Shown here: positions 1 to 64,000 of the stretch, piece by piece
Position numbering within the stretch: position 1 is the stretch's first letter
Layout of the letters: each line of letters opens with the position of its first letter
Assembly: GCF_014323565.1 (NCBI RefSeq)
Contig: NZ_CP058669.1
Location: 2,445,501-2,509,500 of the forward strand
DNA: 64,000 bases
Direction: 5' to 3'
DNA from: Hyphobacterium sp. CCMP332
Lineage (GTDB): Bacteria; Pseudomonadota; Alphaproteobacteria; Caulobacterales; Maricaulaceae
Notes under the pieces: model-generated
Database searches by the model: none
The model's input: the letters and a program-made list of their open reading frames with translations, nothing else
Told to the model about the DNA's origin: nothing
Position numbers and translations under genes: made by a program

Positions 1-1
1 G

Positions 2-268
2 GCGGCCCCGCCGCGCCTGCTGGGGACGGACAAGCTGGAACATGCGGCCGCTTTTCTGGTGCTGACACTTCTGGCCGGCTTTGGCTGGCGGGCACTACCC
101 CTCTGGTTTATCACGCTGGCCATGATCACCTATGGCCTTCTGATCGAGCTGATCCAGGGCTCGCCCATCCTTCAGCGCACCATGTCCTTTGCCGATGTTC
201 TCGCTGACTTGGCGGGGATTGCGCTGGGCCTGACGCTGGTAGCGATACTGGGCCTGCGAAAGCCGTGA
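2..268 (+). CDS. VanZ family membrane protein (5' end cut by window edge)
   Basis: The frame is open from the first bases of the window, so the true start lies upstream and only the last 88 codons are present. An internal GTG at 59 could be mistaken for a start, but the in-frame codons before it encode GTDKLEHAAAFLVL, the conserved VanZ-family segment around the DK.EH motif. Three hydrophobic stretches follow, with the family-typical acidic GLLIELIQ segment. VanZ-like proteins are small membrane proteins, some linked to glycopeptide resistance or envelope functions; the exact role here is unknown. The stop overlaps the next start (GTGA), suggesting translational coupling. Confidence 0.8.
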   Translation, partial: AAPPRLLGTDKLEHAAAFLVLTLLAGFGWRALPLWFITLAMITYGLLIELIQGSPILQRTMSFADVLADLAGIALGLTLVAILGLRKP

Positions 269-1089
269 CGCGGCCGCCCTACAAACCCTTTTATAGTGGC
301 CCGCCGCGCTTTCAGGTCGGCCTTACCCGGATTGATCCGGCGCACTGGCTGTCCCCTGATCCGGAAGCCGATTGGCTGACAATGAAATCGGAACGCCTCG
401 ATGCCGATCCGGAAAAATATTACCGCGCCTTGCCCGCCGCATCGTTGGCGGAAGCGGAGGCTCTGTCCCGCATCGAGGCCGCGACCGGGCGGGCCCGCTC
501 ATCCCGCACCGAACCCGCCCTGATTGCCGCCGGGCGTCTGGTTTCGGATGATCTCGTGGTCATGGAAAATGCGGGCGAGGGTTGGGTGGCCACCAGCCTG
601 CTTTTGACCCAGCCGACCTTTTTCTCTCTGGAAGACAGCTTCAACCGCGAACTGCACCAGCTCCACGCGCCTGTGCCCTACGGCGCGCCGGCTCTGGCGG
701 GAAAGATCGCCCGCGTCTTCGATCGCATGCCCGCCGGAGAAGTGTTCGAGCGCTTCAACTGGACGGTCCAGCTCGGTATGGAGCGGCACTGGCCGCATGG
801 TTCGGCCATGCGCGAACAGCTGAAGACCACGCCGCCGGAAGCCGCCATCAATGACCTCGTCTTGCGGGTGGAGCGCCAGACGCTGGTGCGGCTGGAGGCC
901 ACGAATGCCATCCTCTTTTGCATCCGCATCTGCCTCGACCCGATCCGCGAAGCGCTCGCCGACCCGGCCGACCGTTCTGCTTTTGCGGCGAGCTGGCGCG
1001 CGGCGTCAGACGATGCTCTGGCCTACAAGCGCTGGGGCCAGTTCAACGCCCATGTCGAGGCCGCCCTCGCGGCGCTGGGTGACAGGTAA
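265..1089 (+). CDS. DUF3445 / heme-dependent oxidative N-demethylase-like protein
   Basis: A 274-residue protein with a GTG start that overlaps the VanZ stop. The order of conserved blocks fits the HODM alpha-subunit-like family (DUF3445): an N-terminal GLTRIDPAHWL block, a central LVSDDLVVME segment with a following tryptophan, the H-x-PVP segment (HAPVPY, about residue 134), and FERFNWTV near residue 166. Known members bind heme and oxidatively demethylate amines; substrate and partner subunits are not evident here, and no ferredoxin or NADPH-oxidoreductase genes lie next to it. The family call is fairly secure; the enzymatic activity is inference. Confidence 0.8.
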   Translation: MTRPPYKPFYSGPPRFQVGLTRIDPAHWLSPDPEADWLTMKSERLDADPEKYYRALPAASLAEAEALSRIEAATGRARSSRTEPALIAAGRLVSDDLVVMENAGEGWVATSLLLTQPTFFSLEDSFNRELHQLHAPVPYGAPALAGKIARVFDRMPAGEVFERFNWTVQLGMERHWPHGSAMREQLKTTPPEAAINDLVLRVERQTLVRLEATNAILFCIRICLDPIREALADPADRSAFAASWRAASDDALAYKRWGQFNAHVEAALAALGDR

Positions 1090-1134
1090 TTTCGGTCTGA
1101 TAGACTGTGCCAAACCGGATGCGAGGCCGCAACA

Positions 1135-1776
1135 ATGCCAGATCTGACGCTTTACACATTTGACTGGGTGCCCGAAATGCCGCGCGGCCTTGTGCGGGAC
1201 TTGCGCGTACGCTGGGCACTGGAGGAGGCGGCTCTGCCTTATCGTGTAAGGTCCGTGTCGTTTGCGGAGCGGCGCGCCGATCATTTTTCGCATCAACCTT
1301 TCGGCCAGGTGCCGTGGCTGACCGATGGTGATGTGTCGGTGTTTGAAAGCGGCGCGATCCTGCTCTATCTCGGCGGGCTGAGCGAAGCGCTGATGCCGGC
1401 GGAAGCGCCCGCCCGGCTGAACGTGACGCAATGGGTCTTCGCTGCGCTCAATTCCGTGGAGATGGCGGCCCTGCCCTGGGCGTTGAAGCAGTTCGGGCGA
1501 GACGATACCGCTCCGCCGCTCGACGACTTCCTGTCCGCCCGGCTGGGCCATATGGAAGCTGTCGTCACCAAAGCCGACTGGCTGTGCGGTCACTTCTCCA
1601 TTGCCGACATTCTGATGGCGGACGTATTCCGCCTGGTGGACCGATTTGACGGTCTGGCGGCCTATCCCGCCTGCCATTCATATCTGAAGAGCGCCATCGC
1701 CCGGCCGGCTTTTACAACCGCACTGCGCGGCCAGATGGATCACTTCGCGGCCGCTGATACGCGCCTATCGGAATAG
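1135..1776 (+). CDS. Glutathione S-transferase family protein
   Basis: A 213-residue cytosolic protein with an N-terminal thioredoxin-like half (LTLYTFDWVP through FESGAILLYLGG, about residues 1-85) and an all-helical C-terminal half containing the HFSIADILMADVFRLVDRF segment typical of the GST C-terminal domain. The QVPWLTDGD block matches the cis-proline substrate-binding loop (V-P-x-L). It presumably conjugates or reduces an unknown electrophile with glutathione. It lies 45 bp after the DUF3445 gene on the same strand and converges on the alanine symporter; the two 3' ends are separated by an intrinsic terminator. Confidence 0.88.
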   Translation: MPDLTLYTFDWVPEMPRGLVRDLRVRWALEEAALPYRVRSVSFAERRADHFSHQPFGQVPWLTDGDVSVFESGAILLYLGGLSEALMPAEAPARLNVTQWVFAALNSVEMAALPWALKQFGRDDTAPPLDDFLSARLGHMEAVVTKADWLCGHFSIADILMADVFRLVDRFDGLAAYPACHSYLKSAIARPAFTTALRGQMDHFAAADTRLSE

Positions 1777-1803
1777 AAAAAGGCCCCGCCGGTTGGCAGG
1801 GCC
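1777..1803 (-). terminator. Intrinsic terminator of the alanine symporter gene
   Basis: On the minus strand a 9-bp stem (GGCCCTGCC / GGCGGGGCC, one G-U pair) with an AACC loop is followed directly by five T residues. It lies 20 bp beyond the symporter stop, between the two convergent genes. Confidence 0.8.
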
Positions 1804-1822
1804 CTGATCAGTTCACTTCCGC

Positions 1823-3349
1823 CTAATTGCCCGGATGGGAGGGGTCCAGCGGGTCGGACGGATCCGGCTCATCCGGTCCGGGCGGCTGCGTGCCCCAGAC
1901 ATCGCCTGCCCAGTTAGGCGGCAATTCGCCGGTTTTATCAAAGCGCCTGGTCATGCCAACGACGACGCCTGAAAGCATCAGAAGCGCAACGACATTCGGC
2001 AACAGCATGGACGCATTGGCGATATCGCCGAACCGCCAGAGCCCGTCGACATTGACAATCAGCGTTCCGCCGAAGGCGACGAACACCCACAGGAAGCGGA
2101 AGGGTTTTGCGGCCCAGTCACCAACCAGATAGGTCGCACTCTGTTCGGCATAATACGACCAGCCGATAATCGTGGTGAAGGCGAACAGGGCCTGCGCCGC
2201 CAACACCACCCATGCGCCGCCGAACATGCCGGCGGAAAAGGCTGCCGTTGTAATCGCAGAGGCTTCGAGATCAGCCGATTGCCACGCATAGGACACCACA
2301 CCGCCAGCGGACGGATAAGCGCCCTCCACCACAAGAATGACCAGAGCTGTCATGGTGCAGATCACGATCGTGTCGATGAAAACACCCAGCATGGCGATCT
2401 CGCCCTGTTTGATCGGGTTTTTCGTCTGCGCCGCCGCGTGTGCGATCGGGGCAGAGCCCTGACCGGCCTCGTTTGAAAACAGCCCGCGGGCCACACCGGC
2501 CCGTACCGCTGCCAGAACACCATAACCGGCGAGCCCGCCACCGGCCTGTTCCCAGCCGAATGCAGCACCGAAAATCTGACCGAAAGCCATCGGAATATGA
2601 TCCAGATGGGTTACCAGAACAAAGAGAGCGGCCAGCACATAGGCCCCGGCCATAAAGGGAATGATCTTTCCCGCGACATTACCGATCGACTTGATACCGC
2701 CGATAATGACAATGAACACCAGCACGGCGAGGATAATGCCGACGCTCCAGTTGGGCACATTTATGCCCAGCGATGTCCCGGCTTCGACAGCTGACTGCGT
2801 CACTGAATTGGCCTGAATGGCGCCACCGGTCGCAATCGCCGACAATATCGTGCCAAGACAGAACAGTACGGCCAGCCAGCCCCAGCCTTTTCCGAGGCCG
2901 TTCTTGATGTAATACATCGGTCCGCCATGGAAGTGGCCATCCGGGTGCTTTTCGCGAAAGCGGACGGCAAGGCTGGACTCGGCATAGGCCGCGGCCATAC
3001 CAAAGAGGGCGGTAATCCACATCCAGAAAATCGCACCGGGCCCGCCCAGCGTGATGGCCGTGGCCACACCAGCCAGATTGCCGGTGCCAACCTGACCGGA
3101 AAGTGCAGTGGAAAGGGCATTCCAGGGTGAGATCTCGCCTTCACCGGTGCCCTTGCGGCCGCTCCAGAGTTCACCGAAGGCCGGGAACAGGCGGCGTAGT
3201 GGCCGTCCGCCCAGAATGATCATGAAAATCAGACCGGTGCCCAGCAGGGCGACCGTGATGATGCCTACGGGCAGGATGCGTTCGTCACCCCAAGTCCCGC
3301 CCCACAGAAAGTCGCTGACCGTGGTCGCGGCGTTGAAAAAGCCGTCCAT
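1823..3349 (-). CDS. Alanine/glycine:cation symporter (AgcS family)
   Basis: A 508-residue polytopic inner-membrane protein. The start was set at 3349, not the longer frame at 3391, because GGGGAGAG sits just upstream of the ATG and the shorter start gives the family N-terminus. Family hallmarks include SGQVGTGNLAGVATAI, the Gly-rich GPGAIFWMW stretch, HGGPMYYI and FSNEAGQGSAPIAHAAA. These transporters import alanine or glycine with sodium or protons. The C-terminal tail is unusually rich in Pro and Asp (GPDEPDPSDPLDPSHP) and is probably an extramembrane extension. A strong minus-strand terminator follows at 1777-1803. Confidence 0.93.
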   Translation of the reverse strand: MDGFFNAATTVSDFLWGGTWGDERILPVGIITVALLGTGLIFMIILGGRPLRRLFPAFGELWSGRKGTGEGEISPWNALSTALSGQVGTGNLAGVATAITLGGPGAIFWMWITALFGMAAAYAESSLAVRFREKHPDGHFHGGPMYYIKNGLGKGWGWLAVLFCLGTILSAIATGGAIQANSVTQSAVEAGTSLGINVPNWSVGIILAVLVFIVIIGGIKSIGNVAGKIIPFMAGAYVLAALFVLVTHLDHIPMAFGQIFGAAFGWEQAGGGLAGYGVLAAVRAGVARGLFSNEAGQGSAPIAHAAAQTKNPIKQGEIAMLGVFIDTIVICTMTALVILVVEGAYPSAGGVVSYAWQSADLEASAITTAAFSAGMFGGAWVVLAAQALFAFTTIIGWSYYAEQSATYLVGDWAAKPFRFLWVFVAFGGTLIVNVDGLWRFGDIANASMLLPNVVALLMLSGVVVGMTRRFDKTGELPPNWAGDVWGTQPPGPDEPDPSDPLDPSHPGN

Positions 3350-3476
3350 ATCTCTCCCCAAGAGTTGCTTGCGCAGCAGCTTAGGAAGCAATGGCGCAGA
3401 CGCAACGGCTTTTTCTGGAAACCGGTGAAATCATGTCAGCAATATAACAGGTGATGGGTCCGGATTGGGAAAGGTT

Positions 3477-4022
3477 CTAATTCACCTCTATGGAGAACAC
3501 GCCCCAGATCCAGTCGCTGTCATCCATCCCGGCCAGAGCCTCGTCCGTATCGCGCGGCCAGACGATCATGGCCGGGCCGAACCCGCCGATATTGAGCGCA
3601 TCGCCATCCATGCGGATGGCCAGGATCACATCATGGTCCTCGATCCGGGACAGCTCGATATCGCGCTGATATCCGTCCAGCGCGGTAATAGTCAGCATTG
3701 TCCCTTCCGGCATGGCACCCGCCATGACATCGCGCAGCAAGGGGCCTGAGAAGCTGTGCGTCTCTCCGCCTGCCGGATAGGCGACCCGGACGGTGTGTTG
3801 CGGCATGTCCGCCAGGCTGGCGAAAGGCATGGCATGGGCGCTATCGAAGTCTATGCCATAGGCATTGAACAGAGGTTCAAGCCCCGGCTGCATCGCGCCG
3901 CGATCCGTCGTCCCGATCTCGCCATGAATGGTCAGGATATCGCCGCCCCCTGCGAATTCATTGCCGCCGGAACAGGCGGCCAGACTCGCGCTGGCCAGTA
4001 TGATTGTCATCAGCCGGATCAT
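3477..4022 (-). CDS. Lipoprotein with sulfite-oxidase/molybdopterin-binding-like fold
   Basis: A 181-residue protein. The start at 4022 (preceded by AAAGGGG) gives a clean lipoprotein signal with the lipobox LAAC at residues 14-17, so the product should be membrane-anchored in the periplasm. The rest resembles the small molybdopterin-oxidoreductase-like domain: DILTIHGEIG at the start, an SGPLLRDVM block, a TALDGYQRDIEL block, GGFGPAMIVWP, and WIWGVFSIEV at the end. The cofactor-ligating cysteine of true sulfite oxidases is not seen, so it is probably a non-catalytic, ligand-binding relative. Such proteins often lie beside signalling genes; none is adjacent here. Confidence 0.65.
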   Translation of the reverse strand: MIRLMTIILASASLAACSGGNEFAGGGDILTIHGEIGTTDRGAMQPGLEPLFNAYGIDFDSAHAMPFASLADMPQHTVRVAYPAGGETHSFSGPLLRDVMAGAMPEGTMLTITALDGYQRDIELSRIEDHDVILAIRMDGDALNIGGFGPAMIVWPRDTDEALAGMDDSDWIWGVFSIEVN

Positions 4023-4104
4023 GTTCAGCCCCTTTTGCTTGAGCTGCAGCATAGTCGAGTCGCGGCCCCCGGTGAATGGGAAATCCGGTGAATTGTAGGA
4101 CTGC

Positions 4105-4560
4105 CTACTGGAAGGATTGCCGGTACCGGCTTTCATCCTGAAGCGTCATAATCACCGAGGTCTCCCCCATCGGGCGGTTGAGAATATTGCCGCCGCCAAA
4201 GCGCCATCCTTCGCCCGATTCTGCCATCACGGCGTATTCCGTCAGCTCGCCCTCGACATGCTCGTAGCGCGTGCGGAACAGCAGGAAGACATAGCGCAGT
4301 CCGGGCCGGTAACAGTGACCCCGCTCGGTGCAGGGCAATGTGTCCGCATTAATGGCAGCCGCCAGCAACACCTTGATAGAGATCAGCGCGCCGGTGCGGC
4401 AGCGGCTGTCGGTGAGGAAGCGCAGATAACGCTCGCGCGGCCACCATTGGCGGATACGCCGGTCGGTCAGCCGGTATTACGCGTAATGATCTTCGTCCTA
4501 CCAGCCGGCCACCCAGTCCAGGAAAGCGTCATAGGCTTCACGCACTTCTTCCTCTGTTGC
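4105..4560 (-). pseudogene. Decayed gene with two in-frame stops (possibly DUF4019-like)
   Basis: On the minus strand one reading frame runs from about 4560 to 4105 with protein-like composition but is interrupted by TAG at 4498-4500 and TAA at 4477-4479. The part before the stops reads EEVREAYDAFLDWVAGW; the part after includes a C-rich segment, GLRYVFLLFRTRYEHV and EGWRFGGGNILN. The pattern of an exported protein ending in a strand-rich, Trp-containing region is reminiscent of DUF4019, but this match is weak. The downstream piece could still be translated from a GTG at 4371 (88 codons). A nonfunctional remnant is the simplest reading; sequencing error at two sites is the alternative. Confidence 0.5.
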
Positions 4561-4678
4561 AGGCGCGGTGGCTTGCCCGCTTGCAGGCGCAGAAGCGGCC
4601 AGGACGAGATTGCCGAACGCATCAAACCCGCCAGGGTTTGGCAAGCGCGCCCGCGCGCCCGCGGCTTTAGCAAGGAGT

Positions 4679-4697
4679 GAAGGCCCTGCCGGGGCAT
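4679..4697 (-). repeat. tRNA-trailer motif copy 1 (one-base variant)
   Basis: On the minus strand, ATGCCCCGGCAGGGCCTTC lies about 220 nt beyond the 3' end of tRNA-Arg. Near-identical 20-mers follow tRNA-Ala (30536-30555) and the displaced downstream flank of tRNA-Leu (63962-63981). The 4561-4919 stretch around it is otherwise without a convincing gene. Confidence 0.6.
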
Positions 4698-4919
4698 GCC
4701 GCATCAGAATTTGAAACGTGGGCCCGCCTTCGCCAAGGCTACGGCGTGACAGTCTTCGCTCGAATTCCATGGGCTGGCTTGCCGGGCCGACGCTCGCTGC
4801 AAGCATTTTCAAACCCGCCTACGCCCCAGCCCTGAGCGCGCTTCATGCGAGCACCGGCGCTATTGCAAACTTCGATGACAAGAGCCGCGCCGAGCGGAGC
4901 GGAAGCAACCAGCAAAGGC

Positions 4920-4996
4920 TGGCGCACCCAAGAGGATTCGAACCTCTGACCTCTGCCTTCGGAGGGCAGCGCTCTATCCAGCTGAGCTATGGGTGC
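4920..4996 (-). tRNA. tRNA-Arg (anticodon CCG)
   Basis: A full cloverleaf on the minus strand: acceptor GCACCCA/TGGGTGC, D-arm AGCTCAGCTGGATAGAGC, anticodon loop CTCCGAA with CCG at 34-36, T-arm with GGTTCGAATCC, and encoded CCA. It is 77 nt including CCA. Confidence 0.97.
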
Positions 4997-5036
4997 GTTC
5001 GCGCCGTGGAATAACCCAATGAGACCGGGGGCGCAA

Positions 5037-6098
5037 TCACGTCGAGCGCCGTGATGACATGGCTTTGGCGCGCAAGGCCAGTTTGAGTAGCAAATCCCCG
5101 CCCAGAAGCTCTGCCGGAGCGGCCCCGGCGCGCTTCATCTGGCGCTCGGCCTCGAACGCCGCCTGCCGTGCCTGATCCAGCGCCCGGTCATTCCACAGGG
5201 CGGCCTGCTGCTTGAACGCATCCGCTGCCGGACCAAAGCGCGGGGCTCCCAGACGCATGGCCGCATCCGGCCCGCCGGATTTCAACTCGGACAGCAAATC
5301 GATTCGCCGCTGTATCGTGCGCACGAGGCCGACCCCGCTGGCTCCGCCCGACCGCGCCCGCATCCAGCTGGCATCGGCGTCCTTCACACGGCCCGACATG
5401 GCGGTATCGACGACACGGTCCAGCGCGGCATCGCCCCCGGCGGCCGCGCTGGCCTCGATATCGGCGAGCGTGATGGTGTCTTCGCCATCGGCGCGCACCT
5501 CTTTCGGGCCCTTGTAGAGAATGAGCTTGTCGATCTCCGAGCGCGCCACGCCGCGATCCCCCTCGATCAGCGGCAGGAAGCGGGCGCGCGCATCGGCCTC
5601 CAGATTGAGACCTTCGGCGGCCAGCGCCTCATCGACAAAGGCGATCAGATCCCGCCCGGTTTCCGCATAGCACGGCGCGGCCAGCGCCTTTTTGGCGGGC
5701 TCGAACGCCTTGCGCAACTTGCCGGCCGCCTTGAGATCCCCGGCTTCCACCACCAGCCAGGCTTCCGCCGGGGCTTTGCCGGCTTCGAAATCCTTCAGAA
5801 ACTCTGCCACCGGCGCTCCGCCCGCCTCGGTCGAGATCTGCACCCGCACCAGCCGGTCCCCGCCCATCATGGAGAGCGCCGCCATATTGTCGGCCAGCAG
5901 GGCCGGGTCGGTCTTCAGGTCTTCATCGGTCAGCTTGGTGACGTTGAAGGGATCATCGGGATCCTCGACCAGCGCCTTGACCAGCAGATTGGCCCGCTCG
6001 CGCACCAGCCCCCGGTCCGGCCCATAGATCAGCCAGGCCGTCAGCTCGCTGTCCGGCGTGGCCAGCCGCGTATTCACATCACGGGCTGTCGCCTTCAC
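5037..6098 (-). CDS. holA: DNA polymerase III subunit delta
   Basis: A 353-residue protein with the HolA layout: LIYGPDRGLVRERANLL near residue 24 (the AAA+-like P-loop relict), a GDRLVRVQI block, the GDRGVARSEIDKLILY segment, and a helical C-terminal third ending in DLLLKLALRAK. In the clamp-loader complex delta opens the beta sliding clamp. It starts with GTG and overlaps the lptE stop (GTGA). It is the last gene of a DUF3576-leuS-lptE-holA run. The lptE-holA neighbourhood after leuS is a common arrangement in proteobacteria, supporting the call. Confidence 0.93.
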   Translation of the reverse strand: MKATARDVNTRLATPDSELTAWLIYGPDRGLVRERANLLVKALVEDPDDPFNVTKLTDEDLKTDPALLADNMAALSMMGGDRLVRVQISTEAGGAPVAEFLKDFEAGKAPAEAWLVVEAGDLKAAGKLRKAFEPAKKALAAPCYAETGRDLIAFVDEALAAEGLNLEADARARFLPLIEGDRGVARSEIDKLILYKGPKEVRADGEDTITLADIEASAAAGGDAALDRVVDTAMSGRVKDADASWMRARSGGASGVGLVRTIQRRIDLLSELKSGGPDAAMRLGAPRFGPAADAFKQQAALWNDRALDQARQAAFEAERQMKRAGAAPAELLGGDLLLKLALRAKAMSSRRST

Positions 6099-6586
6099 TG
6101 GCCGCCGCGGTTGATATACCGCGCCACGCGCAGGGCGATCCGGTCCGCGGCTTCCCGGGCGGCACGTTCTTCGGCATCGCGGCGCGCACTGACGGCGGCA
6201 TAGGGCTGCCGCGGGATGTCAAACGTCGCCTCGGTGCGGACGGTTTCCGTCAGCACAGGCGAACCGGAGCCGGTATCGATCAGGCTGAAATCAACCGACA
6301 AAGACAGGGCCGACCGTGAGGCCACATCATCCGCCCCGACCCCCAGGCCGGACGTCGTCACGCTGGTTTCCGCGGCGAGGCGATAGCGCCCGCCGGAGGG
6401 CGTGCCGAAGCGGTCATTCAGGGATTCGGCCAGCATCTGGTCGATACGCTCCTGCCCTTCAACGGCGACGGTAATGCCGCGCATGGCGCTCACCTGCTGC
6501 GGTGAGCCATGCAGAGGCTGGAAGGCGCAGGCCGAAAGGCCGAGTGTTGCGCCCGCCATCAGGGCAAGGAGTGCTTTGCGTTTCAT
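6095..6586 (-). CDS. lptE: LPS-assembly lipoprotein LptE
   Basis: A 163-residue lipoprotein with lipobox LSAC (Cys20) followed by AFQPLHG, the usual start of mature LptE (GFxPLYG). The rest shows the beta-rich body and a C-terminal amphipathic helix (RRDAEERAAREAADRIALRVARYI). LptE plugs the LptD barrel in the outer membrane and aids LPS insertion. It begins 2 bp after the leuS stop and overlaps holA, so the three are very likely co-transcribed. Confidence 0.9.
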   Translation of the reverse strand: MKRKALLALMAGATLGLSACAFQPLHGSPQQVSAMRGITVAVEGQERIDQMLAESLNDRFGTPSGGRYRLAAETSVTTSGLGVGADDVASRSALSLSVDFSLIDTGSGSPVLTETVRTEATFDIPRQPYAAVSARRDAEERAAREAADRIALRVARYINRGGQ

Positions 6587-6588
6587 AT

Positions 6589-9174
6589 TCAGCCCGCCAC
6601 AATGTTGACGATCCGGTCCGGGACCACGATCACTTTGCGCACTGTAAGGCCTTCCAGCGAACGCGCCACCCCCGGATCGGCCAGAGCCGTTTTTTCGGCC
6701 ACGTCCTTGTCCGAGCCCTTGGGTAATTCGATCTCGCCGCGGCGCTTGCCATTGACCTGAACGGCGATCGTGACGGTGTTGTCCACCAACAGGGCAGGAT
6801 CGGCTTCCGGCCAGGCGGCGGTCGCGACGATACCGTTCAGCCCCAGACGCTCCCAGCAGGCTTCGGCCAGATGTGGCATGAAGGGCGAGATCAGCTGGGC
6901 GAGCAGCGTCAGCGCCTCTTTTTGCGCCGCCTTGTCGGCCGCGTTCGCGGGCAGGAATTTGCGCAGCGCATTGACCAGATCATGCACCTTTGCCACCGCC
7001 GAATTGAAGCGGAAGCCTTCAATCGCCTCCGTCACATCGCGCACCGAGCGATGAGCCGTCTTGCGCAGCTCCAGACCGTCTGCGCTGACGCCGGACATGT
7101 CGGTCGCGTCCGTGCCATCAAAGCCGTCGACCACGGTCCACAGGCGCTGGACAAACCGCCAGACGCCATCCACGCCGCCATCAGTATATTCAACATCGCG
7201 CTCGGGCGGGCTGTCGGACAGGACGAACCAGCGCGCCGCATCTGCGCCATAGGTGTCGATGAAGTCATCGAGATCGACGACATTCTTCTTCGACTTCGAC
7301 ATCTTCTCGATCGCGCCGACGGTGACCGGACGTCCGGTTTCAAGCTCGACCAACTGGCCGTCGCTGTCCCCGATTTCGGTCGGGGCCAGCCATTTGCCGC
7401 TCTCGGACTTGTAGGTCTCGTGCGTGACCATGCCTTGCGTGAACAGGCCGGCAAAGGGTTCGCCGGAGGGCAGATCGATCAGCCCGCAATCATGCAGGGC
7501 GCGGGTAAAGAAGCGCGCATAGAGCAGGTGCAGAATGGCATGCTCGATCCCGCCGACATATTGATCGACCGGCATCCAGCGCCGGGCCGCTTCCGGATCA
7601 AACGGCCTGTCCTCGCACCAGGGCGAGGTAAAGCGCAGGAAATACCAGGACGAGCAGACAAAGGTGTCCAGCGTATCGGTCTCGCGCTTTGCCGCCTGAC
7701 CGCATTGCGGACAATCGACATTGCGCCAGCTCTCATGCCGGTCGAGCGGATTGCCCGGCGTGTCAAACGTCACATCGCGGGGCAATTCCACCGGCAATTG
7801 GTCCGCCGGCACCGGTACCGTCCCACAGCTTCCACAATGGATGATCGGGATCGGACAGCCCCAATAGCGCTGCCGTGAAACCAGCCAGTCGCGCAGCCGG
7901 TAATTGGTCGCGCCCTGACCCAGACCGCGCTTTTCCAGCTCTTCAATCGCGCGCTCGATGGCAGCCTCTGTGGTCAATCCGTCGAGGAAGCGCGAATTAT
8001 AGATGGTGCCGTGATCGGTATAGGCTTCGGTATCGATGGTGTGCGTGGCCGCATCGGCGTCCGGCGGCAGCACGACCGGGGTCACCGGCAGATTGTATTT
8101 CCGTGCAAAATCAAGATCGCGCTGATCACCCGCAGGCGAACCGAAAATCGCGCCAGTGCCATAGGTCGACAGCACGAAATTGGCCGACCAGACCGGGATT
8201 TCCCAGCTATCATCAAACGGGTGCAGCACCTTCACATGCAGATCAATGCCCTTTTTCGGGGCTTTCTCGATTTCCTCCGCCGTGGTGCCGGCGGCCGCAC
8301 AATCGCGCGCGAACTTGTCGACCAGCGGATCATCCTGGGCCAATGCGGCCGTGATCGAATGATCGGAGGCCAGCGCCAGAAAGCTGGCGCCGAACAGCGT
8401 GTCGGGCCGCGTCGTGAAGACAGTGATGCCTTCACAGCCAAAGCGGTCCCTGTCGGCCGGATCGGCAAACGGGAAGGTCACATGGGCCCCGCGCGAACGG
8501 CCGATCCAGTTGGCCTGCATCAGGCGGACTTTATCCGGCCAGCGCTCCAGCGTTTCCAGCCCGTCCAGCAGGCTGTCGGCATAATCGGTGATTTTCAGGA
8601 AATACTGGTCGAGCTCGCGCTGGACGACCTGTGCGCCGGAGCGCCAGCCCTTGCCGTCGATGACCTGCTCATTGGCCAGAACGGTATGGTCGACCGGATC
8701 CCAATTGACCTTGGCCTTGCGGCGCTCGACGAGGCCTTGCTCGAAAAATTTCAGGAAAATCGCCTGCTGGTGCTTGTAATAGTCCGGCTCGCAGGTCGCG
8801 ATTTCCCGGTCCCAGTCCAGCGCCAGACCCAGCCTTTGCAGCTGTCCGCGCATCACCTGGATATTCTTCAGCGTCCAGTCGCGCGGATGCACATTGCGCT
8901 CGCGCGCCGCGTTTTCGGCGGGCAGGCCGAAAGCGTCCCATCCCATCGGGTGCAGCACATCGAACCCGCGGGCGCGCTTGTAGCGGGCGACCACATCGCC
9001 CATCGCATAATTGCGTGAATGGCCGACATGGATCTTTCCCGACGGATAGGGAAACATTTCAAGGACGTAGTATTTCGGACGGTCAGACGCCTCGCGCGAT
9101 GCGCGGTCCACGCCCTCTTCCGCCCAGACGCGTTGCCATTTCGGCTCGGCCTCTCTGGGATTGTATCTGCTCAT
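6589..9174 (-). CDS. leuS: Leucyl-tRNA synthetase
   Basis: An 861-residue class I aminoacyl-tRNA synthetase. The start at 9174 ([14 protein letters not shown]) was preferred over 9210 because the first 12 residues of the longer frame do not fit the family. Motifs include the HIGH-type HVGHS near residue 48, the CP1 editing region with [19 protein letters not shown], a zinc-type CGSC...CPQCG region, and KMSKSKKN near residue 623. It charges tRNA-Leu in the cytoplasm. It follows a DUF3576 lipoprotein gene and precedes lptE and holA. Confidence 0.98.
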
Positions 9175-9215
9175 GGAATTGTCCTGAGCCCGCGCCGGAA
9201 GGGCGGGCAAAAAGG

Positions 9216-9701
9216 TTAGTTGTCGAGCGTCGAGATCCGCAATTGCCGCGCCCGCGTCAGGATCGCGTTTTCAATATCGATCCCGGTTTGCGGTGTAACG
9301 GTTGCGTCCACCCATTCGCCGGCTTCAGAGCGTTCCTGACGGAAGACCCGCACAGACAAGGCATCGCCGCGAAGTCGCGTATCGAGGATATAGACCGTGA
9401 CCTGGAAGCGCTCATTCGGCTGTTCCGGATTGGCATACCAGTCGGTGACGATCACGCCGCCGAACGGATCGACCTGATCCAGCGGCATGAAGCTGATCGT
9501 GTCGAGGCTGGCGCGCCACAGAAAGCTGTTGACGCCGATACCCGCCGGACGCTGATCGCTGGCACCGCCGGAAAAGCTGGGCAGACGAAGGCCGCTGCGG
9601 CCATCATCGCCGGATTCGGTACTGCGTGAGGACGAGCACGCCGCAAGCGCCAGCATGGATAGCGCTAGAACCGGCAAGGTTAGGGAGCGGCTGAACTTCA
9701 T
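9216..9701 (-). CDS. DUF3576 lipoprotein
   Basis: A 161-residue lipoprotein. The start at 9701 (RBS-like GGAGACCGAG) gives a signal with lipobox LAAC. The mature part begins with a Ser/Gly-rich linker, then [35 protein letters not shown], characteristic of DUF3576, a family almost confined to alphaproteobacteria and usually found just upstream of leuS, as here. The function is unknown; the conserved position beside leuS-lptE suggests an envelope role. Confidence 0.88.
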
Positions 9702-9970
9702 CTCTCGGTCTCCATGAGAAATAGTGTGGCAAACCGGACCCGTTGGCCCGACGGCGACGTGATCTATACCACGCGAAACGCGCATGGCCAGCCATGGGCG
9801 ACACTTGATTCACCACGAGTTCGAAATGAACCATCGTGGCTTTCGCGCCACATCTGCCTTTTTCTTGCCTTATTTGCCGCTTGGCTTGCTTGACGATGAG
9901 GGTATGGCCGGTGTGGATTAGCGCTTCGTCCGGGGGGACGGGGCCGACCGGCGGGGCCGCGAGAGGCACA

Positions 9971-11158
9971 ATGACGCAGTATTCAGGCGCGATAATATTC
10001 TCCGCGCTTTCTGCAGTCCTCGCGGCCGCGCCGGCGCATTCTTTCCAGAATTCAGATGATATAAGCTATCGCCTGGCGGCGATTGACCTATCCTTGCGCA
10101 CGGATGCCGCTCTGGTCTTTGCCAGCGGATCCTATGGCGGCAATGTGCTCGCCGACCTCGATGCCCGCATTGAATGGGAAGCAATTTCCGACAATGGCTG
10201 GCGCTGGGGGCTGGAAGCCGGGCTCCATGCCCAGAGCGATATTGCGCGCGACGGGTTTGCAAATGCGGCGGGACCGGTCCTGACCAGCCCACGCAGATCG
10301 CTGGCCACGGGCCGTTATCGCGGCGGTGCCGCGGAGACCGGCCGCAAGGCCATTGCGGCTGAACGCTTCAATATCTTTCTGAAAGCCGGCTGGGGCGAAT
10401 GGCGATTGGGTCTGACACCCGGAGCCGCGCAGGTTGAAGCTATCAACCTGCCGACCGGTTCGGCCTTTGTCCGGCTGGATGGCGGGCCTCTGGGGCTCGG
10501 CCGTCAGGTGATGACACGCACGGCCAATACCGGCGCGGGATTCGGGCCCTCGATTGTCTATTCAACGCCGCGTATCATCGGTTTGCGGGCCTCGGCCTCC
10601 TTTGCACCGCAAGCCCGCTATTGCGCCGTCGATATCTGCCTGTCGGCCGCGATTGCGGGCGGTGCCGGTTCGGCCAGCCTCGAAAACGTCTTCGAAGCCG
10701 GGGTAAGCTTTGATCACACCTTTGCCACGGCCGGACAGATAGAGGCGGCACTCAACTTCGTGACGGCCGACCCGCTTTCGGTCGCGTTTTCCGATGCTTA
10801 CAGCGCCGTCGGAGCGGAGCTGCGCTGGTCGCGGGACGGGCTCTCCATCGGCGCGTCCGGCCTCTGGTCTGACAATGCGGTGTCCGGCGGCGATTATCAG
10901 GCCCTGACCCTGGCGGCGAGATATGATCGCGGCGACTGGAGTTATGGTGCGGAATGGGCCGCCTCCGAGGATGATTACCTCCAGGAGTCGGAGACGGCGG
11001 CGCAATTGACCCTGTCGCGACTGGTCGGCGATCAATTCACTGTGACCTTTGGACTACACTCAACGGAACGGGACTTTGCCATCCCTACCGTTCAGGGCAT
11101 TGTAAATAATACTGAAAATGGTACCGGAGCGTTTTTCGAGGTGACATTCCGGAACTGA
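9971..11158 (+). CDS. Porin-like outer-membrane beta-barrel protein
   Basis: A 395-residue protein. The start at 9971 gives a signal peptide (MTQYSGAIIFSALSAVLAAAPAHS). The remainder is alternating strand-rich sequence with many aromatic-Gly pairs and closes with FFEVTFRN, with an aromatic residue near the C-terminus as in barrel proteins recognised by BAM. It resembles alphaproteobacterial general porins (NTGAGFGPSIVYSTP, GLRASASFAP). Divergent from the DUF3576 gene across a 269-bp spacer that shows only short inverted repeats. Substrate unknown. Confidence 0.72.
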   Translation: MTQYSGAIIFSALSAVLAAAPAHSFQNSDDISYRLAAIDLSLRTDAALVFASGSYGGNVLADLDARIEWEAISDNGWRWGLEAGLHAQSDIARDGFANAAGPVLTSPRRSLATGRYRGGAAETGRKAIAAERFNIFLKAGWGEWRLGLTPGAAQVEAINLPTGSAFVRLDGGPLGLGRQVMTRTANTGAGFGPSIVYSTPRIIGLRASASFAPQARYCAVDICLSAAIAGGAGSASLENVFEAGVSFDHTFATAGQIEAALNFVTADPLSVAFSDAYSAVGAELRWSRDGLSIGASGLWSDNAVSGGDYQALTLAARYDRGDWSYGAEWAASEDDYLQESETAAQLTLSRLVGDQFTVTFGLHSTERDFAIPTVQGIVNNTENGTGAFFEVTFRN

Positions 11159-11262
11159 CAAACGGAGGGTGGCACCTTAAAACGTTGTCATTCTGAGATT
11201 CAACTCTTCGCCTTTTAACGATCATTGGTTATATTGTTTTCTGCATTGAGGGGCATTGTGGC

Positions 11263-11682
11263 ATGAGCCAGGTGTTAAAAGCATGGACGATCGTTGTTGC
11301 GGTCGCGGGGTTTGTCGCCTCCGCGCCGGGCGCTTTTGCGTTCCAGGATGCGGTTAGCGCCTCGTCCGATGCCGATGCTCAGGCCTGGTATGAAACCTAC
11401 ACGCTGGACTCGAATGTAGCGCCCGGGGTCAATCTCGATTTCCCGGACAATCAGGTGGAATTCCAGTCCGGCGATGGCTGGGGCTTTACCCTCGGCATTG
11501 ACCGTAATGACGAGCAGCGCCGTGAATTCGACTCGATCGATGCCGGCGTCTATGTCGATCTCAATCAGCGCTTCCGTTTTGGCGGATCGATCCGTTTTTC
11601 CAATCCGGACAATCTGGTCACCGGCCCGCAGATCGATAATCGTGCGCCGGAAGTGAAGTTTGAAACCGGCTGGCGCTTCTAG
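11263..11682 (+). CDS. NtrZ-like periplasmic protein
   Basis: A 139-residue exported protein with GAGGGG upstream of its ATG and a signal peptide ending near GAFAFQ. The mature region reads GWGFTLGID...SIDAGVYVDLNQRFRFGGSIRFS and ends EVKFETGWRF. This is the order of blocks I associate with the Caulobacterales NtrZ family, in which the protein acts in the periplasm on the NtrY histidine kinase. No ntrYX genes are nearby, so the role is inferred from the pattern only. Its stop codon overlaps the stop of the convergent thiE-like gene (shared CTAG). Confidence 0.55.
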   Translation: MSQVLKAWTIVVAVAGFVASAPGAFAFQDAVSASSDADAQAWYETYTLDSNVAPGVNLDFPDNQVEFQSGDGWGFTLGIDRNDEQRREFDSIDAGVYVDLNQRFRFGGSIRFSNPDNLVTGPQIDNRAPEVKFETGWRF

Positions 11683-12269
11683 GGTTTTAACCCGTCAATC
11701 GCTGCCAATCCCGAAAATCCTGAATTTGCCAGACGCTTTGCCGTGTCTGCCGTTATGCCACCGAGCGCATAGACCGGCAGCCTCGCGCGGGTTGTGAGGG
11801 AGGTTGCCCGCAAAGGGCCCAACCCGGCCTTTCCGGCATGGCTGCGTGTGGCAAAGACCGGCGATAGCAGCACAGCATCTGCTCCGGTCCGAGCTGCCAG
11901 CGCGAGTTCGCGCCGGTTATGCGCCGACATCGTCATGATCGCCCCCGAATGGGTGTTCCGCCAGCGCTGCGCCTCCCGGACCAGGCGGGCCGGCCAGTGC
12001 ACACCCTCAGCATCGCACGCCTCGGCCAGCTCCGGATCTGCTGCAATCAGCAGAACCAGTCCTCTGGCCCGCGCTATGGCCGAAAGATCATGCGCTTCGG
12101 CGAACCGTTCGGTCCGGCCAAAATGGCGATAGATCAGCGCGCAGTTATCCGGCAGGCCGCGTGCAAAGGCGGCAACATCCGGCGTTCGCTGCGGATCCGT
12201 CACTGCGATAAGGGGCGGCAGGAAGCCCGGAATGCCGGGCCATCTGGCGGCAAGCCTTGCCAGTTTCAT
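11679..12269 (-). CDS. Thiamine phosphate synthase-like protein (ThiE/TenI family)
   Basis: A 196-residue TIM-barrel protein of the ThiE/TenI superfamily: PPLIAVTDPQRTPD at the first strand, GVHWPARL in the middle, GADAVLLSPVFATRSHAGKAGLGP for the phosphate and pyrimidine loop, and VYALGGITADTAKRLANSGFSGLAAI at the end. The start is uncertain: ATG at 12269 is adopted, while ATG at 12296 would overlap the yggS start. Classical ThiE keeps more of the pyrophosphate-binding residues, so TenI-like or divergent activity is possible. No other thiamine genes are present nearby. Confidence 0.75.
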   Translation of the reverse strand: MKLARLAARWPGIPGFLPPLIAVTDPQRTPDVAAFARGLPDNCALIYRHFGRTERFAEAHDLSAIARARGLVLLIAADPELAEACDAEGVHWPARLVREAQRWRNTHSGAIMTMSAHNRRELALAARTGADAVLLSPVFATRSHAGKAGLGPLRATSLTTRARLPVYALGGITADTAKRLANSGFSGLAAIDGLKP

Positions 12270-12294
12270 CGCTTGGGAATAGGTGCGGGAGGAC

Positions 12295-12978
12295 ATGACC
12301 GACTCTGTAAACGAATTCGCCGCCCGCCGGAATGATATCCTGAAGCGGATCGCCGCCGCGGCGAAGGCCGCGGACCGGTTAGCCGCAGATGTGGCGCTGG
12401 TGGGCGTTTCCAAGAAACAGCCCGACACGCGCATTGAACACGCCCTTGCGGCGGGTCAGCGCGTTTTTGGCGAGAACCGAGTTCAGGAAGCACAGGCCCG
12501 CTGGGACGGCCGGCGCGCCGATTATGCGGACCTCGAATTACGGCTGATAGGCCCGTTACAGACCAACAAGGCGCAAGACGCGGTCGCTCTGTTTGACGTC
12601 ATCGAAACGCTGGACCGGCCCAAACTCGCCAAAGCCCTCAAGGCCGCGATGGAAAAGACCGGCCGCACGCCGCGCCTCTATGTGCAGGTCAATACCGGCG
12701 AGGAAGACCAGAAGGCGGGAATCGCCCCGCCTGATCTCGCCGGTTTCCTGACATCGCTGCGCGAGGATTTCGGGTTTCAGATCGAAGGCCTGATGTGCAT
12801 TCCGCCGGTCGAGGATCCCGCCGGTCCGCATTTTGCCCTGCTGGCGGACCTGGCCGCCGCCAATGGCATCGAAAAACTCTCCATGGGGATGAGCGGCGAT
12901 TATGAAACGGCGGTGAAGTTTGGCGCGACCAGCGTGCGGGTCGGCTCGGCCCTGTTTGGGGAGCGTCCTAGCGCCTGA
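12295..12978 (+). CDS. YggS family PLP homeostasis protein
   Basis: A 227-residue alanine-racemase-fold protein with GGGAGG upstream of its start. The PLP-lysine region is LVGVSKKQPDTRI (Lys at about residue 43), followed by FGENRVQEAQ, LIGPLQTNKAQDAV, VQVNTGEEDQKAGI, GLMCIPP and the phosphate-binding SMGMSGDYETAVKFGATSVRVGSALFG. YggS/PLPBP proteins bind PLP without a known catalytic reaction and buffer B6 vitamers and amino-acid pools. It is divergent from the thiE-like gene, and its end overlaps the L,D-transpeptidase gene by 11 bp. Confidence 0.93.
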   Translation: MTDSVNEFAARRNDILKRIAAAAKAADRLAADVALVGVSKKQPDTRIEHALAAGQRVFGENRVQEAQARWDGRRADYADLELRLIGPLQTNKAQDAVALFDVIETLDRPKLAKALKAAMEKTGRTPRLYVQVNTGEEDQKAGIAPPDLAGFLTSLREDFGFQIEGLMCIPPVEDPAGPHFALLADLAAANGIEKLSMGMSGDYETAVKFGATSVRVGSALFGERPSA

Positions 12979-13474
12979 TTTCGAGCGTATCGCCGGGCCT
13001 GGCGTTCGCAAGTACGTGTTCCAGATCGTCCCGCGCCAGCGCCACACAGCCCAGCGTTGGCGGATAGCCCGGCTTGGCGCAATGCAGGAAAACCGCAGAG
13101 CCCTTGCCCGGCACCGGCGGATCATCATTGTGCGACAGCACAACAACGATGTCGTAGAGTTCATCGCGCCGCGCCATCTCTTCACACGATGCCGGATAGG
13201 GCAGGCGCACCGGCCGGTTGTAGGCCGGGTCATCGGGCGCATCACACCAGCCATCGTCGGAGTGGATCGCGCGAACCGGCAGCGCCGTTGTGGGCGCATC
13301 GCCGCGATCTTTGCGGTAGAGTACTCGCCTCAGCGTGTAGACGCCGAGCGGTGTGGCACCATCGCCTTCCACCTTGTCCGCTTCCGGCTTCACACCGCCC
13401 TTGCCGAGCGCTGCGCGAACGGTGCCGGTCGGCGATTGAAAGACGCCATCAGAGGTGACGGTAAATCGGGTCAT
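12968..13474 (-). CDS. L,D-transpeptidase-like (YkuD domain) protein
   Basis: A 168-residue protein consisting of little more than a YkuD-type domain: EGDGATPLGVY near the start, YDIVVVLSHNDDP in the middle, and the catalytic region with His and Cys (VFLHCAKPGYPPTLGCVAL). The family cross-links peptidoglycan stem peptides through mDap-mDap bonds or attaches lipoproteins. No signal peptide is visible, which is common in the short alphaproteobacterial members of this type, so its compartment is uncertain. It converges on and overlaps yggS. Confidence 0.85.
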   Translation of the reverse strand: MTRFTVTSDGVFQSPTGTVRAALGKGGVKPEADKVEGDGATPLGVYTLRRVLYRKDRGDAPTTALPVRAIHSDDGWCDAPDDPAYNRPVRLPYPASCEEMARRDELYDIVVVLSHNDDPPVPGKGSAVFLHCAKPGYPPTLGCVALARDDLEHVLANARPGDTLEIRR

Positions 13475-13520
13475 GTCGGCGGGTTTCCGGCAAAATCAGG
13501 CATAATTCAAGCGGTCGGCG

Positions 13521-13562
13521 CGGGACGCCCTCCAGCGCAAAAGCGCATAACACGGCGTCCCG
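13521..13562. other. Nested inverted repeat upstream of cenR
   Basis: A perfect 9-bp inverted repeat (CGGGACGCC at 13521-13529, GGCGTCCCG at 13554-13562) encloses a second small hairpin GCGC-AAAA-GCGC. It lies in the 308-bp gap between the L,D-transpeptidase and cenR, which otherwise holds a TTAACCAT element near 13625 and no gene. It could be a transcribed structure or a protein site. Confidence 0.35.
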
Positions 13563-13782
13563 GTCGCCTCCCCCACCACGGAGGGTTCACGTGGCCGGAC
13601 GAAGCCGGCCTGTCGTGCCGGGCGTTAACCATGCAATTTTGAAGCCATTTTTCACGCCGTGATGACGCCTTGCACACGCTATTGTGTGCTTGACCGTGAG
13701 CGCGAGCAGGGTCATTTGTGCCGGGAAATTTCAGCCGCCCGGCAGGAATTGCCTCCGGTTCAAAAAATGGCATGATCAAACC

Positions 13783-14469
13783 ATGAGTGCGAAAAAAACG
13801 ATTCTGTGCGTCGATGATGACGATGACCTCCGCGAAACCCTGATCGAACAATTCGGGTTTCATGACGAATTCGACGTCCGCGATGCGGACACGGCGACCA
13901 AGGGCATCCGGATTGCCCGTGACGAGCGCGTCGACATCGTGCTTCTGGACGTCGACCTGCCGGATATGGACGGCCGCGAGGCCTGCCGCCTGATGCGCAA
14001 GAATGGCGTGACGGCACCGGTCGTGATGCTCACAGGACAGAATACCGATGCCGACCAGATCCTCGGCCTGGAATCGGGCGCCAATGACTATGTCACCAAA
14101 CCCTTCAAATTCTCGGTCCTGCTGGCCCGGGTCCGTGCCCATCTGCGCAGCCATGAGCAGAGTGAAGATGCCATCTTCCAGATCGGGCCCTACGAATTCA
14201 AGCCGTCCATGAAATTGCTGGTGACGTCAGACGAGAAGAAGATCCGCCTGACGGAGAAGGAAACGAATATCCTCAAATATCTCTACCGCTCGGGCGGCAA
14301 GCCGGTCTCGCGCGACGAACTCCTGCATGAAGTCTGGGGCTATAATCCCAATGTCACCACACACACGCTGGAAACCCACATTTACCGTCTGCGCCAGAAG
14401 ATCGAGCTCGACCCGTCCTGCGCGCGCCTTCTGATCACCGAAGGCGGTGGTTATCGCCTGCAATCATAA
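13783..14469 (+). CDS. cenR: OmpR-family response regulator, CenR-like
   Basis: A 228-residue regulator with an N-terminal receiver (acidic pocket DDDDD at 11-15, phosphoacceptor Asp56 in LLDVDLP, Lys in YVTKPF) and a C-terminal winged-helix domain (RLTEKETNILKYLYRSGGK, THTLETHIYRLRQKIE). The overall sequence, including HEQSEDAIFQIGPYEFKP and the ending GGGYRLQS, closely follows what I know of Caulobacter CenR, an essential regulator of envelope integrity that pairs with CenK. No histidine kinase gene is adjacent, as is usual for cenR. The start is the first ATG consistent with the receiver. Confidence 0.8.
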   Translation: MSAKKTILCVDDDDDLRETLIEQFGFHDEFDVRDADTATKGIRIARDERVDIVLLDVDLPDMDGREACRLMRKNGVTAPVVMLTGQNTDADQILGLESGANDYVTKPFKFSVLLARVRAHLRSHEQSEDAIFQIGPYEFKPSMKLLVTSDEKKIRLTEKETNILKYLYRSGGKPVSRDELLHEVWGYNPNVTTHTLETHIYRLRQKIELDPSCARLLITEGGGYRLQS

Positions 14470-14546
14470 GCCGTTCGGGCCTTTCCGGGTGACAGCCTTG
14501 CGATCTGCCGTCAGGATCAGGCCCGGTTTCTGATTTCAGGTGTTTC

Positions 14547-15116
14547 ATGCGTATTGGGCTTGGGCTGGTCTGCTTGGCATTCAGTTGCGGTGTTGCCGCG
14601 GCCCAGACTCCGGTATCGACGGCTGAGACGCTGGACATTCATCATTATGAAGTCACCGGTCTCTCGCCGGAGCATTTGATCGCCTCGTTTCGCAACCGCC
14701 CGGATCCGGCCGTCATGGCAACCACACGCGGCGGTCTGTCCATTCGCTATGATTTTGCCTTTGGCGGCGATGAGTGCCGTTTGATGCAGGTCGATCTGAC
14801 GCTGGATATCGACATCACCTATCCGCTATGGCGCGAGGAAGACCGGGGATCGCAAGACATGCGCGCGGCGTGGCAGCGGTTCAAAACCGCGCTGGAAATA
14901 CATGAGGAGGGCCATGTCGAGCGGTTTCGCGATGCAGCGGGCCGCCTCTCAGACCGACTCGCGGCCATTCCGCCGGCGCCGTCCTGCCATACCGTCCGCG
15001 CTGCGGTGGACCGGCACCGCGAGCAGTTCGACCGTGAGGTGGAAGCCGAACAAGCGACTTATGAACGCGAGACCGATAATGGCGCGACTCAAGGCGCGCG
15101 GCTCAGGTTTCGCTAA
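14547..15116 (+). CDS. DUF922 family putative zinc-dependent protease
   Basis: A 189-residue exported protein with a signal peptide (MRIGLGLVCLAFSCGVAAAQ). The mature region begins with a YEVTGLSPEHLIASFR block and contains an HExxH-type motif in EIHEEGHVERF (residues about 116-120) and a C-terminal helix rich in acidic residues. DUF922 proteins are predicted secreted or periplasmic metalloproteases; substrate unknown. Its TAA stop shares bases with the stop of the convergent xth gene. Confidence 0.83.
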   Translation: MRIGLGLVCLAFSCGVAAAQTPVSTAETLDIHHYEVTGLSPEHLIASFRNRPDPAVMATTRGGLSIRYDFAFGGDECRLMQVDLTLDIDITYPLWREEDRGSQDMRAAWQRFKTALEIHEEGHVERFRDAAGRLSDRLAAIPPAPSCHTVRAAVDRHREQFDREVEAEQATYERETDNGATQGARLRFR

Positions 15117-15928
15117 AGCACCAGATCCAGCACAATCGGCACGTGATCGGATGGCTTTTCCCGCGCGCGTTCCGGCTCGTATATCCGGAAACCGTCGCGG
15201 CCGCGTGCCAGAGCGGCGTCTTTCAGCGCGGGTGTCACCCAGATATGATCCAGACGCCGACCCCGGTTGGAGGCGCGGTAATCCTTCGAGCGATAGCTCC
15301 ACCAGGTGTAGATCTTTTCCGGTTCCGGGATGATTTCCCGCGCCACATCGATGAAATCACCCGCCGCCAGCATGGCGTTCAGCGCATCAACCTCGCCCGG
15401 CGTGTGCGAGACGACCTTCAGAAGCTGTTTGTGTGACCAGACATCGTGCTCATAGGGCGCAATGTTGAAGTCGCCGAGAATGACAATCCGGTCCTTCGCC
15501 GTGTCCCGCGCCGCGAAGTAATCCGTCGTCCGCGCCAGAAAATCCATCTTGTGCGCAAAGCGCGGATTGGTCTCGACATCCGGCTCATCGCCGCCGGCGG
15601 GGATATAGAAATTGTGCAATTCGATGCCCTTCACGCCAACGCGTTGATGGCGGGCTTCCGCGCGCGGGCAGATGGCTTCATCGCCCAGATCCTCAAGCGG
15701 AAACTTCGAGGCAATCGCGACCCCGTGCATCCCCTTCTGACCGCGCACATGGAAATGTTCATAGCCCATCTCGCGGAAGGCTTTTTCCGGGAATTCCTCC
15801 GTCCGGCATTTGATCTCCTGCAGGCACAATACGTCCGGCGCTGCGGCAGCCACAAAGGGCGCAATCAGCGGCACGGCGCGCAGGCGCACAGAATTCACAT
15901 TCCAGCTCGCAATCGAAAGCGTCGTCAT
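15113..15928 (-). CDS. xth: Exodeoxyribonuclease III
   Basis: A 271-residue EEP-fold nuclease: SIASWNVNSVRLR at the N-terminus, VLCLQEIKC (metal-binding Glu), GVAIASK, HNFYIPAGGDEPDV, ILGDFNIAPYEHDVW (catalytic Asp/Asn), RRLDHIWVTPAL and SDHVPIVLDL (catalytic His). It repairs abasic sites and 3'-blocked ends in DNA. Two adjacent ATGs occur; 15928 gives better spacing to GGACGGA than 15931. The upstream gene ends 13 bp before it, suggesting co-transcription. Confidence 0.95.
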   Translation of the reverse strand: MTTLSIASWNVNSVRLRAVPLIAPFVAAAAPDVLCLQEIKCRTEEFPEKAFREMGYEHFHVRGQKGMHGVAIASKFPLEDLGDEAICPRAEARHQRVGVKGIELHNFYIPAGGDEPDVETNPRFAHKMDFLARTTDYFAARDTAKDRIVILGDFNIAPYEHDVWSHKQLLKVVSHTPGEVDALNAMLAAGDFIDVAREIIPEPEKIYTWWSYRSKDYRASNRGRRLDHIWVTPALKDAALARGRDGFRIYEPERAREKPSDHVPIVLDLVL

Positions 15929-15940
15929 CATTCCGTCCAA

Positions 15941-16531
15941 TCAGAGAATATTATAGGTCGAGCCCGCCAGGCCCACCGGCCAGCGTCCGCGCACAAAGAG
16001 ACGCCAGCGCGCCAGGAAGGGATGCGGTGGATCATCATCCTCGGCCTCGGCCATGATCACCAGCGCGGCCCCGTTCGCCGCCTGGATGAGTGAGCCCGCG
16101 GCCGCGTTCAACACCGCCTCATCGCTCATATCGCCCAGTGACGCCGAATAGGCGACAGCGTCCTGTGCCGCTTCGCCGGCCTTCATGCCGACATATTCCA
16201 GAACCGTCTGGATGCCGTCCTCGTCCAGCCGCATCGAAGCTTCCGATACCAGCCCGGCGCGCAGCATTTCCTCGGTCTCCCAGCCTTCGGGATTGAAATC
16301 CATCGCCTCGGCGGCTTCGGCGGCCTCATCCCAATTGGTCAATAGCCCTGCTTCGGCATGGGGAAAGCCCAGCCCGTCGAGATAGGTGCGGGACAGATCG
16401 CGTTCGCGTGTGTCGAGGGGCTCGCCCAATCGCATGAACAGGCGGGCGTCTGCCAGCCCGTCCGCAAAGGCGCGAACCTTGTAAAGCAGCGGAATTTCAT
16501 CCAGCAGCCGGGTAAAATCATCTTCAGCCAT
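15941..16531 (-). CDS. Conserved hypothetical protein
   Basis: A 196-residue soluble-looking protein, strongly acidic and mostly helical, with no signal peptide or recognisable catalytic motif. It begins MAEDDFTRLLDEIPLLYKVRAFADGLADARLFMRLG and carries a Trp-containing acidic segment (MDFNPEGWETEEMLRAGL). It sits 5 bp after the TonB-C lipoprotein gene and just before xth, all on the minus strand, so these three probably form one transcript. I do not recognise the family. Confidence 0.75.
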   Translation of the reverse strand: MAEDDFTRLLDEIPLLYKVRAFADGLADARLFMRLGEPLDTRERDLSRTYLDGLGFPHAEAGLLTNWDEAAEAAEAMDFNPEGWETEEMLRAGLVSEASMRLDEDGIQTVLEYVGMKAGEAAQDAVAYSASLGDMSDEAVLNAAAGSLIQAANGAALVIMAEAEDDDPPHPFLARWRLFVRGRWPVGLAGSTYNIL

Positions 16532-16536
16532 ACGCG

Positions 16537-16992
16537 TTATCTAACGCGAACCGTGCCGTTACGGAACTCGAATAACACCACGCAATTGGACAGGGCCTGC
16601 CCGCCCGGCAATTCGCGAAAGCGCCAGTCTTCCACAGCCCGCACGGCGGCCGCATCGAAATGCCCGGCGGGAATGGACTCAGCCGAGCGGACGCGATGCG
16701 GACGGCCAGTGTCATAAACATGGAAGCGGACGACCACCCAGCCTTGAAGGCCTCGCGAATAGGCGCGGGCCGGATAGACCGGCATCTCGAATTCGCGGGC
16801 GGCCAGCTGTGCGCCCTGACAATCCTCCGGCCCGATCAGCCGTTCGACATTGGCCGGCACCGGAAAGGGTTGTGCCGGCATGAAGGGTTCCGAGCGCGGA
16901 TCCAGCCGTTCGGTGCCGGGCAGTGAGGCCACGGACGAACAGGCGCTGACACACAAGGCCAGAAGGGCGATCAGGAAAGAAGTTCGGATCAT
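16537..16992 (-). CDS. TonB C-terminal-domain lipoprotein
   Basis: A 151-residue protein with a lipoprotein signal (lipobox VSAC) and a C-terminal TonB-like domain: PVYPARAYSRGLQGWVVVRFHVYDTGRPHRVRSAESIPAGHFDAAAVRAVEDWRF is the usual YP..A...G..G.V.V.F.V...G block split over about residues 72-128. It lacks the transmembrane-proline spacer of true TonB, so it is probably an outer-membrane or periplasmic protein that uses the domain for protein contacts rather than energy transduction. First gene of the TonB-C/hypothetical/xth run. Confidence 0.8.
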   Translation of the reverse strand: MIRTSFLIALLALCVSACSSVASLPGTERLDPRSEPFMPAQPFPVPANVERLIGPEDCQGAQLAAREFEMPVYPARAYSRGLQGWVVVRFHVYDTGRPHRVRSAESIPAGHFDAAAVRAVEDWRFRELPGGQALSNCVVLFEFRNGTVRVR

Positions 16993-17017
16993 GGGCGCAA
17001 GCTAGCGGCTTTCCCGG

Positions 17018-17051
17018 AAAAGAAAATGCCCCGGACCAGCGTCCGGGGCAT
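17018..17051 (-). terminator. Intrinsic terminator of ahcY
   Basis: On the minus strand an 11-bp perfect stem (ATGCCCCGGAC / GTCCGGGGCAT) with a 4-nt loop is followed by TTTTCTTTT. It lies 26 bp beyond the ahcY stop. Confidence 0.88.
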
Positions 17052-17076
17052 GTCTCATGCAATCTGGCAAAACCGC

Positions 17077-18468
17077 CTAGTAGCGGTAATGCTCGGCCTT
17101 GTAGGGGCCTTTTTGCTCGACGCCGACATAATCGGCCTGTTCGGTGGACAGCTCGGTCAGTTTTGCACCCAGTTTCGGCAGGTGGAGGGCGGCGACCTTT
17201 TCATCCAGATGCTTGGGCAGGATGTAGACCTCATTGCCGTATTGCTCACCGCGCAGCCAGAGCTCGATCTGGGCCAGGGTCTGATTGGTGAAGGAGGCCG
17301 ACATCACGAAGGACGGGTGACCATTGGCATTGCCGAGATTCACCAGACGGCCTTCGGAGAGAAGGATGATCCGGTTGCCTTCCGGGAATTGCACCAGATC
17401 GACCTGCGGCTTCACATTCGTCCACTGGAAGTTCCGCAATGCCTCGACCTGAATCTCGTTGTCGAAATGGCCGATATTGCAAACGATGGCCATGTCCTTC
17501 ATGGCGCGCATGTGGTCGACGGTCAGAACGTCCTTGTTGCCGGTGGCGGTGACGAAGATATCGCAATCATCAATCACGTCCTCGACGCGCACAACGGCGA
17601 AACCGTCCATGCAGGCCTGAAGCGCGCAGATCGGGTCGACTTCGGTGACGGAAACGCGGGCACCGGCCTGCGCCAGCGATTCTGCCGAGCCCTTGCCGAC
17701 ATCGCCATAGCCGCAGACGAGGGCTGTCTTTCCGGCCATCATCACATCGGTGCCACGGCGGATGGAATCCACCAGGCTTTCCCGGCAACCATAACGGTTG
17801 TCAAACTTCGACTTGGTGACCGAGTCATTCACATTGATCGCCGGGAAGGGCAGCTCGCCGCGTTTTTGCATCTGATAGAGGCGCATCACGCCGGTCGTGG
17901 TTTCTTCGGAAACGCCCTTGATCGCGGCCTTGGCCTTGGCAAACCAGCCCGGTGTTGCGGCAATCCGCTTCTTGATCTGGGCAAAGAGGTATTGCTCTTC
18001 TTCCGATTTCGGCTCGCCCAGCACGGACGGGTCATTCTCGGCTTTCTCGCCGAGGATCAGATACATGGTGGCATCGCCGCCATCATCGAGGATCATGTTG
18101 GCGGTCTCGCCATTCGGCCAGGTGAAGATCTTGTCGGCAAAATCCCAGTATTCTTCCAGCGTCTCGCCCTTGTGGGCAAAGACCGGCACGCCGGTTTCAG
18201 CGATCGCCGCCGCGGCATGGTCCTGCGTCGAGAAGATGTTGCAGGAGGCCCAGCGCACTTCCGCGCCCAGCGCGGTGAGGGTCTCGATCAGCACCGCCGT
18301 CTGGATGGTCATGTGCAGTGAACCGGCAATCCGCGCGCCTTTCAGCGGCTGTGCCGCGCCATATTCCTCGCGCAGCGCCATCAGGCCCGGCATTTCGATT
18401 TCCGCCATGTCGATTTCGGTGCGGCCCCATTTGGCCAGCGACAGGTCTTTGACTTGGTAATCAGACAT
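17077..18468 (-). CDS. ahcY: Adenosylhomocysteinase
   Basis: A 463-residue SAH hydrolase. The start at 18468 is set by AAGGACC upstream and the family N-terminus ([15 protein letters not shown]). Diagnostic blocks include [30 protein letters not shown], the NAD-binding [36 protein letters not shown] and the C-terminal KAEHYRY. It splits S-adenosylhomocysteine into adenosine and homocysteine and keeps methylation reactions going. The 250-bp leader, shared with a divergent gene, was searched by eye for SAM or SAH riboswitch cores and none was recognised. Confidence 0.98.
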
Positions 18469-18733
18469 AAAAGGTCCTTCCATCAGGATGATCGGGAGAG
18501 CTTTGGCCCTCCGGGGCGGGGACTCCCGGCCGGATAGGGGACAGCATTGTGCCGCCGGTTAGCATGCAGGGCGGCCGGACACAATGTAGGCTGTGAGGCA
18601 GTGCAGACAAACTTTCTGTGAACCCCATGACTCTGGCGGCCCAAATCTTGTATAGTCCCCGATGTCCGGCGTTTTCGGGCCATGACGCAGAGCAGGATTG
18701 CCGCGTTGAGTTGATGAATTGAGGGGTGGGTCG

Positions 18734-20365
18734 ATGTCGAGTATTCCGGGGGCGCATGCCAGCCTAGGCTTTGGACGAAAGCGCGTTGATTTCTATGCCT
18801 CACCGGGCGTTACGGCCGGTGAAGGTCAGCGCCGCGGCGAACACGAAATCCGCGATGCCGACGGGGCGTCGCATTCCATGCGCCTGTCCCGTCCTGATAC
18901 GCCCCTGGAAACCGGAGAGACGGTGACCGTCCTTCGCGCGCAAAGCGGACCGGATCATGGATCGCGCCCCGTTGCCGTCATCAATCATGACCGCAATGCC
19001 TGGACCCGCACGGCACCGGAAGCGACCGCCGTTCTGGCGCGCAGCGGCATCACCCGCGCGACCAATTGGTGGCTGGCCATGTTGCTCTTCATGGTCGCGG
19101 CCATTGCCTTCTCCTGGTCGGATATCCGGCTTTTCATGCTGGAAGTCGATCCGGGTATTTTCGCGTCACTTCCCGCCTTCAATATTTTCGATCTGGTGGC
19201 CACCCGGATTCCGGCCCTTGCCGGATTCGACCTCGCCGCCGCCATTCCCGGTTTTGGCGGTCTTGTTGATCAACTCGGTCTGCCGGGCTGGTTGTCGGCC
19301 CAGATGCTGGCATTTGTGCTGCCGCTTACTCTTCTGGCCCTGATCACCTATTTTGCCCGTTCCTGGCGTATCATCTGGGCCCCGGTCTATGTTTTTGCGG
19401 CGATTGCCACCGGCCTGGCGCTGGGAACGGAATCGGCGTTGATGCCCGCGATTCTGGCGCTGGCCGGTGTTGGGCTCGTGTTCTGCGTCGGCGGGTTTGT
19501 CAACCGCACGCGGGATGCCGGCCGGCTGGAAGGCCGTATTGCCCGTCTGAGCGAGAATATTCTGCGCCATCCTCCGGCTGAAACCGTGGCGGCTCCGGCC
19601 GCTACCGGTGCGGCTCTGGCCGCCGCAGCAATTGTCGACGCGTCCCCGGCCGGGGAGGCTGAAGACGAAGCGGCTGATGATCTGCCCAGCGATGAAGAGC
19701 TGGCGGCCGCCCGCAGCGGGTCTGACGACGCGGATCCGGCCCCCGTGCCCTCCATGCCGGCGGCAGCCGAACACGCCAGTGTCGAAGAAACATCGACGTC
19801 AGACCGTGACATGGTGATGCCACCACCACCGCCATTGGCCAACCGCTCCGTTAGCGACACAGCGGTATCCGGTGAGGCTGGCGTAACGGAAACGGAAACC
19901 GCCGCGACGGACGAGACGGTTGTACCGGCCACCGCCGCCGCTTCGGCGATGCATGCGCCGACGCCGGAACCCGTTGAAACTCGGGCGGACAGCCAATTGC
20001 CGGCCGGGACTCCGTCCACGCCGGAGTCCGACATTGCGGATACACCGGCCATCGCCACTGCTTCGGCGATGCAGGCCCCGACACCCGAGGCGATGCCTGC
20101 CGCGCCGGCAATCGAGCCGGCACCCGACACGCCTGCAGCCGAGGACGTGCATTCTTTCGCGGCGTCCGGCTCCGGTTCGGGTGAAATGCTGATGTCGTCA
20201 CGCGATATTACCGATGCGGAAGACGCAGCGGATGCCGCAGATGCGCCGGATGCCGCGCCAATGGCGTCAGCATCTACTCCGGCAAATGCGGAAGCGGGCA
20301 GCGACGACGAGGCAGACCCCTTCATGTCGCCAGAACCGGAAACACCGCGTCAGACAGATTCGTAG
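18734..20365 (+). CDS. Membrane protein with long acidic Ala/Pro-rich tail
   Basis: A 543-residue protein of unrecognised family. After a cytosolic-looking N-terminus of about 110 residues with an SH3-like flavour (GETVTVLRAQSGPDHGSRPVAVINHD) come four hydrophobic segments between about residues 115 and 255. The remaining 270 residues are low-complexity, rich in Ala, Pro, Glu, Asp and Thr, with imperfect repeats of SAM(H/Q)APTPE. The start at 18734 follows GAGGGGTGGG. It is divergent from ahcY and its end overlaps the HPr gene by 16 bp. A membrane-anchored, intrinsically disordered scaffold is one possibility, unproven. Confidence 0.7.
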   Translation: MSSIPGAHASLGFGRKRVDFYASPGVTAGEGQRRGEHEIRDADGASHSMRLSRPDTPLETGETVTVLRAQSGPDHGSRPVAVINHDRNAWTRTAPEATAVLARSGITRATNWWLAMLLFMVAAIAFSWSDIRLFMLEVDPGIFASLPAFNIFDLVATRIPALAGFDLAAAIPGFGGLVDQLGLPGWLSAQMLAFVLPLTLLALITYFARSWRIIWAPVYVFAAIATGLALGTESALMPAILALAGVGLVFCVGGFVNRTRDAGRLEGRIARLSENILRHPPAETVAAPAATGAALAAAAIVDASPAGEAEDEAADDLPSDEELAAARSGSDDADPAPVPSMPAAAEHASVEETSTSDRDMVMPPPPPLANRSVSDTAVSGEAGVTETETAATDETVVPATAAASAMHAPTPEPVETRADSQLPAGTPSTPESDIADTPAIATASAMQAPTPEAMPAAPAIEPAPDTPAAEDVHSFAASGSGSGEMLMSSRDITDAEDAADAADAPDAAPMASASTPANAEAGSDDEADPFMSPEPETPRQTDS

Positions 20366-20622
20366 AACTTGTCCTCGACGAGTTGAGTGAGGGCGGCCAG
20401 CGCTGCGTCTGCGTCCGGCCCGTCGGCGAGAATGGTGATCTCGGTGCCCGGCCCGGCGGCCAGCATCAGGATATCCATGATGGAGGACGCCGCAACGACC
20501 TCCTCGCCGCGCCGGACGTGGATTTCTGCATCAAAGCCCGCCGCCATATCGACGAATTTTGCCGAGGCCCGCGCATGCAGGCCGCGCTGGTTGGTAATCA
20601 AGACCTGTTTTGAAACCGGCAC
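20350..20622 (-). CDS. ptsH: HPr family phosphocarrier protein (PTS-Ntr type)
   Basis: A 90-residue protein with the HPr active site NQRGLHARAS (phospho-His16) and the second conserved region ASSIMDILML with serines at 46-47, the position phosphorylated by HprK in many bacteria. It starts with GTG and shares one base with the EIIA stop (TAGTG), so translation is probably coupled. In alphaproteobacteria this protein acts in a regulatory phosphorelay rather than sugar uptake. Confidence 0.93.
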   Translation of the reverse strand: MPVSKQVLITNQRGLHARASAKFVDMAAGFDAEIHVRRGEEVVAASSIMDILMLAAGPGTEITILADGPDADAALAALTQLVEDKFYESV

Positions 20623-21029
20623 TATTTCGACGCGCCAACAAGGACGGTCGAGGCACGTGCAATATAGCGCCGTCCGGCGACTTCACCGGCTTCGGCCAGT
20701 GCATCGAGCGCCATTGCGCTGCGCGATTCCGCCAGCTTGATCATCATCGGCAGATTGATACCGGCCAGAACTTCGACTTTGCCGGGCGTCAGCTGGGAAA
20801 TCGCCAGATTGGACGGCGTGCCTCCGAACATGTCTGTCAGGATGAGCACGCCCGCGCCGGTATCCAGTATCTTGATGGCATCACGGATATCATTGCGCCG
20901 GTCTTCCAGATCGTCATCCGGACCAATGCAGATGGCGTCGCAATGCTTCAGCGGCCCGACAACATGCTCGGTCGCGGCGATAAATTCGCGCGCAAGATCA
21001 CCATGTGTAACGATCAGCAGACCGATCAT
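20622..21029 (-). CDS. PTS EIIA component, mannose family (regulatory)
   Basis: A 135-residue EIIA-Man-type protein with phospho-His9 in LLIVTHG and the conserved LILTDMFGGTPSNLAI block. With no EIIB/EIIC genes in sight it is probably a regulatory output of the PTS-Ntr phosphorelay, as in other alphaproteobacteria, where the equivalent gene is called manX. Only 70 bp separate it from chvG; that space is too short to hold the hprK gene found there in rhizobia. Confidence 0.92.
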   Translation of the reverse strand: MIGLLIVTHGDLAREFIAATEHVVGPLKHCDAICIGPDDDLEDRRNDIRDAIKILDTGAGVLILTDMFGGTPSNLAISQLTPGKVEVLAGINLPMMIKLAESRSAMALDALAEAGEVAGRRYIARASTVLVGASK

Positions 21030-21099
21030 GTTTCACCTCAGGATGGTGTGATTAAATCCCGGAGTGCCGCTGGCGAAAAGGAGTTTCTTCATCGCCGTG

Positions 21100-22722
21100 T
21101 CATATTTGCGCAGCACGCGGCAGGGTGACGATGAAGCGGGCACCGGTTACCCGGCCATCTGTATCGCACCGGTTTTCTGCGCGGATATCGCCGCCATGGA
21201 CATCGACAATCTGGCGCGAAATCGCCAGCCCGAGGCCGGAATGCGACCCGAATTCCGCGCCGGCTGGCCGCTCGGTATAGAAGCGTTTGAAAATGGTTTC
21301 GAGATTGTCGGGCGGAATGCCCGGCCCGTCATCATCAATGGTGAGTTTCAGCTGTCCCGTTTCAGAAACGCTCAACGCGATGCGGATGGTGCCGTCTTCG
21401 GGTGAAAAGGTGATCGCATTGTCGATCAGGTTGCGGATGACCTGCCCCAGCGGTGCCGCCCGGCCCTCGACCAGGGCGCGCTCCAGCGAGGTTTTGAAGA
21501 TCAGCTCGGGCTCATCCGAACGCGACGCTTCATAGGCGCTGACCGTGTCGCGCATCAATTGCACGAGATCGACCTGGCCGACATCCTCGCGGGACAGCTC
21601 GGCATCGAGGCGTGACGCCCGGGAAATATCTGTGATCAGCCGGTCCATCCGGCGGACATCCGAGGCAATCACACGCAGAAGGCGCTCGCGCTGTTCGTCC
21701 GTCTGCGCGCGAGGCAGGATTTCCGCGGCCGACCGGATCGAGGTCAGCGGGTTTTTCAGCTCATGCGCCACATCGGCGGCAAATTGCTCGATCGCGTCCA
21801 TCCGGTCATAAAGGGCTGCGGTCATCTCCCGCATCGCTTCGCCCAGCTCACCGATTTCGTCGCGGCGCCCGGCAAGAGACGGCATTTCCACGCGTCGTCC
21901 CTTCGCCATGCGCACGCGCCGCGCCGCCTTCGCCAGCCGGCGGATCGGGCGGGCGATAAAGACGGTCAGTGTCAGCGATGTCAGGATACTGACCAGCGCC
22001 GCTATCAGGATGAAGGGAAAGAGCGCCCGGCGCTCATCCGCAATAATCTCGTCAAGATCGAAGGATTCCAGCGTCACCACACCGACAACGGCGCGCACCG
22101 GCTGGATCGGCACGGACACCGAGACCACGCGTGAGCCATCCGGTTGCCGCCGCACGCCGGCGATGGTTTCACCACCGATTGCTCCGGCGATTTCCTCTTC
22201 CAGCGTGCGGTCGAGCGCGGCGCGCTCTTCCTCAGTCCGGAACCAGCCGCCAAACCCGTCCATCAGGCGCGAGAGCAGGCTGCGCGCATCCTCGGCAAAA
22301 TCCCCGGGCAGCATCTCTCCTGGCGGCGGCAGCTCTGTCACATCAAACCGGTCGGCCAGCAGATGACTGTCCGCGACCAGCTGCGCGGCCTTGTTGTAGA
22401 TGCGCGCCCGCACCTCTTCCGGAAGATAGAGGTCCCGCAGTATCAGCCGGGCATCCCCGTCCAGCAGACGCGGCGACGGGTCGCTCTCGGCGGCGCCTTC
22501 GGCCATCACATTGGCGATTAGCTCGCCCTCGACGCGCAGGGCCTCGATCTTGGCATTGACCAGTCCCCGCCGGGTTTCGGACACGGCCAGCATACCGACG
22601 ATCAGAACCAGCAAGGCCAGACCATTGGCGGTAAGGATGATCCAGGCGAGGCGGGAAAAGGAGACCCCGCGAACCGAACGGATCGTCCGGCTAGCTCTCC
22701 TTGTAACGGTATCCAACACCAT
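21100..22722 (-). CDS. chvG: Sensor histidine kinase ChvG
   Basis: A 540-residue membrane kinase. The ATG at 22722 lies inside the end of chvI (32-bp overlap) and gives an N-terminus with an immediate transmembrane helix ([21 protein letters not shown]). A periplasmic sensor domain of about 200 residues follows, then a second helix near [27 protein letters not shown], the H-box [19 protein letters not shown], and ATPase boxes [18 protein letters not shown] and [14 protein letters not shown]. ChvG/ChvI responds to acid and envelope stress and controls envelope genes. Confidence 0.93.
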
Positions 22723-23395
22723 AAAGCGTCTCGATGGCGTCGAACGTCTTGTCGACTTCTCTGAATTTCTTGCGGACCCGTTTGATGTGACTGTCGATGG
22801 TCCGGTCGTCGACATAGATCTGATCATCATAGGCCGCATCCATCAGCGCATCGCGGCTTTTCACATAGCCGGGGCGTTGCGCCAGGGATTGCAGGATCAG
22901 GAATTCCGTCACCGTCAGCCGCACCGGCTCGCCTTCCCACGAACAGGAATGACGATTGGGGTCGAGTGACAGCCGCCCCCGCATGATTGGTTTGGAATCT
23001 CCGCCAGGCTGTCCGGGATCGCCCACAGGATCCGGCCGGGCGCGGCGCAGGACGGCTTTCACCCGCTCGCCCAGAAGACGCTGGGAAAAGGGTTTGGTGA
23101 TATAATCATCGGCACCGAGATTGAGACCCAGAGCCTCGTCAAATTCGTCGTCTTTCGAGGTCAGGAAAATGACCGGCATATTGGACGACTGACGCAGGCG
23201 GCGCAGAAGTTCCAGCCCGTCCATGCGCGGCATCTTGATGTCGAACACGCCCAGATCCGCCGGGTCATCCGTCAAGGCTTCCAGCGCAGCGGCACCATCA
23301 TTGAAGGTGCGCACCTTGTAGCCTTCGCCTTCCAGAAAAATGGATACCGACGTGATGATATTCTCGTCGTCATCGACCAGCGCGATTGTGGCCAT
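22691..23395 (-). CDS. chvI: Response regulator ChvI
   Basis: A 234-residue OmpR-type regulator: receiver with DDDEN at 8-12, phosphoacceptor Asp52 in [13 protein letters not shown] and [10 protein letters not shown], then a winged-helix domain ([38 protein letters not shown]) ending GVGYRYKES. The sequence and its pairing with the overlapping chvG downstream identify it. The 129-bp gap upstream, shared with a divergent gene, presumably holds its promoter. Confidence 0.95.
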
Positions 23396-23524
23396 GAACG
23401 CGTCTCCTCATTCCCTGTTTTGCAAACCTTAGACAAGCTTGGCGCGAAGCGAAAGCGTTAGGGTTCACGACGCCTTAAATGTTTCAGTGGCATTGTCTCC
23501 GCGTGATTGCACGGAGTGCGCCTG

Positions 23525-25222
23525 ATGGCGGCAGCCAAGATTCATTATGAGGTCTTCGTCAAGAAGCACCGCAAGGCGTCATGGATACTGGCAGAGGCGC
23601 GTCCAGAACGCGAAGATGCCATTGAATTTGCAAAGAAACTTCTGAGCGCGACGCCTACCGGATCGGTCCGGGTGTCCAAGGAACGCTTTGACGAGGAAAG
23701 CCGCGCTTTCCGGTCCTTCACGATCTGGGAAGAAGGCGCGGAGAAATTCGAGACCGAAGCCGAAAAAACCGGCGATGGATCCTTGCCCTGTTTGTCACCG
23801 GACGATCTGACCAATCCGTCGGCCCGCGACACGATGAGCCGCGTCATGAATGAATGGTTCGTGCGCAAGCAGGTCACACCGATGGAGCTGATGCACAGCC
23901 CCGAGCACGCCGAGGATCTGGAAAGCGGTGGCACCGAGCTCCAGCACGCCATCCAGAAGGTTGCTGTGGCCAGCGCGCGCGATGGAGACTCCACGGTCCA
24001 TGCCTATGTCAAACAGCTTCATGAGCTGAGCGCGAAGGCCTTTGACCGGATATACAAGGACGGAAAATCCGGCCGCCTGCCGAAATTCTCCAGATACAAG
24101 ACCTATGCGTCTCTGGTGGAAGCCCATGCGGGCGAGAAGTCGCCCTACAAGATTCGCGCCGCACTGGCGGACCGTCTGTCGGACGAGCGCGGCTTCGGCA
24201 AGAAATTGTCGGTTCTGATGGAGTTTGCGACCGAATTGCCGGAGGCCGACTCGGCGCGCAAGACCGGCTGCGAACAGCTCGATATCTTTCTGGCCGAAAT
24301 TCTCAATTTCGAGTCCGGAATGACGGCCTTGATCGGGTCTCCGGAGGAATTGGGCGATCAGGTCCAGCGCCTGGCCGACATATTTGATGGTTCTGACTCG
24401 GCGGAAAGCCTGCAGGGGCCCCCTGCCGACGCCCGCACCCTGACCCGTTTGATGAAAACCGGTGGATTGCCATCCTGCAAGACCATGATCGCCAGTGCCT
24501 TGCTGGAGCGCTTGCGCCGGCCGCGCCGCATGCGGCCCAAGGATGTTCTGGCCGAGGTGAAACTGGCCCGGAAACTCGCCCAGAAACTGGTGATGGCACA
24601 AGGACCGGACCTGGCCGTGGACGCGCTGCAGGACGCCTTCGCCAAGCGCTCGGCGCGTCTGCTGACGCCGGAAACCATTGGTGATTTTCTGGAGAAATGC
24701 GAAACGCCGGATCAGGAAATCGAAAATCTTCTGGCGCTGGAAGAAAATATTGTCGGCGCCCAGAACAAGCGCAAGCTCGCCGGCTATATCCGGGCCACGC
24801 TGGGCAATCACAAGACGGAAGGCTGGTTCGTTTCCGGCGGGGGCCGCGCCATTGATCGTCTGCACCGGCTGACGGGATTCCAGACAAAAGCCCTTAAGGG
24901 CAATTATCCAGATGAGGACAAGTCCGGCCTGGCGACCGCCTTCGATGCGCTGGGACAGAAAGTGCTCGAGCGCTCAGGATTGATCGATGCGATTGTCAAC
25001 GGGCCGTCTCCGGCTCTGGACCGGGCCGCCTCGCTGCTGAAACTGGTCACGTGCGGGGCGATTCCGGTCGGCAAATGCTCTGTTGCCGCCCAACAAAAAG
25101 CCGTTCAGCTCATTCGCTCCGATGCGGGCCTCGAGGAAGCGCGCGCCGATACGGAACGCGCAAAACTGGCGGATATCGAAGCAATGCTGAAGACCATCTC
25201 CGGCCAGTCCGCCGCTGCCTAA
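23525..25222 (+). CDS. Conserved hypothetical cytoplasmic protein
   Basis: A 565-residue, mainly helical protein without signal peptide or transmembrane helices. It begins AAAKIHYEVFVKKHRKASWILAEA, which suggests a small ferredoxin-like or ligand-type N-terminal domain (about residues 1-80) that packs against a long helical body rich in Lys, Glu and Leu. I do not recognise a named family or catalytic motif. It is divergent from chvI and shares stop-codon bases with the JmjC-like gene; co-regulation with ChvG/ChvI cannot be judged. Confidence 0.72.
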   Translation: MAAAKIHYEVFVKKHRKASWILAEARPEREDAIEFAKKLLSATPTGSVRVSKERFDEESRAFRSFTIWEEGAEKFETEAEKTGDGSLPCLSPDDLTNPSARDTMSRVMNEWFVRKQVTPMELMHSPEHAEDLESGGTELQHAIQKVAVASARDGDSTVHAYVKQLHELSAKAFDRIYKDGKSGRLPKFSRYKTYASLVEAHAGEKSPYKIRAALADRLSDERGFGKKLSVLMEFATELPEADSARKTGCEQLDIFLAEILNFESGMTALIGSPEELGDQVQRLADIFDGSDSAESLQGPPADARTLTRLMKTGGLPSCKTMIASALLERLRRPRRMRPKDVLAEVKLARKLAQKLVMAQGPDLAVDALQDAFAKRSARLLTPETIGDFLEKCETPDQEIENLLALEENIVGAQNKRKLAGYIRATLGNHKTEGWFVSGGGRAIDRLHRLTGFQTKALKGNYPDEDKSGLATAFDALGQKVLERSGLIDAIVNGPSPALDRAASLLKLVTCGAIPVGKCSVAAQQKAVQLIRSDAGLEEARADTERAKLADIEAMLKTISGQSAAA

Positions 25223-26133
25223 AGCGCTGCGAGGCCGCCGGGCTCTGCCGGATCAATGCGGAAGCTCGGTGCCAGCGGGTCGCGGCGATTGCCGCCGGAC
25301 AGTTTCAGCAAGCGCGCCAGTCCGGCGCGCATCAGCGTCACCGGCGAGAGCGATCCGCCCAGCCCCGGTGAAAGCCCGAATCGGCGCCTGAGAACACCAT
25401 TTGTATAGATCGCATTCGCCCGCACCAGCGCCGCTGGCGTCAGGAATTCCGCCGAAATCGAGACATTGAGATCATCCTCGTTGACGATGCGGTGCGGCGC
25501 ATTTTGTGGCCAGGACACCATATCGCCCGGCGACAGATCAAAACATTCGGCGCCCGCGTCAAACTCACGGCGATAGTCAAGCTGCTCGGCGGTTTCCCGC
25601 AGCACGATGGCTTCCAGCGCTTCCGGCGATACATAGGGCGCTTCCGGCGGGTAGAGCCAGACGCGCTTGTGCCCGCGCAAATGCCAGAGCGCGACGCGCG
25701 CCACATCCAGATGATAGAAGACCTGGGCGCGCGGCGAGGCAATCAGAAGGCCGATATCCCGCTTGAAGGTTTTGAGGCCCGGAATCGTCGATTCCAGTTC
25801 GCCGAACATCCGGTCGGCCAGATTGGCATAATCGGGAAGCCAGACATTCGTGGCGCGCAGATTGAACCAGACCCGGCCCGTTTTCGCGATCTCGATCAGT
25901 CGCTCACCGGGCAGATGGGTGATATCGCCGCGCCGCCAGCTTGACCGGTCGCAGGCATCCTCGCCCATCGTGAAAACGCCCAGATGTTCGCGCGGATAGC
26001 GGTCCAGAATGCCGGCCAGCGCCGCATCGCTCCAGTCCATCTGCGTGTGCAATCGATGTTTGAACGCCGAGACGTTGGCGGCAAACCCGCCCGCATCCAG
26101 ATCAGGGGCGTGGTCCAGAACGGCCGGTGTCAT
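25219..26133 (-). CDS. JmjC/cupin-like 2-oxoglutarate oxygenase
   Basis: A 304-residue protein. The start at 26133 overlaps the glycosyltransferase stop (ATGA). The central part carries the Fe-binding pattern of JmjC/cupin_8 oxygenases: FYHLDVARVALWHLRGHKRVWLYPP (H-x-D) and, about 90 residues later, SPGDMVSWPQNAPHRI (distal His), followed by NVSISAEF. Bacterial members hydroxylate proteins or small molecules using 2-oxoglutarate. As the third gene of a coupled acetyltransferase-glycosyltransferase-oxygenase set, it may modify a sugar or surface polymer; that link is inference. Confidence 0.75.
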   Translation of the reverse strand: MTPAVLDHAPDLDAGGFAANVSAFKHRLHTQMDWSDAALAGILDRYPREHLGVFTMGEDACDRSSWRRGDITHLPGERLIEIAKTGRVWFNLRATNVWLPDYANLADRMFGELESTIPGLKTFKRDIGLLIASPRAQVFYHLDVARVALWHLRGHKRVWLYPPEAPYVSPEALEAIVLRETAEQLDYRREFDAGAECFDLSPGDMVSWPQNAPHRIVNEDDLNVSISAEFLTPAALVRANAIYTNGVLRRRFGLSPGLGGSLSPVTLMRAGLARLLKLSGGNRRDPLAPSFRIDPAEPGGLAAL

Positions 26134-27053
26134 GACGCGGCGCTGCCATAAAAGCCAAGCTTGAACGGGCCGCCCCAGAAAACCTTTCCCAGACCGCGCA
26201 TCGCCTTGTCGAGCATACGCGCCCGGCGCGGAGCGCCAGTCGCCCACAGCACAGCTGCGGCCAGGCCAAAAACCAGAGCCTGTCCGGCGCCGACAATCAT
26301 CCAGAACAGGATGCCCGGCAAATTCATCGGTTTGTGGGAGGCGCAGGCGGCGCTTGGTCCCTGACCATAGGCGAAGGCGCGCTTCAGCGTATAGGACAGG
26401 CTGGCCCGGCTCGACAGCGGCTCTTCCCAGACCCAGGCCTCGGCGGACCAGGCAAAGACGGCATGCCGGGCCTGCATTTGTGCAAACAACAGATCGTCTT
26501 CACCGCCGGTCGTGTTGCGTTCAACCGAGAAGGGTTGCTCGCAGGGCAGGGCGGATTTCCGGATCAGCGAATTCCCGCAGCCATAATAGTGGTCGATATG
26601 GCCGCTCTCTTCCGGTCCGAAGCGGGAAAAAAACTCGTCATAATACTCTCGATGCGCGGTCACGCTCTCCGGCAGGCGGGTCCGGACAGGACCAAAAACC
26701 GCATCCGCATCATAGAAATTCAGGGTGCCCACCAGTTCACACAGCCAGGTGGCGGGCGCTTCCTCATCATCGTCGAGAAAGGCAATCAGCTCACCCGTGC
26801 TGGCCGCGAGACCGGCATTGCGGGCATTGGCCACGCCGGCTTCCGGCATGTGAACCACCCGGACCGGGAAGGCGGCTTCCCTGGCGATGGCCTGCGCGGA
26901 GGCGAGACCGGAGCCGTCCGGATCATTGTCGACAATCACCAGCTCCAGCTGAAGCCCGCACGGATTGGCCTGCGCCAGAATACTGTCTGCGGCCCGCCGC
27001 AATCCGTCTGGCCGGCGGAATGTGGGAATAATGACCGAAATGCTCTGCGTCAT
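26130..27053 (-). CDS. Family 2 glycosyltransferase
   Basis: A 307-residue GT-A enzyme. N-terminal ISVIIPTFRRPDGLRRA, LVIVDNDPDG, AGVANARNAGLAASTGELIAFLDDDEEAP (metal-binding Asp cluster near residue 95) and the acceptor region GGEDDLLFAQM. The C-terminal part contains one or two hydrophobic helices (ILFWMIVGAGQALVFGLAAAVLWATG), suggesting membrane attachment. It overlaps the genes on both sides by 4 bp, so the three are translated together. Confidence 0.92.
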   Translation of the reverse strand: MTQSISVIIPTFRRPDGLRRAADSILAQANPCGLQLELVIVDNDPDGSGLASAQAIAREAAFPVRVVHMPEAGVANARNAGLAASTGELIAFLDDDEEAPATWLCELVGTLNFYDADAVFGPVRTRLPESVTAHREYYDEFFSRFGPEESGHIDHYYGCGNSLIRKSALPCEQPFSVERNTTGGEDDLLFAQMQARHAVFAWSAEAWVWEEPLSSRASLSYTLKRAFAYGQGPSAACASHKPMNLPGILFWMIVGAGQALVFGLAAAVLWATGAPRRARMLDKAMRGLGKVFWGGPFKLGFYGSAAS

Positions 27054-28189
27054 GAAGATGGCCCCGCAATGGGCTCCGCGCGGTGTGTAAACGCCCGCAC
27101 GAGGCCGGAAATACGATGGGCAGTATCCAGCTCAACCGCTGAAATCTGGTTAAGACGCCGCCGGATGCGCGAGGTGATATTGCCAACAGGCGTCAGATCG
27201 GCCGCCTCCCAGACAATCGCGCGCGCCCGTGTGATGCGGGCATCGCGTCCCGGCGCGGCGATCAGGGCGCTGTGAACCGGCATTGTGTCGGCGGCATAAT
27301 ATTTCTTGTAGTGATCGTGATCGGCACCGATATCACAGCGCTCGAGACCCAGCTCCGGCATGGCGGCGACCAGCTCGTGCAGGACTTGCTGGCCCGGCGA
27401 CCACGCCCGGTAGGCCGGATTATAGGCGGCAATCCAGGGATTGAAGACGGTGTCGCTGCGCACACCAAACAATCCGGCAATGATCTCGCCCTTTGCCCGC
27501 AAGCTGAACAGCAGCCCCTGAAGCGGCCCGTCCTGCCGGGCATGGGTCTGGCGCATGAAGTCCTGTACCCAGTGCGCCGCCAGAACATCATGCCGGCCGC
27601 TGGCCCTGTATTGCGCCTGCTTCCAGCCGAGCAATGTTGCAAGTGCGGTTTCGTCCCTGTCCTCCATTACCAGTGAGACGGGGCCGCACTCGCGTTCCAG
27701 CTTATGGCCAAGACGGCGGTGATTCTTGAACCGTTTCGGATGCAGGGCACGCTGGCTTTCCAGAAAAGCCGCGGCATCCGGACCGGGCGCAATTGTGTAG
27801 GCTTCACCGGCCTCGCCGGCCTGGGTGGCAAAAAGCCCATAGGGGTCGACCAGATTGTCGAACTGGAAAGCGCGAATGCCCGCAGCCTTCAGCGCTTCTT
27901 CGCCGGTAGCAAAGAAATCCGGCGCACAGACCAGCGCTTGCACATCACCAAAAGGCGCGGCGAGGGATCGGGCCATCCGGCCCGGGCGTAAATGGAAGGC
28001 AAGAAAGCCGGGTGTATTCTGGCCCTTGCGGAAGACCGCGACCCGCACATCATCGCGCACGCTTGCGACCAGATCGGCAAAGTCCGGCTGAAGCAGCGGC
28101 GACGCGAACGGGCCCGTCGCCAGCGACCGCCAGGCCGCGCGATCGCTCGCCCTCAATGCGTCAGGAGATAGAATTTCGGCTTGCACCAT
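27050..28189 (-). CDS. FemAB/BioF2-like GNAT acetyltransferase
   Basis: A 379-residue protein with the two-lobed layout of FemAB-like transferases and the Acetyltransf_6 domain in the C-terminal half: HRRLGHKLERECGPVSLVM, GWKQAQYRASGRHDVL, GLLFSLRAKGEIIAGLFGVRSDTVFNPWIAAYNPAYRAWSPG and GLERCDIGADHDHYKKYYA. Relatives act in exopolysaccharide and cellulose-like pathways or add acyl/aminoacyl groups. First gene of the three-gene ATGA-coupled operon with a GT2 and an oxygenase. Confidence 0.83.
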   Translation of the reverse strand: MVQAEILSPDALRASDRAAWRSLATGPFASPLLQPDFADLVASVRDDVRVAVFRKGQNTPGFLAFHLRPGRMARSLAAPFGDVQALVCAPDFFATGEEALKAAGIRAFQFDNLVDPYGLFATQAGEAGEAYTIAPGPDAAAFLESQRALHPKRFKNHRRLGHKLERECGPVSLVMEDRDETALATLLGWKQAQYRASGRHDVLAAHWVQDFMRQTHARQDGPLQGLLFSLRAKGEIIAGLFGVRSDTVFNPWIAAYNPAYRAWSPGQQVLHELVAAMPELGLERCDIGADHDHYKKYYAADTMPVHSALIAAPGRDARITRARAIVWEAADLTPVGNITSRIRRRLNQISAVELDTAHRISGLVRAFTHRAEPIAGPSS

Positions 28190-28247
28190 TTTGACCCGCT
28201 CCGGAAAGAACGGAAAATACAGCGCAAGAACCGGGCCGGATCAGAGA

Positions 28248-28658
28248 CTAGATGGCTTCGAAATCATCGTCGGAGACCGACATCCGGAGGATCTGGGCCA
28301 GCGAGTGCTGTTGGCCCGCCGCGCGGCCACACAGATACTCATTCTTGTCGAGCTGATTGACCTCGGACGAAATCGCGCCGCTATCGACCCGCATGGAGCC
28401 GGACAGAACCACAATCGGCGTTGACGGGCACAAGCCCTGCATCGTCGTCAGCGTGTCGTCGGGATTGATGGAATCGGGCAGTCGCAAGTCAAGCAGGACG
28501 AGATCATATCTCTTTTTCTTCAGCTTGCGGCGGGCGTCCCGAAGATCGCGTACGACCTCGAAACCGATATCGTAATCGCCGGATTCAAAAACATTGTTCT
28601 GAACCAGCAAGGCGTCCGCAAAATCATCTTCAACGTGCAATACATTCAACGCCGACAT
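28248..28658 (-). CDS. Single-domain response regulator
   Basis: A 136-residue receiver domain: LHVEDDFADALLVQ at the start, phosphoacceptor Asp in DLVLLDLRLPD (about residue 55), and VVLSGS for the Ser/Thr switch. The usual conserved Lys lies in QLDKNEY rather than the common KP pair. A C-terminal extension of about 25 residues follows the domain. There is no output domain, so it should act by protein contacts. The start at 28658 was preferred over 28691 to match the receiver N-terminus. Confidence 0.87.
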   Translation of the reverse strand: MSALNVLHVEDDFADALLVQNNVFESGDYDIGFEVVRDLRDARRKLKKKRYDLVLLDLRLPDSINPDDTLTTMQGLCPSTPIVVLSGSMRVDSGAISSEVNQLDKNEYLCGRAAGQQHSLAQILRMSVSDDDFEAI

Positions 28659-28733
28659 AGCCTGACCTGTCCTTCTTCCCTGAAGAGACATATGCGCCCG
28701 ATTTCGTTAACGGCATCTTTACAAAAGGAGGGC

Positions 28734-29630
28734 TCAGAGGATTTCTGCGGTCTCCAGACCGGCCCGCCGCGCGGCGGCGGTGATCGTGTTCCGCAACAGC
28801 ATGGCGATGGTCATCGGCCCGATGCCGCCCGGCACGGGTGTAATCCAGCCAGCGCGTTCGGCCGCCGCCGCGAAAGCCACATCGCCGACCAGACGGGTCT
28901 TGCCGTCCCCGCCTTCCGGCGCGTCGATACGATTGATCCCGACGTCCAGCACACAGGCCCCCGGCTTGATCCAGTCGCCCTGTATCATCTCCGGCCGTCC
29001 GACGGCCGCCACCAGAATATCGGCCTGCCGCGCCAGTTCGGGCAGGTTCCTTGTACGCGAATGGGCCATCGTGACCGTGCAGTCCTTCTCGAGAAAGAGC
29101 AGGGCGGCCGGCTTTCCGACCAGTATGGAGCGGCCGATCACCAGCACCGACTTGCCGGTCAGATCGCCCATCGCCCGTTCGGCCAGCAGGACGCAGCCCG
29201 CCGGCGTGCACGGGCGCAAGCCGGCTTCTCCGCCGAGGAGACGCCCGGCGCTGATCGCGGTCAGCCCGTCAACATCCTTGTCGGGATCAATCCGGTTGAT
29301 CACGGCGGCCGCATTGATGTGATCGGGCAGTGGCATCTGCACCAGAATGCCATCGACGGCCGGATTGGCATTCAGTTGCTCGACGATTTCGATCACTTCG
29401 GCCTGACTGATGGCGGCCGGCTTGCGGATGGCGGTCGACTCCATGCCGGCTGCTTCGGCGCGCCGCACCTTGTTGCGGACATAGACCTCGCTGGCCGGAT
29501 CGTCACCGATCAGCACAACGGCCAGACCAGGCTTGCGGCCGAGCAGATTTTCCAGCTGTGCGGCCGCCGCGGCGACGCGCGCATCCAGATCGGCGGCGAC
29601 AGATTTTCCGTCGATGAGTTTTGCGGTCAT
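28734..29630 (-). CDS. folD: Bifunctional methylenetetrahydrofolate dehydrogenase/cyclohydrolase
   Basis: A 298-residue Fol[28 protein letters not shown] (catalytic Lys region), [61 protein letters not shown] for the NADP site, VGINR and [18 protein letters not shown]. It interconverts methylene-, methenyl- and formyl-tetrahydrofolate. The start at 29630 overlaps the DUF167 stop (ATGA). The yggT-DUF167-folD order suggests one transcript. Confidence 0.97.
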
Positions 29631-29938
29631 GTGTCGGCCTCCGTCAGTTTCGCGGCCAGCGCCCCGGCCTCTCCGGCCTCGCATGCAATGGCGATCGTCT
29701 TGATCCGGCTGGTCTGGCCGCGTGTCAGTGTCAGCCGGGTTTTACCGATTCCCATCCGTTTGGCGAGCAGTTTGACAAGCGCGGCATTGGCCTTGCCTTT
29801 CTCCGGTACAGCCCGGACATGCGCGCGCAGAACGTCTTGCCCGTCGGCATCCGTCTCCCAGCCATCCAGACTGTCACGGCGCGCATTCGGGGTCAGGCGG
29901 ACAGAAATGGAAAAGCCGGCAGGTTTCAATGCTGGCAA
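29627..29938 (-). CDS. DUF167 (YggU) family protein
   Basis: A 103-residue small protein with the DUF167 core: [62 protein letters not shown]. Structure-only family, function unknown. It is sandwiched between yggT (1 bp away) and folD (overlap), a pairing with yggT that is common in proteobacteria. Confidence 0.93.
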
Positions 29939-30238
29939 CTAGAATATCGAGACGATACCGCCTCGCAGGGCATAGATAACGAACTGGACCAGCAGGAAGG
30001 CAACCAGCGGTGAAAAGTCGAATCCACCCATGCTGGGCAGGATGGACCGGATCGGCCGCAGCACGGGTTCAGTGAGAGTAGACGTTATACGCCAGATGGT
30101 ACTGACAACCGGATTGTAGGGATTGACGATCTTGAAGCTGATCAGCCAGCTCAGAATAATCGACGCAATCAGAAGGATCAGGAAAAGGTTAAGCACGGGA
30201 ATCAAAAGCAAATGAATAATGCTATCAACAAGGGACAT
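29939..30238 (-). CDS. YggT family membrane protein
   Basis: A 99-residue inner-membrane protein. The start at 30238 follows GGAAGAG. Two hydrophobic helices flank the family motif PYNPVVSTIWRITSTLTEPVLRPIRSILPSMGGFDFSPLVAF. YggT proteins have been linked to osmotic protection and cell-division-site positioning in some bacteria; the role is unproven here. The longer open frame upstream is the antisense of tRNA-Ala and was discarded. Confidence 0.93.
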   Translation of the reverse strand: MSLVDSIIHLLLIPVLNLFLILLIASIILSWLISFKIVNPYNPVVSTIWRITSTLTEPVLRPIRSILPSMGGFDFSPLVAFLLVQFVIYALRGGIVSIF

Positions 30239-30399
30239 GTTCGCTCTTCCATTCTCACCGGAAATTTCCCCTGCTCTAGCCCCTATCCGGGGGGGATCGC
30301 AAGCAAATGCCGGATCGGCTTGCATATACCACCCGCAACCGGCGGCGAAATCTTGACGCTTCCGCGGTGCGGTCCTATTCCTCGGCCTCCCAATCGGTC

Positions 30400-30475
<76 letters not shown>

Positions 30476-30535
30476 TATCAAGCCGGTCTGCCGGAGGCGG
30501 AAAATTCGGCCCGGGGGATCGATTTTGGGTGCGAA

Positions 30536-30555
30536 ATGTCCCGGCAGGGGCCTTC
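30536..30555 (+). repeat. tRNA-trailer motif copy 2
   Basis: ATGTCCCGGCAGGGGCCTTC, 61 nt after tRNA-Ala; one base differs from the copy at 63962-63981. The 30476-30807 stretch holds this motif, a terminator and the promoter region of the following protease gene, but no gene. Confidence 0.65.
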
Positions 30556-30621
30556 GCCGCCGGCTTCAGGTGGCTTCGCCCGCCCGAAGGCGGCGCAGGC
30601 GAAAGCGGACCATAGAGATCA

Positions 30622-30656
30622 AACGCCGTGCGGGTATCAGTTCGGCGTTTTCTTTT
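30622..30656 (+). terminator. Intrinsic terminator downstream of tRNA-Ala
   Basis: A 7-bp stem AACGCCG / CGGCGTT with a 14-nt loop, followed by TTCTTTT. The likely 3' end of the tRNA-Ala transcript. Confidence 0.65.
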
Positions 30657-30819
30657 GCCCTTTGACGGGTCGGAGCGTCCGTAAAATCTGCATCAACCCG
30701 TTATCGGATTGTAAACCACCAGATCAATTAACCCTTTGGAAACCAATAAAATTAGGTCGAATTTGAACTAAATGCGCGAGAACTGATCCCACATTCAGGC
30801 AATCCTGATGGGGGATGAC

Positions 30820-33771
30820 ATGAAAAAGTTTCTGCGTAATACCGCCGCCGCTACAGTATTGGCTTTCGCGATCACGCCAATGACATCTGTTGCGGCCTGG
30901 GCCGGGAAAAAGGACGACCAGCAGTCGGCCGAAACGCCAACTTTCCTGTTCGCCTATCGCGGAGACATCAATCCGTTCCGCGGCGATATCAGTCCCTTCC
31001 ATGGCGACATTGATCCCTTCCACGGGGACATCAATCCGTTCCGCGGGGACATCTCTCCCTTCTACGGCGATATTTCACCGTTCTGGGGCGACATCTCGCC
31101 GTTCTGGGGCGACATCAATCCCTTCCACGGCGATATCAACCCCTTCCATGGCGACATCTCTCCGTTCTGGGGCGACATCTCGCCCTTCTATGGCGACATC
31201 GACCCCTTCTATGGTGATATCAATCCTTTCTACGGTGACATCAGCCCGTTCTGGGGCGATATCGGTCCGTTCTGGGGCGACATCAACGCCTTCTGGGGCG
31301 ATATCGACCCCTTCCAGGACACCGCGACGTCCGATTATGCGTCGGTCGCTGCACAGCTCCAGGCCATCTTTGACCGGGCCGAGGACGTCTTTGGCGGCGC
31401 GGTCGCCCATGAAACCGGACAATCGGTGCAAGAGGCCGTTCTGGCCGACCTGCTCGCCCGTTATGGTCTCGACCTGTCCAATCCGGACAGCCTCGCCAAT
31501 ATGGATGCCGCCGACCGCTCGGCCTTCTTCCTCGATTTCTATGATGGGCTGATGGGCTTTACCGGTCTGGACCGTGTCGATCACTGGATGCCGCAGATCA
31601 ACTGGACGCCTGCCCTGTCGCAGGCAGCAGGCGCCGGCAACAATGTAATCGTCGGCCTGCTCGACTTCTCCTTCACCACCGAGGAAGCCCTGAATGTACG
31701 CAACTCCAAAGGTGAGCGCGACTATCTCGGCTTTGCGCACGGCGCGGCCGTGGCGGGTCTGATCAATGCGCCACTGGATGGTGAAGGCGTGATGGGGCTG
31801 GCCCCGAATGCCACGCTCGTCACCTATAATCCGTTCGATGACACCCTCTCGACCAATTTCGACGATGTGCGCGATGGTATCGATGCGCTGCTGACGGGTG
31901 GGGCCCATGTGATCAACATGTCGCTCGGTGTGCCGGGCACGACCTTCTCGCAGGACTGGGCCGATGTGTTCAGCGACCGCAAGATTGCGCGCCGCGCTGG
32001 CGATGCCCTCTTCGTCGTGGCCGCCGGTAATGACGGCTACACGCAGGATTTTGATGTCGACTGGTCCAGCGTGGGCGATGTGTCCAATCTGATCCTCGTC
32101 GGTTCGGTCGATCCGGCGAACAATATCTCCTTCTTCTCCAACCGTCCGGGCGAGGCCTGCTTCACCGTCAATGGTGTGTGTGAAGAGGGCAATCGCCTGA
32201 TGGACCGCTTCCTGGTCGCGCCGGGTGAGCTGATCCTCGTCTCTGATGGCGAGGGCGGTGTGATGCGCCAGTCCGGCACCTCCTTCGCCGCGCCGATGGT
32301 GGCCGGTGCTGCGGCGCTGGTTCAGGGCCGCTGGGGATGGCTGGAATCCAGTGATGTCGCCGATGTGTTGCTGCGCTCGGCCCGCGATCTGGGCGCACCG
32401 GGAACGGATGCTGTCTATGGCCGCGGCCTGCTGGATGTCGGCGCGGCAATGTCGCCGCTCGACCCGGATAACCTCTATATGGTCACCGGCGATCTCAAGC
32501 GCCGCGATGTGGCGGGTGCCGTGCGGACACGGGGCCGTCTCACCTTCTACGCAGCCGACGAGAACAGCGTCGTTCTTTTTGAAGACCTCAACGATACCTT
32601 CCGCGACTTCGTCGTCTCGCTTGACGATTTGACGCTGGACATGAGCGATGACGAGTTGGCCTCGACAGTCAATGCGGAAACCTATCTCCTGGAGCGCAAC
32701 CGCAATGCGGACAGCAACGGCGATGGCACGGCGGATTTCCGTGACACCACCGAATATGCCGCACCTCTGGCCGTCCGTGGCGACTTCCGCATCACAGCGG
32801 TGATGTCCAGCCACGATCCACGCGAAAATATCAGCGATGGCGAATTGCCGGTCCAGATCGGCATCCGCATGAGCGACGATGTATCGGGCCGCGAAATGCG
32901 CTTCGGTCTCGGCAATGGCGCGCTGGCCTTCTCCGGTCAGGACGGCTTCGGTCTCTTCTCCGACCATCGCCCGGAAACCGGCGGCGTCAATCCGGTGCTC
33001 GGCTTTGCCTCGGGCGGTCTCTACGGCATGGCCGGCTATACGCTGGACACCCGAACCCGCCTGAACTTCGGTGTTTCGACCGAGCGCGACGAGGACATGT
33101 ATGTCCTGCCGTATTCCGGCGAGGAACGGACACGTGTCTCCGGCCTGGACGCCTATCAGGCGACGGCCTTTGTCGGCGGGATCGAGCATACGCTTCGTGA
33201 CGGGCTGGAGGTCAATCTCTCCTACACCCTGCTGCGGGAAGACACCGGCTTCCTCGGGGCGCAAGGCACCGGCCCGCTGGACTTCAGCGGCGGTACGATG
33301 ACCGACGCGGTCACGTTCGGAACGTCTGTAGCTCTGCCAATGGCGCTCAACTTCGATGCGTCCGCCACGATGGCCCGCACCCGTGCCGGTGACTTTGACA
33401 GCGACGTTCTGGAATTGTCGCAAGACACACTGTCGACCGCCTTCCAGATGACCATGACCCGCAACGGACTGGTCTCTGAGGGTGACGCGCTGCGCGTCAG
33501 CCTGATCCAGCCCCTGCACATCGAACGCGGTGAGATGCGTTACACTGCAGCCGGTGTGGTGGATCGTGAAAGCGGCACGCTGGATGTCTCCACCCAGACC
33601 TGGCGTCTGGGCGGCGAGCGCCCGCTCTTCGCGGAGGCCATGTATGGTACCTATCTCTTCAGCGGATCGACGGAATTCAGCCTCTATTCGCGGGTGGAAG
33701 TGTCCGGCGACCGCCAGTCAGACGACATCAGCGGCTTCACCGCTGGCGGCCGTCTCCGCTTCGAATTCTAG
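30820..33771 (+). CDS. Subtilisin-type (S8) autotransporter with xGDIxPF heptapeptide repeats
   Basis: A 983-residue secreted protease. The ATG at 30820 is preferred over 30808 because TGGGGGA sits 5 nt upstream. Signal peptide (residues 1-32, ending VAAWAG), a short linker, then exactly 17 heptapeptides of the form [RHYW]GDI[NSDG][P/A]F (residues 47-165). The S8 domain follows: Asp282 in GLLDFS, His307 in AHGAAVAG (normally HGTHVAG), oxyanion Asn in VVAAGND, and Ser488 in SGTSFAAPMVAGAAAL. After a 200-residue passenger stretch, the last 300 residues are strand-rich and end in RLRFEF, typical of an outer-membrane barrel. Probably a self-exporting surface protease. A terminator follows at 33797; a TPR-EAL signalling gene is next. 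Confidence 0.88.
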   Translation: MKKFLRNTAAATVLAFAITPMTSVAAWAGKKDDQQSAETPTFLFAYRGDINPFRGDISPFHGDIDPFHGDINPFRGDISPFYGDISPFWGDISPFWGDINPFHGDINPFHGDISPFWGDISPFYGDIDPFYGDINPFYGDISPFWGDIGPFWGDINAFWGDIDPFQDTATSDYASVAAQLQAIFDRAEDVFGGAVAHETGQSVQEAVLADLLARYGLDLSNPDSLANMDAADRSAFFLDFYDGLMGFTGLDRVDHWMPQINWTPALSQAAGAGNNVIVGLLDFSFTTEEALNVRNSKGERDYLGFAHGAAVAGLINAPLDGEGVMGLAPNATLVTYNPFDDTLSTNFDDVRDGIDALLTGGAHVINMSLGVPGTTFSQDWADVFSDRKIARRAGDALFVVAAGNDGYTQDFDVDWSSVGDVSNLILVGSVDPANNISFFSNRPGEACFTVNGVCEEGNRLMDRFLVAPGELILVSDGEGGVMRQSGTSFAAPMVAGAAALVQGRWGWLESSDVADVLLRSARDLGAPGTDAVYGRGLLDVGAAMSPLDPDNLYMVTGDLKRRDVAGAVRTRGRLTFYAADENSVVLFEDLNDTFRDFVVSLDDLTLDMSDDELASTVNAETYLLERNRNADSNGDGTADFRDTTEYAAPLAVRGDFRITAVMSSHDPRENISDGELPVQIGIRMSDDVSGREMRFGLGNGALAFSGQDGFGLFSDHRPETGGVNPVLGFASGGLYGMAGYTLDTRTRLNFGVSTERDEDMYVLPYSGEERTRVSGLDAYQATAFVGGIEHTLRDGLEVNLSYTLLREDTGFLGAQGTGPLDFSGGTMTDAVTFGTSVALPMALNFDASATMARTRAGDFDSDVLELSQDTLSTAFQMTMTRNGLVSEGDALRVSLIQPLHIERGEMRYTAAGVVDRESGTLDVSTQTWRLGGERPLFAEAMYGTYLFSGSTEFSLYSRVEVSGDRQSDDISGFTAGGRLRFEF
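30958..31314 (+). repeat. 17 tandem 21-bp units coding xGDIxPF
   Basis: Exactly 357 bp (17 x 21). The G-D-I core and F are kept in all units and P in 16 of 17; the first residue alternates among R, H, Y and W, and the residue after I among N, S, D and G. Synonymous differences between units show the peptide, not only the DNA, is being conserved. Confidence 0.95.
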
Positions 33772-33796
33772 GCGCTACGACCTGTGGCTCACCTCG

Positions 33797-33828
33797 CCCC
33801 CTCCCGGTTTCCGGGAGGGGGTTTTTCT
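33797..33828 (+). terminator. Intrinsic terminator of the S8 autotransporter
   Basis: An 11-bp perfect stem CCCCCTCCCGG / CCGGGAGGGGG with TTT loop, followed by TTTTTCTTT, 25 bp after the stop. Confidence 0.93.
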
Positions 33829-33941
33829 TTGTAAACATGGCCGCCTGTCAAGCGCAGACGGCCCGATTCGATAAATCTTAAGCCCTTTGTGTTTTCCTCT
33901 GACTTCGTCGGCCAGACCATTGGCCGGACGCGGAGACAGCG

Positions 33942-36533
33942 ATGTCGTGGTGGAAATGGATTTCAGGTGTCTTGCTGGCCCTCGCCCTGATGGCGGGCCC
34001 AGCGAGTTATGCCCAGACCGACCTCCAGGCAGCCTCACCCTATGCCGATGCCATTGAGGCGGCGCGCACCAATATGATGAGCGATCCGCGGGCAGCACTG
34101 GAACATGCCCAGCATGCCGAACAGCTTGTGCCCATGGATTTTGACGGGGCCATGCAGGAAATGGCTCTGGCGTCCGCCGCCTGGCTGCAATCGGAAGCGA
34201 TGACGCGTCTGGGGCGCCCGAACGAGGCCTTGCCCCTCGCCGAACGAGCGCTGGCCTTGCTGGGTGAAAATCCGGCTCCGACCAAGCTCCATGCCGATAC
34301 ATTGCTGTCGATCGGCCGCATTCTGAAACTGACCGGTGAACATGGCGAAGCGCTGGAGATTCTGCAGCAAGCTTTCGATGTATATCTCGCCATCGGGGAA
34401 ACCCGCAGTCAGGCCATCGTTCTGCAATCCATCGGATCCATCTATAATGATGCGCGCCAGTATGACCGGGCGATCGAGTATTTCGCCGACGCGGTCGAGC
34501 GCCACCGCGATACCAATCTGGACCTCGCCACCTTCAACAATCTCGGCAATGCCCATACCGCGCTTGAGGATTACCCGCAGGCGCTAAGTTACTACACGCA
34601 AGCGCTCTCCGCGGCGGAAGAAATGGGCAGTGGCATGTTGCAGGCGCGCATCCTGAACAATGTGGCTTCCCTGAATATTGCCAATGGCGACTGGCAAGCG
34701 GCCGATACCGCGGTGGATCAGGCCTTTGCAGTCGCCGGTGAGAATTCGGGCGCCGAGTGGTCGCGTTTCCTGTGGGGTGTTCGGGCCCAGGCTGCGCTGG
34801 GCCGCGAGGAGTATGCGGCGGCGCGCACCGGTATTGAACACGTTTTTGACGGTGTGGAGATTTCCGAAACCAATCATCACTTTACCGATTTTCACGACTC
34901 CGCTGCGCGGATCTATGAAGCGCTGGGCGAGTATGAGCTCGCCATATCGCATTTGCGCGCCTTCAAGCGCCTTGAGGATGATGGCCGGGAATTTGCCGCC
35001 AACGCCAACTTCGCCCTGATTGGGGCCCAGTTCGACTTTGCCGCCCAGGACCTTCAGATCCAGCAATTGCACGCCGAAGGCCTCGCCCGCGACCTCGCCC
35101 TGGCCCAGAGCGAAGCCCGGCTGCGCATGCTCATTGCCGTCGGTGCCGGGACGCTCATGCTGGTCCTCCTGATCGGCATGGTCATGGCCATGCTCAACTT
35201 GCGGGCGCGGGCACGGCAGATGCGCGAACAGCTGAATATCGACCCCGAAACCGGCCTGCCCACCCGTCATGCGCTCGTCAGACAACGCAACCGCGATGTC
35301 CTCGATGACGGCTCGAACACCTATGTCGCCGCGGTCAATCTCAATCGCGCCTCTCATATCGAAAGCCTTCTCGGTTTTGCGAATTTTGTGGAATTGCAGA
35401 AGCAGCTCGGGGCCCGTCTGGGCGAGATTGACGGCGTGACATTCGTTTCCCTGATTGGCCACGGTGAGTTCGGCATCCAGCTCGATACCGATGACGAGCT
35501 GGTTGTCGAAGATGAAATCAACGAATTGCTTCGCGCATTCGGACGCCCCATCACGATTGACGGTGTCGATGTGGATGTCAGCGCCACGATTGGCCTGGAC
35601 AATGCCGCGGATAGCGAAATGGCCGTCCGCAATGCCATGATTGGCGTCAGCCAGGCCGAGGATCAGTCCACGCCACATGCGCTCTATAACGAACGCCGCT
35701 TCGGGGATCCGACCGAAAATCTGAGCCTGATGACCCGGATGATCGACGCGACAAAAGCGGGCCATATGCAGATGCACTACCAGCCGAAGCTGGATTTGCG
35801 GCGCGGCGCCTTCACGTCCGCCGAAGCGCTCTGCCGGTGGAATGATCCGGAGCGCGGTTATATCAGCCCGGATGCCTTCATTCCGCAGGCCGAGGGCACC
35901 GGAAAAATCCGTGAGTTGACGGAATGGACCATTCGGCAGGCAATGGCCGACAAGGCCCATCTGGCACAGAACGGCCATGATATATCGATCGCCGTGAATA
36001 TTTCCGGCGTTCTGGTAGCGGATCCGAAATTCGGTCAGCGGATTCTTGAAATTGTCGGCTTTGGTGCCAACGGGCTGATCTTCGAGATCACCGAAACCGC
36101 AATGATGTCCAATCCGGACAAGGCGATGCACAATCTTGACCGCTGGGTGGATGCCGGCATCAAGCTGGCGATTGATGATTATGGCACCGGCTTTTCGTCT
36201 CTGGCCTATCTCAAACGCCTGCCGTGTGAGGAATTGAAAATCGATCAGGTCTTTGTCAAAGGCGCGCATACGTCTGCCAAGGACCGGACGCTTCTCAAGT
36301 CGACTATCGATCTGGCCCATAATCTGGGCATGTCGGTCACCGCCGAGGGCGTTGAGGATGATGACATACTGATGGCTTTGCGGGTCATGGGATGTGATGT
36401 GGCCCAGGGCTATGGCCTGTCGAAAGCGTTACCGCTGGATCAGCTCCGGCAATTCCTTGATCAGGCGCGCTCCGAGCCTGCCCGGAATGTGCCCGGTAGC
36501 AGCGGATCGATAACCCAGTTCCGGGGCCGCTAG
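33942..36533 (+). CDS. TPR - transmembrane - degenerate GGDEF - EAL protein
   Basis: An 863-residue protein. A signal peptide or first helix (MSWWKWISGVLLALALMAGP) is followed by a periplasmic TPR array (about residues 35-380), one transmembrane helix (about 395-418), a GGDEF-like domain whose signature is degraded to GHGEF, and an EAL domain (about 605-850). The EAL side keeps EALCRW near 628, NISG, FEITET, DDYGTGFSSL, LKIDQVFVK and AEGVED, so c-di-GMP phosphodiesterase activity is likely, with the GGDEF part probably regulatory. The RBS GGAGACAGCG precedes the ATG. Its stop shares bases with the convergent mipA-like gene. The TPRs could sense envelope or secreted partners. Confidence 0.9.
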   Translation: MSWWKWISGVLLALALMAGPASYAQTDLQAASPYADAIEAARTNMMSDPRAALEHAQHAEQLVPMDFDGAMQEMALASAAWLQSEAMTRLGRPNEALPLAERALALLGENPAPTKLHADTLLSIGRILKLTGEHGEALEILQQAFDVYLAIGETRSQAIVLQSIGSIYNDARQYDRAIEYFADAVERHRDTNLDLATFNNLGNAHTALEDYPQALSYYTQALSAAEEMGSGMLQARILNNVASLNIANGDWQAADTAVDQAFAVAGENSGAEWSRFLWGVRAQAALGREEYAAARTGIEHVFDGVEISETNHHFTDFHDSAARIYEALGEYELAISHLRAFKRLEDDGREFAANANFALIGAQFDFAAQDLQIQQLHAEGLARDLALAQSEARLRMLIAVGAGTLMLVLLIGMVMAMLNLRARARQMREQLNIDPETGLPTRHALVRQRNRDVLDDGSNTYVAAVNLNRASHIESLLGFANFVELQKQLGARLGEIDGVTFVSLIGHGEFGIQLDTDDELVVEDEINELLRAFGRPITIDGVDVDVSATIGLDNAADSEMAVRNAMIGVSQAEDQSTPHALYNERRFGDPTENLSLMTRMIDATKAGHMQMHYQPKLDLRRGAFTSAEALCRWNDPERGYISPDAFIPQAEGTGKIRELTEWTIRQAMADKAHLAQNGHDISIAVNISGVLVADPKFGQRILEIVGFGANGLIFEITETAMMSNPDKAMHNLDRWVDAGIKLAIDDYGTGFSSLAYLKRLPCEELKIDQVFVKGAHTSAKDRTLLKSTIDLAHNLGMSVTAEGVEDDDILMALRVMGCDVAQGYGLSKALPLDQLRQFLDQARSEPARNVPGSSGSITQFRGR

Positions 36534-37318
36534 AAACGCCGGCCGATGCCCAGCCCGGCAAAATACTGCATGTCATCACCGCGCACGGTCACGATCGGCG
36601 TGTCGGCATAATCACCCTGCAAGCGGTTGGCACCGAAAATGCCGGTGACGGACCAGTCCTCGGAAATCTGCTGGTCCAGCAGGAAAGTGACGCCGATATC
36701 CTGAACGCCGGATTGCGCCTGATAGACGGGCAGGCCGCTGGCCAGAGACCCTGCCGCATCGACCGAAAACAGGCGGTCGGCATAATCATCGGGCGAGCCG
36801 GACACAGACAGGTTTGCAATCAGCAGCGTCGTGCGCGAGAGCGGGGTGGCATAGGCGACCGAGCCGGACCAGAAGGCGCCGCCGAATTCACCGGTCACAT
36901 CGGCCCCGACGCGGCCACTGATGAAGACGCGGTCATACTGGCTCAACACGCCCTGTGCGACCTCGATGCGGACAAAGCCGCCGGCGACAATACCGCCATC
37001 TACTTCCGGCAGAAGGTCGACGACGACATCGCCGGTATGGTCATCACGACCGCCATAGACGCGGAAATAGGCGCCGGCCTCGACCTTGCCCTCATTGTAG
37101 AAGCTTGCGGAAATCCCCGGCCCCTCGATCTGGTAGACGACTCCGCCCAGCGTGGCACGTCCGGCCGCAAACGGAATGAAGCGGTAGCTATCTCCACCGG
37201 GAGATTCCGGCAGGGCGGCGACACCGATGGCCACGAAATTTCCGGGGCCACCCTCTTCTTCCTGGGCCAGGACGGGAGCAGTCATAAGCAGGCTGGCGAG
37301 GGCGGCTATACGCAACAT
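36530..37318 (-). CDS. MipA/OmpV family outer-membrane protein
   Basis: A 262-residue exported barrel protein with a signal peptide (ending APVLAQ). The MipA/OmpV pattern is clear: IGVAALPESPGGDSYRFIPFAAGRA, GPGISASFY, DGGIVAGGFVRIE, a GRVGADVTGEFGGAF block, SGLPVYQAQSGVQDIGVTFLLDQQISEDW, FGANRLQGDYADTPIV and a closing aromatic GIGRRF. Members are scaffold or uptake-linked outer-membrane proteins. Convergent with the EAL gene. Confidence 0.85.
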   Translation of the reverse strand: MLRIAALASLLMTAPVLAQEEEGGPGNFVAIGVAALPESPGGDSYRFIPFAAGRATLGGVVYQIEGPGISASFYNEGKVEAGAYFRVYGGRDDHTGDVVVDLLPEVDGGIVAGGFVRIEVAQGVLSQYDRVFISGRVGADVTGEFGGAFWSGSVAYATPLSRTTLLIANLSVSGSPDDYADRLFSVDAAGSLASGLPVYQAQSGVQDIGVTFLLDQQISEDWSVTGIFGANRLQGDYADTPIVTVRGDDMQYFAGLGIGRRF

Positions 37319-37419
37319 GGGGTCACTCCATTCATGGTTTGCAGAGTCTTACGAAAATCCGGCGAAATCGGATGAGTCCGGAACCGGATTTTATACGCTC
37401 ATCTGATATTGATCCCGGC

Positions 37420-37881
37420 ATGAAAAAATTCCTTCTCGCCTTCTCGATCTGCTCCCTTCTGATGACGCCCACGGCTTTTGCCGGCGGGGGCGGTGGCGGC
37501 GCAGACACCCAGGGTGCCGCACCGGCCCAGCAGGGCAGTGGCCGACAGCATCGCCCGATCACATCTTCGACGGGATATGTGCCGCTTGCTCCGTTGACGG
37601 CGACCGTGCAGTCCGATTTCCGTCTGCGTGGTATCATGCATATCGAGGCCGGGCTGGAAATTCCGAACAATCGGCAGAGAGAGCGGGCTGAACAATTGAT
37701 GCCGCGCCTGCGTGATCGCTATGTTTCGGCGCTCGCCATGTATACCGGCACCAATTATCGCTTTGGCGATGTGCCGGATGCCGACCGGATTTCTGAGCTT
37801 CTGCAGCAGGCTACAGACGAAGTTCTCGGCGCGGGCGAGGCCGATATCCTGCTCGGCATGGTGATCATACACGAAAACTAG
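37420..37881 (+). CDS. Conserved exported alphaproteobacterial protein
   Basis: A 153-residue protein. The start at 37420 gives a signal peptide ([22 protein letters not shown]) followed by a Gly-rich and Gln/Ala-rich linker. The conserved body, [11 protein letters not shown]...[14 protein letters not shown] and [16 protein letters not shown], recurs in small exported proteins of Caulobacter relatives that are often labelled Tat-signal proteins; it has a faint FliL-like flavour. No function known. Its stop overlaps that of phhB. Confidence 0.72.
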
Positions 37882-38156
37882 GCGATGGCGTCCATGAAGC
37901 GGGCGAGATCGAGATCCAGCGTGGTGACGCCATCGGCGTCATGCGTCGATAACAGCACGTCGACCTTGTTGTAGACATTGAACCATTCCGGATGGTGGTC
38001 CATCTGGTCCGCCTTCAGCGCCACACGCGACATGAAGCCGAAGGCTTCGTTGAAATCGGCGAACTGGAAGACCTTGCGGATGGCGTCGCGGCCATCGACG
38101 GTCTCCCATCCGGATAATTGCGATATTGCTTTTTGTGCGCCAAGTTTTTCGGCCAT
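37878..38156 (-). CDS. phhB: 4a-hydroxytetrahydrobiopterin dehydratase
   Basis: A 92-residue pterin-4a-carbinolamine dehydratase: [49 protein letters not shown], with the catalytic HH pair at DHHPEW. It recycles the pterin cofactor of aromatic amino-acid hydroxylases. No phenylalanine hydroxylase gene lies in the window. Confidence 0.95.
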
Positions 38157-38272
38157 GATGTTTTCCCATGATTGCTTGTTGACCGTCTAACGCGACGGCT
38201 TCCGGCTTGTCAGCCGAAAATTAACGCGTTTCTGCTTACATGATGTCTTCTGTGGATGGAAAGGAGACGGCC

Positions 38273-38545
38273 ATGACCCGTTTTCTAAAATCGGATAGCA
38301 ATCCGGCTGGTCATAAACTGGAAGACATTCTGATGGAGCTGCGGTCGGACGTTCTGATCCGCTGCACCAAGATTGCCGGGGATCATCGCCCGGAAGCGCT
38401 GAAAGTGTTGTCCAACAACATGAAGGTGCTGGAACACCTGACCGCCGCCATCGAGCTGGCGCAGGATTCCACCAGCATTCTCGACCGGGCATTCGGCCCG
38501 TCCGAAGCGCGGGATGGTGGTGAGCCGCGGATCGGCGTCGCCTGA
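38273..38545 (+). CDS. Small conserved hypothetical protein
   Basis: A 90-residue protein with a strong AAGGAG RBS before ATG 38273. It is helical and charged (EDILMELRSDVLIRCTKIAGDHRPEALKVLSNNMKVLEHLTAAIELAQDSTSILDRAFG). No known domain. It is divergent from phhB and ends 1 bp from the stop of the convergent hydroxylase gene. Confidence 0.72.
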   Translation: MTRFLKSDSNPAGHKLEDILMELRSDVLIRCTKIAGDHRPEALKVLSNNMKVLEHLTAAIELAQDSTSILDRAFGPSEARDGGEPRIGVA

Positions 38546-38546
38546 C

Positions 38547-39812
38547 TCAGGCCGCGAGGCTTTCGCCTTTCAGCAATTTCGGTAGATCGCCGGTCTCCCC
38601 GCCCGCTTCGCGCATGAAGAATTGCCGGGCGGCGGGGATTTTGTCGACCAGCGACAGGCCCAGCCCGCGCACCAGGCGCAGCGGGCCGATATCGTTTGAA
38701 AACAGACGGTTGAACATATCCGTCGCCGCCACCAGCCCCATGGAATCGAGCTTTCGCCATTTGGCATAGCGTTGCAGGGTGACCGGTGAGCCGAGCTCCA
38801 TGCCCAGCGATTTCGCATCGGCCAGAACCTCGGCGAGCGCCGCGGCATCGCGGATGCCCAGATTGAAGCCCTGCCCGGCCAACGGGTGAATGCCGCGCGC
38901 GGCATCGCCGACATAGGCGATGCGGTCTTCGTAAAACCGCTCGGCGAATTTCACGGACAGGGGATAGCCCCAGCGCGGGCCCGCTTCCTTCACCGCCCCC
39001 AGAAAGTCGCCAAAGCGCTTGTCGAGCTCGGCCTGAAAGCCGTCCGCGTCCAGCTTCAATATCGCATTGGCGATTTCGGTACGCTCGGTCCAGACAAGCG
39101 AGGCCCGATTACCCGGCAAGGGCAGGATGGCATAGGGACCCCCTGGCAGAAAATATTCATACGCCACACCATCATGTGGTTTTTCATGTTCGACCGTGGC
39201 GACAATGCCGGTCTGGTCATAGCCCCAGCCGGCGGTGCGCGTTCCGGCCTGCTGCCGCGAGCGGGAGAATTTCCCATCACTGGCGCAGAGAAGGCGGCCT
39301 TTCAAACTGCGGCCATCTTCCAGGAAGAGTTCAATACCGCCAGGAATGTGCTCCCAGCGATCCGCCTTCATTGGCGCGACCAGCTGAATGTCCTTGCGCG
39401 CCTTCAGACATGCGGTCAGCGCATGGCGGGTATGGCGGTTTTCACACATCCAGCCCAAAGGCTCACCTTCATCTTCTGGGTGAATTTCGCGGCGGTCAAA
39501 ATGCAGCGTGTGCGGCCCCGGCCCGCCCGGCTTTGGTCCGCCATAGGGGCGGCCATCGCAGACCAGAATATGCTCGATCCGCTGCACATGCGCGCGCATC
39601 CGGTCGGCCGCGCCGATCACTTCCAGCATGCGATAGGAGGTGTAGGCCAGCGCCGAGGCGCGGCCATCAAATTCCGGGGCCAGCATGTCGTCCAGCGGCG
39701 CGGCATCGACCAGCGTCACCGACACGCCGGCCTGATCCAGCGCCAGCGCCAGGGTCTGCCCCGCCAGCCCGCCACCGAGTACAATCACATCGCTATCGAA
39801 TGAATTTGTCAT
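38547..39812 (-). CDS. UbiH/UbiF-type FAD-dependent hydroxylase
   Basis: A 421-residue flavoprotein monooxygenase. N-terminal FAD-binding VIVLGGGLAGQTLALALDQAGVSVTLVDA, a DG motif (CASDGKFSRSR), and the C-terminal second FAD region IAYVGDAARGIHPLAGQGFNLGIRDAAALAEVL identify the UbiH/UbiF/COQ6 family, which hydroxylates the ubiquinone ring. Which ring position it acts on cannot be told from sequence alone. The start at 39812 matches the dinucleotide-binding N-terminus. Divergent from ftsK. Confidence 0.92.
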   Translation of the reverse strand: MTNSFDSDVIVLGGGLAGQTLALALDQAGVSVTLVDAAPLDDMLAPEFDGRASALAYTSYRMLEVIGAADRMRAHVQRIEHILVCDGRPYGGPKPGGPGPHTLHFDRREIHPEDEGEPLGWMCENRHTRHALTACLKARKDIQLVAPMKADRWEHIPGGIELFLEDGRSLKGRLLCASDGKFSRSRQQAGTRTAGWGYDQTGIVATVEHEKPHDGVAYEYFLPGGPYAILPLPGNRASLVWTERTEIANAILKLDADGFQAELDKRFGDFLGAVKEAGPRWGYPLSVKFAERFYEDRIAYVGDAARGIHPLAGQGFNLGIRDAAALAEVLADAKSLGMELGSPVTLQRYAKWRKLDSMGLVAATDMFNRLFSNDIGPLRLVRGLGLSLVDKIPAARQFFMREAGGETGDLPKLLKGESLAA

Positions 39813-39933
39813 GGCGCGGACTTTATACCGGTTGCGGTCAGGGGGAAGGGGGCGCGCTGCCGCAGGTGCGCAAAGCCGCATTATCTTAACCCGTATTTAC
39901 CATCGACTCACGCTTTCGCGATTGAATGCGCGC

Positions 39934-42294
39934 ATGGCGGGTTATGATGCTGTCTCTTCCGACAATATTTCGGGCCGGGTCCGCCGTGCGGGTTCCGGCT
40001 GGATGTCGCGTCTGGGTGCCTGGATAACGGGCGGTCTGCTGGTGGCGCTGGCGGGGCTGACCGGGTTTGCCCTGCTCGATCACAATCCGCTGGATCCGAG
40101 CTGGAATGTCGCTTCTGCGCAAGCCGTGACTCATACGCTGGGCGCGTTCGGCGCGATCCTCTCCGATCTCTTGTTACAGACTCTGGGCTGGGCCGCTGGC
40201 GGTGTGCCGCTGGTGCTGGCGGTCTGGGGCGTGATGAAGATGACGCGCCGCTATCAGCCGCGCTCGCTGGGCTTCAAACTCCTGCGCATTCTGGCGGCCG
40301 GATTTGCCATTCTCGGATTTGCGATGGCAGTGGCTGCCCTGCCCATCCCCGAAGCCTGGCCGTTTGCGGTCAGTCTGGGCGGGGTGCTGGGCGATGGCCT
40401 GCTGTTTACGCTCGCCGACCCTTTGACCGCGATGGGGGCACCCGCCCCGATGGCGATCGCCGCCGGGCTGGGGCTGCTGGTCTCGATACTGGGCGTGTTC
40501 TTCACCTTCGGCCTGCGCCCGTCCGATATTGTGGCCGCCGCTGATACGGCCAGCCTGGCCTGGGCAACTCTGCGGGTCTGGATCGATGCGGCGCTGGGCC
40601 GTCTGCCCTGGCGAGAAGGCGAAGCCGGAGCGGACGGCACTGATGATGTGGCTGCCGCGCCGCGCCCGCGGACACGCCGCCGCAAGGCGATGGAGCCCGT
40701 GATACCGTCGGTGAAAGTGGCCCCGACGCGCAAGCCGCGTGCCTCCGGCCGCGAAGCCCGCGAAGCACAGGGCGCCTTGCCGTTCTCGCTCGCAGGCGGG
40801 TTCAAACTGCCACGACTGGATCTTCTGGTGCGGCCACAGGTGCGCACGGAATCGGTGGATGCGCAGGCCCTGCAACAAAATGCCGAACTGCTTCAGGGCG
40901 TGCTGGAAGATTTCGGCGTGCGCGGTGAAATCGGACAGGTGCGGCCCGGCCCGGTGGTCACGCTCTATGAATTCGAACCGGCTGCCGGTGTGAAATCCTC
41001 GCGGGTCATTGGCCTGTCTGACGATATCGCCCGCTCCATGAGTGCGACGGCCGCACGGGTTGCCGTGGTGCCGGGCAAGAATGCCATCGGTATTGAATTG
41101 CCCAATCCGCGGCGCGAGACCGTTTTCCTGAGGGCCCTGTTCAACTCCTCCGCCTTCGAGGCATCCAAAGCCGAATTGCCGATGGCGCTGGGTGAGACCA
41201 TCAATGGCGAGCCCTTTGTGGCCGATCTCGCCCGCATGCCCCACCTCCTGATCGCCGGAACCACCGGCTCGGGCAAGTCGGTGGGTATCAATGCCATGAT
41301 CCTGTCCCTGCTCTACCGGTTGTCGCCGGACGAGTGCCGGATGATCATGATCGATCCGAAAATGCTGGAATTGTCCGTCTATGACGGCATTCCGCACCTG
41401 CTGTCTCCGGTCGTCACCGATCCGAAGAAGGCCGTCGCCGCGCTGAAATGGACGGTGCGCGAAATGGAAAGCCGGTATCTACGCATGTCCAAGATCGGCG
41501 TGCGTAATGTGGCAGGCTTCAATGAGCGCGTCGCCGAAGCGCTGGAAAAGGACGAGCCGCTCGAGCGTACAGTTCAGGTCGGCTATGATCGCGAAACCGG
41601 AGAGCCGATGTATGAGACCGAGACCATCGAGGCGGTCAAGATGCCCTATATCGTGGTCGTCATCGACGAGATGGCCGATCTGATGATGGTCGCCGGTAAG
41701 GAAATCGAAGGCACGGTGCAGCGCCTGGCGCAAATGGCGCGCGCCGCGGGTATTCATATGATCACCGCGACGCAGCGCCCCTCCGTTGACGTCATCACCG
41801 GTACGATCAAGGCGAACTTCCCGACCCGCGTCTCCTATCAGGTCACATCGAAGATTGATTCGCGCACCATCCTTGGTGAACAGGGTGCCGAACAGCTGCT
41901 CGGCATGGGCGATCTCTTGTACATGGCCGGGGGCGGACGTATTCGCCGCCTGCACGGCCCCTTCGTGTCCGATCAGGAAGTCGAAGACGTCGCTGCCTAT
42001 CTGAAAAAACAGGGCACGCCGGAATATCTGGAAGAAGTCACCGAAGACAATGACGATATGCCCTCGCCCTTTGACGAGGCCGGCGGCGGATCGGGCGATG
42101 ATCTGTTTGATCAGGCCGTGGCCGTCGTTGCGCGCGACCGCAAGGCCTCGACCAGCTATATCCAGCGCCGCCTGCAGATCGGCTATAACCGGGCGGCGAC
42201 ACTGATCGAACGCATGGAAAATGAAGGCATGATCGGCCCCGCTGACCATGCCGGGAAACGCGACATCTTCTTGCCGGAACACAACGCGGCGTGA
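39934..42294 (+). CDS. ftsK: DNA translocase FtsK
   Basis: A 786-residue protein: N-terminal membrane domain with about four hydrophobic segments (residues 30-200), a short linker, and the motor with Walker A GTTGSGKS (about 442-449), Walker B IVVVIDEMADLMM (about 576) and RPSVDVITGTIKANFPTRV. The C-terminal winged-helix gamma domain ends YIQRRLQIGYNRAATLIERMENEGMIGPA. It pumps chromosome ends through the septum toward dif and tethers to the divisome. The ATG at 39934 has no clear RBS. Confidence 0.97.
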   Translation: MAGYDAVSSDNISGRVRRAGSGWMSRLGAWITGGLLVALAGLTGFALLDHNPLDPSWNVASAQAVTHTLGAFGAILSDLLLQTLGWAAGGVPLVLAVWGVMKMTRRYQPRSLGFKLLRILAAGFAILGFAMAVAALPIPEAWPFAVSLGGVLGDGLLFTLADPLTAMGAPAPMAIAAGLGLLVSILGVFFTFGLRPSDIVAAADTASLAWATLRVWIDAALGRLPWREGEAGADGTDDVAAAPRPRTRRRKAMEPVIPSVKVAPTRKPRASGREAREAQGALPFSLAGGFKLPRLDLLVRPQVRTESVDAQALQQNAELLQGVLEDFGVRGEIGQVRPGPVVTLYEFEPAAGVKSSRVIGLSDDIARSMSATAARVAVVPGKNAIGIELPNPRRETVFLRALFNSSAFEASKAELPMALGETINGEPFVADLARMPHLLIAGTTGSGKSVGINAMILSLLYRLSPDECRMIMIDPKMLELSVYDGIPHLLSPVVTDPKKAVAALKWTVREMESRYLRMSKIGVRNVAGFNERVAEALEKDEPLERTVQVGYDRETGEPMYETETIEAVKMPYIVVVIDEMADLMMVAGKEIEGTVQRLAQMARAAGIHMITATQRPSVDVITGTIKANFPTRVSYQVTSKIDSRTILGEQGAEQLLGMGDLLYMAGGGRIRRLHGPFVSDQEVEDVAAYLKKQGTPEYLEEVTEDNDDMPSPFDEAGGGSGDDLFDQAVAVVARDRKASTSYIQRRLQIGYNRAATLIERMENEGMIGPADHAGKRDIFLPEHNAA

Positions 42295-42348
42295 TTCTCA
42301 CGCAAATTTGAGATTATTCCGGCGAAGAGAGCGGGCATAAATCCGCGC

Positions 42349-43215
42349 ATGATGAAATTATCGCTGTTTGCCCCCGCTCGCCCGTTGGCCGGATCCCTTT
42401 GTCTGGCCTGCTCACAATCGGCGTCGACACCGATAGAGTCTGTGGAGCTCACGGAGGTCTGGCGGACGGACGGCTTTGCCGCTCCCGAAAGCGTTCTGCC
42501 GGACCCGCAAAGCGGTCTGATTCTTGTTTCCAACGTCAACGGCGAAGGCGGTGCCCGCGATGGCAACGGTTTCATTTCCCGCCTGACACCGGAGGGCGAT
42601 ATCGAGACGCTGGAGTGGGCGACCGGGCTGGATGCGCCCAAGGGCATGGCGCTTGTGGGGGACCGGCTTTATGTTACCGACATCACACGGATTGTCTGCC
42701 TCGACCGGGAAACGGGCGAGATCGTCAGTAGCTGGCCGGCACCCGGCGCCGGCTTTCTCAATGATGCCGTCGCGGGACCGGACGGTCGCATCTATGTCTC
42801 CGATTCCGCGACCGCGCGCATCTATGTGCTGGAAGACGGAATGGTGCATGTCTGGGCCGAGGATGACGCGCTGTCCGCCATCAACGGACTGTGGATGGAG
42901 GCGGACCGCATGCTGGCCGTCACCATGGCGGGCCGCTTTGTGTCCATCAGTCCGGATGGCGCCGACATTGCCGTCATTTGCGACGGGCTGGGCGATGGCG
43001 ATTTGATCGCGCCCGACGGGCAGGGCGCCTATTTCGCCAGCGAATGGCCGGGCCAGCTCTATCATCTCATGCCGGACGGATCGTTTACCGTGCTCGCCGA
43101 CTCGCGGGAGGCCGGCATCTATATGAATGACGGCTATGTGCTGGGCGATGTCCCGATCATTCCGCACTGGCAGCCGGGCGAGGTTTCCGCCTGGCAGATC
43201 CGCTTTAGCCACTGA
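42349..43215 (+). CDS. SMP-30/NHL-type beta-propeller lipoprotein
   Basis: A 288-residue exported protein. A short signal with a candidate lipobox (CLAC) precedes about six repeats with the pattern of SMP-30/NHL propellers: PESVLPDPQSGLILVSN, APKGMALVGDRLYVTD, LNDAVAGPDGRIYVSDSATARIYVL, AINGLWMEADRMLAVT, GDLIAPDGQGAYFASEW. Relatives hydrolyse lactones or bind sugars and metal; catalytic residues cannot be assigned with confidence. It lies between ftsK and lolA, same strand, 54 bp and 45 bp gaps. Confidence 0.7.
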   Translation: MMKLSLFAPARPLAGSLCLACSQSASTPIESVELTEVWRTDGFAAPESVLPDPQSGLILVSNVNGEGGARDGNGFISRLTPEGDIETLEWATGLDAPKGMALVGDRLYVTDITRIVCLDRETGEIVSSWPAPGAGFLNDAVAGPDGRIYVSDSATARIYVLEDGMVHVWAEDDALSAINGLWMEADRMLAVTMAGRFVSISPDGADIAVICDGLGDGDLIAPDGQGAYFASEWPGQLYHLMPDGSFTVLADSREAGIYMNDGYVLGDVPIIPHWQPGEVSAWQIRFSH

Positions 43216-43260
43216 TACGCTGCGCTTATGCCATGACGCCGCCGCAATTTCGCGGGCAAT

Positions 43261-43935
43261 ATGACTCGCATGTTGATTGAACTCTTTTTCTCCCTCGCCC
43301 TGATGGCTCAGGATGCGCCCGCCTCGGCCGCACCCGCGATCACTGATGAGGCGCCGGCCGAAGAGGTCGTGGCCGAACCGGACGTTTTTGACGCCGAGGC
43401 GGCCCTGTCGGGCGTCAATGCCTGGCTGAATGGTATCGAGACCTATCAGGCCCGTTTCACCCAGATCTCGCCGGATTTTTTATCCTCCAGCGGTGTCCTG
43501 TCGATCCGCCGGCCCGGCCGTTTGCGCTTTGAATATGATGCGCCGTCGCCGCTGCTCGTGGTTGCTGATGGCACGACGGTCGCCATTGCGGATTCTGACC
43601 TGGATACGGTCGACCGGGTGCCACTGCGCTCCACCCCGCTCTGGTGGCTGTTGAAGCCGGACGTCAATCTGGCCGAGGACGCCAATGTCACCGACGTCTG
43701 GCAGGAAGATGGCTATCTCTATGTCGCGACACGCGACCGGAGCGATGAAATGGACGGGACGGCGCTTTTTGCCTTCAATCCCGACAACTATGTACTGGAA
43801 GAATGGTTCATCACCGATTCGCTGGGCTATACCACGCGGGTGACGTTGACGGATGTCGAAACCGATGTGCGTTTGAATCCACGGCTTTTTGTGATGGAAG
43901 ACCCGGAAGACGACCGTCGCGGACGCCGCCAGTAG
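43261..43935 (+). CDS. lolA: Outer-membrane lipoprotein carrier LolA
   Basis: A 224-residue periplasmic protein with the LolA fold: WLNGIETYQARFTQISPDFLSSSGVLSIRRPGRLRFEYDAPSPLLVVADGTTVAIADSDLDTVDRVPLRSTPLWWLLKPD is the classic first half, and the second half ends with strand pairs (LEEWFITDSLGYTTRVTLTDVETDVRL). It shuttles lipoproteins from LolCDE to LolB. The signal peptide is short and followed by an Ala/Glu-rich linker. Downstream of ftsK, its usual alphaproteobacterial neighbour. Confidence 0.9.
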   Translation: MTRMLIELFFSLALMAQDAPASAAPAITDEAPAEEVVAEPDVFDAEAALSGVNAWLNGIETYQARFTQISPDFLSSSGVLSIRRPGRLRFEYDAPSPLLVVADGTTVAIADSDLDTVDRVPLRSTPLWWLLKPDVNLAEDANVTDVWQEDGYLYVATRDRSDEMDGTALFAFNPDNYVLEEWFITDSLGYTTRVTLTDVETDVRLNPRLFVMEDPEDDRRGRRQ

Positions 43936-44000
43936 CGATCACATTCTGTTACAGAATATGTAGCAAGAATGACACATACAAATTCTTTCTTATTTTTAAT

Positions 44001-44030
44001 TTGCACTTTTTTAGAGCTCGTGTCTTTAAT
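44001..44030 (+). promoter_or_regulatory. Sigma-70-type promoter of a candidate sRNA
   Basis: TTGCAC at 44001-44006 and TTTAAT at 44025-44030, 18 nt apart, in an AT-rich island (43960-44040) between lolA and uppP. Confidence 0.5.
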
Positions 44031-44036
44031 GTAACG

Positions 44037-44184
44037 GCTGATTAGGGCGCTGGATCGGCGTCGTCCCCCCGCTGACGGGTCTGCCGTCCTGATCGCATCG
44101 GAGTCCCCTCCCGATGCATGCGCAACAGTTTCGACGGCGCACAGCAAGCGCCCGGCCGCAACCCCTCGCGGCCGGGCGTTTTCT
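44037..44184 (+). ncRNA. Candidate small RNA between lolA and uppP
   Basis: Downstream of the promoter above, about 150 nt of GC-rich, non-coding DNA contains three hairpins in a row: GACGG/CCGTC (44074-44088), GCATCGG/CCGATGC (44095-44117) and an 11-bp stem followed by TTTTCT (44149-44184). This layout of promoter, structured body and intrinsic terminator is that of an independent sRNA. Alternatives are an attenuator or leader of uppP, whose start is only 60 bp further. I do not recognise a known RNA family. Confidence 0.5.
44149..44184 (+). terminator. Intrinsic terminator of the candidate sRNA
   Basis: A perfect 11-bp stem CGCCCGGCCGC / GCGGCCGGGCG followed by TTTTCT. Confidence 0.8.
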
Positions 44185-44244
44185 ATTTCGTCACGACTTG
44201 GCGGCAAAGAAGGGGCGAATTGATTCTGCCATGACGAGTCGCTG

Positions 44245-45045
44245 ATGCCACTTTCCCAACTCATTCTGCTGTCGCTGGTTCAGGGCCTGACCGAGTTTCT
44301 GCCGGTCTCCTCCTCGGCCCACCTCATTCTGGCGCCGATTGCCGCCGGGATGGAGGACCAGAGCCCGCTGATCGATGTCATGGCCCATGCCGGCAGCCTG
44401 GTCGCCGTCCTGGTCTATTTCTGGCGGGATATCCGCGATGTTGCCATTGGCAAGCTGGCCTGGTTGTCGGGGCGTATGACGCCGGGCGGGCGGTTGGCTC
44501 TGCTGATCGGTGCCGCCACGCCGCCGATCATTATCGGCGCCGGCGCGCTCTACCTGACCGGTCATACCGATCTGTTCCGATCCCCCCTGATTATCGGCAT
44601 TGCGACCCTTGTCTTTGCGGTTCCGCTCTGGGCCGCGGACAAATACGGGCGCGCCGGCGTCACCACCGAAACCATGAGCTATCGCGATGCCTTCCTGATC
44701 GGCCTAGTTCAGATCTTCGCCCTGATCCCGGGTGCCAGCCGCTCCGGCGTGACCATGACAGCCGGTCGAGCGCTGGGCCTTGGCCGCAGCGAAGCGGCGC
44801 GCTTTTCCATGCTGATGGCGATTCCGGTGATTGCCGCCTTTGCGCTGGTGGCCGGACTGGACCTCGCGCAGGGCGGAAATGAGGGTGCGAGCCTGACGGA
44901 CGGGCTGATCGTGGCCGCCTTGTCCTTTCTGTCAGCCTGGGCGTCGATTGCCGTCATGATGCGCTTTGTCGAGCGCGTCGGCTTCCTGCCCTTCGTGATC
45001 TACCGGCTGATCCTCGCCGGCCTGATCTTCTGGCTGCTGGTCTAG
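44245..45045 (+). CDS. uppP: Undecaprenyl-diphosphate phosphatase
   Basis: A 266-residue multi-span membrane protein with the UppP signatures: LSLVQGLTEFLPVSSSAHLIL at the N-terminus (acidic and Ser-rich catalytic loop) and LIPGASRSGVTMTAGRALGL (catalytic Arg). It dephosphorylates undecaprenyl diphosphate to recycle the lipid carrier for peptidoglycan and other envelope polymers, and confers bacitracin tolerance. Its TAG stop overlaps the stop of the convergent NDUFA9-like gene. Confidence 0.97.
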   Translation: MPLSQLILLSLVQGLTEFLPVSSSAHLILAPIAAGMEDQSPLIDVMAHAGSLVAVLVYFWRDIRDVAIGKLAWLSGRMTPGGRLALLIGAATPPIIIGAGALYLTGHTDLFRSPLIIGIATLVFAVPLWAADKYGRAGVTTETMSYRDAFLIGLVQIFALIPGASRSGVTMTAGRALGLGRSEAARFSMLMAIPVIAAFALVAGLDLAQGGNEGASLTDGLIVAALSFLSAWASIAVMMRFVERVGFLPFVIYRLILAGLIFWLLV

Positions 45046-46001
45046 GCCATCTCGTGGAACTGGCCGTTGCGGCGATAGCGTTCCAGATAGACCGGCACGA
45101 TGGATTCAATGGTTTCCGGCGTAATGCCCAGATCCGCGATGCCGTGAGCGTCGGATGCCACCACATTGTCCTCGCCCAGCAAGGTGACCTGATCACGCGT
45201 CAGGACAGGCTGGACGAAAGGCAGGATGGCAGCGATTTCCGCGGCCAGTCCGATCAGTGACATGGCAAACATCGGCACCGGCACCAGAAAGCGCGGGCGA
45301 TCAATGGTTTTCAGAATGAATTCCATCAATTCCTTATAGGTATAGGTGCGCGGTCCACCGAGCTCATAGACGCCGCTGATCGCCGTATTTTCGATTGAGG
45401 CGGCCACGCTGGCGGCCACATCACCGGCAAAAACCGGCTGCATCTTCATCTTGCCGCCCCCCGGCAAAGGCAGGGCCGGGGCATAACGCGCCATATTGGC
45501 AAAACGATTGAAGAATTCGTCCTCGGTGCCGAAAACGATGGAGGGCCGCAGGATGACCGCCCCCGGAAACGCCGCTTTTACCGCGGCTTCGCCTTCTGCC
45601 TTGGTCGCCGCATAGCGCGAATCCGAGTCGGCATCGGCGCCAATCGCGGAGATCTGGACAAAGCGCTGTACGCCCGCTTCGACGGCGGCTTCGGCAATAT
45701 TCTGCGCACCTTTGGCCTGCAGGCTGGCGAAGCGTTGCTTGCCGCCTTCGGCCAGAATACCCACGAGATTGACCACGCCATGCGCGCCGGATACCGCGCG
45801 GGCCACGGAGGCCGGATTACGGACATTGGCCTGCATCAGCTGCACCTGGCCGACGACGCCGGTGACTTTCATGTCGAGCGCGAGATGCGGCCGGCGCGTG
45901 GCGACCCGGACGCGATAGCCCTTTTTCACCAGAGCCCGCACCACATAGCGGCCAACAAAGCCGGACCCGCCAAAAACCGTGATCATTTCTTCGCGCAGCA
46001 T
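45042..46001 (-). CDS. NDUFA9-like NAD-binding (SDR) protein
   Basis: A 319-residue atypical short-chain dehydrogenase. The start at 46001 follows GGAGG by 10 nt. N-terminal ITVFGGSGFVGRYVVRALVKKGYRVRVATRR (NAD(P)-binding), HGVVNLVGIL, FVQISAIGAD..SRYAATKAEGEAAV, ILRPSIVFG, and the family ending with two hydrophobic helices. Bacterial relatives of complex I subunit NDUFA9 probably bind NADPH and assist respiratory or lipid metabolism. The pairing with uppP at the 3' side is common in alphaproteobacteria. Confidence 0.87.
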   Translation of the reverse strand: MLREEMITVFGGSGFVGRYVVRALVKKGYRVRVATRRPHLALDMKVTGVVGQVQLMQANVRNPASVARAVSGAHGVVNLVGILAEGGKQRFASLQAKGAQNIAEAAVEAGVQRFVQISAIGADADSDSRYAATKAEGEAAVKAAFPGAVILRPSIVFGTEDEFFNRFANMARYAPALPLPGGGKMKMQPVFAGDVAASVAASIENTAISGVYELGGPRTYTYKELMEFILKTIDRPRFLVPVPMFAMSLIGLAAEIAAILPFVQPVLTRDQVTLLGEDNVVASDAHGIADLGITPETIESIVPVYLERYRRNGQFHEMA

Positions 46002-46189
46002 CAGCCAAATGCCTCCGGAAAGCGTTTCAAGAGAGGCTCTGCATAGACCAGAAATCGACGCGCCTGTCCATGCGTCACTGCGTTTCACATTCCCGTAGCG
46101 CGCGAACCGACTCCTCTTGGCCGCCCCGCGGCGCTAGGGTTGGGCCTGACCAGAACAAAAACACGGGTTTTCGGGGGTGAATTGAGGGG

Positions 46190-47404
46190 ATGACAGCAGA
46201 GGTCGCCTTGCTGAACAAGCAGGCCGTGGCATTGGCGGCGGACTCCAAGGCCACGTTCGGCTCGGGCATGAATATCAAGACCTATGACAGCGTCGACAAG
46301 CTGTTCAACCTGTCGCGGGAACACCCGGTCGGGGTCATGATCTATGGCAATGCCGAATTCATGCGGGTGCCGTGGGAAGTCATCATCAAGGAATTCCGCG
46401 AGCGTCATGGACATGACGGACACGCCACGATCGCGCGCTGGGGCGAGGCCTTTTTTGACTTTGCCGGCCAGTTTCATGATTTCTCGATGCGCGATAGCGA
46501 GATCGCCGTGTTTACCAAGACAGCCGCATTCCTGCGCGCAATCGAGGCCAGCGCGCTGGTCAACCGCTCGCTGGAACCGCTGATCAGAGATGTGGAATCG
46601 CGGCGCGTGCATCCGGCGCTGGCCGATCTCAGCGAGGGCGAATTCCTGCGCAATTTCCCCGATCTGATGCAACGCTATGAAACGCTTCTGCATTCACGCA
46701 TCGGCGAGCGGATGAATACCGACATCAAGCGGCAATTGCCGCGGCTTCTGCACCGGCTCTCCATTGCCGATATCGAAACCGTGGCGCGCTCCGGTCTGGT
46801 GGTTGCCGGCTTTGGGGGCGATGAAACCTTTCCGTCACTGATCAATCTGGAGACGGATGGCGTCATTGCCGGGCGGCTGGCCGTGTCGCCGCGCTCGGAG
46901 AGTCACATCACCGTGGATCACCCCGCAGACGTTCTGCCGTTTGCCGTGCGCAATGTCATGATTTCAATGGTGCACGGTGTGGATCCGTCGTTTCTGGACT
47001 ATTCGCTCACGGTATTCCGCGACCTTATCCGCGCCAATGGCGACCGGCTGATCAACGAATTTGCGAAGAACGACCAGGAAAAGTCCCGGCTGCTGCATGA
47101 AAACGCGGCGATGTCGGATGACTTCATTTCGGTGTTTCTCGATTATCTGCGGGATTATATTCAGGATATGCATCTGGGGCCGTTTGCTTCGACCCTGCAG
47201 GGTATGCCGCCGGACGAAATGGCCTGGCTGGCCGAGTCGCTGGTTCACCTGACTTCTGTTAAGATGCGGATGTCGCTGGGCCCGGAAGGCGTTGGCGGCC
47301 CCGTCGACACCGCCGTTATAACCAAGCGTGAGGGATTTAAGTGGGTCAAACGCAAAGCGCCCATAGAGGCGCTGACGGGACCCGGATTGGGGAAGGGGGA
47401 ATAA
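46190..47404 (+). CDS. Proteasome-fold Ntn-hydrolase-like protein
   Basis: A 404-residue protein. Its start, MTAEVALLNKQAVALAADSKATFGSG, aligns with mature HslV and proteasome beta subunits: after Met removal Thr2 would be the N-terminal nucleophile, Asp18 equals the HslV Asp17 and Lys37 (SVDKLF) the catalytic Lys33. VGVMIYGNAEFMRVPWEVIIKEF follows, seen in a little-studied family of bacterial proteasome-like proteins. The C-terminal 230 residues are helical with another strand pair and are not part of HslV. GAGGGG abuts the ATG. A small gene follows by 3 bp. Ntn fold is inferred from motifs; protease activity is untested. Confidence 0.65.
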   Translation: MTAEVALLNKQAVALAADSKATFGSGMNIKTYDSVDKLFNLSREHPVGVMIYGNAEFMRVPWEVIIKEFRERHGHDGHATIARWGEAFFDFAGQFHDFSMRDSEIAVFTKTAAFLRAIEASALVNRSLEPLIRDVESRRVHPALADLSEGEFLRNFPDLMQRYETLLHSRIGERMNTDIKRQLPRLLHRLSIADIETVARSGLVVAGFGGDETFPSLINLETDGVIAGRLAVSPRSESHITVDHPADVLPFAVRNVMISMVHGVDPSFLDYSLTVFRDLIRANGDRLINEFAKNDQEKSRLLHENAAMSDDFISVFLDYLRDYIQDMHLGPFASTLQGMPPDEMAWLAESLVHLTSVKMRMSLGPEGVGGPVDTAVITKREGFKWVKRKAPIEALTGPGLGKGE

Positions 47405-47407
47405 ACA

Positions 47408-47707
47408 ATGAAACGGTATCGCTACCGCAAGCTCTCAAAGGATCGACTGCCCATGGCTCCGACAACAAGCTCACCGGAATCGCTGCGGCAGGATGATACG
47501 CCGCGCGCCCTGTTTGAAGGCGACAGCGCCTCACAGCGCCTGTTCAACCGGGCCGCTCTGGACCAGATGGGCGATTATTCCGCCGTCATTCTGGCCTCGG
47601 ACAGCTTGCGCCCGGCCTGGGCCGAGCCGGGCGATCTGGTGCATGTGCGGCGCGGCGCGGAAGATGCGAACGCCATCGTCGACACCGTCTCCGGAAAGAA
47701 ACGCTGA
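47408..47707 (+). CDS. Small hypothetical partner of the Ntn-hydrolase-like protein
   Basis: A 99-residue protein starting 3 bp after the preceding stop with a GGGGGA RBS. The N-terminus is basic (MKRYRYRKLSKDR), the middle disordered (TTSSPESLRQDD), and the C-terminus reads SAVILASDSLRPAWAEPGDLVHVRRGAEDANAIVDTV, which looks like a small beta-domain. No recognised family. The tight spacing suggests it works with the upstream product. Confidence 0.65.
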   Translation: MKRYRYRKLSKDRLPMAPTTSSPESLRQDDTPRALFEGDSASQRLFNRAALDQMGDYSAVILASDSLRPAWAEPGDLVHVRRGAEDANAIVDTVSGKKR

Positions 47708-47794
47708 GCGGCAACTGAAGGAAGGCCGCCGCGGCGGTGATATCCGAATTGACAGGCGCGCGCGCAATTCGTATGTCGCCCGCCTTGCTTACCT

Positions 47795-47881
47795 GCCCAG
47801 GTGGCGGAACTGGTAGACGCGCCAGCTTCAGGTGCTGGTTTCCGAAAGGAAGTGGAGGTTCGAGTCCTCTCCTGGGCACCA
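47795..47881 (+). tRNA. tRNA-Leu (anticodon CAG)
   Basis: A class II tRNA of 87 nt: acceptor GCCCAGG/CCTGGGC, D-arm GGCGGAACTGGTAGACGC, anticodon loop TTCAGGT (CAG), a long variable arm (TTTCCGAAAGGAAG region), T-loop GGTTCGAGTCC and encoded CCA. Its 3' end is the likely integration site of the island that follows. Confidence 0.97.
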
Positions 47882-47883
47882 TT
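47866..47883 (+). repeat. Candidate att site (left), 3' end of tRNA-Leu
   Basis: CCTCTCCTGGGCACCATT, repeated with a one-base deletion at 63889-63905 in direct orientation 16 kb away. Confidence 0.65.
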
Positions 47884-48002
47884 GCATCATCCGCAATTGA
47901 CCAAGTAACTCCATAAATCATTAAAATTGTCCGTCGTCAGAACATTTGGCACAGATGGCATCGTAGATTAGTGGAGCATCGGCCTCGTCTGGTGGGTTGA
48001 TA

Positions 48003-48983
48003 TTAGGCGGCGTGTTTTCGGTGTTGCAAGCGCCGGTGTGCGATGGTCTGTCGCTTGATCCTTTCACGTTGTTTGATGATGGTTTGTGCTCTTCCGAAGT
48101 AGACGTCTGCAGGCGTCACATTGTTCAGGCTCTCGTGATAGCGCCGGTGGTTGTAATGTTCGACGAACGCCTTGATCTGCGTTTCGAGGTCGCCGGGCAG
48201 GAAGTAGTTCTCCAGCAGTATCCGGTTCTTCAAGGTCTGGTGCCAGCGCTCGATCTTGCCTTGCGTCTGCGGATGGAACGGAGCGCCGCGAATATGGCTC
48301 ATGCGCCGGGCCTCGATATAGTCTGCCAGCTCCCCAGCGATGTAGCTGGGGCCATTGTCGCTGAGCAGCCTGGGTTTGTGCATCACCGTAGCCTGGTCGC
48401 AGCCTGAGACTTCCAGCGCCATATCCAGCGTGTCGGTGACGTCCTCGGCCCGCATGGTCGAACACAGCTTCCAGGCGATGATGTAGCGCGAGTAATCGTC
48501 GAGCACCGTCGACAGATACATCCAACCCCATCCGATGATCTTGAAGTAGGTAAAGTCCGTCTGCCACATCTCGTTCACCCGGGTCGTCTGGGTATGGAAA
48601 CGATCGGCAGCTTTGATCACCACATAGGCCGGGCTGGTGATCAGATCATGGGCCTTCAACAGCCGGTAAACCGTGGCCTCAGACACGAAGTAACGCGTCT
48701 CGTCGGTGAACCGCACAGCCAGTTCCCGCGGGCTCAGTTCGGACTGCTCCAGCGCCAGTTCGATGATCTGGTCATGCACCTCGGTGGGAATGCGGTTCCA
48801 GACCCGGCTCGGGGCAGATGGCCGGTCCTCAAGCGCTTCAGGTCCGCCTTCCAGATACCGGTCATACCAGCGATAGAAGGTCCGGCGCGCTATATCCAGC
48901 TTGTCGAGCGTGACCTTGGCAGGCAAGTGGGACTGCTCGACGAGCCTGATGATCTCGAGCTTCTCAGCTGCAGGATATCTCAT
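48003..48983 (-). CDS. IS3-family transposase, DDE catalytic subunit (OrfB)
   Basis: A 326-residue transposase with an N-terminal helix-turn-helix (residues about 1-60, ARRTFYRWYDRYLEGG) and an rve integrase core: Asp143 in WQTDFTY, Asp209 in LLSDNGPSY and Glu245 in GKIERWHQ, the last two spaced D-35-E. It ends with the usual YNHRRYHESLNNVTPADVYFG. Its start overlaps the OrfA stop (ATGA), suggesting coupled translation instead of the common -1 frameshift fusion. It looks intact. Confidence 0.95.
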   Translation of the reverse strand: MRYPAAEKLEIIRLVEQSHLPAKVTLDKLDIARRTFYRWYDRYLEGGPEALEDRPSAPSRVWNRIPTEVHDQIIELALEQSELSPRELAVRFTDETRYFVSEATVYRLLKAHDLITSPAYVVIKAADRFHTQTTRVNEMWQTDFTYFKIIGWGWMYLSTVLDDYSRYIIAWKLCSTMRAEDVTDTLDMALEVSGCDQATVMHKPRLLSDNGPSYIAGELADYIEARRMSHIRGAPFHPQTQGKIERWHQTLKNRILLENYFLPGDLETQIKAFVEHYNHRRYHESLNNVTPADVYFGRAQTIIKQRERIKRQTIAHRRLQHRKHAA

Positions 48984-49360
48984 GCGCCGTCTCCCCCATC
49001 CGCGAGAATGCTTTTTTTGAGCAGACGGTTCTCCAATGTCAGATCAGCCACGCATTCTTTCAGGTCACGCGCCTGATGGCGCAGGTCCTTGACCTCATCG
49101 CTGGTGGCTGCACGCGCAGTGTCACCGGCAAGCCGGCGTTTGCCAGCCTCCATGAACTCCTTCGACCAGGTATAATAAAGGCTCTGGGCGATCCCTTCCT
49201 TGCGGCATAGCTCGGCGATGCTGTCATCACCGCGCAAGCCTTCCAGAACAATGCGGATCTTGTCTTCAGCCGAGAAGTGCCGCCGCGTCGCACGGCGAAT
49301 GTCCTTCACCACACGATCAACAGGCTTTTTGGACTTCGTTGATTTGGGTCTCATCTTCAT
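48980..49360 (-). CDS. IS3-family transposase OrfA
   Basis: A 126-residue DNA-binding protein: HTH (HFSAEDKIRIVLEGLRGDDSIAELCRKEGIAQSLYYTWSKEFME) and a C-terminal leucine-zipper-like helix (LRHQARDLKECVADLTLENRLLKKSI). It binds the IS ends with OrfB. Confidence 0.93.
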   Translation of the reverse strand: MKMRPKSTKSKKPVDRVVKDIRRATRRHFSAEDKIRIVLEGLRGDDSIAELCRKEGIAQSLYYTWSKEFMEAGKRRLAGDTARAATSDEVKDLRHQARDLKECVADLTLENRLLKKSILADGGDGA

Positions 49361-49420
49361 TCCTTCGTCATTACGACGAGACCCAAATCCTCCTTAAATC
49401 ACAACCCCAAACCTGTGCCA

Positions 49421-49722
49421 TAGGTGCTGACGGGGAACACGGCCGTAGAATCTCCTGAATGCCCCGGTCAGCGATAAAGGGTTGATTGCCTATAGTGAAT
49501 AGCGAATGGGACACGTCCTATTAAGCAATACGCTCGTCCATCAAATAGGCGTCAAACCCAACGAATTGCGGGGGTGCAAGTGAGTGCAGCACGTGCCCTG
49601 CCACGCGAAGTCGCTTGCCGAGTGCTTTAGAAGGCCGCATAGCAACGGTTCAGTTCGGTCGGCACGGCGCGCTGATGTCATGCACAGTAACCTGTTTGTG
49701 CTACATTAAGGGACTGAATTGC
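49421..49722. other. Gap between IS and giant gene
   Basis: About 300 bp with no convincing gene; presumably carries the promoter of the giant gene. A TTAAGGGA element lies about 10 nt before its ATG and serves as a ribosome-binding site. No clear -35/-10 pair was singled out. Confidence 0.4.
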
Positions 49723-52700
49723 ATGTCATTTTCATTTCGAGCACTAGCGCTGGTTGGTTTTTCTGGATTGGCTTTGGGCTTAGGTGCGCTGTTCGCGCCG
49801 GCCGCCGAGGCACAGGATGCGACACCGCCAACGATCTCGTCTATTGTACGCCAGGCCCCTGCCACATCGCCAACTAACGCCGACAGCGTGACTTGGCGTT
49901 TAACGTTTGATGAGGCGGTGCAGACCGTCACGCCGGGCATGTTCACCTCGACAGGCTCAACCGGCACGCTGGCTGTCACTAATAATTCAAGCACGCAGAC
50001 CGACGTCACGCTCTCGGGTGGCGACATGGCTAGCCTTAACGGTGTGGTGACGCTGGACGCATTGGTCGGTCCGCCCGCTCTGACCAATGTCGCCAATATC
50101 ACCGATAATGCGACGCTCAAACTGAATGGTGCCGCTTCCGTCACGACAGGCGTAGTGGGCGGGACCACTTTCCTTTTCGCTGCCGGGGCTATTGATGACG
50201 GCGTCAGCGTTTTCTCGGTCGCGGCGAATGGCAGTCTGACCAATGTCGCGAATGTCACCGATGATGCGACGCTCGAACTCGATGGTGCATATTCCGTCAC
50301 GACAGCCGTGGTGGGAGGGATTACTTACCTCTTCGCTGCCGGGGTATTTGATGACGGCGTCAGCGTTTTCTCGGTCGCGGCGAATGGCAGTCTCACCAAT
50401 GTCGCGAATGTCACCGATGATGCGACGCTCGAACTGGCTGGTTCCCGATCCGTCACGACAGCCGTGGTGGGAGGGATTACCTACCTTTTCGCTGCCGGGT
50501 CTTTTGATGCCGGCGTGAGCGTTTTCTCGGTCGCGGCAGATGGCAGTCTCACCAATATCACCAATGTTCCCGATGATGCGACGCTCCAACTCGATGGTGC
50601 CATCTCTGTCACGACAAGCATGGTGGGAGGGATTACCTACCTCTTCGCCGCCGGGCAGAATGATAGCGGCGTGAGCGTTTTCTCGGTCGAGCCCAATGCG
50701 AGCGGGACGGTCGACCTAACCAATGTCGCCAATGTCACCGATGATGATGATGCGACGTTCGAACTGCGTGCTGTGCGATCCGTCACGACAGCCGTGGTCG
50801 GAGGGACCACCTACCTCTTCGCCGCCGGACAGAATGATGACGGGGTGAGCGTTTTCTCGGTCGAGCCCAATGCGAGCGGGACGGTCGACCTAACCAATGT
50901 CGCCAATGTCACCGATAATGCGACGCTGGAGCTAGATGATGCCCGTTCCCTCACGACAGCCGTGGTCGGAGGGATCACCCACCTCTTCGCTGCCGGGGCT
51001 ATTGATAACGGCGTCAGCTGGTTCGCTGTCGCGGATGGTGGCAGTCTGACCAATGTCGCGAATATCACCGATGACGGTTCCGGCGGTGCGCTCGAACTGG
51101 GTGGCGCTGCTTCCGTCACGACAGCCGCAGTGGGAGGGACGACCTACCTCTTCGCTGCCGGGTATGAAGATGACGGGGTTAGCGCTTTTACCTTCGGAAC
51201 CGAGCGCATACAGGATCTCGCGGGAAATTCACTTGCCAATGCGACACCCACCGGCACGAATGATGCGACTTTTATCATCGATCACATTCCGCCTGACGTC
51301 TTCCTCTCAGGTCCAGCCGGGCCTGTTTATGGAGATTTTGCGCTGGATGTGAGTTTCAGTTCAGACGTCAGCGTCTATGATGACACCGACCTGACTGTCG
51401 TCAACGGCACGATTTCCGACTTTACACCGGGTGCCAATTCAACGGCGTCGATGACGATCACCCCGACCGCTGATGGTTCAGTAACGGTCGATTTTGCCGC
51501 GGATCGTGTCGAGGACGCGGCGGGCAATGGCAATACGGCGGCGACGCAATATTTGGTAACGGCTGACATCACCCCGCCGGAAGTGGTGTTGTCGAGCGCC
51601 GTCGGCACGCACACCAATGCGGCTTTCTTCGTGGTGCTGGCGACCTTTACTGAGGACATGACGGGCGTCGCAATCGACGACTTTACGGTCACCAACGGGG
51701 TCGCCTCCTTGTTCCAGACCGACAACGCCAAACAATTTTCGGTGACAATCACGCCGTCCGGCCAGGGCTCGGTTGTCATCAGCATTGGAGCCGACACCGC
51801 GAACGGGACGAACGGAAATCCAAATCTGGCGTCCAACGGGTTATCGGTGATCTATGACACGGTCCTACCGGTCGCGCCGACGGACCTTTACATGCACCTC
51901 TCCGATGATGGCGGGGCCGGCAACGGTGATGGCGGGGCCGGCAATTCTGATGGAATTACCAGGGTTCTGGCACCGCGGATTATCGGCACACACATTGAAA
52001 CCGACGCGACGATCACACTGACATCATCACTTGATGGTGTGGTGGGTTCGACTGTCGCTAACATCAGCACCGCGGATGAGCGCGGCTTCAGTGGCAATTG
52101 GATGGTGACGCCGTCAAACCTGACACCCGGTACGCATTCGATTACGGCGACGGCGACCGACCTGGCGGGCAATACCGGCCCGGCCTCGGCACCCTTCATC
52201 ATTGTTGTTGATACGACGCCGCCCAATGCCTTGGCGTTCAGCCGTGTGACGCCCGCTGGTCAGGTGACCAATGCCGACACGTTGGTCTTCAGTGCGGTCT
52301 TCGATGAGCCGGTGATCTATGTCGGCTTCGACGTGAATGGCAGCACGGCAACAGCCATCACAACCGGGTCCGGTGATACCTATACCGTGACGGTCTCCGG
52401 CGGAGACCTGGCCACGTTGAACGGCACGGTCGATGTCGATCTGGTATCGACCGATTCATTCTGGAGTGCGCTGACCGATGCGGCTGGCAATCAGATCGTC
52501 AGCCTCACACCAGCGTCTGAAGAAACCTATACGCTGGACAACATAGCGCCGACAGTCGCCATCACCGGCCCGAGCGGCCCAGTGGCTGGGGCCTTTACGG
52601 CAACGGTGACATTCTCATCCGCGACCGACAATTTCGCGATTGGGGACCTGACTGTTGTCAACGGAACGCTCTCGAACTTCCAGTCAGTCAGCACCACGGT

Positions 52701-55700
52701 CTTCACCGCGACAATCACACCGATTGCCGAAGGGAGTGTCACCATTGATGTTCCGCAAGGCGGTGCCGCGGACGCCGCCGGCAATGGCAATACGGCTTCC
52801 CCACAATTCTCGGTCGCCTATGACGCAGCAGCGCCGGGCCTTGTTTCGATCGAACGATTTAATCCGATCAGTTCGCCCACTGGCGCAACAAGTGTGACCT
52901 GGCGCGTGACATTCAACGAGCTAGTATCAAATGTAACGGCGGACGATTTTACCATCACAGGCACGACCGGAACGATCAGTGTCAACAACGTGTCGAGTAC
53001 AGTAACGGATGTGACCGTATCCGGCGGTGATATGGCGACTGTAGTCGCGACCCTTACTTTGGGCTTTAGTGCCTGTCCGGACATTGTTGACGCGGCCGGA
53101 CGGTCGCTGAGTAGTACCACCCCATCGGGCGTGAATGATCGCACCTATGTGAAGATCGTTGACGCGACCGCGCCGCAAGTCGCCTCAATTGAACGGGCAA
53201 CGCCCAACGCTGCCATCACCATTGCTGAGCGCTTCGTCTGGCGCGTGTCGTTTGATGAAGCGGTCAGCAATGTCGACGCTGCCGACTTCGTCGTTTCCGG
53301 GACGACAGCAACAATCACGTCCGTGACACCCATGTCCGACCGTATCTTTGACATTACTGTCAGCGGCGGCAATTTGGCCACCTACAATGGCACTATTGTC
53401 CTGTCTTTCGCCGCCGCCCAAAATATCGTCGATCTCGTCGGCAACACACTGGCCGTTACAACGCCGACAGGGACCAATGATTTCTCGGTTCGGCTCATTA
53501 CGGCTGCGGAGCCTTTTGGCGATGAATTCCTCGTCAACACCACCACAGCGGCAAATCAGAATGTCCCGGCCATCGCTGGCGGGATAGACGGCCAGTCACT
53601 CGTTCTCTGGACCGATTACAGCGAAACGGGCGATGACACTTCCGGGTCGGCCATTCGCGGCCAGATGTATGGGCCAAGTGGTGCGCCCGCCGGCTCTGAA
53701 TTTGTTGTCAATTCGACGACGGCAAGTAGCCAGTACTGGCCGCAAGCTGTTGCCCTGACCGGCGGCGGCTATGCGGCCGCCTGGTACGATTATGGCGGCA
53801 ATGCCTCTGATCTTGATGGTTCAGTTCGCGCGCGCGTCCTCGACGCCAATGGCGCGCCGATCGCTGTGGATTTTCAGGTCAATACATCCATCTCAGGCGG
53901 CCAGTCTCTGGCCGGGATTACGGCGCTCTCGGGCGGCGGATTTGCCATCATCTGGCAGCAAAGTATCGGCACAGGTCCGTCAACCTATACGGCAACCGTA
54001 TACGTGCAGCAATTCGATGCGGGTGGCTCGCCGCTGGGTAGCGAGACCGTTGTCGTCAGTAAAGACAATCACGGTTTTGCCAATGGCTCTGACATCACCA
54101 GCCTGCCCGGTGGCGGATTTGTCGTGGCCTGGATTGACGAAGACGAGGCGACCGTCCAGCCCAGCTCGACCTTTACGCTGGATGCCCGGCATTTCGATTC
54201 CGCGAGCATACCCGACGCCCCGTTCAACATTGTTGCGTCGAGCACTGACAGTATCGAAGATGTTAGTATCGCGGCACTGCCCGGAGGGGGCTATGCCCTT
54301 GCCTGGGAGGGCGCGAGCACCATCACCGCCCGGGTCTTTGACGACGCAGGGGCAACCGCCGGCTCTGAATTGACCGTTGCAACCAGTGCTCAGTTCGGCG
54401 TTTTCGACCCGCAAGTGTCGTCGCTTGCGGGTGGCGGGTTCGTCATCGCATGGGACGGACGGCATTCGAGTGGTGATGGCCGGGATATTCTCGCACAGAG
54501 TTATCTCGCCGATGGGACTGCGGTTGGCGGAGAATTGTTGGTCAACTCAACGACGGCCGGCAATCAGTCTAACCCAACTCTTGCCGCGCATGCTGACGGG
54601 GGCTTCCTGTTTGGCTGGACCGACAAGGCGGCGACGGGGGGCGATCTGTCCGGCAATGCCGTTCGGGCACAACGTTTCGGACCCGATGTCACGGCCCCGG
54701 CTCTGCTTGCCTTTTCGCGCCAGTCGCCCACGGCCGCGCTGACCCAGGCAGATTCGCTGGTTTTCCGTGCGACCTTTGACGAGCCGGTTGGCATGGTGTC
54801 GGTCGATGATTTTGCCGTGAATGGCACCACCACAGCTATCGTCTCGGCGGTGTCGGCCTCTTCAGGGCAGGATATCGACATCACGGTCTCGGGCGGCGAT
54901 CTGGCCAGCTTCACGGGCACTGTCGGTCTCAATCTATCGAACAGCGGAAACATTTCCGACATAGCTGGAAATGGTTTGCCAGGGACAGAACCCACGACGG
55001 ACGAGAGTTTCACGCTCGATAATGCCGCGCCATCCGGTTACGCAGTCGCGGTCGATCAGCCTTTCGTCAACGCGGCCAATGATGACGCCATATCGCTTAC
55101 ATTCACCGGTCTCGAAATCGGGGCTAGTTACGACTATGCGCTGTCGTCCAGCCAGCCCCATTGGGCGTCACCCATTACCGGATCAGCAACGGCATCCTCA
55201 TCTAGTGAAGCCGTCTCCCTAACAGTCTATCCTGATACCGCGTCCGCATTGCCGGACGGCACGCTGACCGCATCGCTCGCGCTGACCGATTCTGCCGGCA
55301 ATGTCGGCGTGACGGTGACCGCGACTGTCCTGAAAGACACGACGGGACCCGGTTGGACCTCGGTTAATATCCAGCCCGACCCGGTCAATTTGAGCAATGA
55401 GAGCGCCGTAGGGCTTGATGTGTCTGTGCTGGAGACCGGGACTACATATACCTATTCCGTAACCTCCAGTGGCGGCGGAGCGCCGATTACCGGCAGCGGC
55501 AGTGTGACGTCCACGGACTTCACGATTCCCGGCATTGACTTGTCGGGGCTAGCAGACGGCCAGCTGACGGCCTCCATCACCATGACAGATGCCGCTGGAA
55601 ACACCGGCTTTACTTATACCGATACGGCGACCAAGGACACAGTTCCGCCCTCCGGTGTGACCATGGTCGCTGACTTTCCGGCCATCAACGCGGGCAATAT

Positions 55701-58700
55701 CGACACGGCCCTTATTCTGGTCACCGGAGCTGACGATGCCGATTTGTCAACGGTCGTGATTTCGTCTTCGGGCGGCGGCACACCCAGCACTCTCGGGCCA
55801 TTTGCCTCGACAGGCGGACGTGTTGCGATCCCGTTTGGCGCGGCCGCCGGTCTCCCGGATGGCAATATCACATTTGCCTATCAATCCACTGATCCGTCTG
55901 GAAATGAAGGGCCCACGACCAATGCGGTTGTGCCAAAAGACACGGTGGCGCCTTCAGGCTATAGCTTCACCATTGATCAGGACCCGATCAATCTCGGTAA
56001 TGTCGGATCGGTTTCAGTGTCATTTGCGGGATTTGAACCGGGTACGACCTATAGTTATTCGCTGTCATCCAGTGGCGGCGGAGCACCTATTACTGGCTCC
56101 GGAACAGCCGTTCTCGCCGCAAGCACTTTGCCGGGCACGGATGCATCCGGACTTGCGGATGGCACGATTACGGCGTCGATCACGCTGACCGATGCGGCTG
56201 GAAACACCAGCGCTGCCGCAACCGATACCGCGACCAAGGAAACGGTCGCGCCAACGCTTCAGATCACCGGCCCTGCGGGAATAGTTGGCGGCCCCTTTGA
56301 TGTGACGTTTACCTTCTCCGAGGATGTGACCGGATTTGAACTGAGTGACATTGTCGTTACCCGCAACGGCTCAGGCTCAGGCAGCGGCGGCGTGTTCGTT
56401 TCCGGTGCGGCGACGAATTTTCAGACCATTAACGCGCGCGAATATACCGCAACCATCACCCCGACCAGCAGCGAATACTACATGACCAGTGTCGGCCCCG
56501 GGCGTGCCGTGGACGCGGCCGGCAACGGGAACTCAATCTCGGCTTCCAATCCGTTTGCGGTTCTGGCTGATTTGGCGCCTCCGAGTGTTTCGGTTAGCAC
56601 CACAACGCCGCCGCTCCCGGGCAGTATCAGCCATGCCAATGGACCATTCAACGTTACCGTTTCCTTCAACGAGGATGTGGCAGGGTTTACCATCGACGAT
56701 ATTGTTGTGACCCGCCGCGAAATCAGTTCAGCTGCGGAGTCGGTCGCGCCCAATACGCTTTCGGATTTCCAGGTCGTCAGTGCGCGCGTCTATACGGCGA
56801 TCCTGACGCCGCCAGAGCCCTCTTATTCTACCGTCTATTATGTTGATATTCCCGTTGACGCCGCAACGGACGTTGCGGGAAACGGGAATAGCGCAACGTC
56901 ACTTGCCGACCATAGCCGATTTCTTCGTATCGTCGATAACGATCACCCGACACTAATCATTTCCCGAATTGGTGGTGCCGTGACGGCTCTGAATGGGCCA
57001 TTCCAGATATTCATCCGCCCGCCGGGTACCGTTGGCGTAACAGGTTTGACGATTGACGACGTGATCGTCAGCAATGCGACGACGTCTGACTTCGAACCCC
57101 AGGGCGGCGGTGGCGCCCTGCTGATGGTAACGCCGATCGCGGAAGGTCCTGTCACGGTCGATGTCCCGGCCAACTCGGTTATTGATTCCTTCTTGAATGG
57201 CAATATCGCGGCGCCGCAGTTCGTTTTGCAATACGATCTCACTCCGCCATCCGTCGTGATCTCGGGCCCACCAGGGCCCATATCTGGTGCCTTTACGGCG
57301 ACGTTCACCTTCTCTGAAGATGCCACCGGTTTTGCCGTTGGTGACATCACGGTTGGCAATGGTGCGGCGTCCAACGTTCAGGCGACAAGCGCGTCTATCT
57401 ACACCGCGACGATCACACCGGTGGCCGATGGCGCTGTGACTGTTGATCTAGCAGGAGCTGTGACAACAGACATCGCAGGCAATGACAACTCGGCGGCCAC
57501 CCAGTTCACTGTCACCAATGACGAGGCGGCTCCTACACTTGATATCAGTGGACCTGCGGGCCCTGTGAGTGGAGTCTTCACGGCGATTTTTACCTTCAAT
57601 GAGGACGTCACGGGCTTTGCGCTCGGCGACATCTCGGTAGGCAATGGCGCGGCGTCCGACGTCCAGGCGACAAGTGCCAGCGTATATACCGCGACCATCA
57701 CACCCGCTGCCGATGGCGCTGTGACTTTGGATGTGGCTGGAGCTGCGGCTATCGATAGCGCTACCAATGGCAATACGGCCGCCACGCAATTCTCCGTCAC
57801 CAATGACCAGATTGCGCCGACCGGTTATACATTCGAGATTGATCAGGATCCGATTACGCAGGCCAATGTCGGCGCTGTATCGCTGACATTCGCGGGATTC
57901 GAGTTGGGCTCAACCTACAGCTATTCCCTGTCGTCCAGCGGCGGCGGAACGCCCTTTACAGGGGACGGCGCGGTCGCAATTGCAGGCGGAACCCTGCCGC
58001 CAATCGATGCATCAACATTGCCGGACGGAATTATTACTGCGTCCGTGACGCTGACCGATGCCGCTGGCAATGCAGGCCAGGCAGTCACAGGCGGCGCGAC
58101 GAAGGATGCGACCGGACCGTCATTACTGGTCACCGGCCCTGCTGGGCCGGTCAGCGGCGCATTCGACGTCGTTATGGTCTTCTCGGATCCCATCCAGGGT
58201 CTGGCCTTTGTCGATGATCCGTTCGCGATCACCAATGGATCATTTGGGGATAGTGAGCTTGTCGATGCATTGACCGCTCGACAGCAGGTCCTTCCTGATG
58301 CCGATGGCCTCGTTGTCATCGACTTCAATGCCGATGCGGTAGCGGATGCGCTGGGCAATCTGAATACGGGCGCAACGCTGTTCTCGGTGTCGAATGACCA
58401 GACTTCCCCGGGGCTGACCATCACCGGACCTTCGGTTCCGGTCAACACGTCTGCGCTCGTGACGTTTACATTCGACGAAGATGTGACCGGGTTCACAATT
58501 GATGATCTGAACATCAGCGGCGGCATCGCATCGAATTTCGCCGTGACGTCCGCTACCGTCTATACGGCCCTGATTGGTTTGGACCCCAACGCTGCAGCCG
58601 ATCAGGAAGATGGGGTTGATCGTCCTCTGGTTGGCGCGAGTGGATATCGGATCGACGTAAGCGTAAATGCTGACACCCTCAATGATGTCGCTGGAAATTC

Positions 58701-61700
58701 CAATGCGGCATCCGGGTCTTTCCCGGTATATTATGACACGGTTCCACCTGTTGCCCGTATCAGCGCGCCCAGCGCGTCCAACGGCCCCTTCACGGTCAAC
58801 TACACCTTCGAGGAGTCTGTCACAGGCTTTACTGCCGACGATGTTATTGTGGGCAATGGCACGCTCTCCGGTTTTACCCAGACCTATGACTGCGGGGACC
58901 CGCTGGGCGTTATTTTGGGCAGCTGTGAAATTGCCGCCGTGTTTGAAGCTGAAATCACGCCTCTGCTGGAGGGCCAAGTCACCATTGATGTACCCAACAA
59001 TGCCTTTGTCGATGTCGCAGGAAATTCGGGGAGCGCCAGCGTCCAGCGAATCGTTTCCTACGATACTGTTTCTCCCACGACCGCCATTACCGGGCCGACG
59101 GGTCCTGCGAGCGGCGCCTTCACGGCGACGTTTACTTTCAATGAGAATGTATCGAATTTTGTGCTGGCTGATATCACAGTCGGCAATGGCGTAGCATCGA
59201 ACTTTCAGGCCCCATCGGCCAGTTTATATAACGGGCATTTCACACCTACAGATCTTTTCACCGCCACGATCACACCGGCGGCGGATGGCGCGGTCACCCT
59301 TGATGTTGCTGGCTCTGTCGCCACCGATGCAGCGGGCAATGACAACACGGCGGCGACGCAGTTCTCCATCACCAATGACGAGACAGCTCCAACACTGGCC
59401 ATCACCGGTCCAACCGGTCCTGTCAGTGGGGCCTTCACAGCGACCTTCACCTTTGATGAGGACGTGACGGATTTCGTGGTGGGTGACATCACGGTGGGTA
59501 ATGGTGCAGCCTCTGCCTTCGATGACAGTGCTGCTCCGATTTATACGGCCACGATTACGCCAGCGGCGGATGGCGCGGTCACCCTTGATGTTGCTGGCTC
59601 TGTCGCCACCGATGCAGCGGGCAATGACAACACGGCGGCGACGCAGTTCTCCATCACCAATGACGAGACAGCGCCAACGCTGGCGATCACCGGACCTGCT
59701 GGTCCTGTCAGTGGGGCCTTCACAGCGACCTTCACCTTTGATGAGGACGTGACGGATTTCGTGGTCGGTGACATCACGGTGGGTAATGGCGCAGCCTCTG
59801 CCTTCGATGACAGTGCCGCTCCGGTCTACACCGCCACCATCACGCCTGCCGCTGATGGCGCAGTGACGCTGGATGTTGCTGGCTCTGTCGCAACAGACGC
59901 CGCTGGCAATGACAACACGGCGGCCACCCAGTTCTCCATCACCAATGACGAGACGGCTCCAACCCTGGCCATCACGGGGCCGACAGGTCCGGTGTCTGGT
60001 GCGTTTACGGCGACCTTCACCTTCGATGAGGATGTGACGGACTTCGTGGTGGGCGACATCAGTGTGGGTAATGGCGCAGCCTCTGCCTTTGATGACAGTG
60101 CCGCTCCGATCTACACGGCCACGATCACACCGGCAGCGGATGGCGCAGTGACGCTGGATGTTGCTGGCTCTGTCGCAACAGACGCCGCTGGCAATGACAA
60201 CACGGCGGCGACGCAGTTCTCTGTCACGAATGACGAGACGGCACCTACGCTCGCGATTACAGGCCCAACGGGTCCTGTATCGGGTGCGTTTACCGCAACC
60301 TTCACCTTTGATGAGGACGTGACGGATTTCGTGGTCGGTGACATCACGGTGGGTAATGGCGCAGCCTCTGCCTTCGATGACAGTGCCGCTCCGGTCTACA
60401 CCGCCACCATCACGCCTGCCGCTGATGGCGCAGTGACGCTGGATGTGGCTGGCTCTGTCGCAACGGACGCGGCGGGCAATGACAATGCGGCGGCGACGCA
60501 GTTCTCCATCACCAATGACGAGACAGCGCCAACGCTGGCGATCACCGGACCTGCTGGTCCTGTCAGTGGGGCCTTCACAGCGACCTTCACCTTTGATGAG
60601 GACGTGACGGATTTCGTGGTCGGTGACATCACGGTGGGTAATGGCGCAGCCTCTGCCTTCGATGACAGTGCCGCTCCGGTCTACACCGCCACCATCACGC
60701 CTGCCGCTGATGGCGCAGTGACGCTGGATGTTGCTGGCTCTGTCGCAACAGACGCCGCTGGCAATGACAACACGGCGGCCACCCAGTTCTCCATCACCAA
60801 TGACGAGACAGCGCCAACGCTGGCGATCACCGGACCTGCTGGTCCTGTCAGTGGGGCCTTCACAGCGACCTTCACCTTTGATGAGGACGTGACGGATTTC
60901 GTGGTCGGTGACATCACGGTGGGTAATGGCGCAGCCTCTGCCTTCGATGACAGTGCCGCTCCGGTCTACACCGCAACGATTACGCCTGCGGCCGATGGAG
61001 CTGTGACCGTTGATGTGCCGGGTTCTGTTGCAACCGATGGCGCAGGCAATGACAACACAGCGGCGACGCAGTTCTCGGTGACCAATGACGAGACCGCCCC
61101 GACGGTGGCTTCCATCACGCGCCAGACACCGTCTGTGTCTCCGACGGATGCAGACAGCCTGGTTTGGCGGGTGACCTTCTCTGAGACAGTGGTCAATGCC
61201 GGGGCGGCAGATTTCTCTGTGACCGGCACAACGGCAACGGTCACGGATGTCACGGCCATTGATGGGGCACGCTATGACGTCACGGCATCAGGTGGAGATC
61301 TGGCTAATCTCAATGCAACCGTCACACTGTCCGTTGCGGCGGCTCAGGATATCGCGGATGAAGCGGGTAATACGCTGAGCGATACGACACCCACCGGTAC
61401 CGATGAACGCGCCTGGTCTGTCATCAATGACGCGGATGCACCGACAGTTGCGTCTATCGCGCGCAACACCCCGTCTACAGAACTGACCAATGCGGACAGC
61501 CTGGTCTGGCTGGTGAGTTTCTCTGAAAACGTGACGGATATTGGTACCGGTGACTTTGCCGTATCGGGCACAACCGGCACGGTGACATCTGTCTCGCCTC
61601 AGGCGGTCAACCTTCCGCCAAGTGTGACGGGCAATGGCTATAGCGCTCCGATGGTTGTGTCCTCCTCCGCCTTCACAGTCACCGCTTCGGGCGGAGACCT

Positions 61701-63756
61701 GGCCAGCTATACTGGCGTGGTCACCTTGTCCTTTGCACAAGGCCAGGACATCACCGATGATGCGGGCAATGCTTTGACCAACACCACACCAAGCGGGGCC
61801 AATGAGAACAGCTATACGCTGGATAATACCGCCCCGACTGTGGCGCTTACCACAACAGCGACTGCGCCTATCTCCGGCCCGTTCACTCTCACCGCGACCT
61901 TCTCGGAAGACGTCACCGGCTTTGATGTGGGTGATCTGACGGTCGGCAATGGCACGGCTTCGAACTTCGCTGCCACCAGTGCCACCATCTACACCGCAAC
62001 CATCACGCCAGGTGCCGGTTCATCGACCACGGTCGATGTGGCATCTGCGGCAGCCATCGACGCTGTGGGCAATGACAGCACAGCGGCCTCGCAGTTCTCT
62101 ATCGCTCACGATGCGGATCGCACGCTCAACGTCTCTCTGCCCGGTGTGGGGTCTGGCACGGTTACCAGCGCGCCAGTCGGCATCGATTGCGGAACTGATT
62201 GTTCGCAGGACTATACGCTTGGCACATCTGTCACACTGACCGCTGCGGCAGATACCGGCTCCACATTCGCGGGATGGACAGCGGGGCCTTGTATCGGCAC
62301 CGCGACCGCGACCTGCGGCGTCACGATGAGTGCTGATACATCGGTCTCAGCGCGCTTCACGCTTGATACTCCGCCAGCTGGCCGCATTGTCGCCGCCACC
62401 CTGCCGGGTGCGCGCTCAGGCTATGTCGGGGGTCCGGTGATCTCCGCCTTCCTGTCGGTGGTCTCTCGTACGTCCAGCCCGGCCCAATCGTGTCAGGTGA
62501 CTGCGCCTGCCGGAGCCCCGGTCACACTTGGCTATAACCAGCTGGATACCAACGGGGATCCAACCGGTCCGGACAGTCCGCTCTTTGATATTGTTCCGGG
62601 CGGGGCATTGAACTTCGTCATTGGGATGACACCCACCGCGCAGACTGGCCCTGATGGTTACAGCTTCCTGCCTGTCATCACCTGTCAGAACGCCAGCCTT
62701 GATCCCATTGTCGGCGTCAATGATGTCTTGTTGAATATCGGAGCAGCACCAACACCTGATCTTCTCTCGATCTCTGCTACACCATCAGGTGATGGCGTGA
62801 TCCGTATACCTGTCGCTGGAGGCATTCAATTCATGTCGGCCTCGGTCATCAATATCGGCATTGGTGACGGATCAGGCGGGCGTAATGAAGTCACGCTAAC
62901 GACCACGGTCGATACCGGTGCGGCGACATTGCCGCTTAACCTGGAGATATGCCAGATCAATGCATTGGCGATCTGTCTGACCCCGCGGGGCCCAAGTGTG
63001 ACCTCGACAATGACGGGCAGTGATCCGCTCTTCTTTGCGGCCTTCGTGCGTGACACCTCCACGGGCGGTATCCCGTTTGATCCGGCCAACTCCCGCGTCT
63101 TCCTGCGCTTTACCGATGCGAATGGTGTAAGCCGCTCGGCGACCTCTGCGGCCGTGACAGCCCCGGCACCAGCTGATGCGCCAGAGATCGCTTCCAGCCT
63201 ACCCCAAGGCCGTTGGAGCGTGCTGATGCGTCAACCGGATGGCGTCTGGCCAGGCCTTGCCCGAACCTCGCTCTACGTTACCGAGACCGGTCAGGTTCTG
63301 GTCGATGATGGCATCACGCCACGCCTGACCACAATCGAGGCCATTGCAGCGGACGATGAGGACGGCACACAAGCGCGCTTCATGGCCCTGGGCAATGACG
63401 GTGTCTGGACCTCGGCAGGTGGTATCCGTCTTGGTGGCCCCTGGGCCGAACAGGTCGGTGAGTTCTGGGGTGTGCGTGATGCGCGCTCCGACATGGCCAC
63501 CAGCTGGACAGACCTGGCTGGAAACTTCGGCGGTAACCTCATCCTCTCCCAAACCGGCGAAATCCGCGGCAATATCGATGGCTGCGCCGTCTACGGTCAG
63601 GCCTCAGGCCCGGCGACACAAGCGGCAACCTTGAGCCTGTCAGGCTGCGCACAGTCCGGCTTCTATCTCGGCCTCGTCGATCTACCCGCCAACGATAATG
63701 GCCAGCCAGCGTTGCTGATTGCTAATGGCACGACAGGTTGGAGAGTTGGGCGGTAG
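49723..63756 (+). CDS. Giant secreted Ig-like/beta-propeller repeat protein
   Basis: About 4,677 residues. ATG 49723 is preferred over 49615: it gives a Sec signal (ALALVGFSGLALGLGALF, then APAAEAQ) after AAGGGA. About 30 Ig-like domains of three kinds follow: seven TNADSxxWRxTF, about nineteen ITGPxGPxSGAF and about six SGYxxxIDQDP. Two seven-bladed propellers occur at residues 120-493 and 1265-1653. Six near-identical 95-residue units lie at 59263-60972. The C-terminus has a Cys-bearing InlB-type repeat (about 62110-62360) and a 460-residue region I cannot assign. No RTX nonapeptides, LPxTG, or autotransporter barrel are visible, so the export route beyond the inner membrane is unknown. Probably a surface or adhesion protein of the island. 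Confidence 0.85.
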   Translation: MSFSFRALALVGFSGLALGLGALFAPAAEAQDATPPTISSIVRQAPATSPTNADSVTWRLTFDEAVQTVTPGMFTSTGSTGTLAVTNNSSTQTDVTLSGGDMASLNGVVTLDALVGPPALTNVANITDNATLKLNGAASVTTGVVGGTTFLFAAGAIDDGVSVFSVAANGSLTNVANVTDDATLELDGAYSVTTAVVGGITYLFAAGVFDDGVSVFSVAANGSLTNVANVTDDATLELAGSRSVTTAVVGGITYLFAAGSFDAGVSVFSVAADGSLTNITNVPDDATLQLDGAISVTTSMVGGITYLFAAGQNDSGVSVFSVEPNASGTVDLTNVANVTDDDDATFELRAVRSVTTAVVGGTTYLFAAGQNDDGVSVFSVEPNASGTVDLTNVANVTDNATLELDDARSLTTAVVGGITHLFAAGAIDNGVSWFAVADGGSLTNVANITDDGSGGALELGGAASVTTAAVGGTTYLFAAGYEDDGVSAFTFGTERIQDLAGNSLANATPTGTNDATFIIDHIPPDVFLSGPAGPVYGDFALDVSFSSDVSVYDDTDLTVVNGTISDFTPGANSTASMTITPTADGSVTVDFAADRVEDAAGNGNTAATQYLVTADITPPEVVLSSAVGTHTNAAFFVVLATFTEDMTGVAIDDFTVTNGVASLFQTDNAKQFSVTITPSGQGSVVISIGADTANGTNGNPNLASNGLSVIYDTVLPVAPTDLYMHLSDDGGAGNGDGGAGNSDGITRVLAPRIIGTHIETDATITLTSSLDGVVGSTVANISTADERGFSGNWMVTPSNLTPGTHSITATATDLAGNTGPASAPFIIVVDTTPPNALAFSRVTPAGQVTNADTLVFSAVFDEPVIYVGFDVNGSTATAITTGSGDTYTVTVSGGDLATLNGTVDVDLVSTDSFWSALTDAAGNQIVSLTPASEETYTLDNIAPTVAITGPSGPVAGAFTATVTFSSATDNFAIGDLTVVNGTLSNFQSVSTTVFTATITPIAEGSVTIDVPQGGAADAAGNGNTASPQFSVAYDAAAPGLVSIERFNPISSPTGATSVTWRVTFNELVSNVTADDFTITGTTGTISVNNVSSTVTDVTVSGGDMATVVATLTLGFSACPDIVDAAGRSLSSTTPSGVNDRTYVKIVDATAPQVASIERATPNAAITIAERFVWRVSFDEAVSNVDAADFVVSGTTATITSVTPMSDRIFDITVSGGNLATYNGTIVLSFAAAQNIVDLVGNTLAVTTPTGTNDFSVRLITAAEPFGDEFLVNTTTAANQNVPAIAGGIDGQSLVLWTDYSETGDDTSGSAIRGQMYGPSGAPAGSEFVVNSTTASSQYWPQAVALTGGGYAAAWYDYGGNASDLDGSVRARVLDANGAPIAVDFQVNTSISGGQSLAGITALSGGGFAIIWQQSIGTGPSTYTATVYVQQFDAGGSPLGSETVVVSKDNHGFANGSDITSLPGGGFVVAWIDEDEATVQPSSTFTLDARHFDSASIPDAPFNIVASSTDSIEDVSIAALPGGGYALAWEGASTITARVFDDAGATAGSELTVATSAQFGVFDPQVSSLAGGGFVIAWDGRHSSGDGRDILAQSYLADGTAVGGELLVNSTTAGNQSNPTLAAHADGGFLFGWTDKAATGGDLSGNAVRAQRFGPDVTAPALLAFSRQSPTAALTQADSLVFRATFDEPVGMVSVDDFAVNGTTTAIVSAVSASSGQDIDITVSGGDLASFTGTVGLNLSNSGNISDIAGNGLPGTEPTTDESFTLDNAAPSGYAVAVDQPFVNAANDDAISLTFTGLEIGASYDYALSSSQPHWASPITGSATASSSSEAVSLTVYPDTASALPDGTLTASLALTDSAGNVGVTVTATVLKDTTGPGWTSVNIQPDPVNLSNESAVGLDVSVLETGTTYTYSVTSSGGGAPITGSGSVTSTDFTIPGIDLSGLADGQLTASITMTDAAGNTGFTYTDTATKDTVPPSGVTMVADFPAINAGNIDTALILVTGADDADLSTVVISSSGGGTPSTLGPFASTGGRVAIPFGAAAGLPDGNITFAYQSTDPSGNEGPTTNAVVPKDTVAPSGYSFTIDQDPINLGNVGSVSVSFAGFEPGTTYSYSLSSSGGGAPITGSGTAVLAASTLPGTDASGLADGTITASITLTDAAGNTSAAATDTATKETVAPTLQITGPAGIVGGPFDVTFTFSEDVTGFELSDIVVTRNGSGSGSGGVFVSGAATNFQTINAREYTATITPTSSEYYMTSVGPGRAVDAAGNGNSISASNPFAVLADLAPPSVSVSTTTPPLPGSISHANGPFNVTVSFNEDVAGFTIDDIVVTRREISSAAESVAPNTLSDFQVVSARVYTAILTPPEPSYSTVYYVDIPVDAATDVAGNGNSATSLADHSRFLRIVDNDHPTLIISRIGGAVTALNGPFQIFIRPPGTVGVTGLTIDDVIVSNATTSDFEPQGGGGALLMVTPIAEGPVTVDVPANSVIDSFLNGNIAAPQFVLQYDLTPPSVVISGPPGPISGAFTATFTFSEDATGFAVGDITVGNGAASNVQATSASIYTATITPVADGAVTVDLAGAVTTDIAGNDNSAATQFTVTNDEAAPTLDISGPAGPVSGVFTAIFTFNEDVTGFALGDISVGNGAASDVQATSASVYTATITPAADGAVTLDVAGAAAIDSATNGNTAATQFSVTNDQIAPTGYTFEIDQDPITQANVGAVSLTFAGFELGSTYSYSLSSSGGGTPFTGDGAVAIAGGTLPPIDASTLPDGIITASVTLTDAAGNAGQAVTGGATKDATGPSLLVTGPAGPVSGAFDVVMVFSDPIQGLAFVDDPFAITNGSFGDSELVDALTARQQVLPDADGLVVIDFNADAVADALGNLNTGATLFSVSNDQTSPGLTITGPSVPVNTSALVTFTFDEDVTGFTIDDLNISGGIASNFAVTSATVYTALIGLDPNAAADQEDGVDRPLVGASGYRIDVSVNADTLNDVAGNSNAASGSFPVYYDTVPPVARISAPSASNGPFTVNYTFEESVTGFTADDVIVGNGTLSGFTQTYDCGDPLGVILGSCEIAAVFEAEITPLLEGQVTIDVPNNAFVDVAGNSGSASVQRIVSYDTVSPTTAITGPTGPASGAFTATFTFNENVSNFVLADITVGNGVASNFQAPSASLYNGHFTPTDLFTATITPAADGAVTLDVAGSVATDAAGNDNTAATQFSITNDETAPTLAITGPTGPVSGAFTATFTFDEDVTDFVVGDITVGNGAASAFDDSAAPIYTATITPAADGAVTLDVAGSVATDAAGNDNTAATQFSITNDETAPTLAITGPAGPVSGAFTATFTFDEDVTDFVVGDITVGNGAASAFDDSAAPVYTATITPAADGAVTLDVAGSVATDAAGNDNTAATQFSITNDETAPTLAITGPTGPVSGAFTATFTFDEDVTDFVVGDISVGNGAASAFDDSAAPIYTATITPAADGAVTLDVAGSVATDAAGNDNTAATQFSVTNDETAPTLAITGPTGPVSGAFTATFTFDEDVTDFVVGDITVGNGAASAFDDSAAPVYTATITPAADGAVTLDVAGSVATDAAGNDNAAATQFSITNDETAPTLAITGPAGPVSGAFTATFTFDEDVTDFVVGDITVGNGAASAFDDSAAPVYTATITPAADGAVTLDVAGSVATDAAGNDNTAATQFSITNDETAPTLAITGPAGPVSGAFTATFTFDEDVTDFVVGDITVGNGAASAFDDSAAPVYTATITPAADGAVTVDVPGSVATDGAGNDNTAATQFSVTNDETAPTVASITRQTPSVSPTDADSLVWRVTFSETVVNAGAADFSVTGTTATVTDVTAIDGARYDVTASGGDLANLNATVTLSVAAAQDIADEAGNTLSDTTPTGTDERAWSVINDADAPTVASIARNTPSTELTNADSLVWLVSFSENVTDIGTGDFAVSGTTGTVTSVSPQAVNLPPSVTGNGYSAPMVVSSSAFTVTASGGDLASYTGVVTLSFAQGQDITDDAGNALTNTTPSGANENSYTLDNTAPTVALTTTATAPISGPFTLTATFSEDVTGFDVGDLTVGNGTASNFAATSATIYTATITPGAGSSTTVDVASAAAIDAVGNDSTAASQFSIAHDADRTLNVSLPGVGSGTVTSAPVGIDCGTDCSQDYTLGTSVTLTAAADTGSTFAGWTAGPCIGTATATCGVTMSADTSVSARFTLDTPPAGRIVAATLPGARSGYVGGPVISAFLSVVSRTSSPAQSCQVTAPAGAPVTLGYNQLDTNGDPTGPDSPLFDIVPGGALNFVIGMTPTAQTGPDGYSFLPVITCQNASLDPIVGVNDVLLNIGAAPTPDLLSISATPSGDGVIRIPVAGGIQFMSASVINIGIGDGSGGRNEVTLTTTVDTGAATLPLNLEICQINALAICLTPRGPSVTSTMTGSDPLFFAAFVRDTSTGGIPFDPANSRVFLRFTDANGVSRSATSAAVTAPAPADAPEIASSLPQGRWSVLMRQPDGVWPGLARTSLYVTETGQVLVDDGITPRLTTIEAIAADDEDGTQARFMALGNDGVWTSAGGIRLGGPWAEQVGEFWGVRDARSDMATSWTDLAGNFGGNLILSQTGEIRGNIDGCAVYGQASGPATQAATLSLSGCAQSGFYLGLVDLPANDNGQPALLIANGTTGWRVGR
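50080..51201 (+). repeat. Seven repeats forming a beta-propeller within an Ig-like domain
   Basis: Seven units of about 51-56 residues with the core LTNVANVTDDATLEL...SVTTAVVGGxTYLFAAGxxDxGVSVFSV; DNA identity between neighbouring units is high. The flanks (SLNGVVTL before, RIQDLAGNSLANATPTGTND after) are the two halves of one Ig-like domain, so the propeller appears inserted in it. Confidence 0.8.
53515..54681 (+). repeat. Second set of seven propeller repeats
   Basis: Seven units of about 50-60 residues with the pattern xEFxVNxTTxxxQxxPxxxxLxGGGFxxAWxDxxxxxxDxxxxxRxxxxxGxxxG, a type also seen in large RTX and adhesin proteins. It lies between two Ig-like domains. Confidence 0.75.
59263..61100 (+). 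repeat. 285-bp tandem repeats (six full units plus a partial)
   Basis: Exact 285-bp period with units starting at 59263, 59548, 59833, 60118, 60403 and 60688, then a diverging seventh from 60973. Each unit codes one Ig-like domain. Stretches of about 190 bp are identical between non-adjacent units (59760 and 60620 regions), suggesting gene conversion. Confidence 0.92.
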
Positions 63757-63806
63757 CGGGGCAACCACCCGTGATTCTGACACGCGCAGCCAACACGCCA
63801 ATCAAA

Positions 63807-63827
63807 TTGCGGGTAGATTTGCGGGTA
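63807..63827 (+). repeat. Paired TTGCGGGTA elements near island right end
   Basis: Two direct copies of TTGCGGGTA spaced 12 nt apart, about 60 bp inside the right att copy. They resemble arm-type binding sites of tyrosine integrases at tRNA-linked islands; this is only a resemblance. The 63757-64000 stretch has no gene. Confidence 0.35.
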
Positions 63828-63888
63828 CATATTTTTCGAGAGAAGATTTACTCATTAAATTTCAAAGTATTATGCCCATGAATCGATG

Positions 63889-63905
63889 CCTCTCCTGGCA
63901 CCATT
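63889..63905 (+). repeat. Candidate att site (right), partial tRNA-Leu 3' end
   Basis: CCTCTCCTGGCACCATT matches the tRNA-Leu end at 47866-47883 with a single G deleted. No other tRNA arms precede it, so it is a remnant, not a tRNA gene. Confidence 0.65.
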
Positions 63906-63961
63906 CCAAACTAATTTGCTTCGCAAAATTTTTGACCCGTTGGGTCGAAAATAGGTTTGGA

Positions 63962-63981
63962 ATGCCCCGGCAGGGGCCTTC
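63962..63981 (+). repeat. tRNA-trailer motif copy 3
   Basis: ATGCCCCGGCAGGGGCCTTC, 57 nt after the right att site, matching the spacing (61 nt) behind tRNA-Ala. It contains a GCCCC-GGCA-GGGGC hairpin. Confidence 0.65.
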
Positions 63982-64000
63982 CCCATTGAAATCAGACTCA

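Follow-up and report, generated by a model that had tools for sequence, protein, structure and literature searches.

The locus considered here, within a 64,000-nucleotide window of the Hyphobacterium sp. CCMP332 genome, raises the question of what a tandem array of seven-residue units is doing between the signal-peptide-like N-terminus and the catalytic domain of an S8 protease. The first-pass annotation had described 17 back-to-back heptads at this position, and a script match on the translated protein recovers exactly this arrangement: 17 gapless xGDIxxF units, each starting seven residues after the one before, that follow a signal-peptide-like start and precede an intact S8 domain. Position 6 is Pro in 16 of the 17 units and Ala in one (INAF), and the 21-bp array was detected independently by TRF. 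The features of the locus are collected in Table 1. Of the two candidate start codons, ATG 30820 is likelier than ATG 30808 because GGGGGA lies immediately 5' of it; array residues 51–169 counted from ATG 30808 are residues 47–165 counted from ATG 30820.

Table 1. Features of the protease and sensor genes, with positions in the window
Feature	Position	Strand	Details
Array-bearing S8 protease gene	30820..33771	+	983 aa from ATG 30820; 987 aa from ATG 30808
Signal-peptide-like N-terminus MKKFLRNTAAATVLAFAITPMTSVAAWAG	30820..30906	+	Inferred from sequence
Heptad array, 17 tandem xGDIxxF	30958..31314	+	Residues 51–169 of the 987-aa reading (P0001); TRF
Helical domain in array-to-protease linker position	31315..31593	+	Residues 170–262; AlphaFold2 helices; array covariation
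S8 (subtilase) domain	31732..32427	+	PF00082; Pfam residues 309–540
C-terminal beta-rich region, putative, barrel-like	32458..33768	+	Residues 551–987; AlphaFold2
Intrinsic-terminator-like hairpin between protease and sensor genes	33796..33822	+	12 pairs, 10 G-C; T-rich tail
Partner sensor gene	33942..36533	+	863 aa; next gene after protease
TPR, stalk and TM half of sensor, conserved	34032..35231	+	AlphaFold2 pLDDT 94
EAL output domain of sensor	35745..36425	+	PF00563; residues 602–828; E 2.6e-67

The array is not a recent slippage product, because its units are strongly diverged at synonymous sites (mean pS 0.60 and pN 0.11 among 136 unit pairs, positions 2–7); synonymous divergence between species likewise rules out a recent expansion. 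In the 2.69-Mb genome, the unit pattern GGCGAYATCNNNCCNTTC occurs nine times, every time inside the protease gene, and the reversed control pattern occurs zero times. A two-unit DNA pattern of the array had no match in viral_contigs. Antisense matches of the array region are the array read in reverse, most of them with stops, and were disregarded.

The array is also not peculiar to this genome. In-register heptads are present in 74 of the 77 relatives read. Across 925 such heptads G2 is kept in 97%, the best-kept positions beside it being 4 (I/L/V, 96%), 6 (P/A, 94%) and 7 (F, 90%); position 1 is Y or W in 67% and position 3 is D in 65%. The array is under strong purifying selection and is the most constrained region of the protease: in comparisons with three Hyphobacterium-group relatives its Ka/Ks is 0.01–0.06, as against 0.07–0.23 for the S8 domain, and is the lower of the two in all three. 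The first-pass annotation had held that absence from orthologues or unconstrained variation would argue against a specific role; the array is neither missing nor unconstrained, although the number of units differs widely between relatives. An alignment shows that individual units mostly retain their identity across close relatives. Redundant, homogenized pheromone copies of the alpha-factor kind are therefore disfavored in the source genome, where the units differ from one another and for the most part preserve their particular residues in close kin; near-identical units occur in other lineages (L065, L086, L118). Array fragments in one genome (G091) might be taken for stand-alone small proteins, but look like assembly breaks because they run up to the ends of their contigs, and the sensor contig breaks off in the same way.

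In the AlphaFold2 model, built on a 25-row alignment, most of the array has a pLDDT of about 25 and a helix covers the last three units only. A folded solenoid was rejected on these values, which give no evidence of a fold; nor do they bear out the earlier proposal of repeating turns with a varied, exposed face. We count the modeled disorder against the array as a ligand, the reading developed below.

By domain score and catalytic residues, the protease is a member of peptidase family S8. PF00082 matches residues 309–540 with 116.1 bits against a gathering score of 21.8 (E 2.4e-33) and is matched in all 25 orthologues. The catalytic triad and oxyanion Asn (D286, H311, N408, S492) are identical in 57 of 57 aligned proteins, D286 sitting just ahead of the Pfam match. 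The N-terminus, as read from its residues, has the n- and h-regions typical of a signal peptide. NCBIfam gave weak matches to the EprS and fusolisin models that cover no more than part of the S8 domain (31.8 bits against a cut-off of 1700, and 14.3 against 999), and the top match over this domain, the mycosin model, falls likewise far under its cut-off.

The protein had been labeled an autotransporter, which sequence searches do not confirm: the autotransporter beta-domain (PF03797) is not matched by Pfam in any of 25 orthologues (E up to 0.1), and residues 640–987 have no PDB sequence match at E up to 10. Long beta strands are numerous in the AlphaFold2 model from residue 682 to residue 985, and the chain's last residue is Phe; in fold searches of the protease with Foldseek and VIA-align, subtilisins and the S8 domain occupied the matches listed. 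Most of the C-terminal beta region is absent from two array proteases of another genome (G456), one of which still adjoins a sensor. If the protein were a true autotransporter, the array would lie outside the cell and the TPR domain in the periplasm, a separation that weighs against a ligand role. The array protease resembles the S8 autotransporter proteases EprS and fusolisin in its putative signal peptide, S8 domain and long C-terminal region, but differs from them in having the heptad array, a TPR-sensor partner and no recognized autotransporter beta-domain.

The partner gene encodes, in order, a signal-peptide-like start, a TPR domain, a long helix, a TM-like helix, a degenerate GGDEF-like stretch that has no Pfam match, and an EAL domain. 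The sensor contains EAL, DDYGTGFSSL and KIDQVF, which we take to be functional motifs of EAL phosphodiesterases; its PF00563 domain is of this phosphodiesterase type and c-di-GMP hydrolysis is a putative activity. The hairpin separating the two genes is a strong one, and is counted against their forming a signaling pair.

The two genes keep company across a broad range of genomes. For 62 of 65 testable array-protease loci, a homologue of the TPR half is found no more than 10 kb away; in 56 of the 65, the sensor gene follows the protease gene immediately, on the same strand (both counts without kinship correction). Linked loci span the Maricaulaceae, Parvularculaceae, Sphingomonadaceae, Erythrobacteraceae and Caulobacteraceae, and a sensor homologue was found beside array-less S8 genes of the same family in 0 of 20 loci. 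Within the taxonomic family, 137 genomes were surveyed: the 27 that bear the protease all have the sensor too, and 107 have neither gene. Neither is present in G007 (same genus, 99% complete) or in G011 (100%), whose close kin have both. Exceptions that tell against a ligand role are three array proteases with no sensor in their flanks (L074, L081, L114), and three genomes with a sensor and no detected protease (G094, G148 and the diverged G131). The repeats and the nearby TPR sensor suggest an undescribed repeat-and-receptor signaling pair.

Sensor outputs vary. Of 57 sensors, 32 end in an EAL domain, 24 in a histidine kinase (HisKA/HATPase) and one in GGDEF only; the output class changed three times on the TPR tree, the TPR half staying constant. 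Because the output domain is swapped, the TPR half would be the conserved reader. It is modeled as a superhelix with a candidate peptide groove, as in RRNPP receptors, and conserved polar residues occupy 7 of 42 groove positions versus 3 of 119 other surface positions; the conserved groove residues include Asn, Asp, Glu, Arg and Trp. Among the groove residues of the TPR domain (sensor residues 31–330) are W51, E55, D89, N169, N170 and N210, in A3 numbering. Its best fold matches are LGN–peptide complexes (4wne, 4wnd, 5a7d), with Rap receptors lower (6t3h, 4gyo and 4i1a at ranks 29, 34 and 47), one of them with CSF peptide. These matches say little about the ligand, because TPR folds are widely shared.

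We also compared how the array and the other domains vary together. With all other domains controlled, array type covaries with the TPR domain, which is encoded by a separate gene (partial r 0.22, p 0.027); for the S8 domain to which the array is fused, it shows no covariation (r -0.09). The array–TPR value drops to r 0.12 (p 0.13) without five long-branch rows, and the helical domain adjoining the array covaries with it more strongly than the TPR domain does (r 0.36). Column-wise covariation lends weak support to the array–TPR link: groove columns exceed other TPR columns (p 0.03) but have no clear lead over S8 columns (p 0.08); the highest value of any single column belongs to S8 (0.57 vs 0.54).

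With modest confidence, we lean toward a reading in which the two genes form a signaling pair, the heptad array serving as ligand and the TPR sensor as its receptor, the two binding one another. The protease and its N-terminal array would be exported via the signal peptide, and the partner gene would give rise to an inner-membrane receptor, by its predicted topology, with a periplasmic TPR superhelix. The concave groove of this superhelix may bind the array, or pieces of it, directly and pass its state to the cytoplasmic output, a putative EAL c-di-GMP phosphodiesterase in the source genome and a histidine kinase or GGDEF protein in other lineages, whose activity would change on binding. The S8 domain, of the same or a neighboring molecule, might trim the array after -I-x-P-F into heptapeptides or short multimers, and the receptor would therefore report protease export or activity. 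A bolder form, which we think rather unlikely, is a Gram-negative peptide module in which a surface or secreted subtilase excises its own heptapeptides after -I-x-P-F and a periplasmic TPR receptor reads them through interchangeable outputs; these might be c-di-GMP hydrolysis, c-di-GMP synthesis or a histidine kinase.

The earlier suggestions for the array were a binding array, a pro-region or a stalk, of which the binding array is best supported, by the linked TPR sensor. The linkage and co-occurrence would, however, fit equally well if protease and sensor cooperate while the TPR domain reads the protease body, the helical domain or peptides cut from other envelope proteins, the array serving export, folding or inhibition. 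The stronger covariation of the helical domain with the array also favors this account, to which we give a limited chance; the missing sensor neighbor at array-less S8 genes of the same family, which differ elsewhere too, weighs against it, as do the array's exceptional constraint and an S8 domain that shows no covariation with the array once other domains are controlled. The array could also act as a substrate or pro-region, because the P4, P2 and P1 residues of each unit suit a subtilisin. The array would then be a chain of subtilisin-type sites, a propeptide or decoy (tandem pseudo-inhibitor) trimmed during export, and the sensor link incidental co-regulation. The best-kept positions 4, 6 and 7 would be P4, P2 and P1 if cleavage followed F, the catalytic residues are invariant, and one subtilisin structure, PDB 1bh6, contains Ala-Pro-Phe chloromethyl ketone. 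According to PMC3168465, subtilisins accept Suc-AAPF-pNA, and the P4 pocket of Savinase and BPN' is large and hydrophobic. A cut after F rests, however, on general subtilisin specificity rather than on that of the array protease, a single site would suffice, G2 is kept despite its P6 or P2' place, and the sensor's tie to the array and its swapped outputs are left unexplained, all of which make this account improbable.

A passive stalk projecting the protease from the cell surface would suit the highly variable unit number and the modeled disorder, but fits badly because the array is more constrained than the catalytic domain; with units that retain most of their identity in close relatives and a strong tie to the sensor gene, we consider it highly improbable. 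There is likewise only a very slim chance that the array binds an extracellular ligand (polysaccharide, metal or host surface) independently of the sensor. Its frequent position-1 aromatics and position-3 Asp across the 925 heptads would suit such a role, but Pfam names no carbohydrate-binding repeat, whether in the protease (E up to 1) or among its 25 orthologues (E up to 0.1), and the sensor would go unexplained.

Several known systems resemble parts of this pair. RRNPP receptors are cytoplasmic, depend on peptide import and mostly have an N-terminal HTH or Rap helical domain. LapD is an inner-membrane GGDEF-EAL protein whose periplasmic domain, not a TPR, binds the protease itself, and LapG is a periplasmic cysteine protease. 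The likeness lies in a membrane c-di-GMP-domain protein that has a periplasmic domain and is functionally tied to an envelope protease, whereas the pair described here has an S8 protease, a TPR domain, a heptad array and interchangeable outputs. In the yeast alpha-factor precursor, tandem signal units separated by spacers are cut by the subtilisin-family protease Kex2, a separate protein; the array units are instead gapless and fused to the protease, and their cutting is hypothetical. LGN/Pins, the top structural match to the sensor TPR and solved with partner peptides, is an animal cell-polarity protein that has only the fold and groove logic in common with it. In the Gram-positive RRNPP receptors (Rap, Rgg, NprR, PlcR, PrgX), a TPR domain reads short signaling peptides, as PMC7206700 describes. 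The sensor TPR shares its fold with Rap structures, a comparison by fold and not by sequence kinship, but the sensor has a signal-peptide-like start, a TM helix and an EAL, GGDEF or kinase output, and its candidate ligand is fused to a protease. A literature search by motif strings found no paper on these array proteins, and one by combined terms, covering titles and the starts of abstracts, found none describing the protease–sensor pair.

Genome annotation has made TPR sensors that act through kinase or c-di-GMP domains a familiar sight, yet to our knowledge the ligand is known for hardly any of them. For a whole TPR-sensor subfamily, the genome context now points to a candidate ligand: the conserved array of tandem heptads in the neighboring gene. 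The receptor–ligand question thereby becomes testable with synthetic seven-residue peptides. Receptor evolution has also run a natural experiment here, in which the sensor stays constant and its outputs are exchanged. If the proposed pairing is true, protease export or activity would be linked to c-di-GMP and two-component signaling across several alphaproteobacterial families, and if the heptapeptides are indeed excised and read, the system would be the trans-envelope equivalent of TPR/peptide signaling in Gram-positive bacteria.

The protease gene encodes a signal-peptide-like N-terminus followed by the heptad array, a helical domain, the S8 domain and a C-terminal region of ∼440 residues, the later part of which is beta-rich and the last residue of which is Phe. 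An upstream ATG at 30808 would give 987 aa; GGGGGA lies immediately 5' of the downstream ATG at 30820. The unit pattern has nine matches in the 2.69-Mb single-contig genome, every one inside the protease gene. The array is also a repeat when read in reverse, a source of spurious protein matches.

Coordinates of features in the window and, where a locus is named, at related loci
Feature	Position	Strand	Details
Array-bearing S8 protease gene	30820-33771	+	983 aa
Heptad array	30958-31314	+	exactly 17 gapless xGDIxxF units (motif count)
S8 domain	residues 309-540 of protease		PF00082, E 2.4e-33
Antisense open frame opposite protease gene	31075-33519	-	814 aa
Partner (sensor) gene	33942-36533	+	
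Giant adhesin-like protein	49615-63756	+	4713-aa open frame; 17 Big_12 Ig-like stretches; tandem repeats including ones of 285 and 156 bp
Short array protease, genome G456	L158 4977-6882		most of beta-rich region absent
Short array protease, genome G456	L159 5681-7640		most of beta-rich region absent
Orphan sensor gene, genome G094	L155 3992-6578		without array protease

Near-full-length protease relatives (in our own reading of the family search, matches with E below 1e-250) occur in 27 of the 137 genomes of the family Maricaulaceae. In a scan of named genomes, the best 80 of 111 confirmed stretches represent 79 distinct loci, in Maricaulis, Marinicauda, Oceanicaulis, Euryhalocaulis, Parvularcula, Aquisalinus, Sphingomonas, Sphingomicrobium, Novosphingobium, Erythrobacter, Altererythrobacter, Phenylobacterium, Caulobacter and other genera; the closest named relative among the matches listed is from Hyphobacterium indicum (90% identical). 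The protein is readable at 77 of the 79 loci and carries three or more in-register heptads in 74 of these 77. Two of the exceptions (L073 and L094) start at contig edges and the third, L126, is a Novosphingobium variant with a period of 14 residues. Motif-counted units reach a maximum of 28 per protein. Over 925 in-register heptads, position 1 is W (34%) or Y (33%), followed by G2 (97%), D3 (65%) or N3 (14%), I (78%), L (11%) or V (7%) at position 4, a variable position 5, P6 (73%) or A6 (21%) and F7 (90%); the register-finding motif demands G2, a hydrophobic residue at 4 and an aromatic one at 7, which biases these percentages in their favor, and heptads lying between motif matches were counted with any letters. 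Two heptad kinds alternate in the arrays of L081, L103, L115, L126 and L133, as in YGDISPF/WGDISPF or VGHIRTF with xGEIxPS, and this 14-residue period may reflect a two-unit binding register.

The array is more constrained than the catalytic domain that follows it. Compared with three Hyphobacterium-group relatives (L011, L012 and L014, respectively), pN is 0.021, 0.011 and 0.081 for the array vs 0.048, 0.070 and 0.164 for the S8 domain, and Ka/Ks is 0.01, 0.01 and 0.06 vs 0.07, 0.10 and 0.23. Because Ks in the array is high (1.06 to 1.43), the pN contrast is the safer of the two. Individual units largely retain their own variable residues in this alignment. All 57 aligned proteases have the same catalytic triad (Asp, His, Ser) and oxyanion Asn.

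We compared all reading frames of at least 90 residues at 70 loci of at least 12 kb. Besides the protease, one neighbor family is widely conserved, that of the partner gene in the window; two further clusters consist of response-regulator-like matches (17 loci) and an apparent antisense frame (40 loci). The target was identified in 68 of the 70 loci, 65 of which have downstream room, and at 56 of these 65 the partner immediately follows the target in the same orientation, with an open-frame gap of -101 to 238 bp (median 62). Elsewhere it is directly upstream on the same strand (L084, L117), ∼0.9 and ∼2.1 kb upstream (L092 and L105, respectively), downstream on the opposite strand (L098) or head to head (L122). 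Only at L074, L081 and L114 was no partner found in the flanks; by record names, L074 and L081 are each the second array copy in a genome, and the other copies (L075, L093) do have a partner. Among 20 control S8 genes of the same family, picked by S8 domain alone, none has a TPR-sensor neighbor at E up to 1e-3 (3 of these loci are on short contigs of 5.7 to 10.1 kb), and a single chance-level TPR match appears at E 0.1. All 20 control frames were read and none contains an array, a looser heptad pattern giving at most three scattered matches per frame. In the window, a terminator-like hairpin separates the two genes, which suggests separate or attenuated transcription here.

A TPR-half profile (E up to 1e-20) finds the sensor in 30 of the 137 family genomes: 27 have both genes, 107 neither and 3 the sensor alone, so that every protease genome holds a sensor (Fisher p 1.4e-25, uncorrected for kinship). 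In the sensor-alone genomes, the sensor and arrays end at contig ends (G091), the sensor is close to frames that we read as transposases (G094) or the sensor homologue has diverged (G131); the orphan in G094 is a candidate for recent loss of the ligand gene. Among the genomes with neither gene are G007 (same genus, 99% complete) and G011 (100% complete), a pattern expected from joint losses. An even class-level draw of 385 genomes, which contains the genome of the window, yields the sensor in six and the protease in four (E up to 1e-60). The two are adjacent in G492, the sensor lacks a protease in G148 and it is located at a contig start in G252. In G281, both array proteases end at contig ends and both sensors begin contigs, making adjacency likely there as well. 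These two proteases (L163, L164) are similar; one is on the chromosome-size contig and one on a 300-kb contig, and each of these contigs has a sensor close to its start.

All 57 partners, including that of the window, have TPR matches. Their outputs are EAL in 32 and HisKA plus HATPase in 24, with GGDEF in 20; L100 is the sole partner with GGDEF and no EAL. These domain counts indicate that the signal-peptide-like start, TPR domain, long helix and TM segment are constant while the output varies. A quick tree of the TPR half implies a minimum of three changes among the three output classes, including one for L100; its starred branches require two changes each for the EAL and kinase labels. The TPR half has a confidently predicted fold (pLDDT 94), and low-entropy polar residues occupy 7 of 42 groove positions vs 3 of 119 other surface positions (Fisher p 0.003, with positions assigned by hand and an entropy cut-off of <0.6 of our choosing). 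Sequence-profile matches are led by designed consensus TPRs, then O-GlcNAc transferase, LGN/Pins and kinesin light chain. The top Foldseek match is an LGN–peptide complex, and LGN and consensus TPR entries mostly outrank Rap receptors (ranks 29, 34 and 47), that at rank 34 being a complex with CSF peptide. These matches speak to the fold, not to the ligand. At position 173 (A3 numbering), a groove position in the fourth TPR, Glu replaces Asn in the sensors of L106, L115 and L132, whose partner arrays are RTF-type; this is a possible compensating change, confined to one clade.

Whether the array belongs to the sensor was assessed by comparing array residue profiles with domain tree distances (four domains, 56 of the 57 pairs; L073, truncated by a contig edge, was omitted). 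Given the other domains, the array tracks the TPR domain, which another gene encodes (partial r 0.22, p 0.027), as well as the adjacent helical domain (0.36, p 0.001), and does not track the S8 (-0.09) or C-terminal (-0.06) domain of its own chain in these 56 pairs. The array–TPR signal persists when the set is thinned to 44 pairs (0.217, p 0.043), weakens to 0.12 (p 0.13) when five long-branch rows are also removed, and is seen within EAL pairs (0.39, p 0.002) and within kinase pairs (0.24, p 0.029). We regard this sequence covariation as suggestive. In G456, two array proteases stop soon after the S8 domain, and the beta region was not found downstream of either. Since one of them (L158) still has a sensor gene 121 bp upstream, the beta region does not tie the pair together in this genome.

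In the simplest interpretation, the array would be read by the TPR domain of the sensor. Given a signal-peptide-like start in both genes and, in the sensor, a single TM-like segment with basic residues after it, the TPR domain should face the periplasm. There, the sensor might read unexported protease and thereby report on export, or it might read the mature array retained in the envelope. Alternatively, the S8 domain could cut the array after -I-x-P-F and the sensor would read the released peptides. For a cut after F, the best-kept unit positions are P4, P2 and P1, the positions that subtilisins use, in keeping with the cleavage mode. According to PMC3168465, Suc-AAPF-pNA is a common subtilisin substrate and the P4 pocket of Savinase and BPN' is large and hydrophobic. 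PDB entry 1bh6 contains a subtilisin together with Ala-Pro-Phe chloromethyl ketone.

A literature search with limited coverage of subscription journals gave no relevant paper on the heptad motif, and no entry among those listed described an array protease/TPR sensor pair. LapD/LapG, in which an inner-membrane GGDEF–EAL protein is tied to a protease, offers an analogy for the pair. RRNPP systems are Gram-positive and their TPR peptide receptors cytoplasmic, whereas here the TPR domain is predicted to be periplasmic, the host is Gram-negative and the tandem candidate ligand is fused to a protease. That TPR receptors read peptides in RRNPP systems is stated in PMC7206700. Because of these two comparisons, and because no described pair was found, we class the array pair as a variation on TPR peptide reading; what would be new here is the periplasmic setting of such reading and the fusion of the tandem ligand to a protease.
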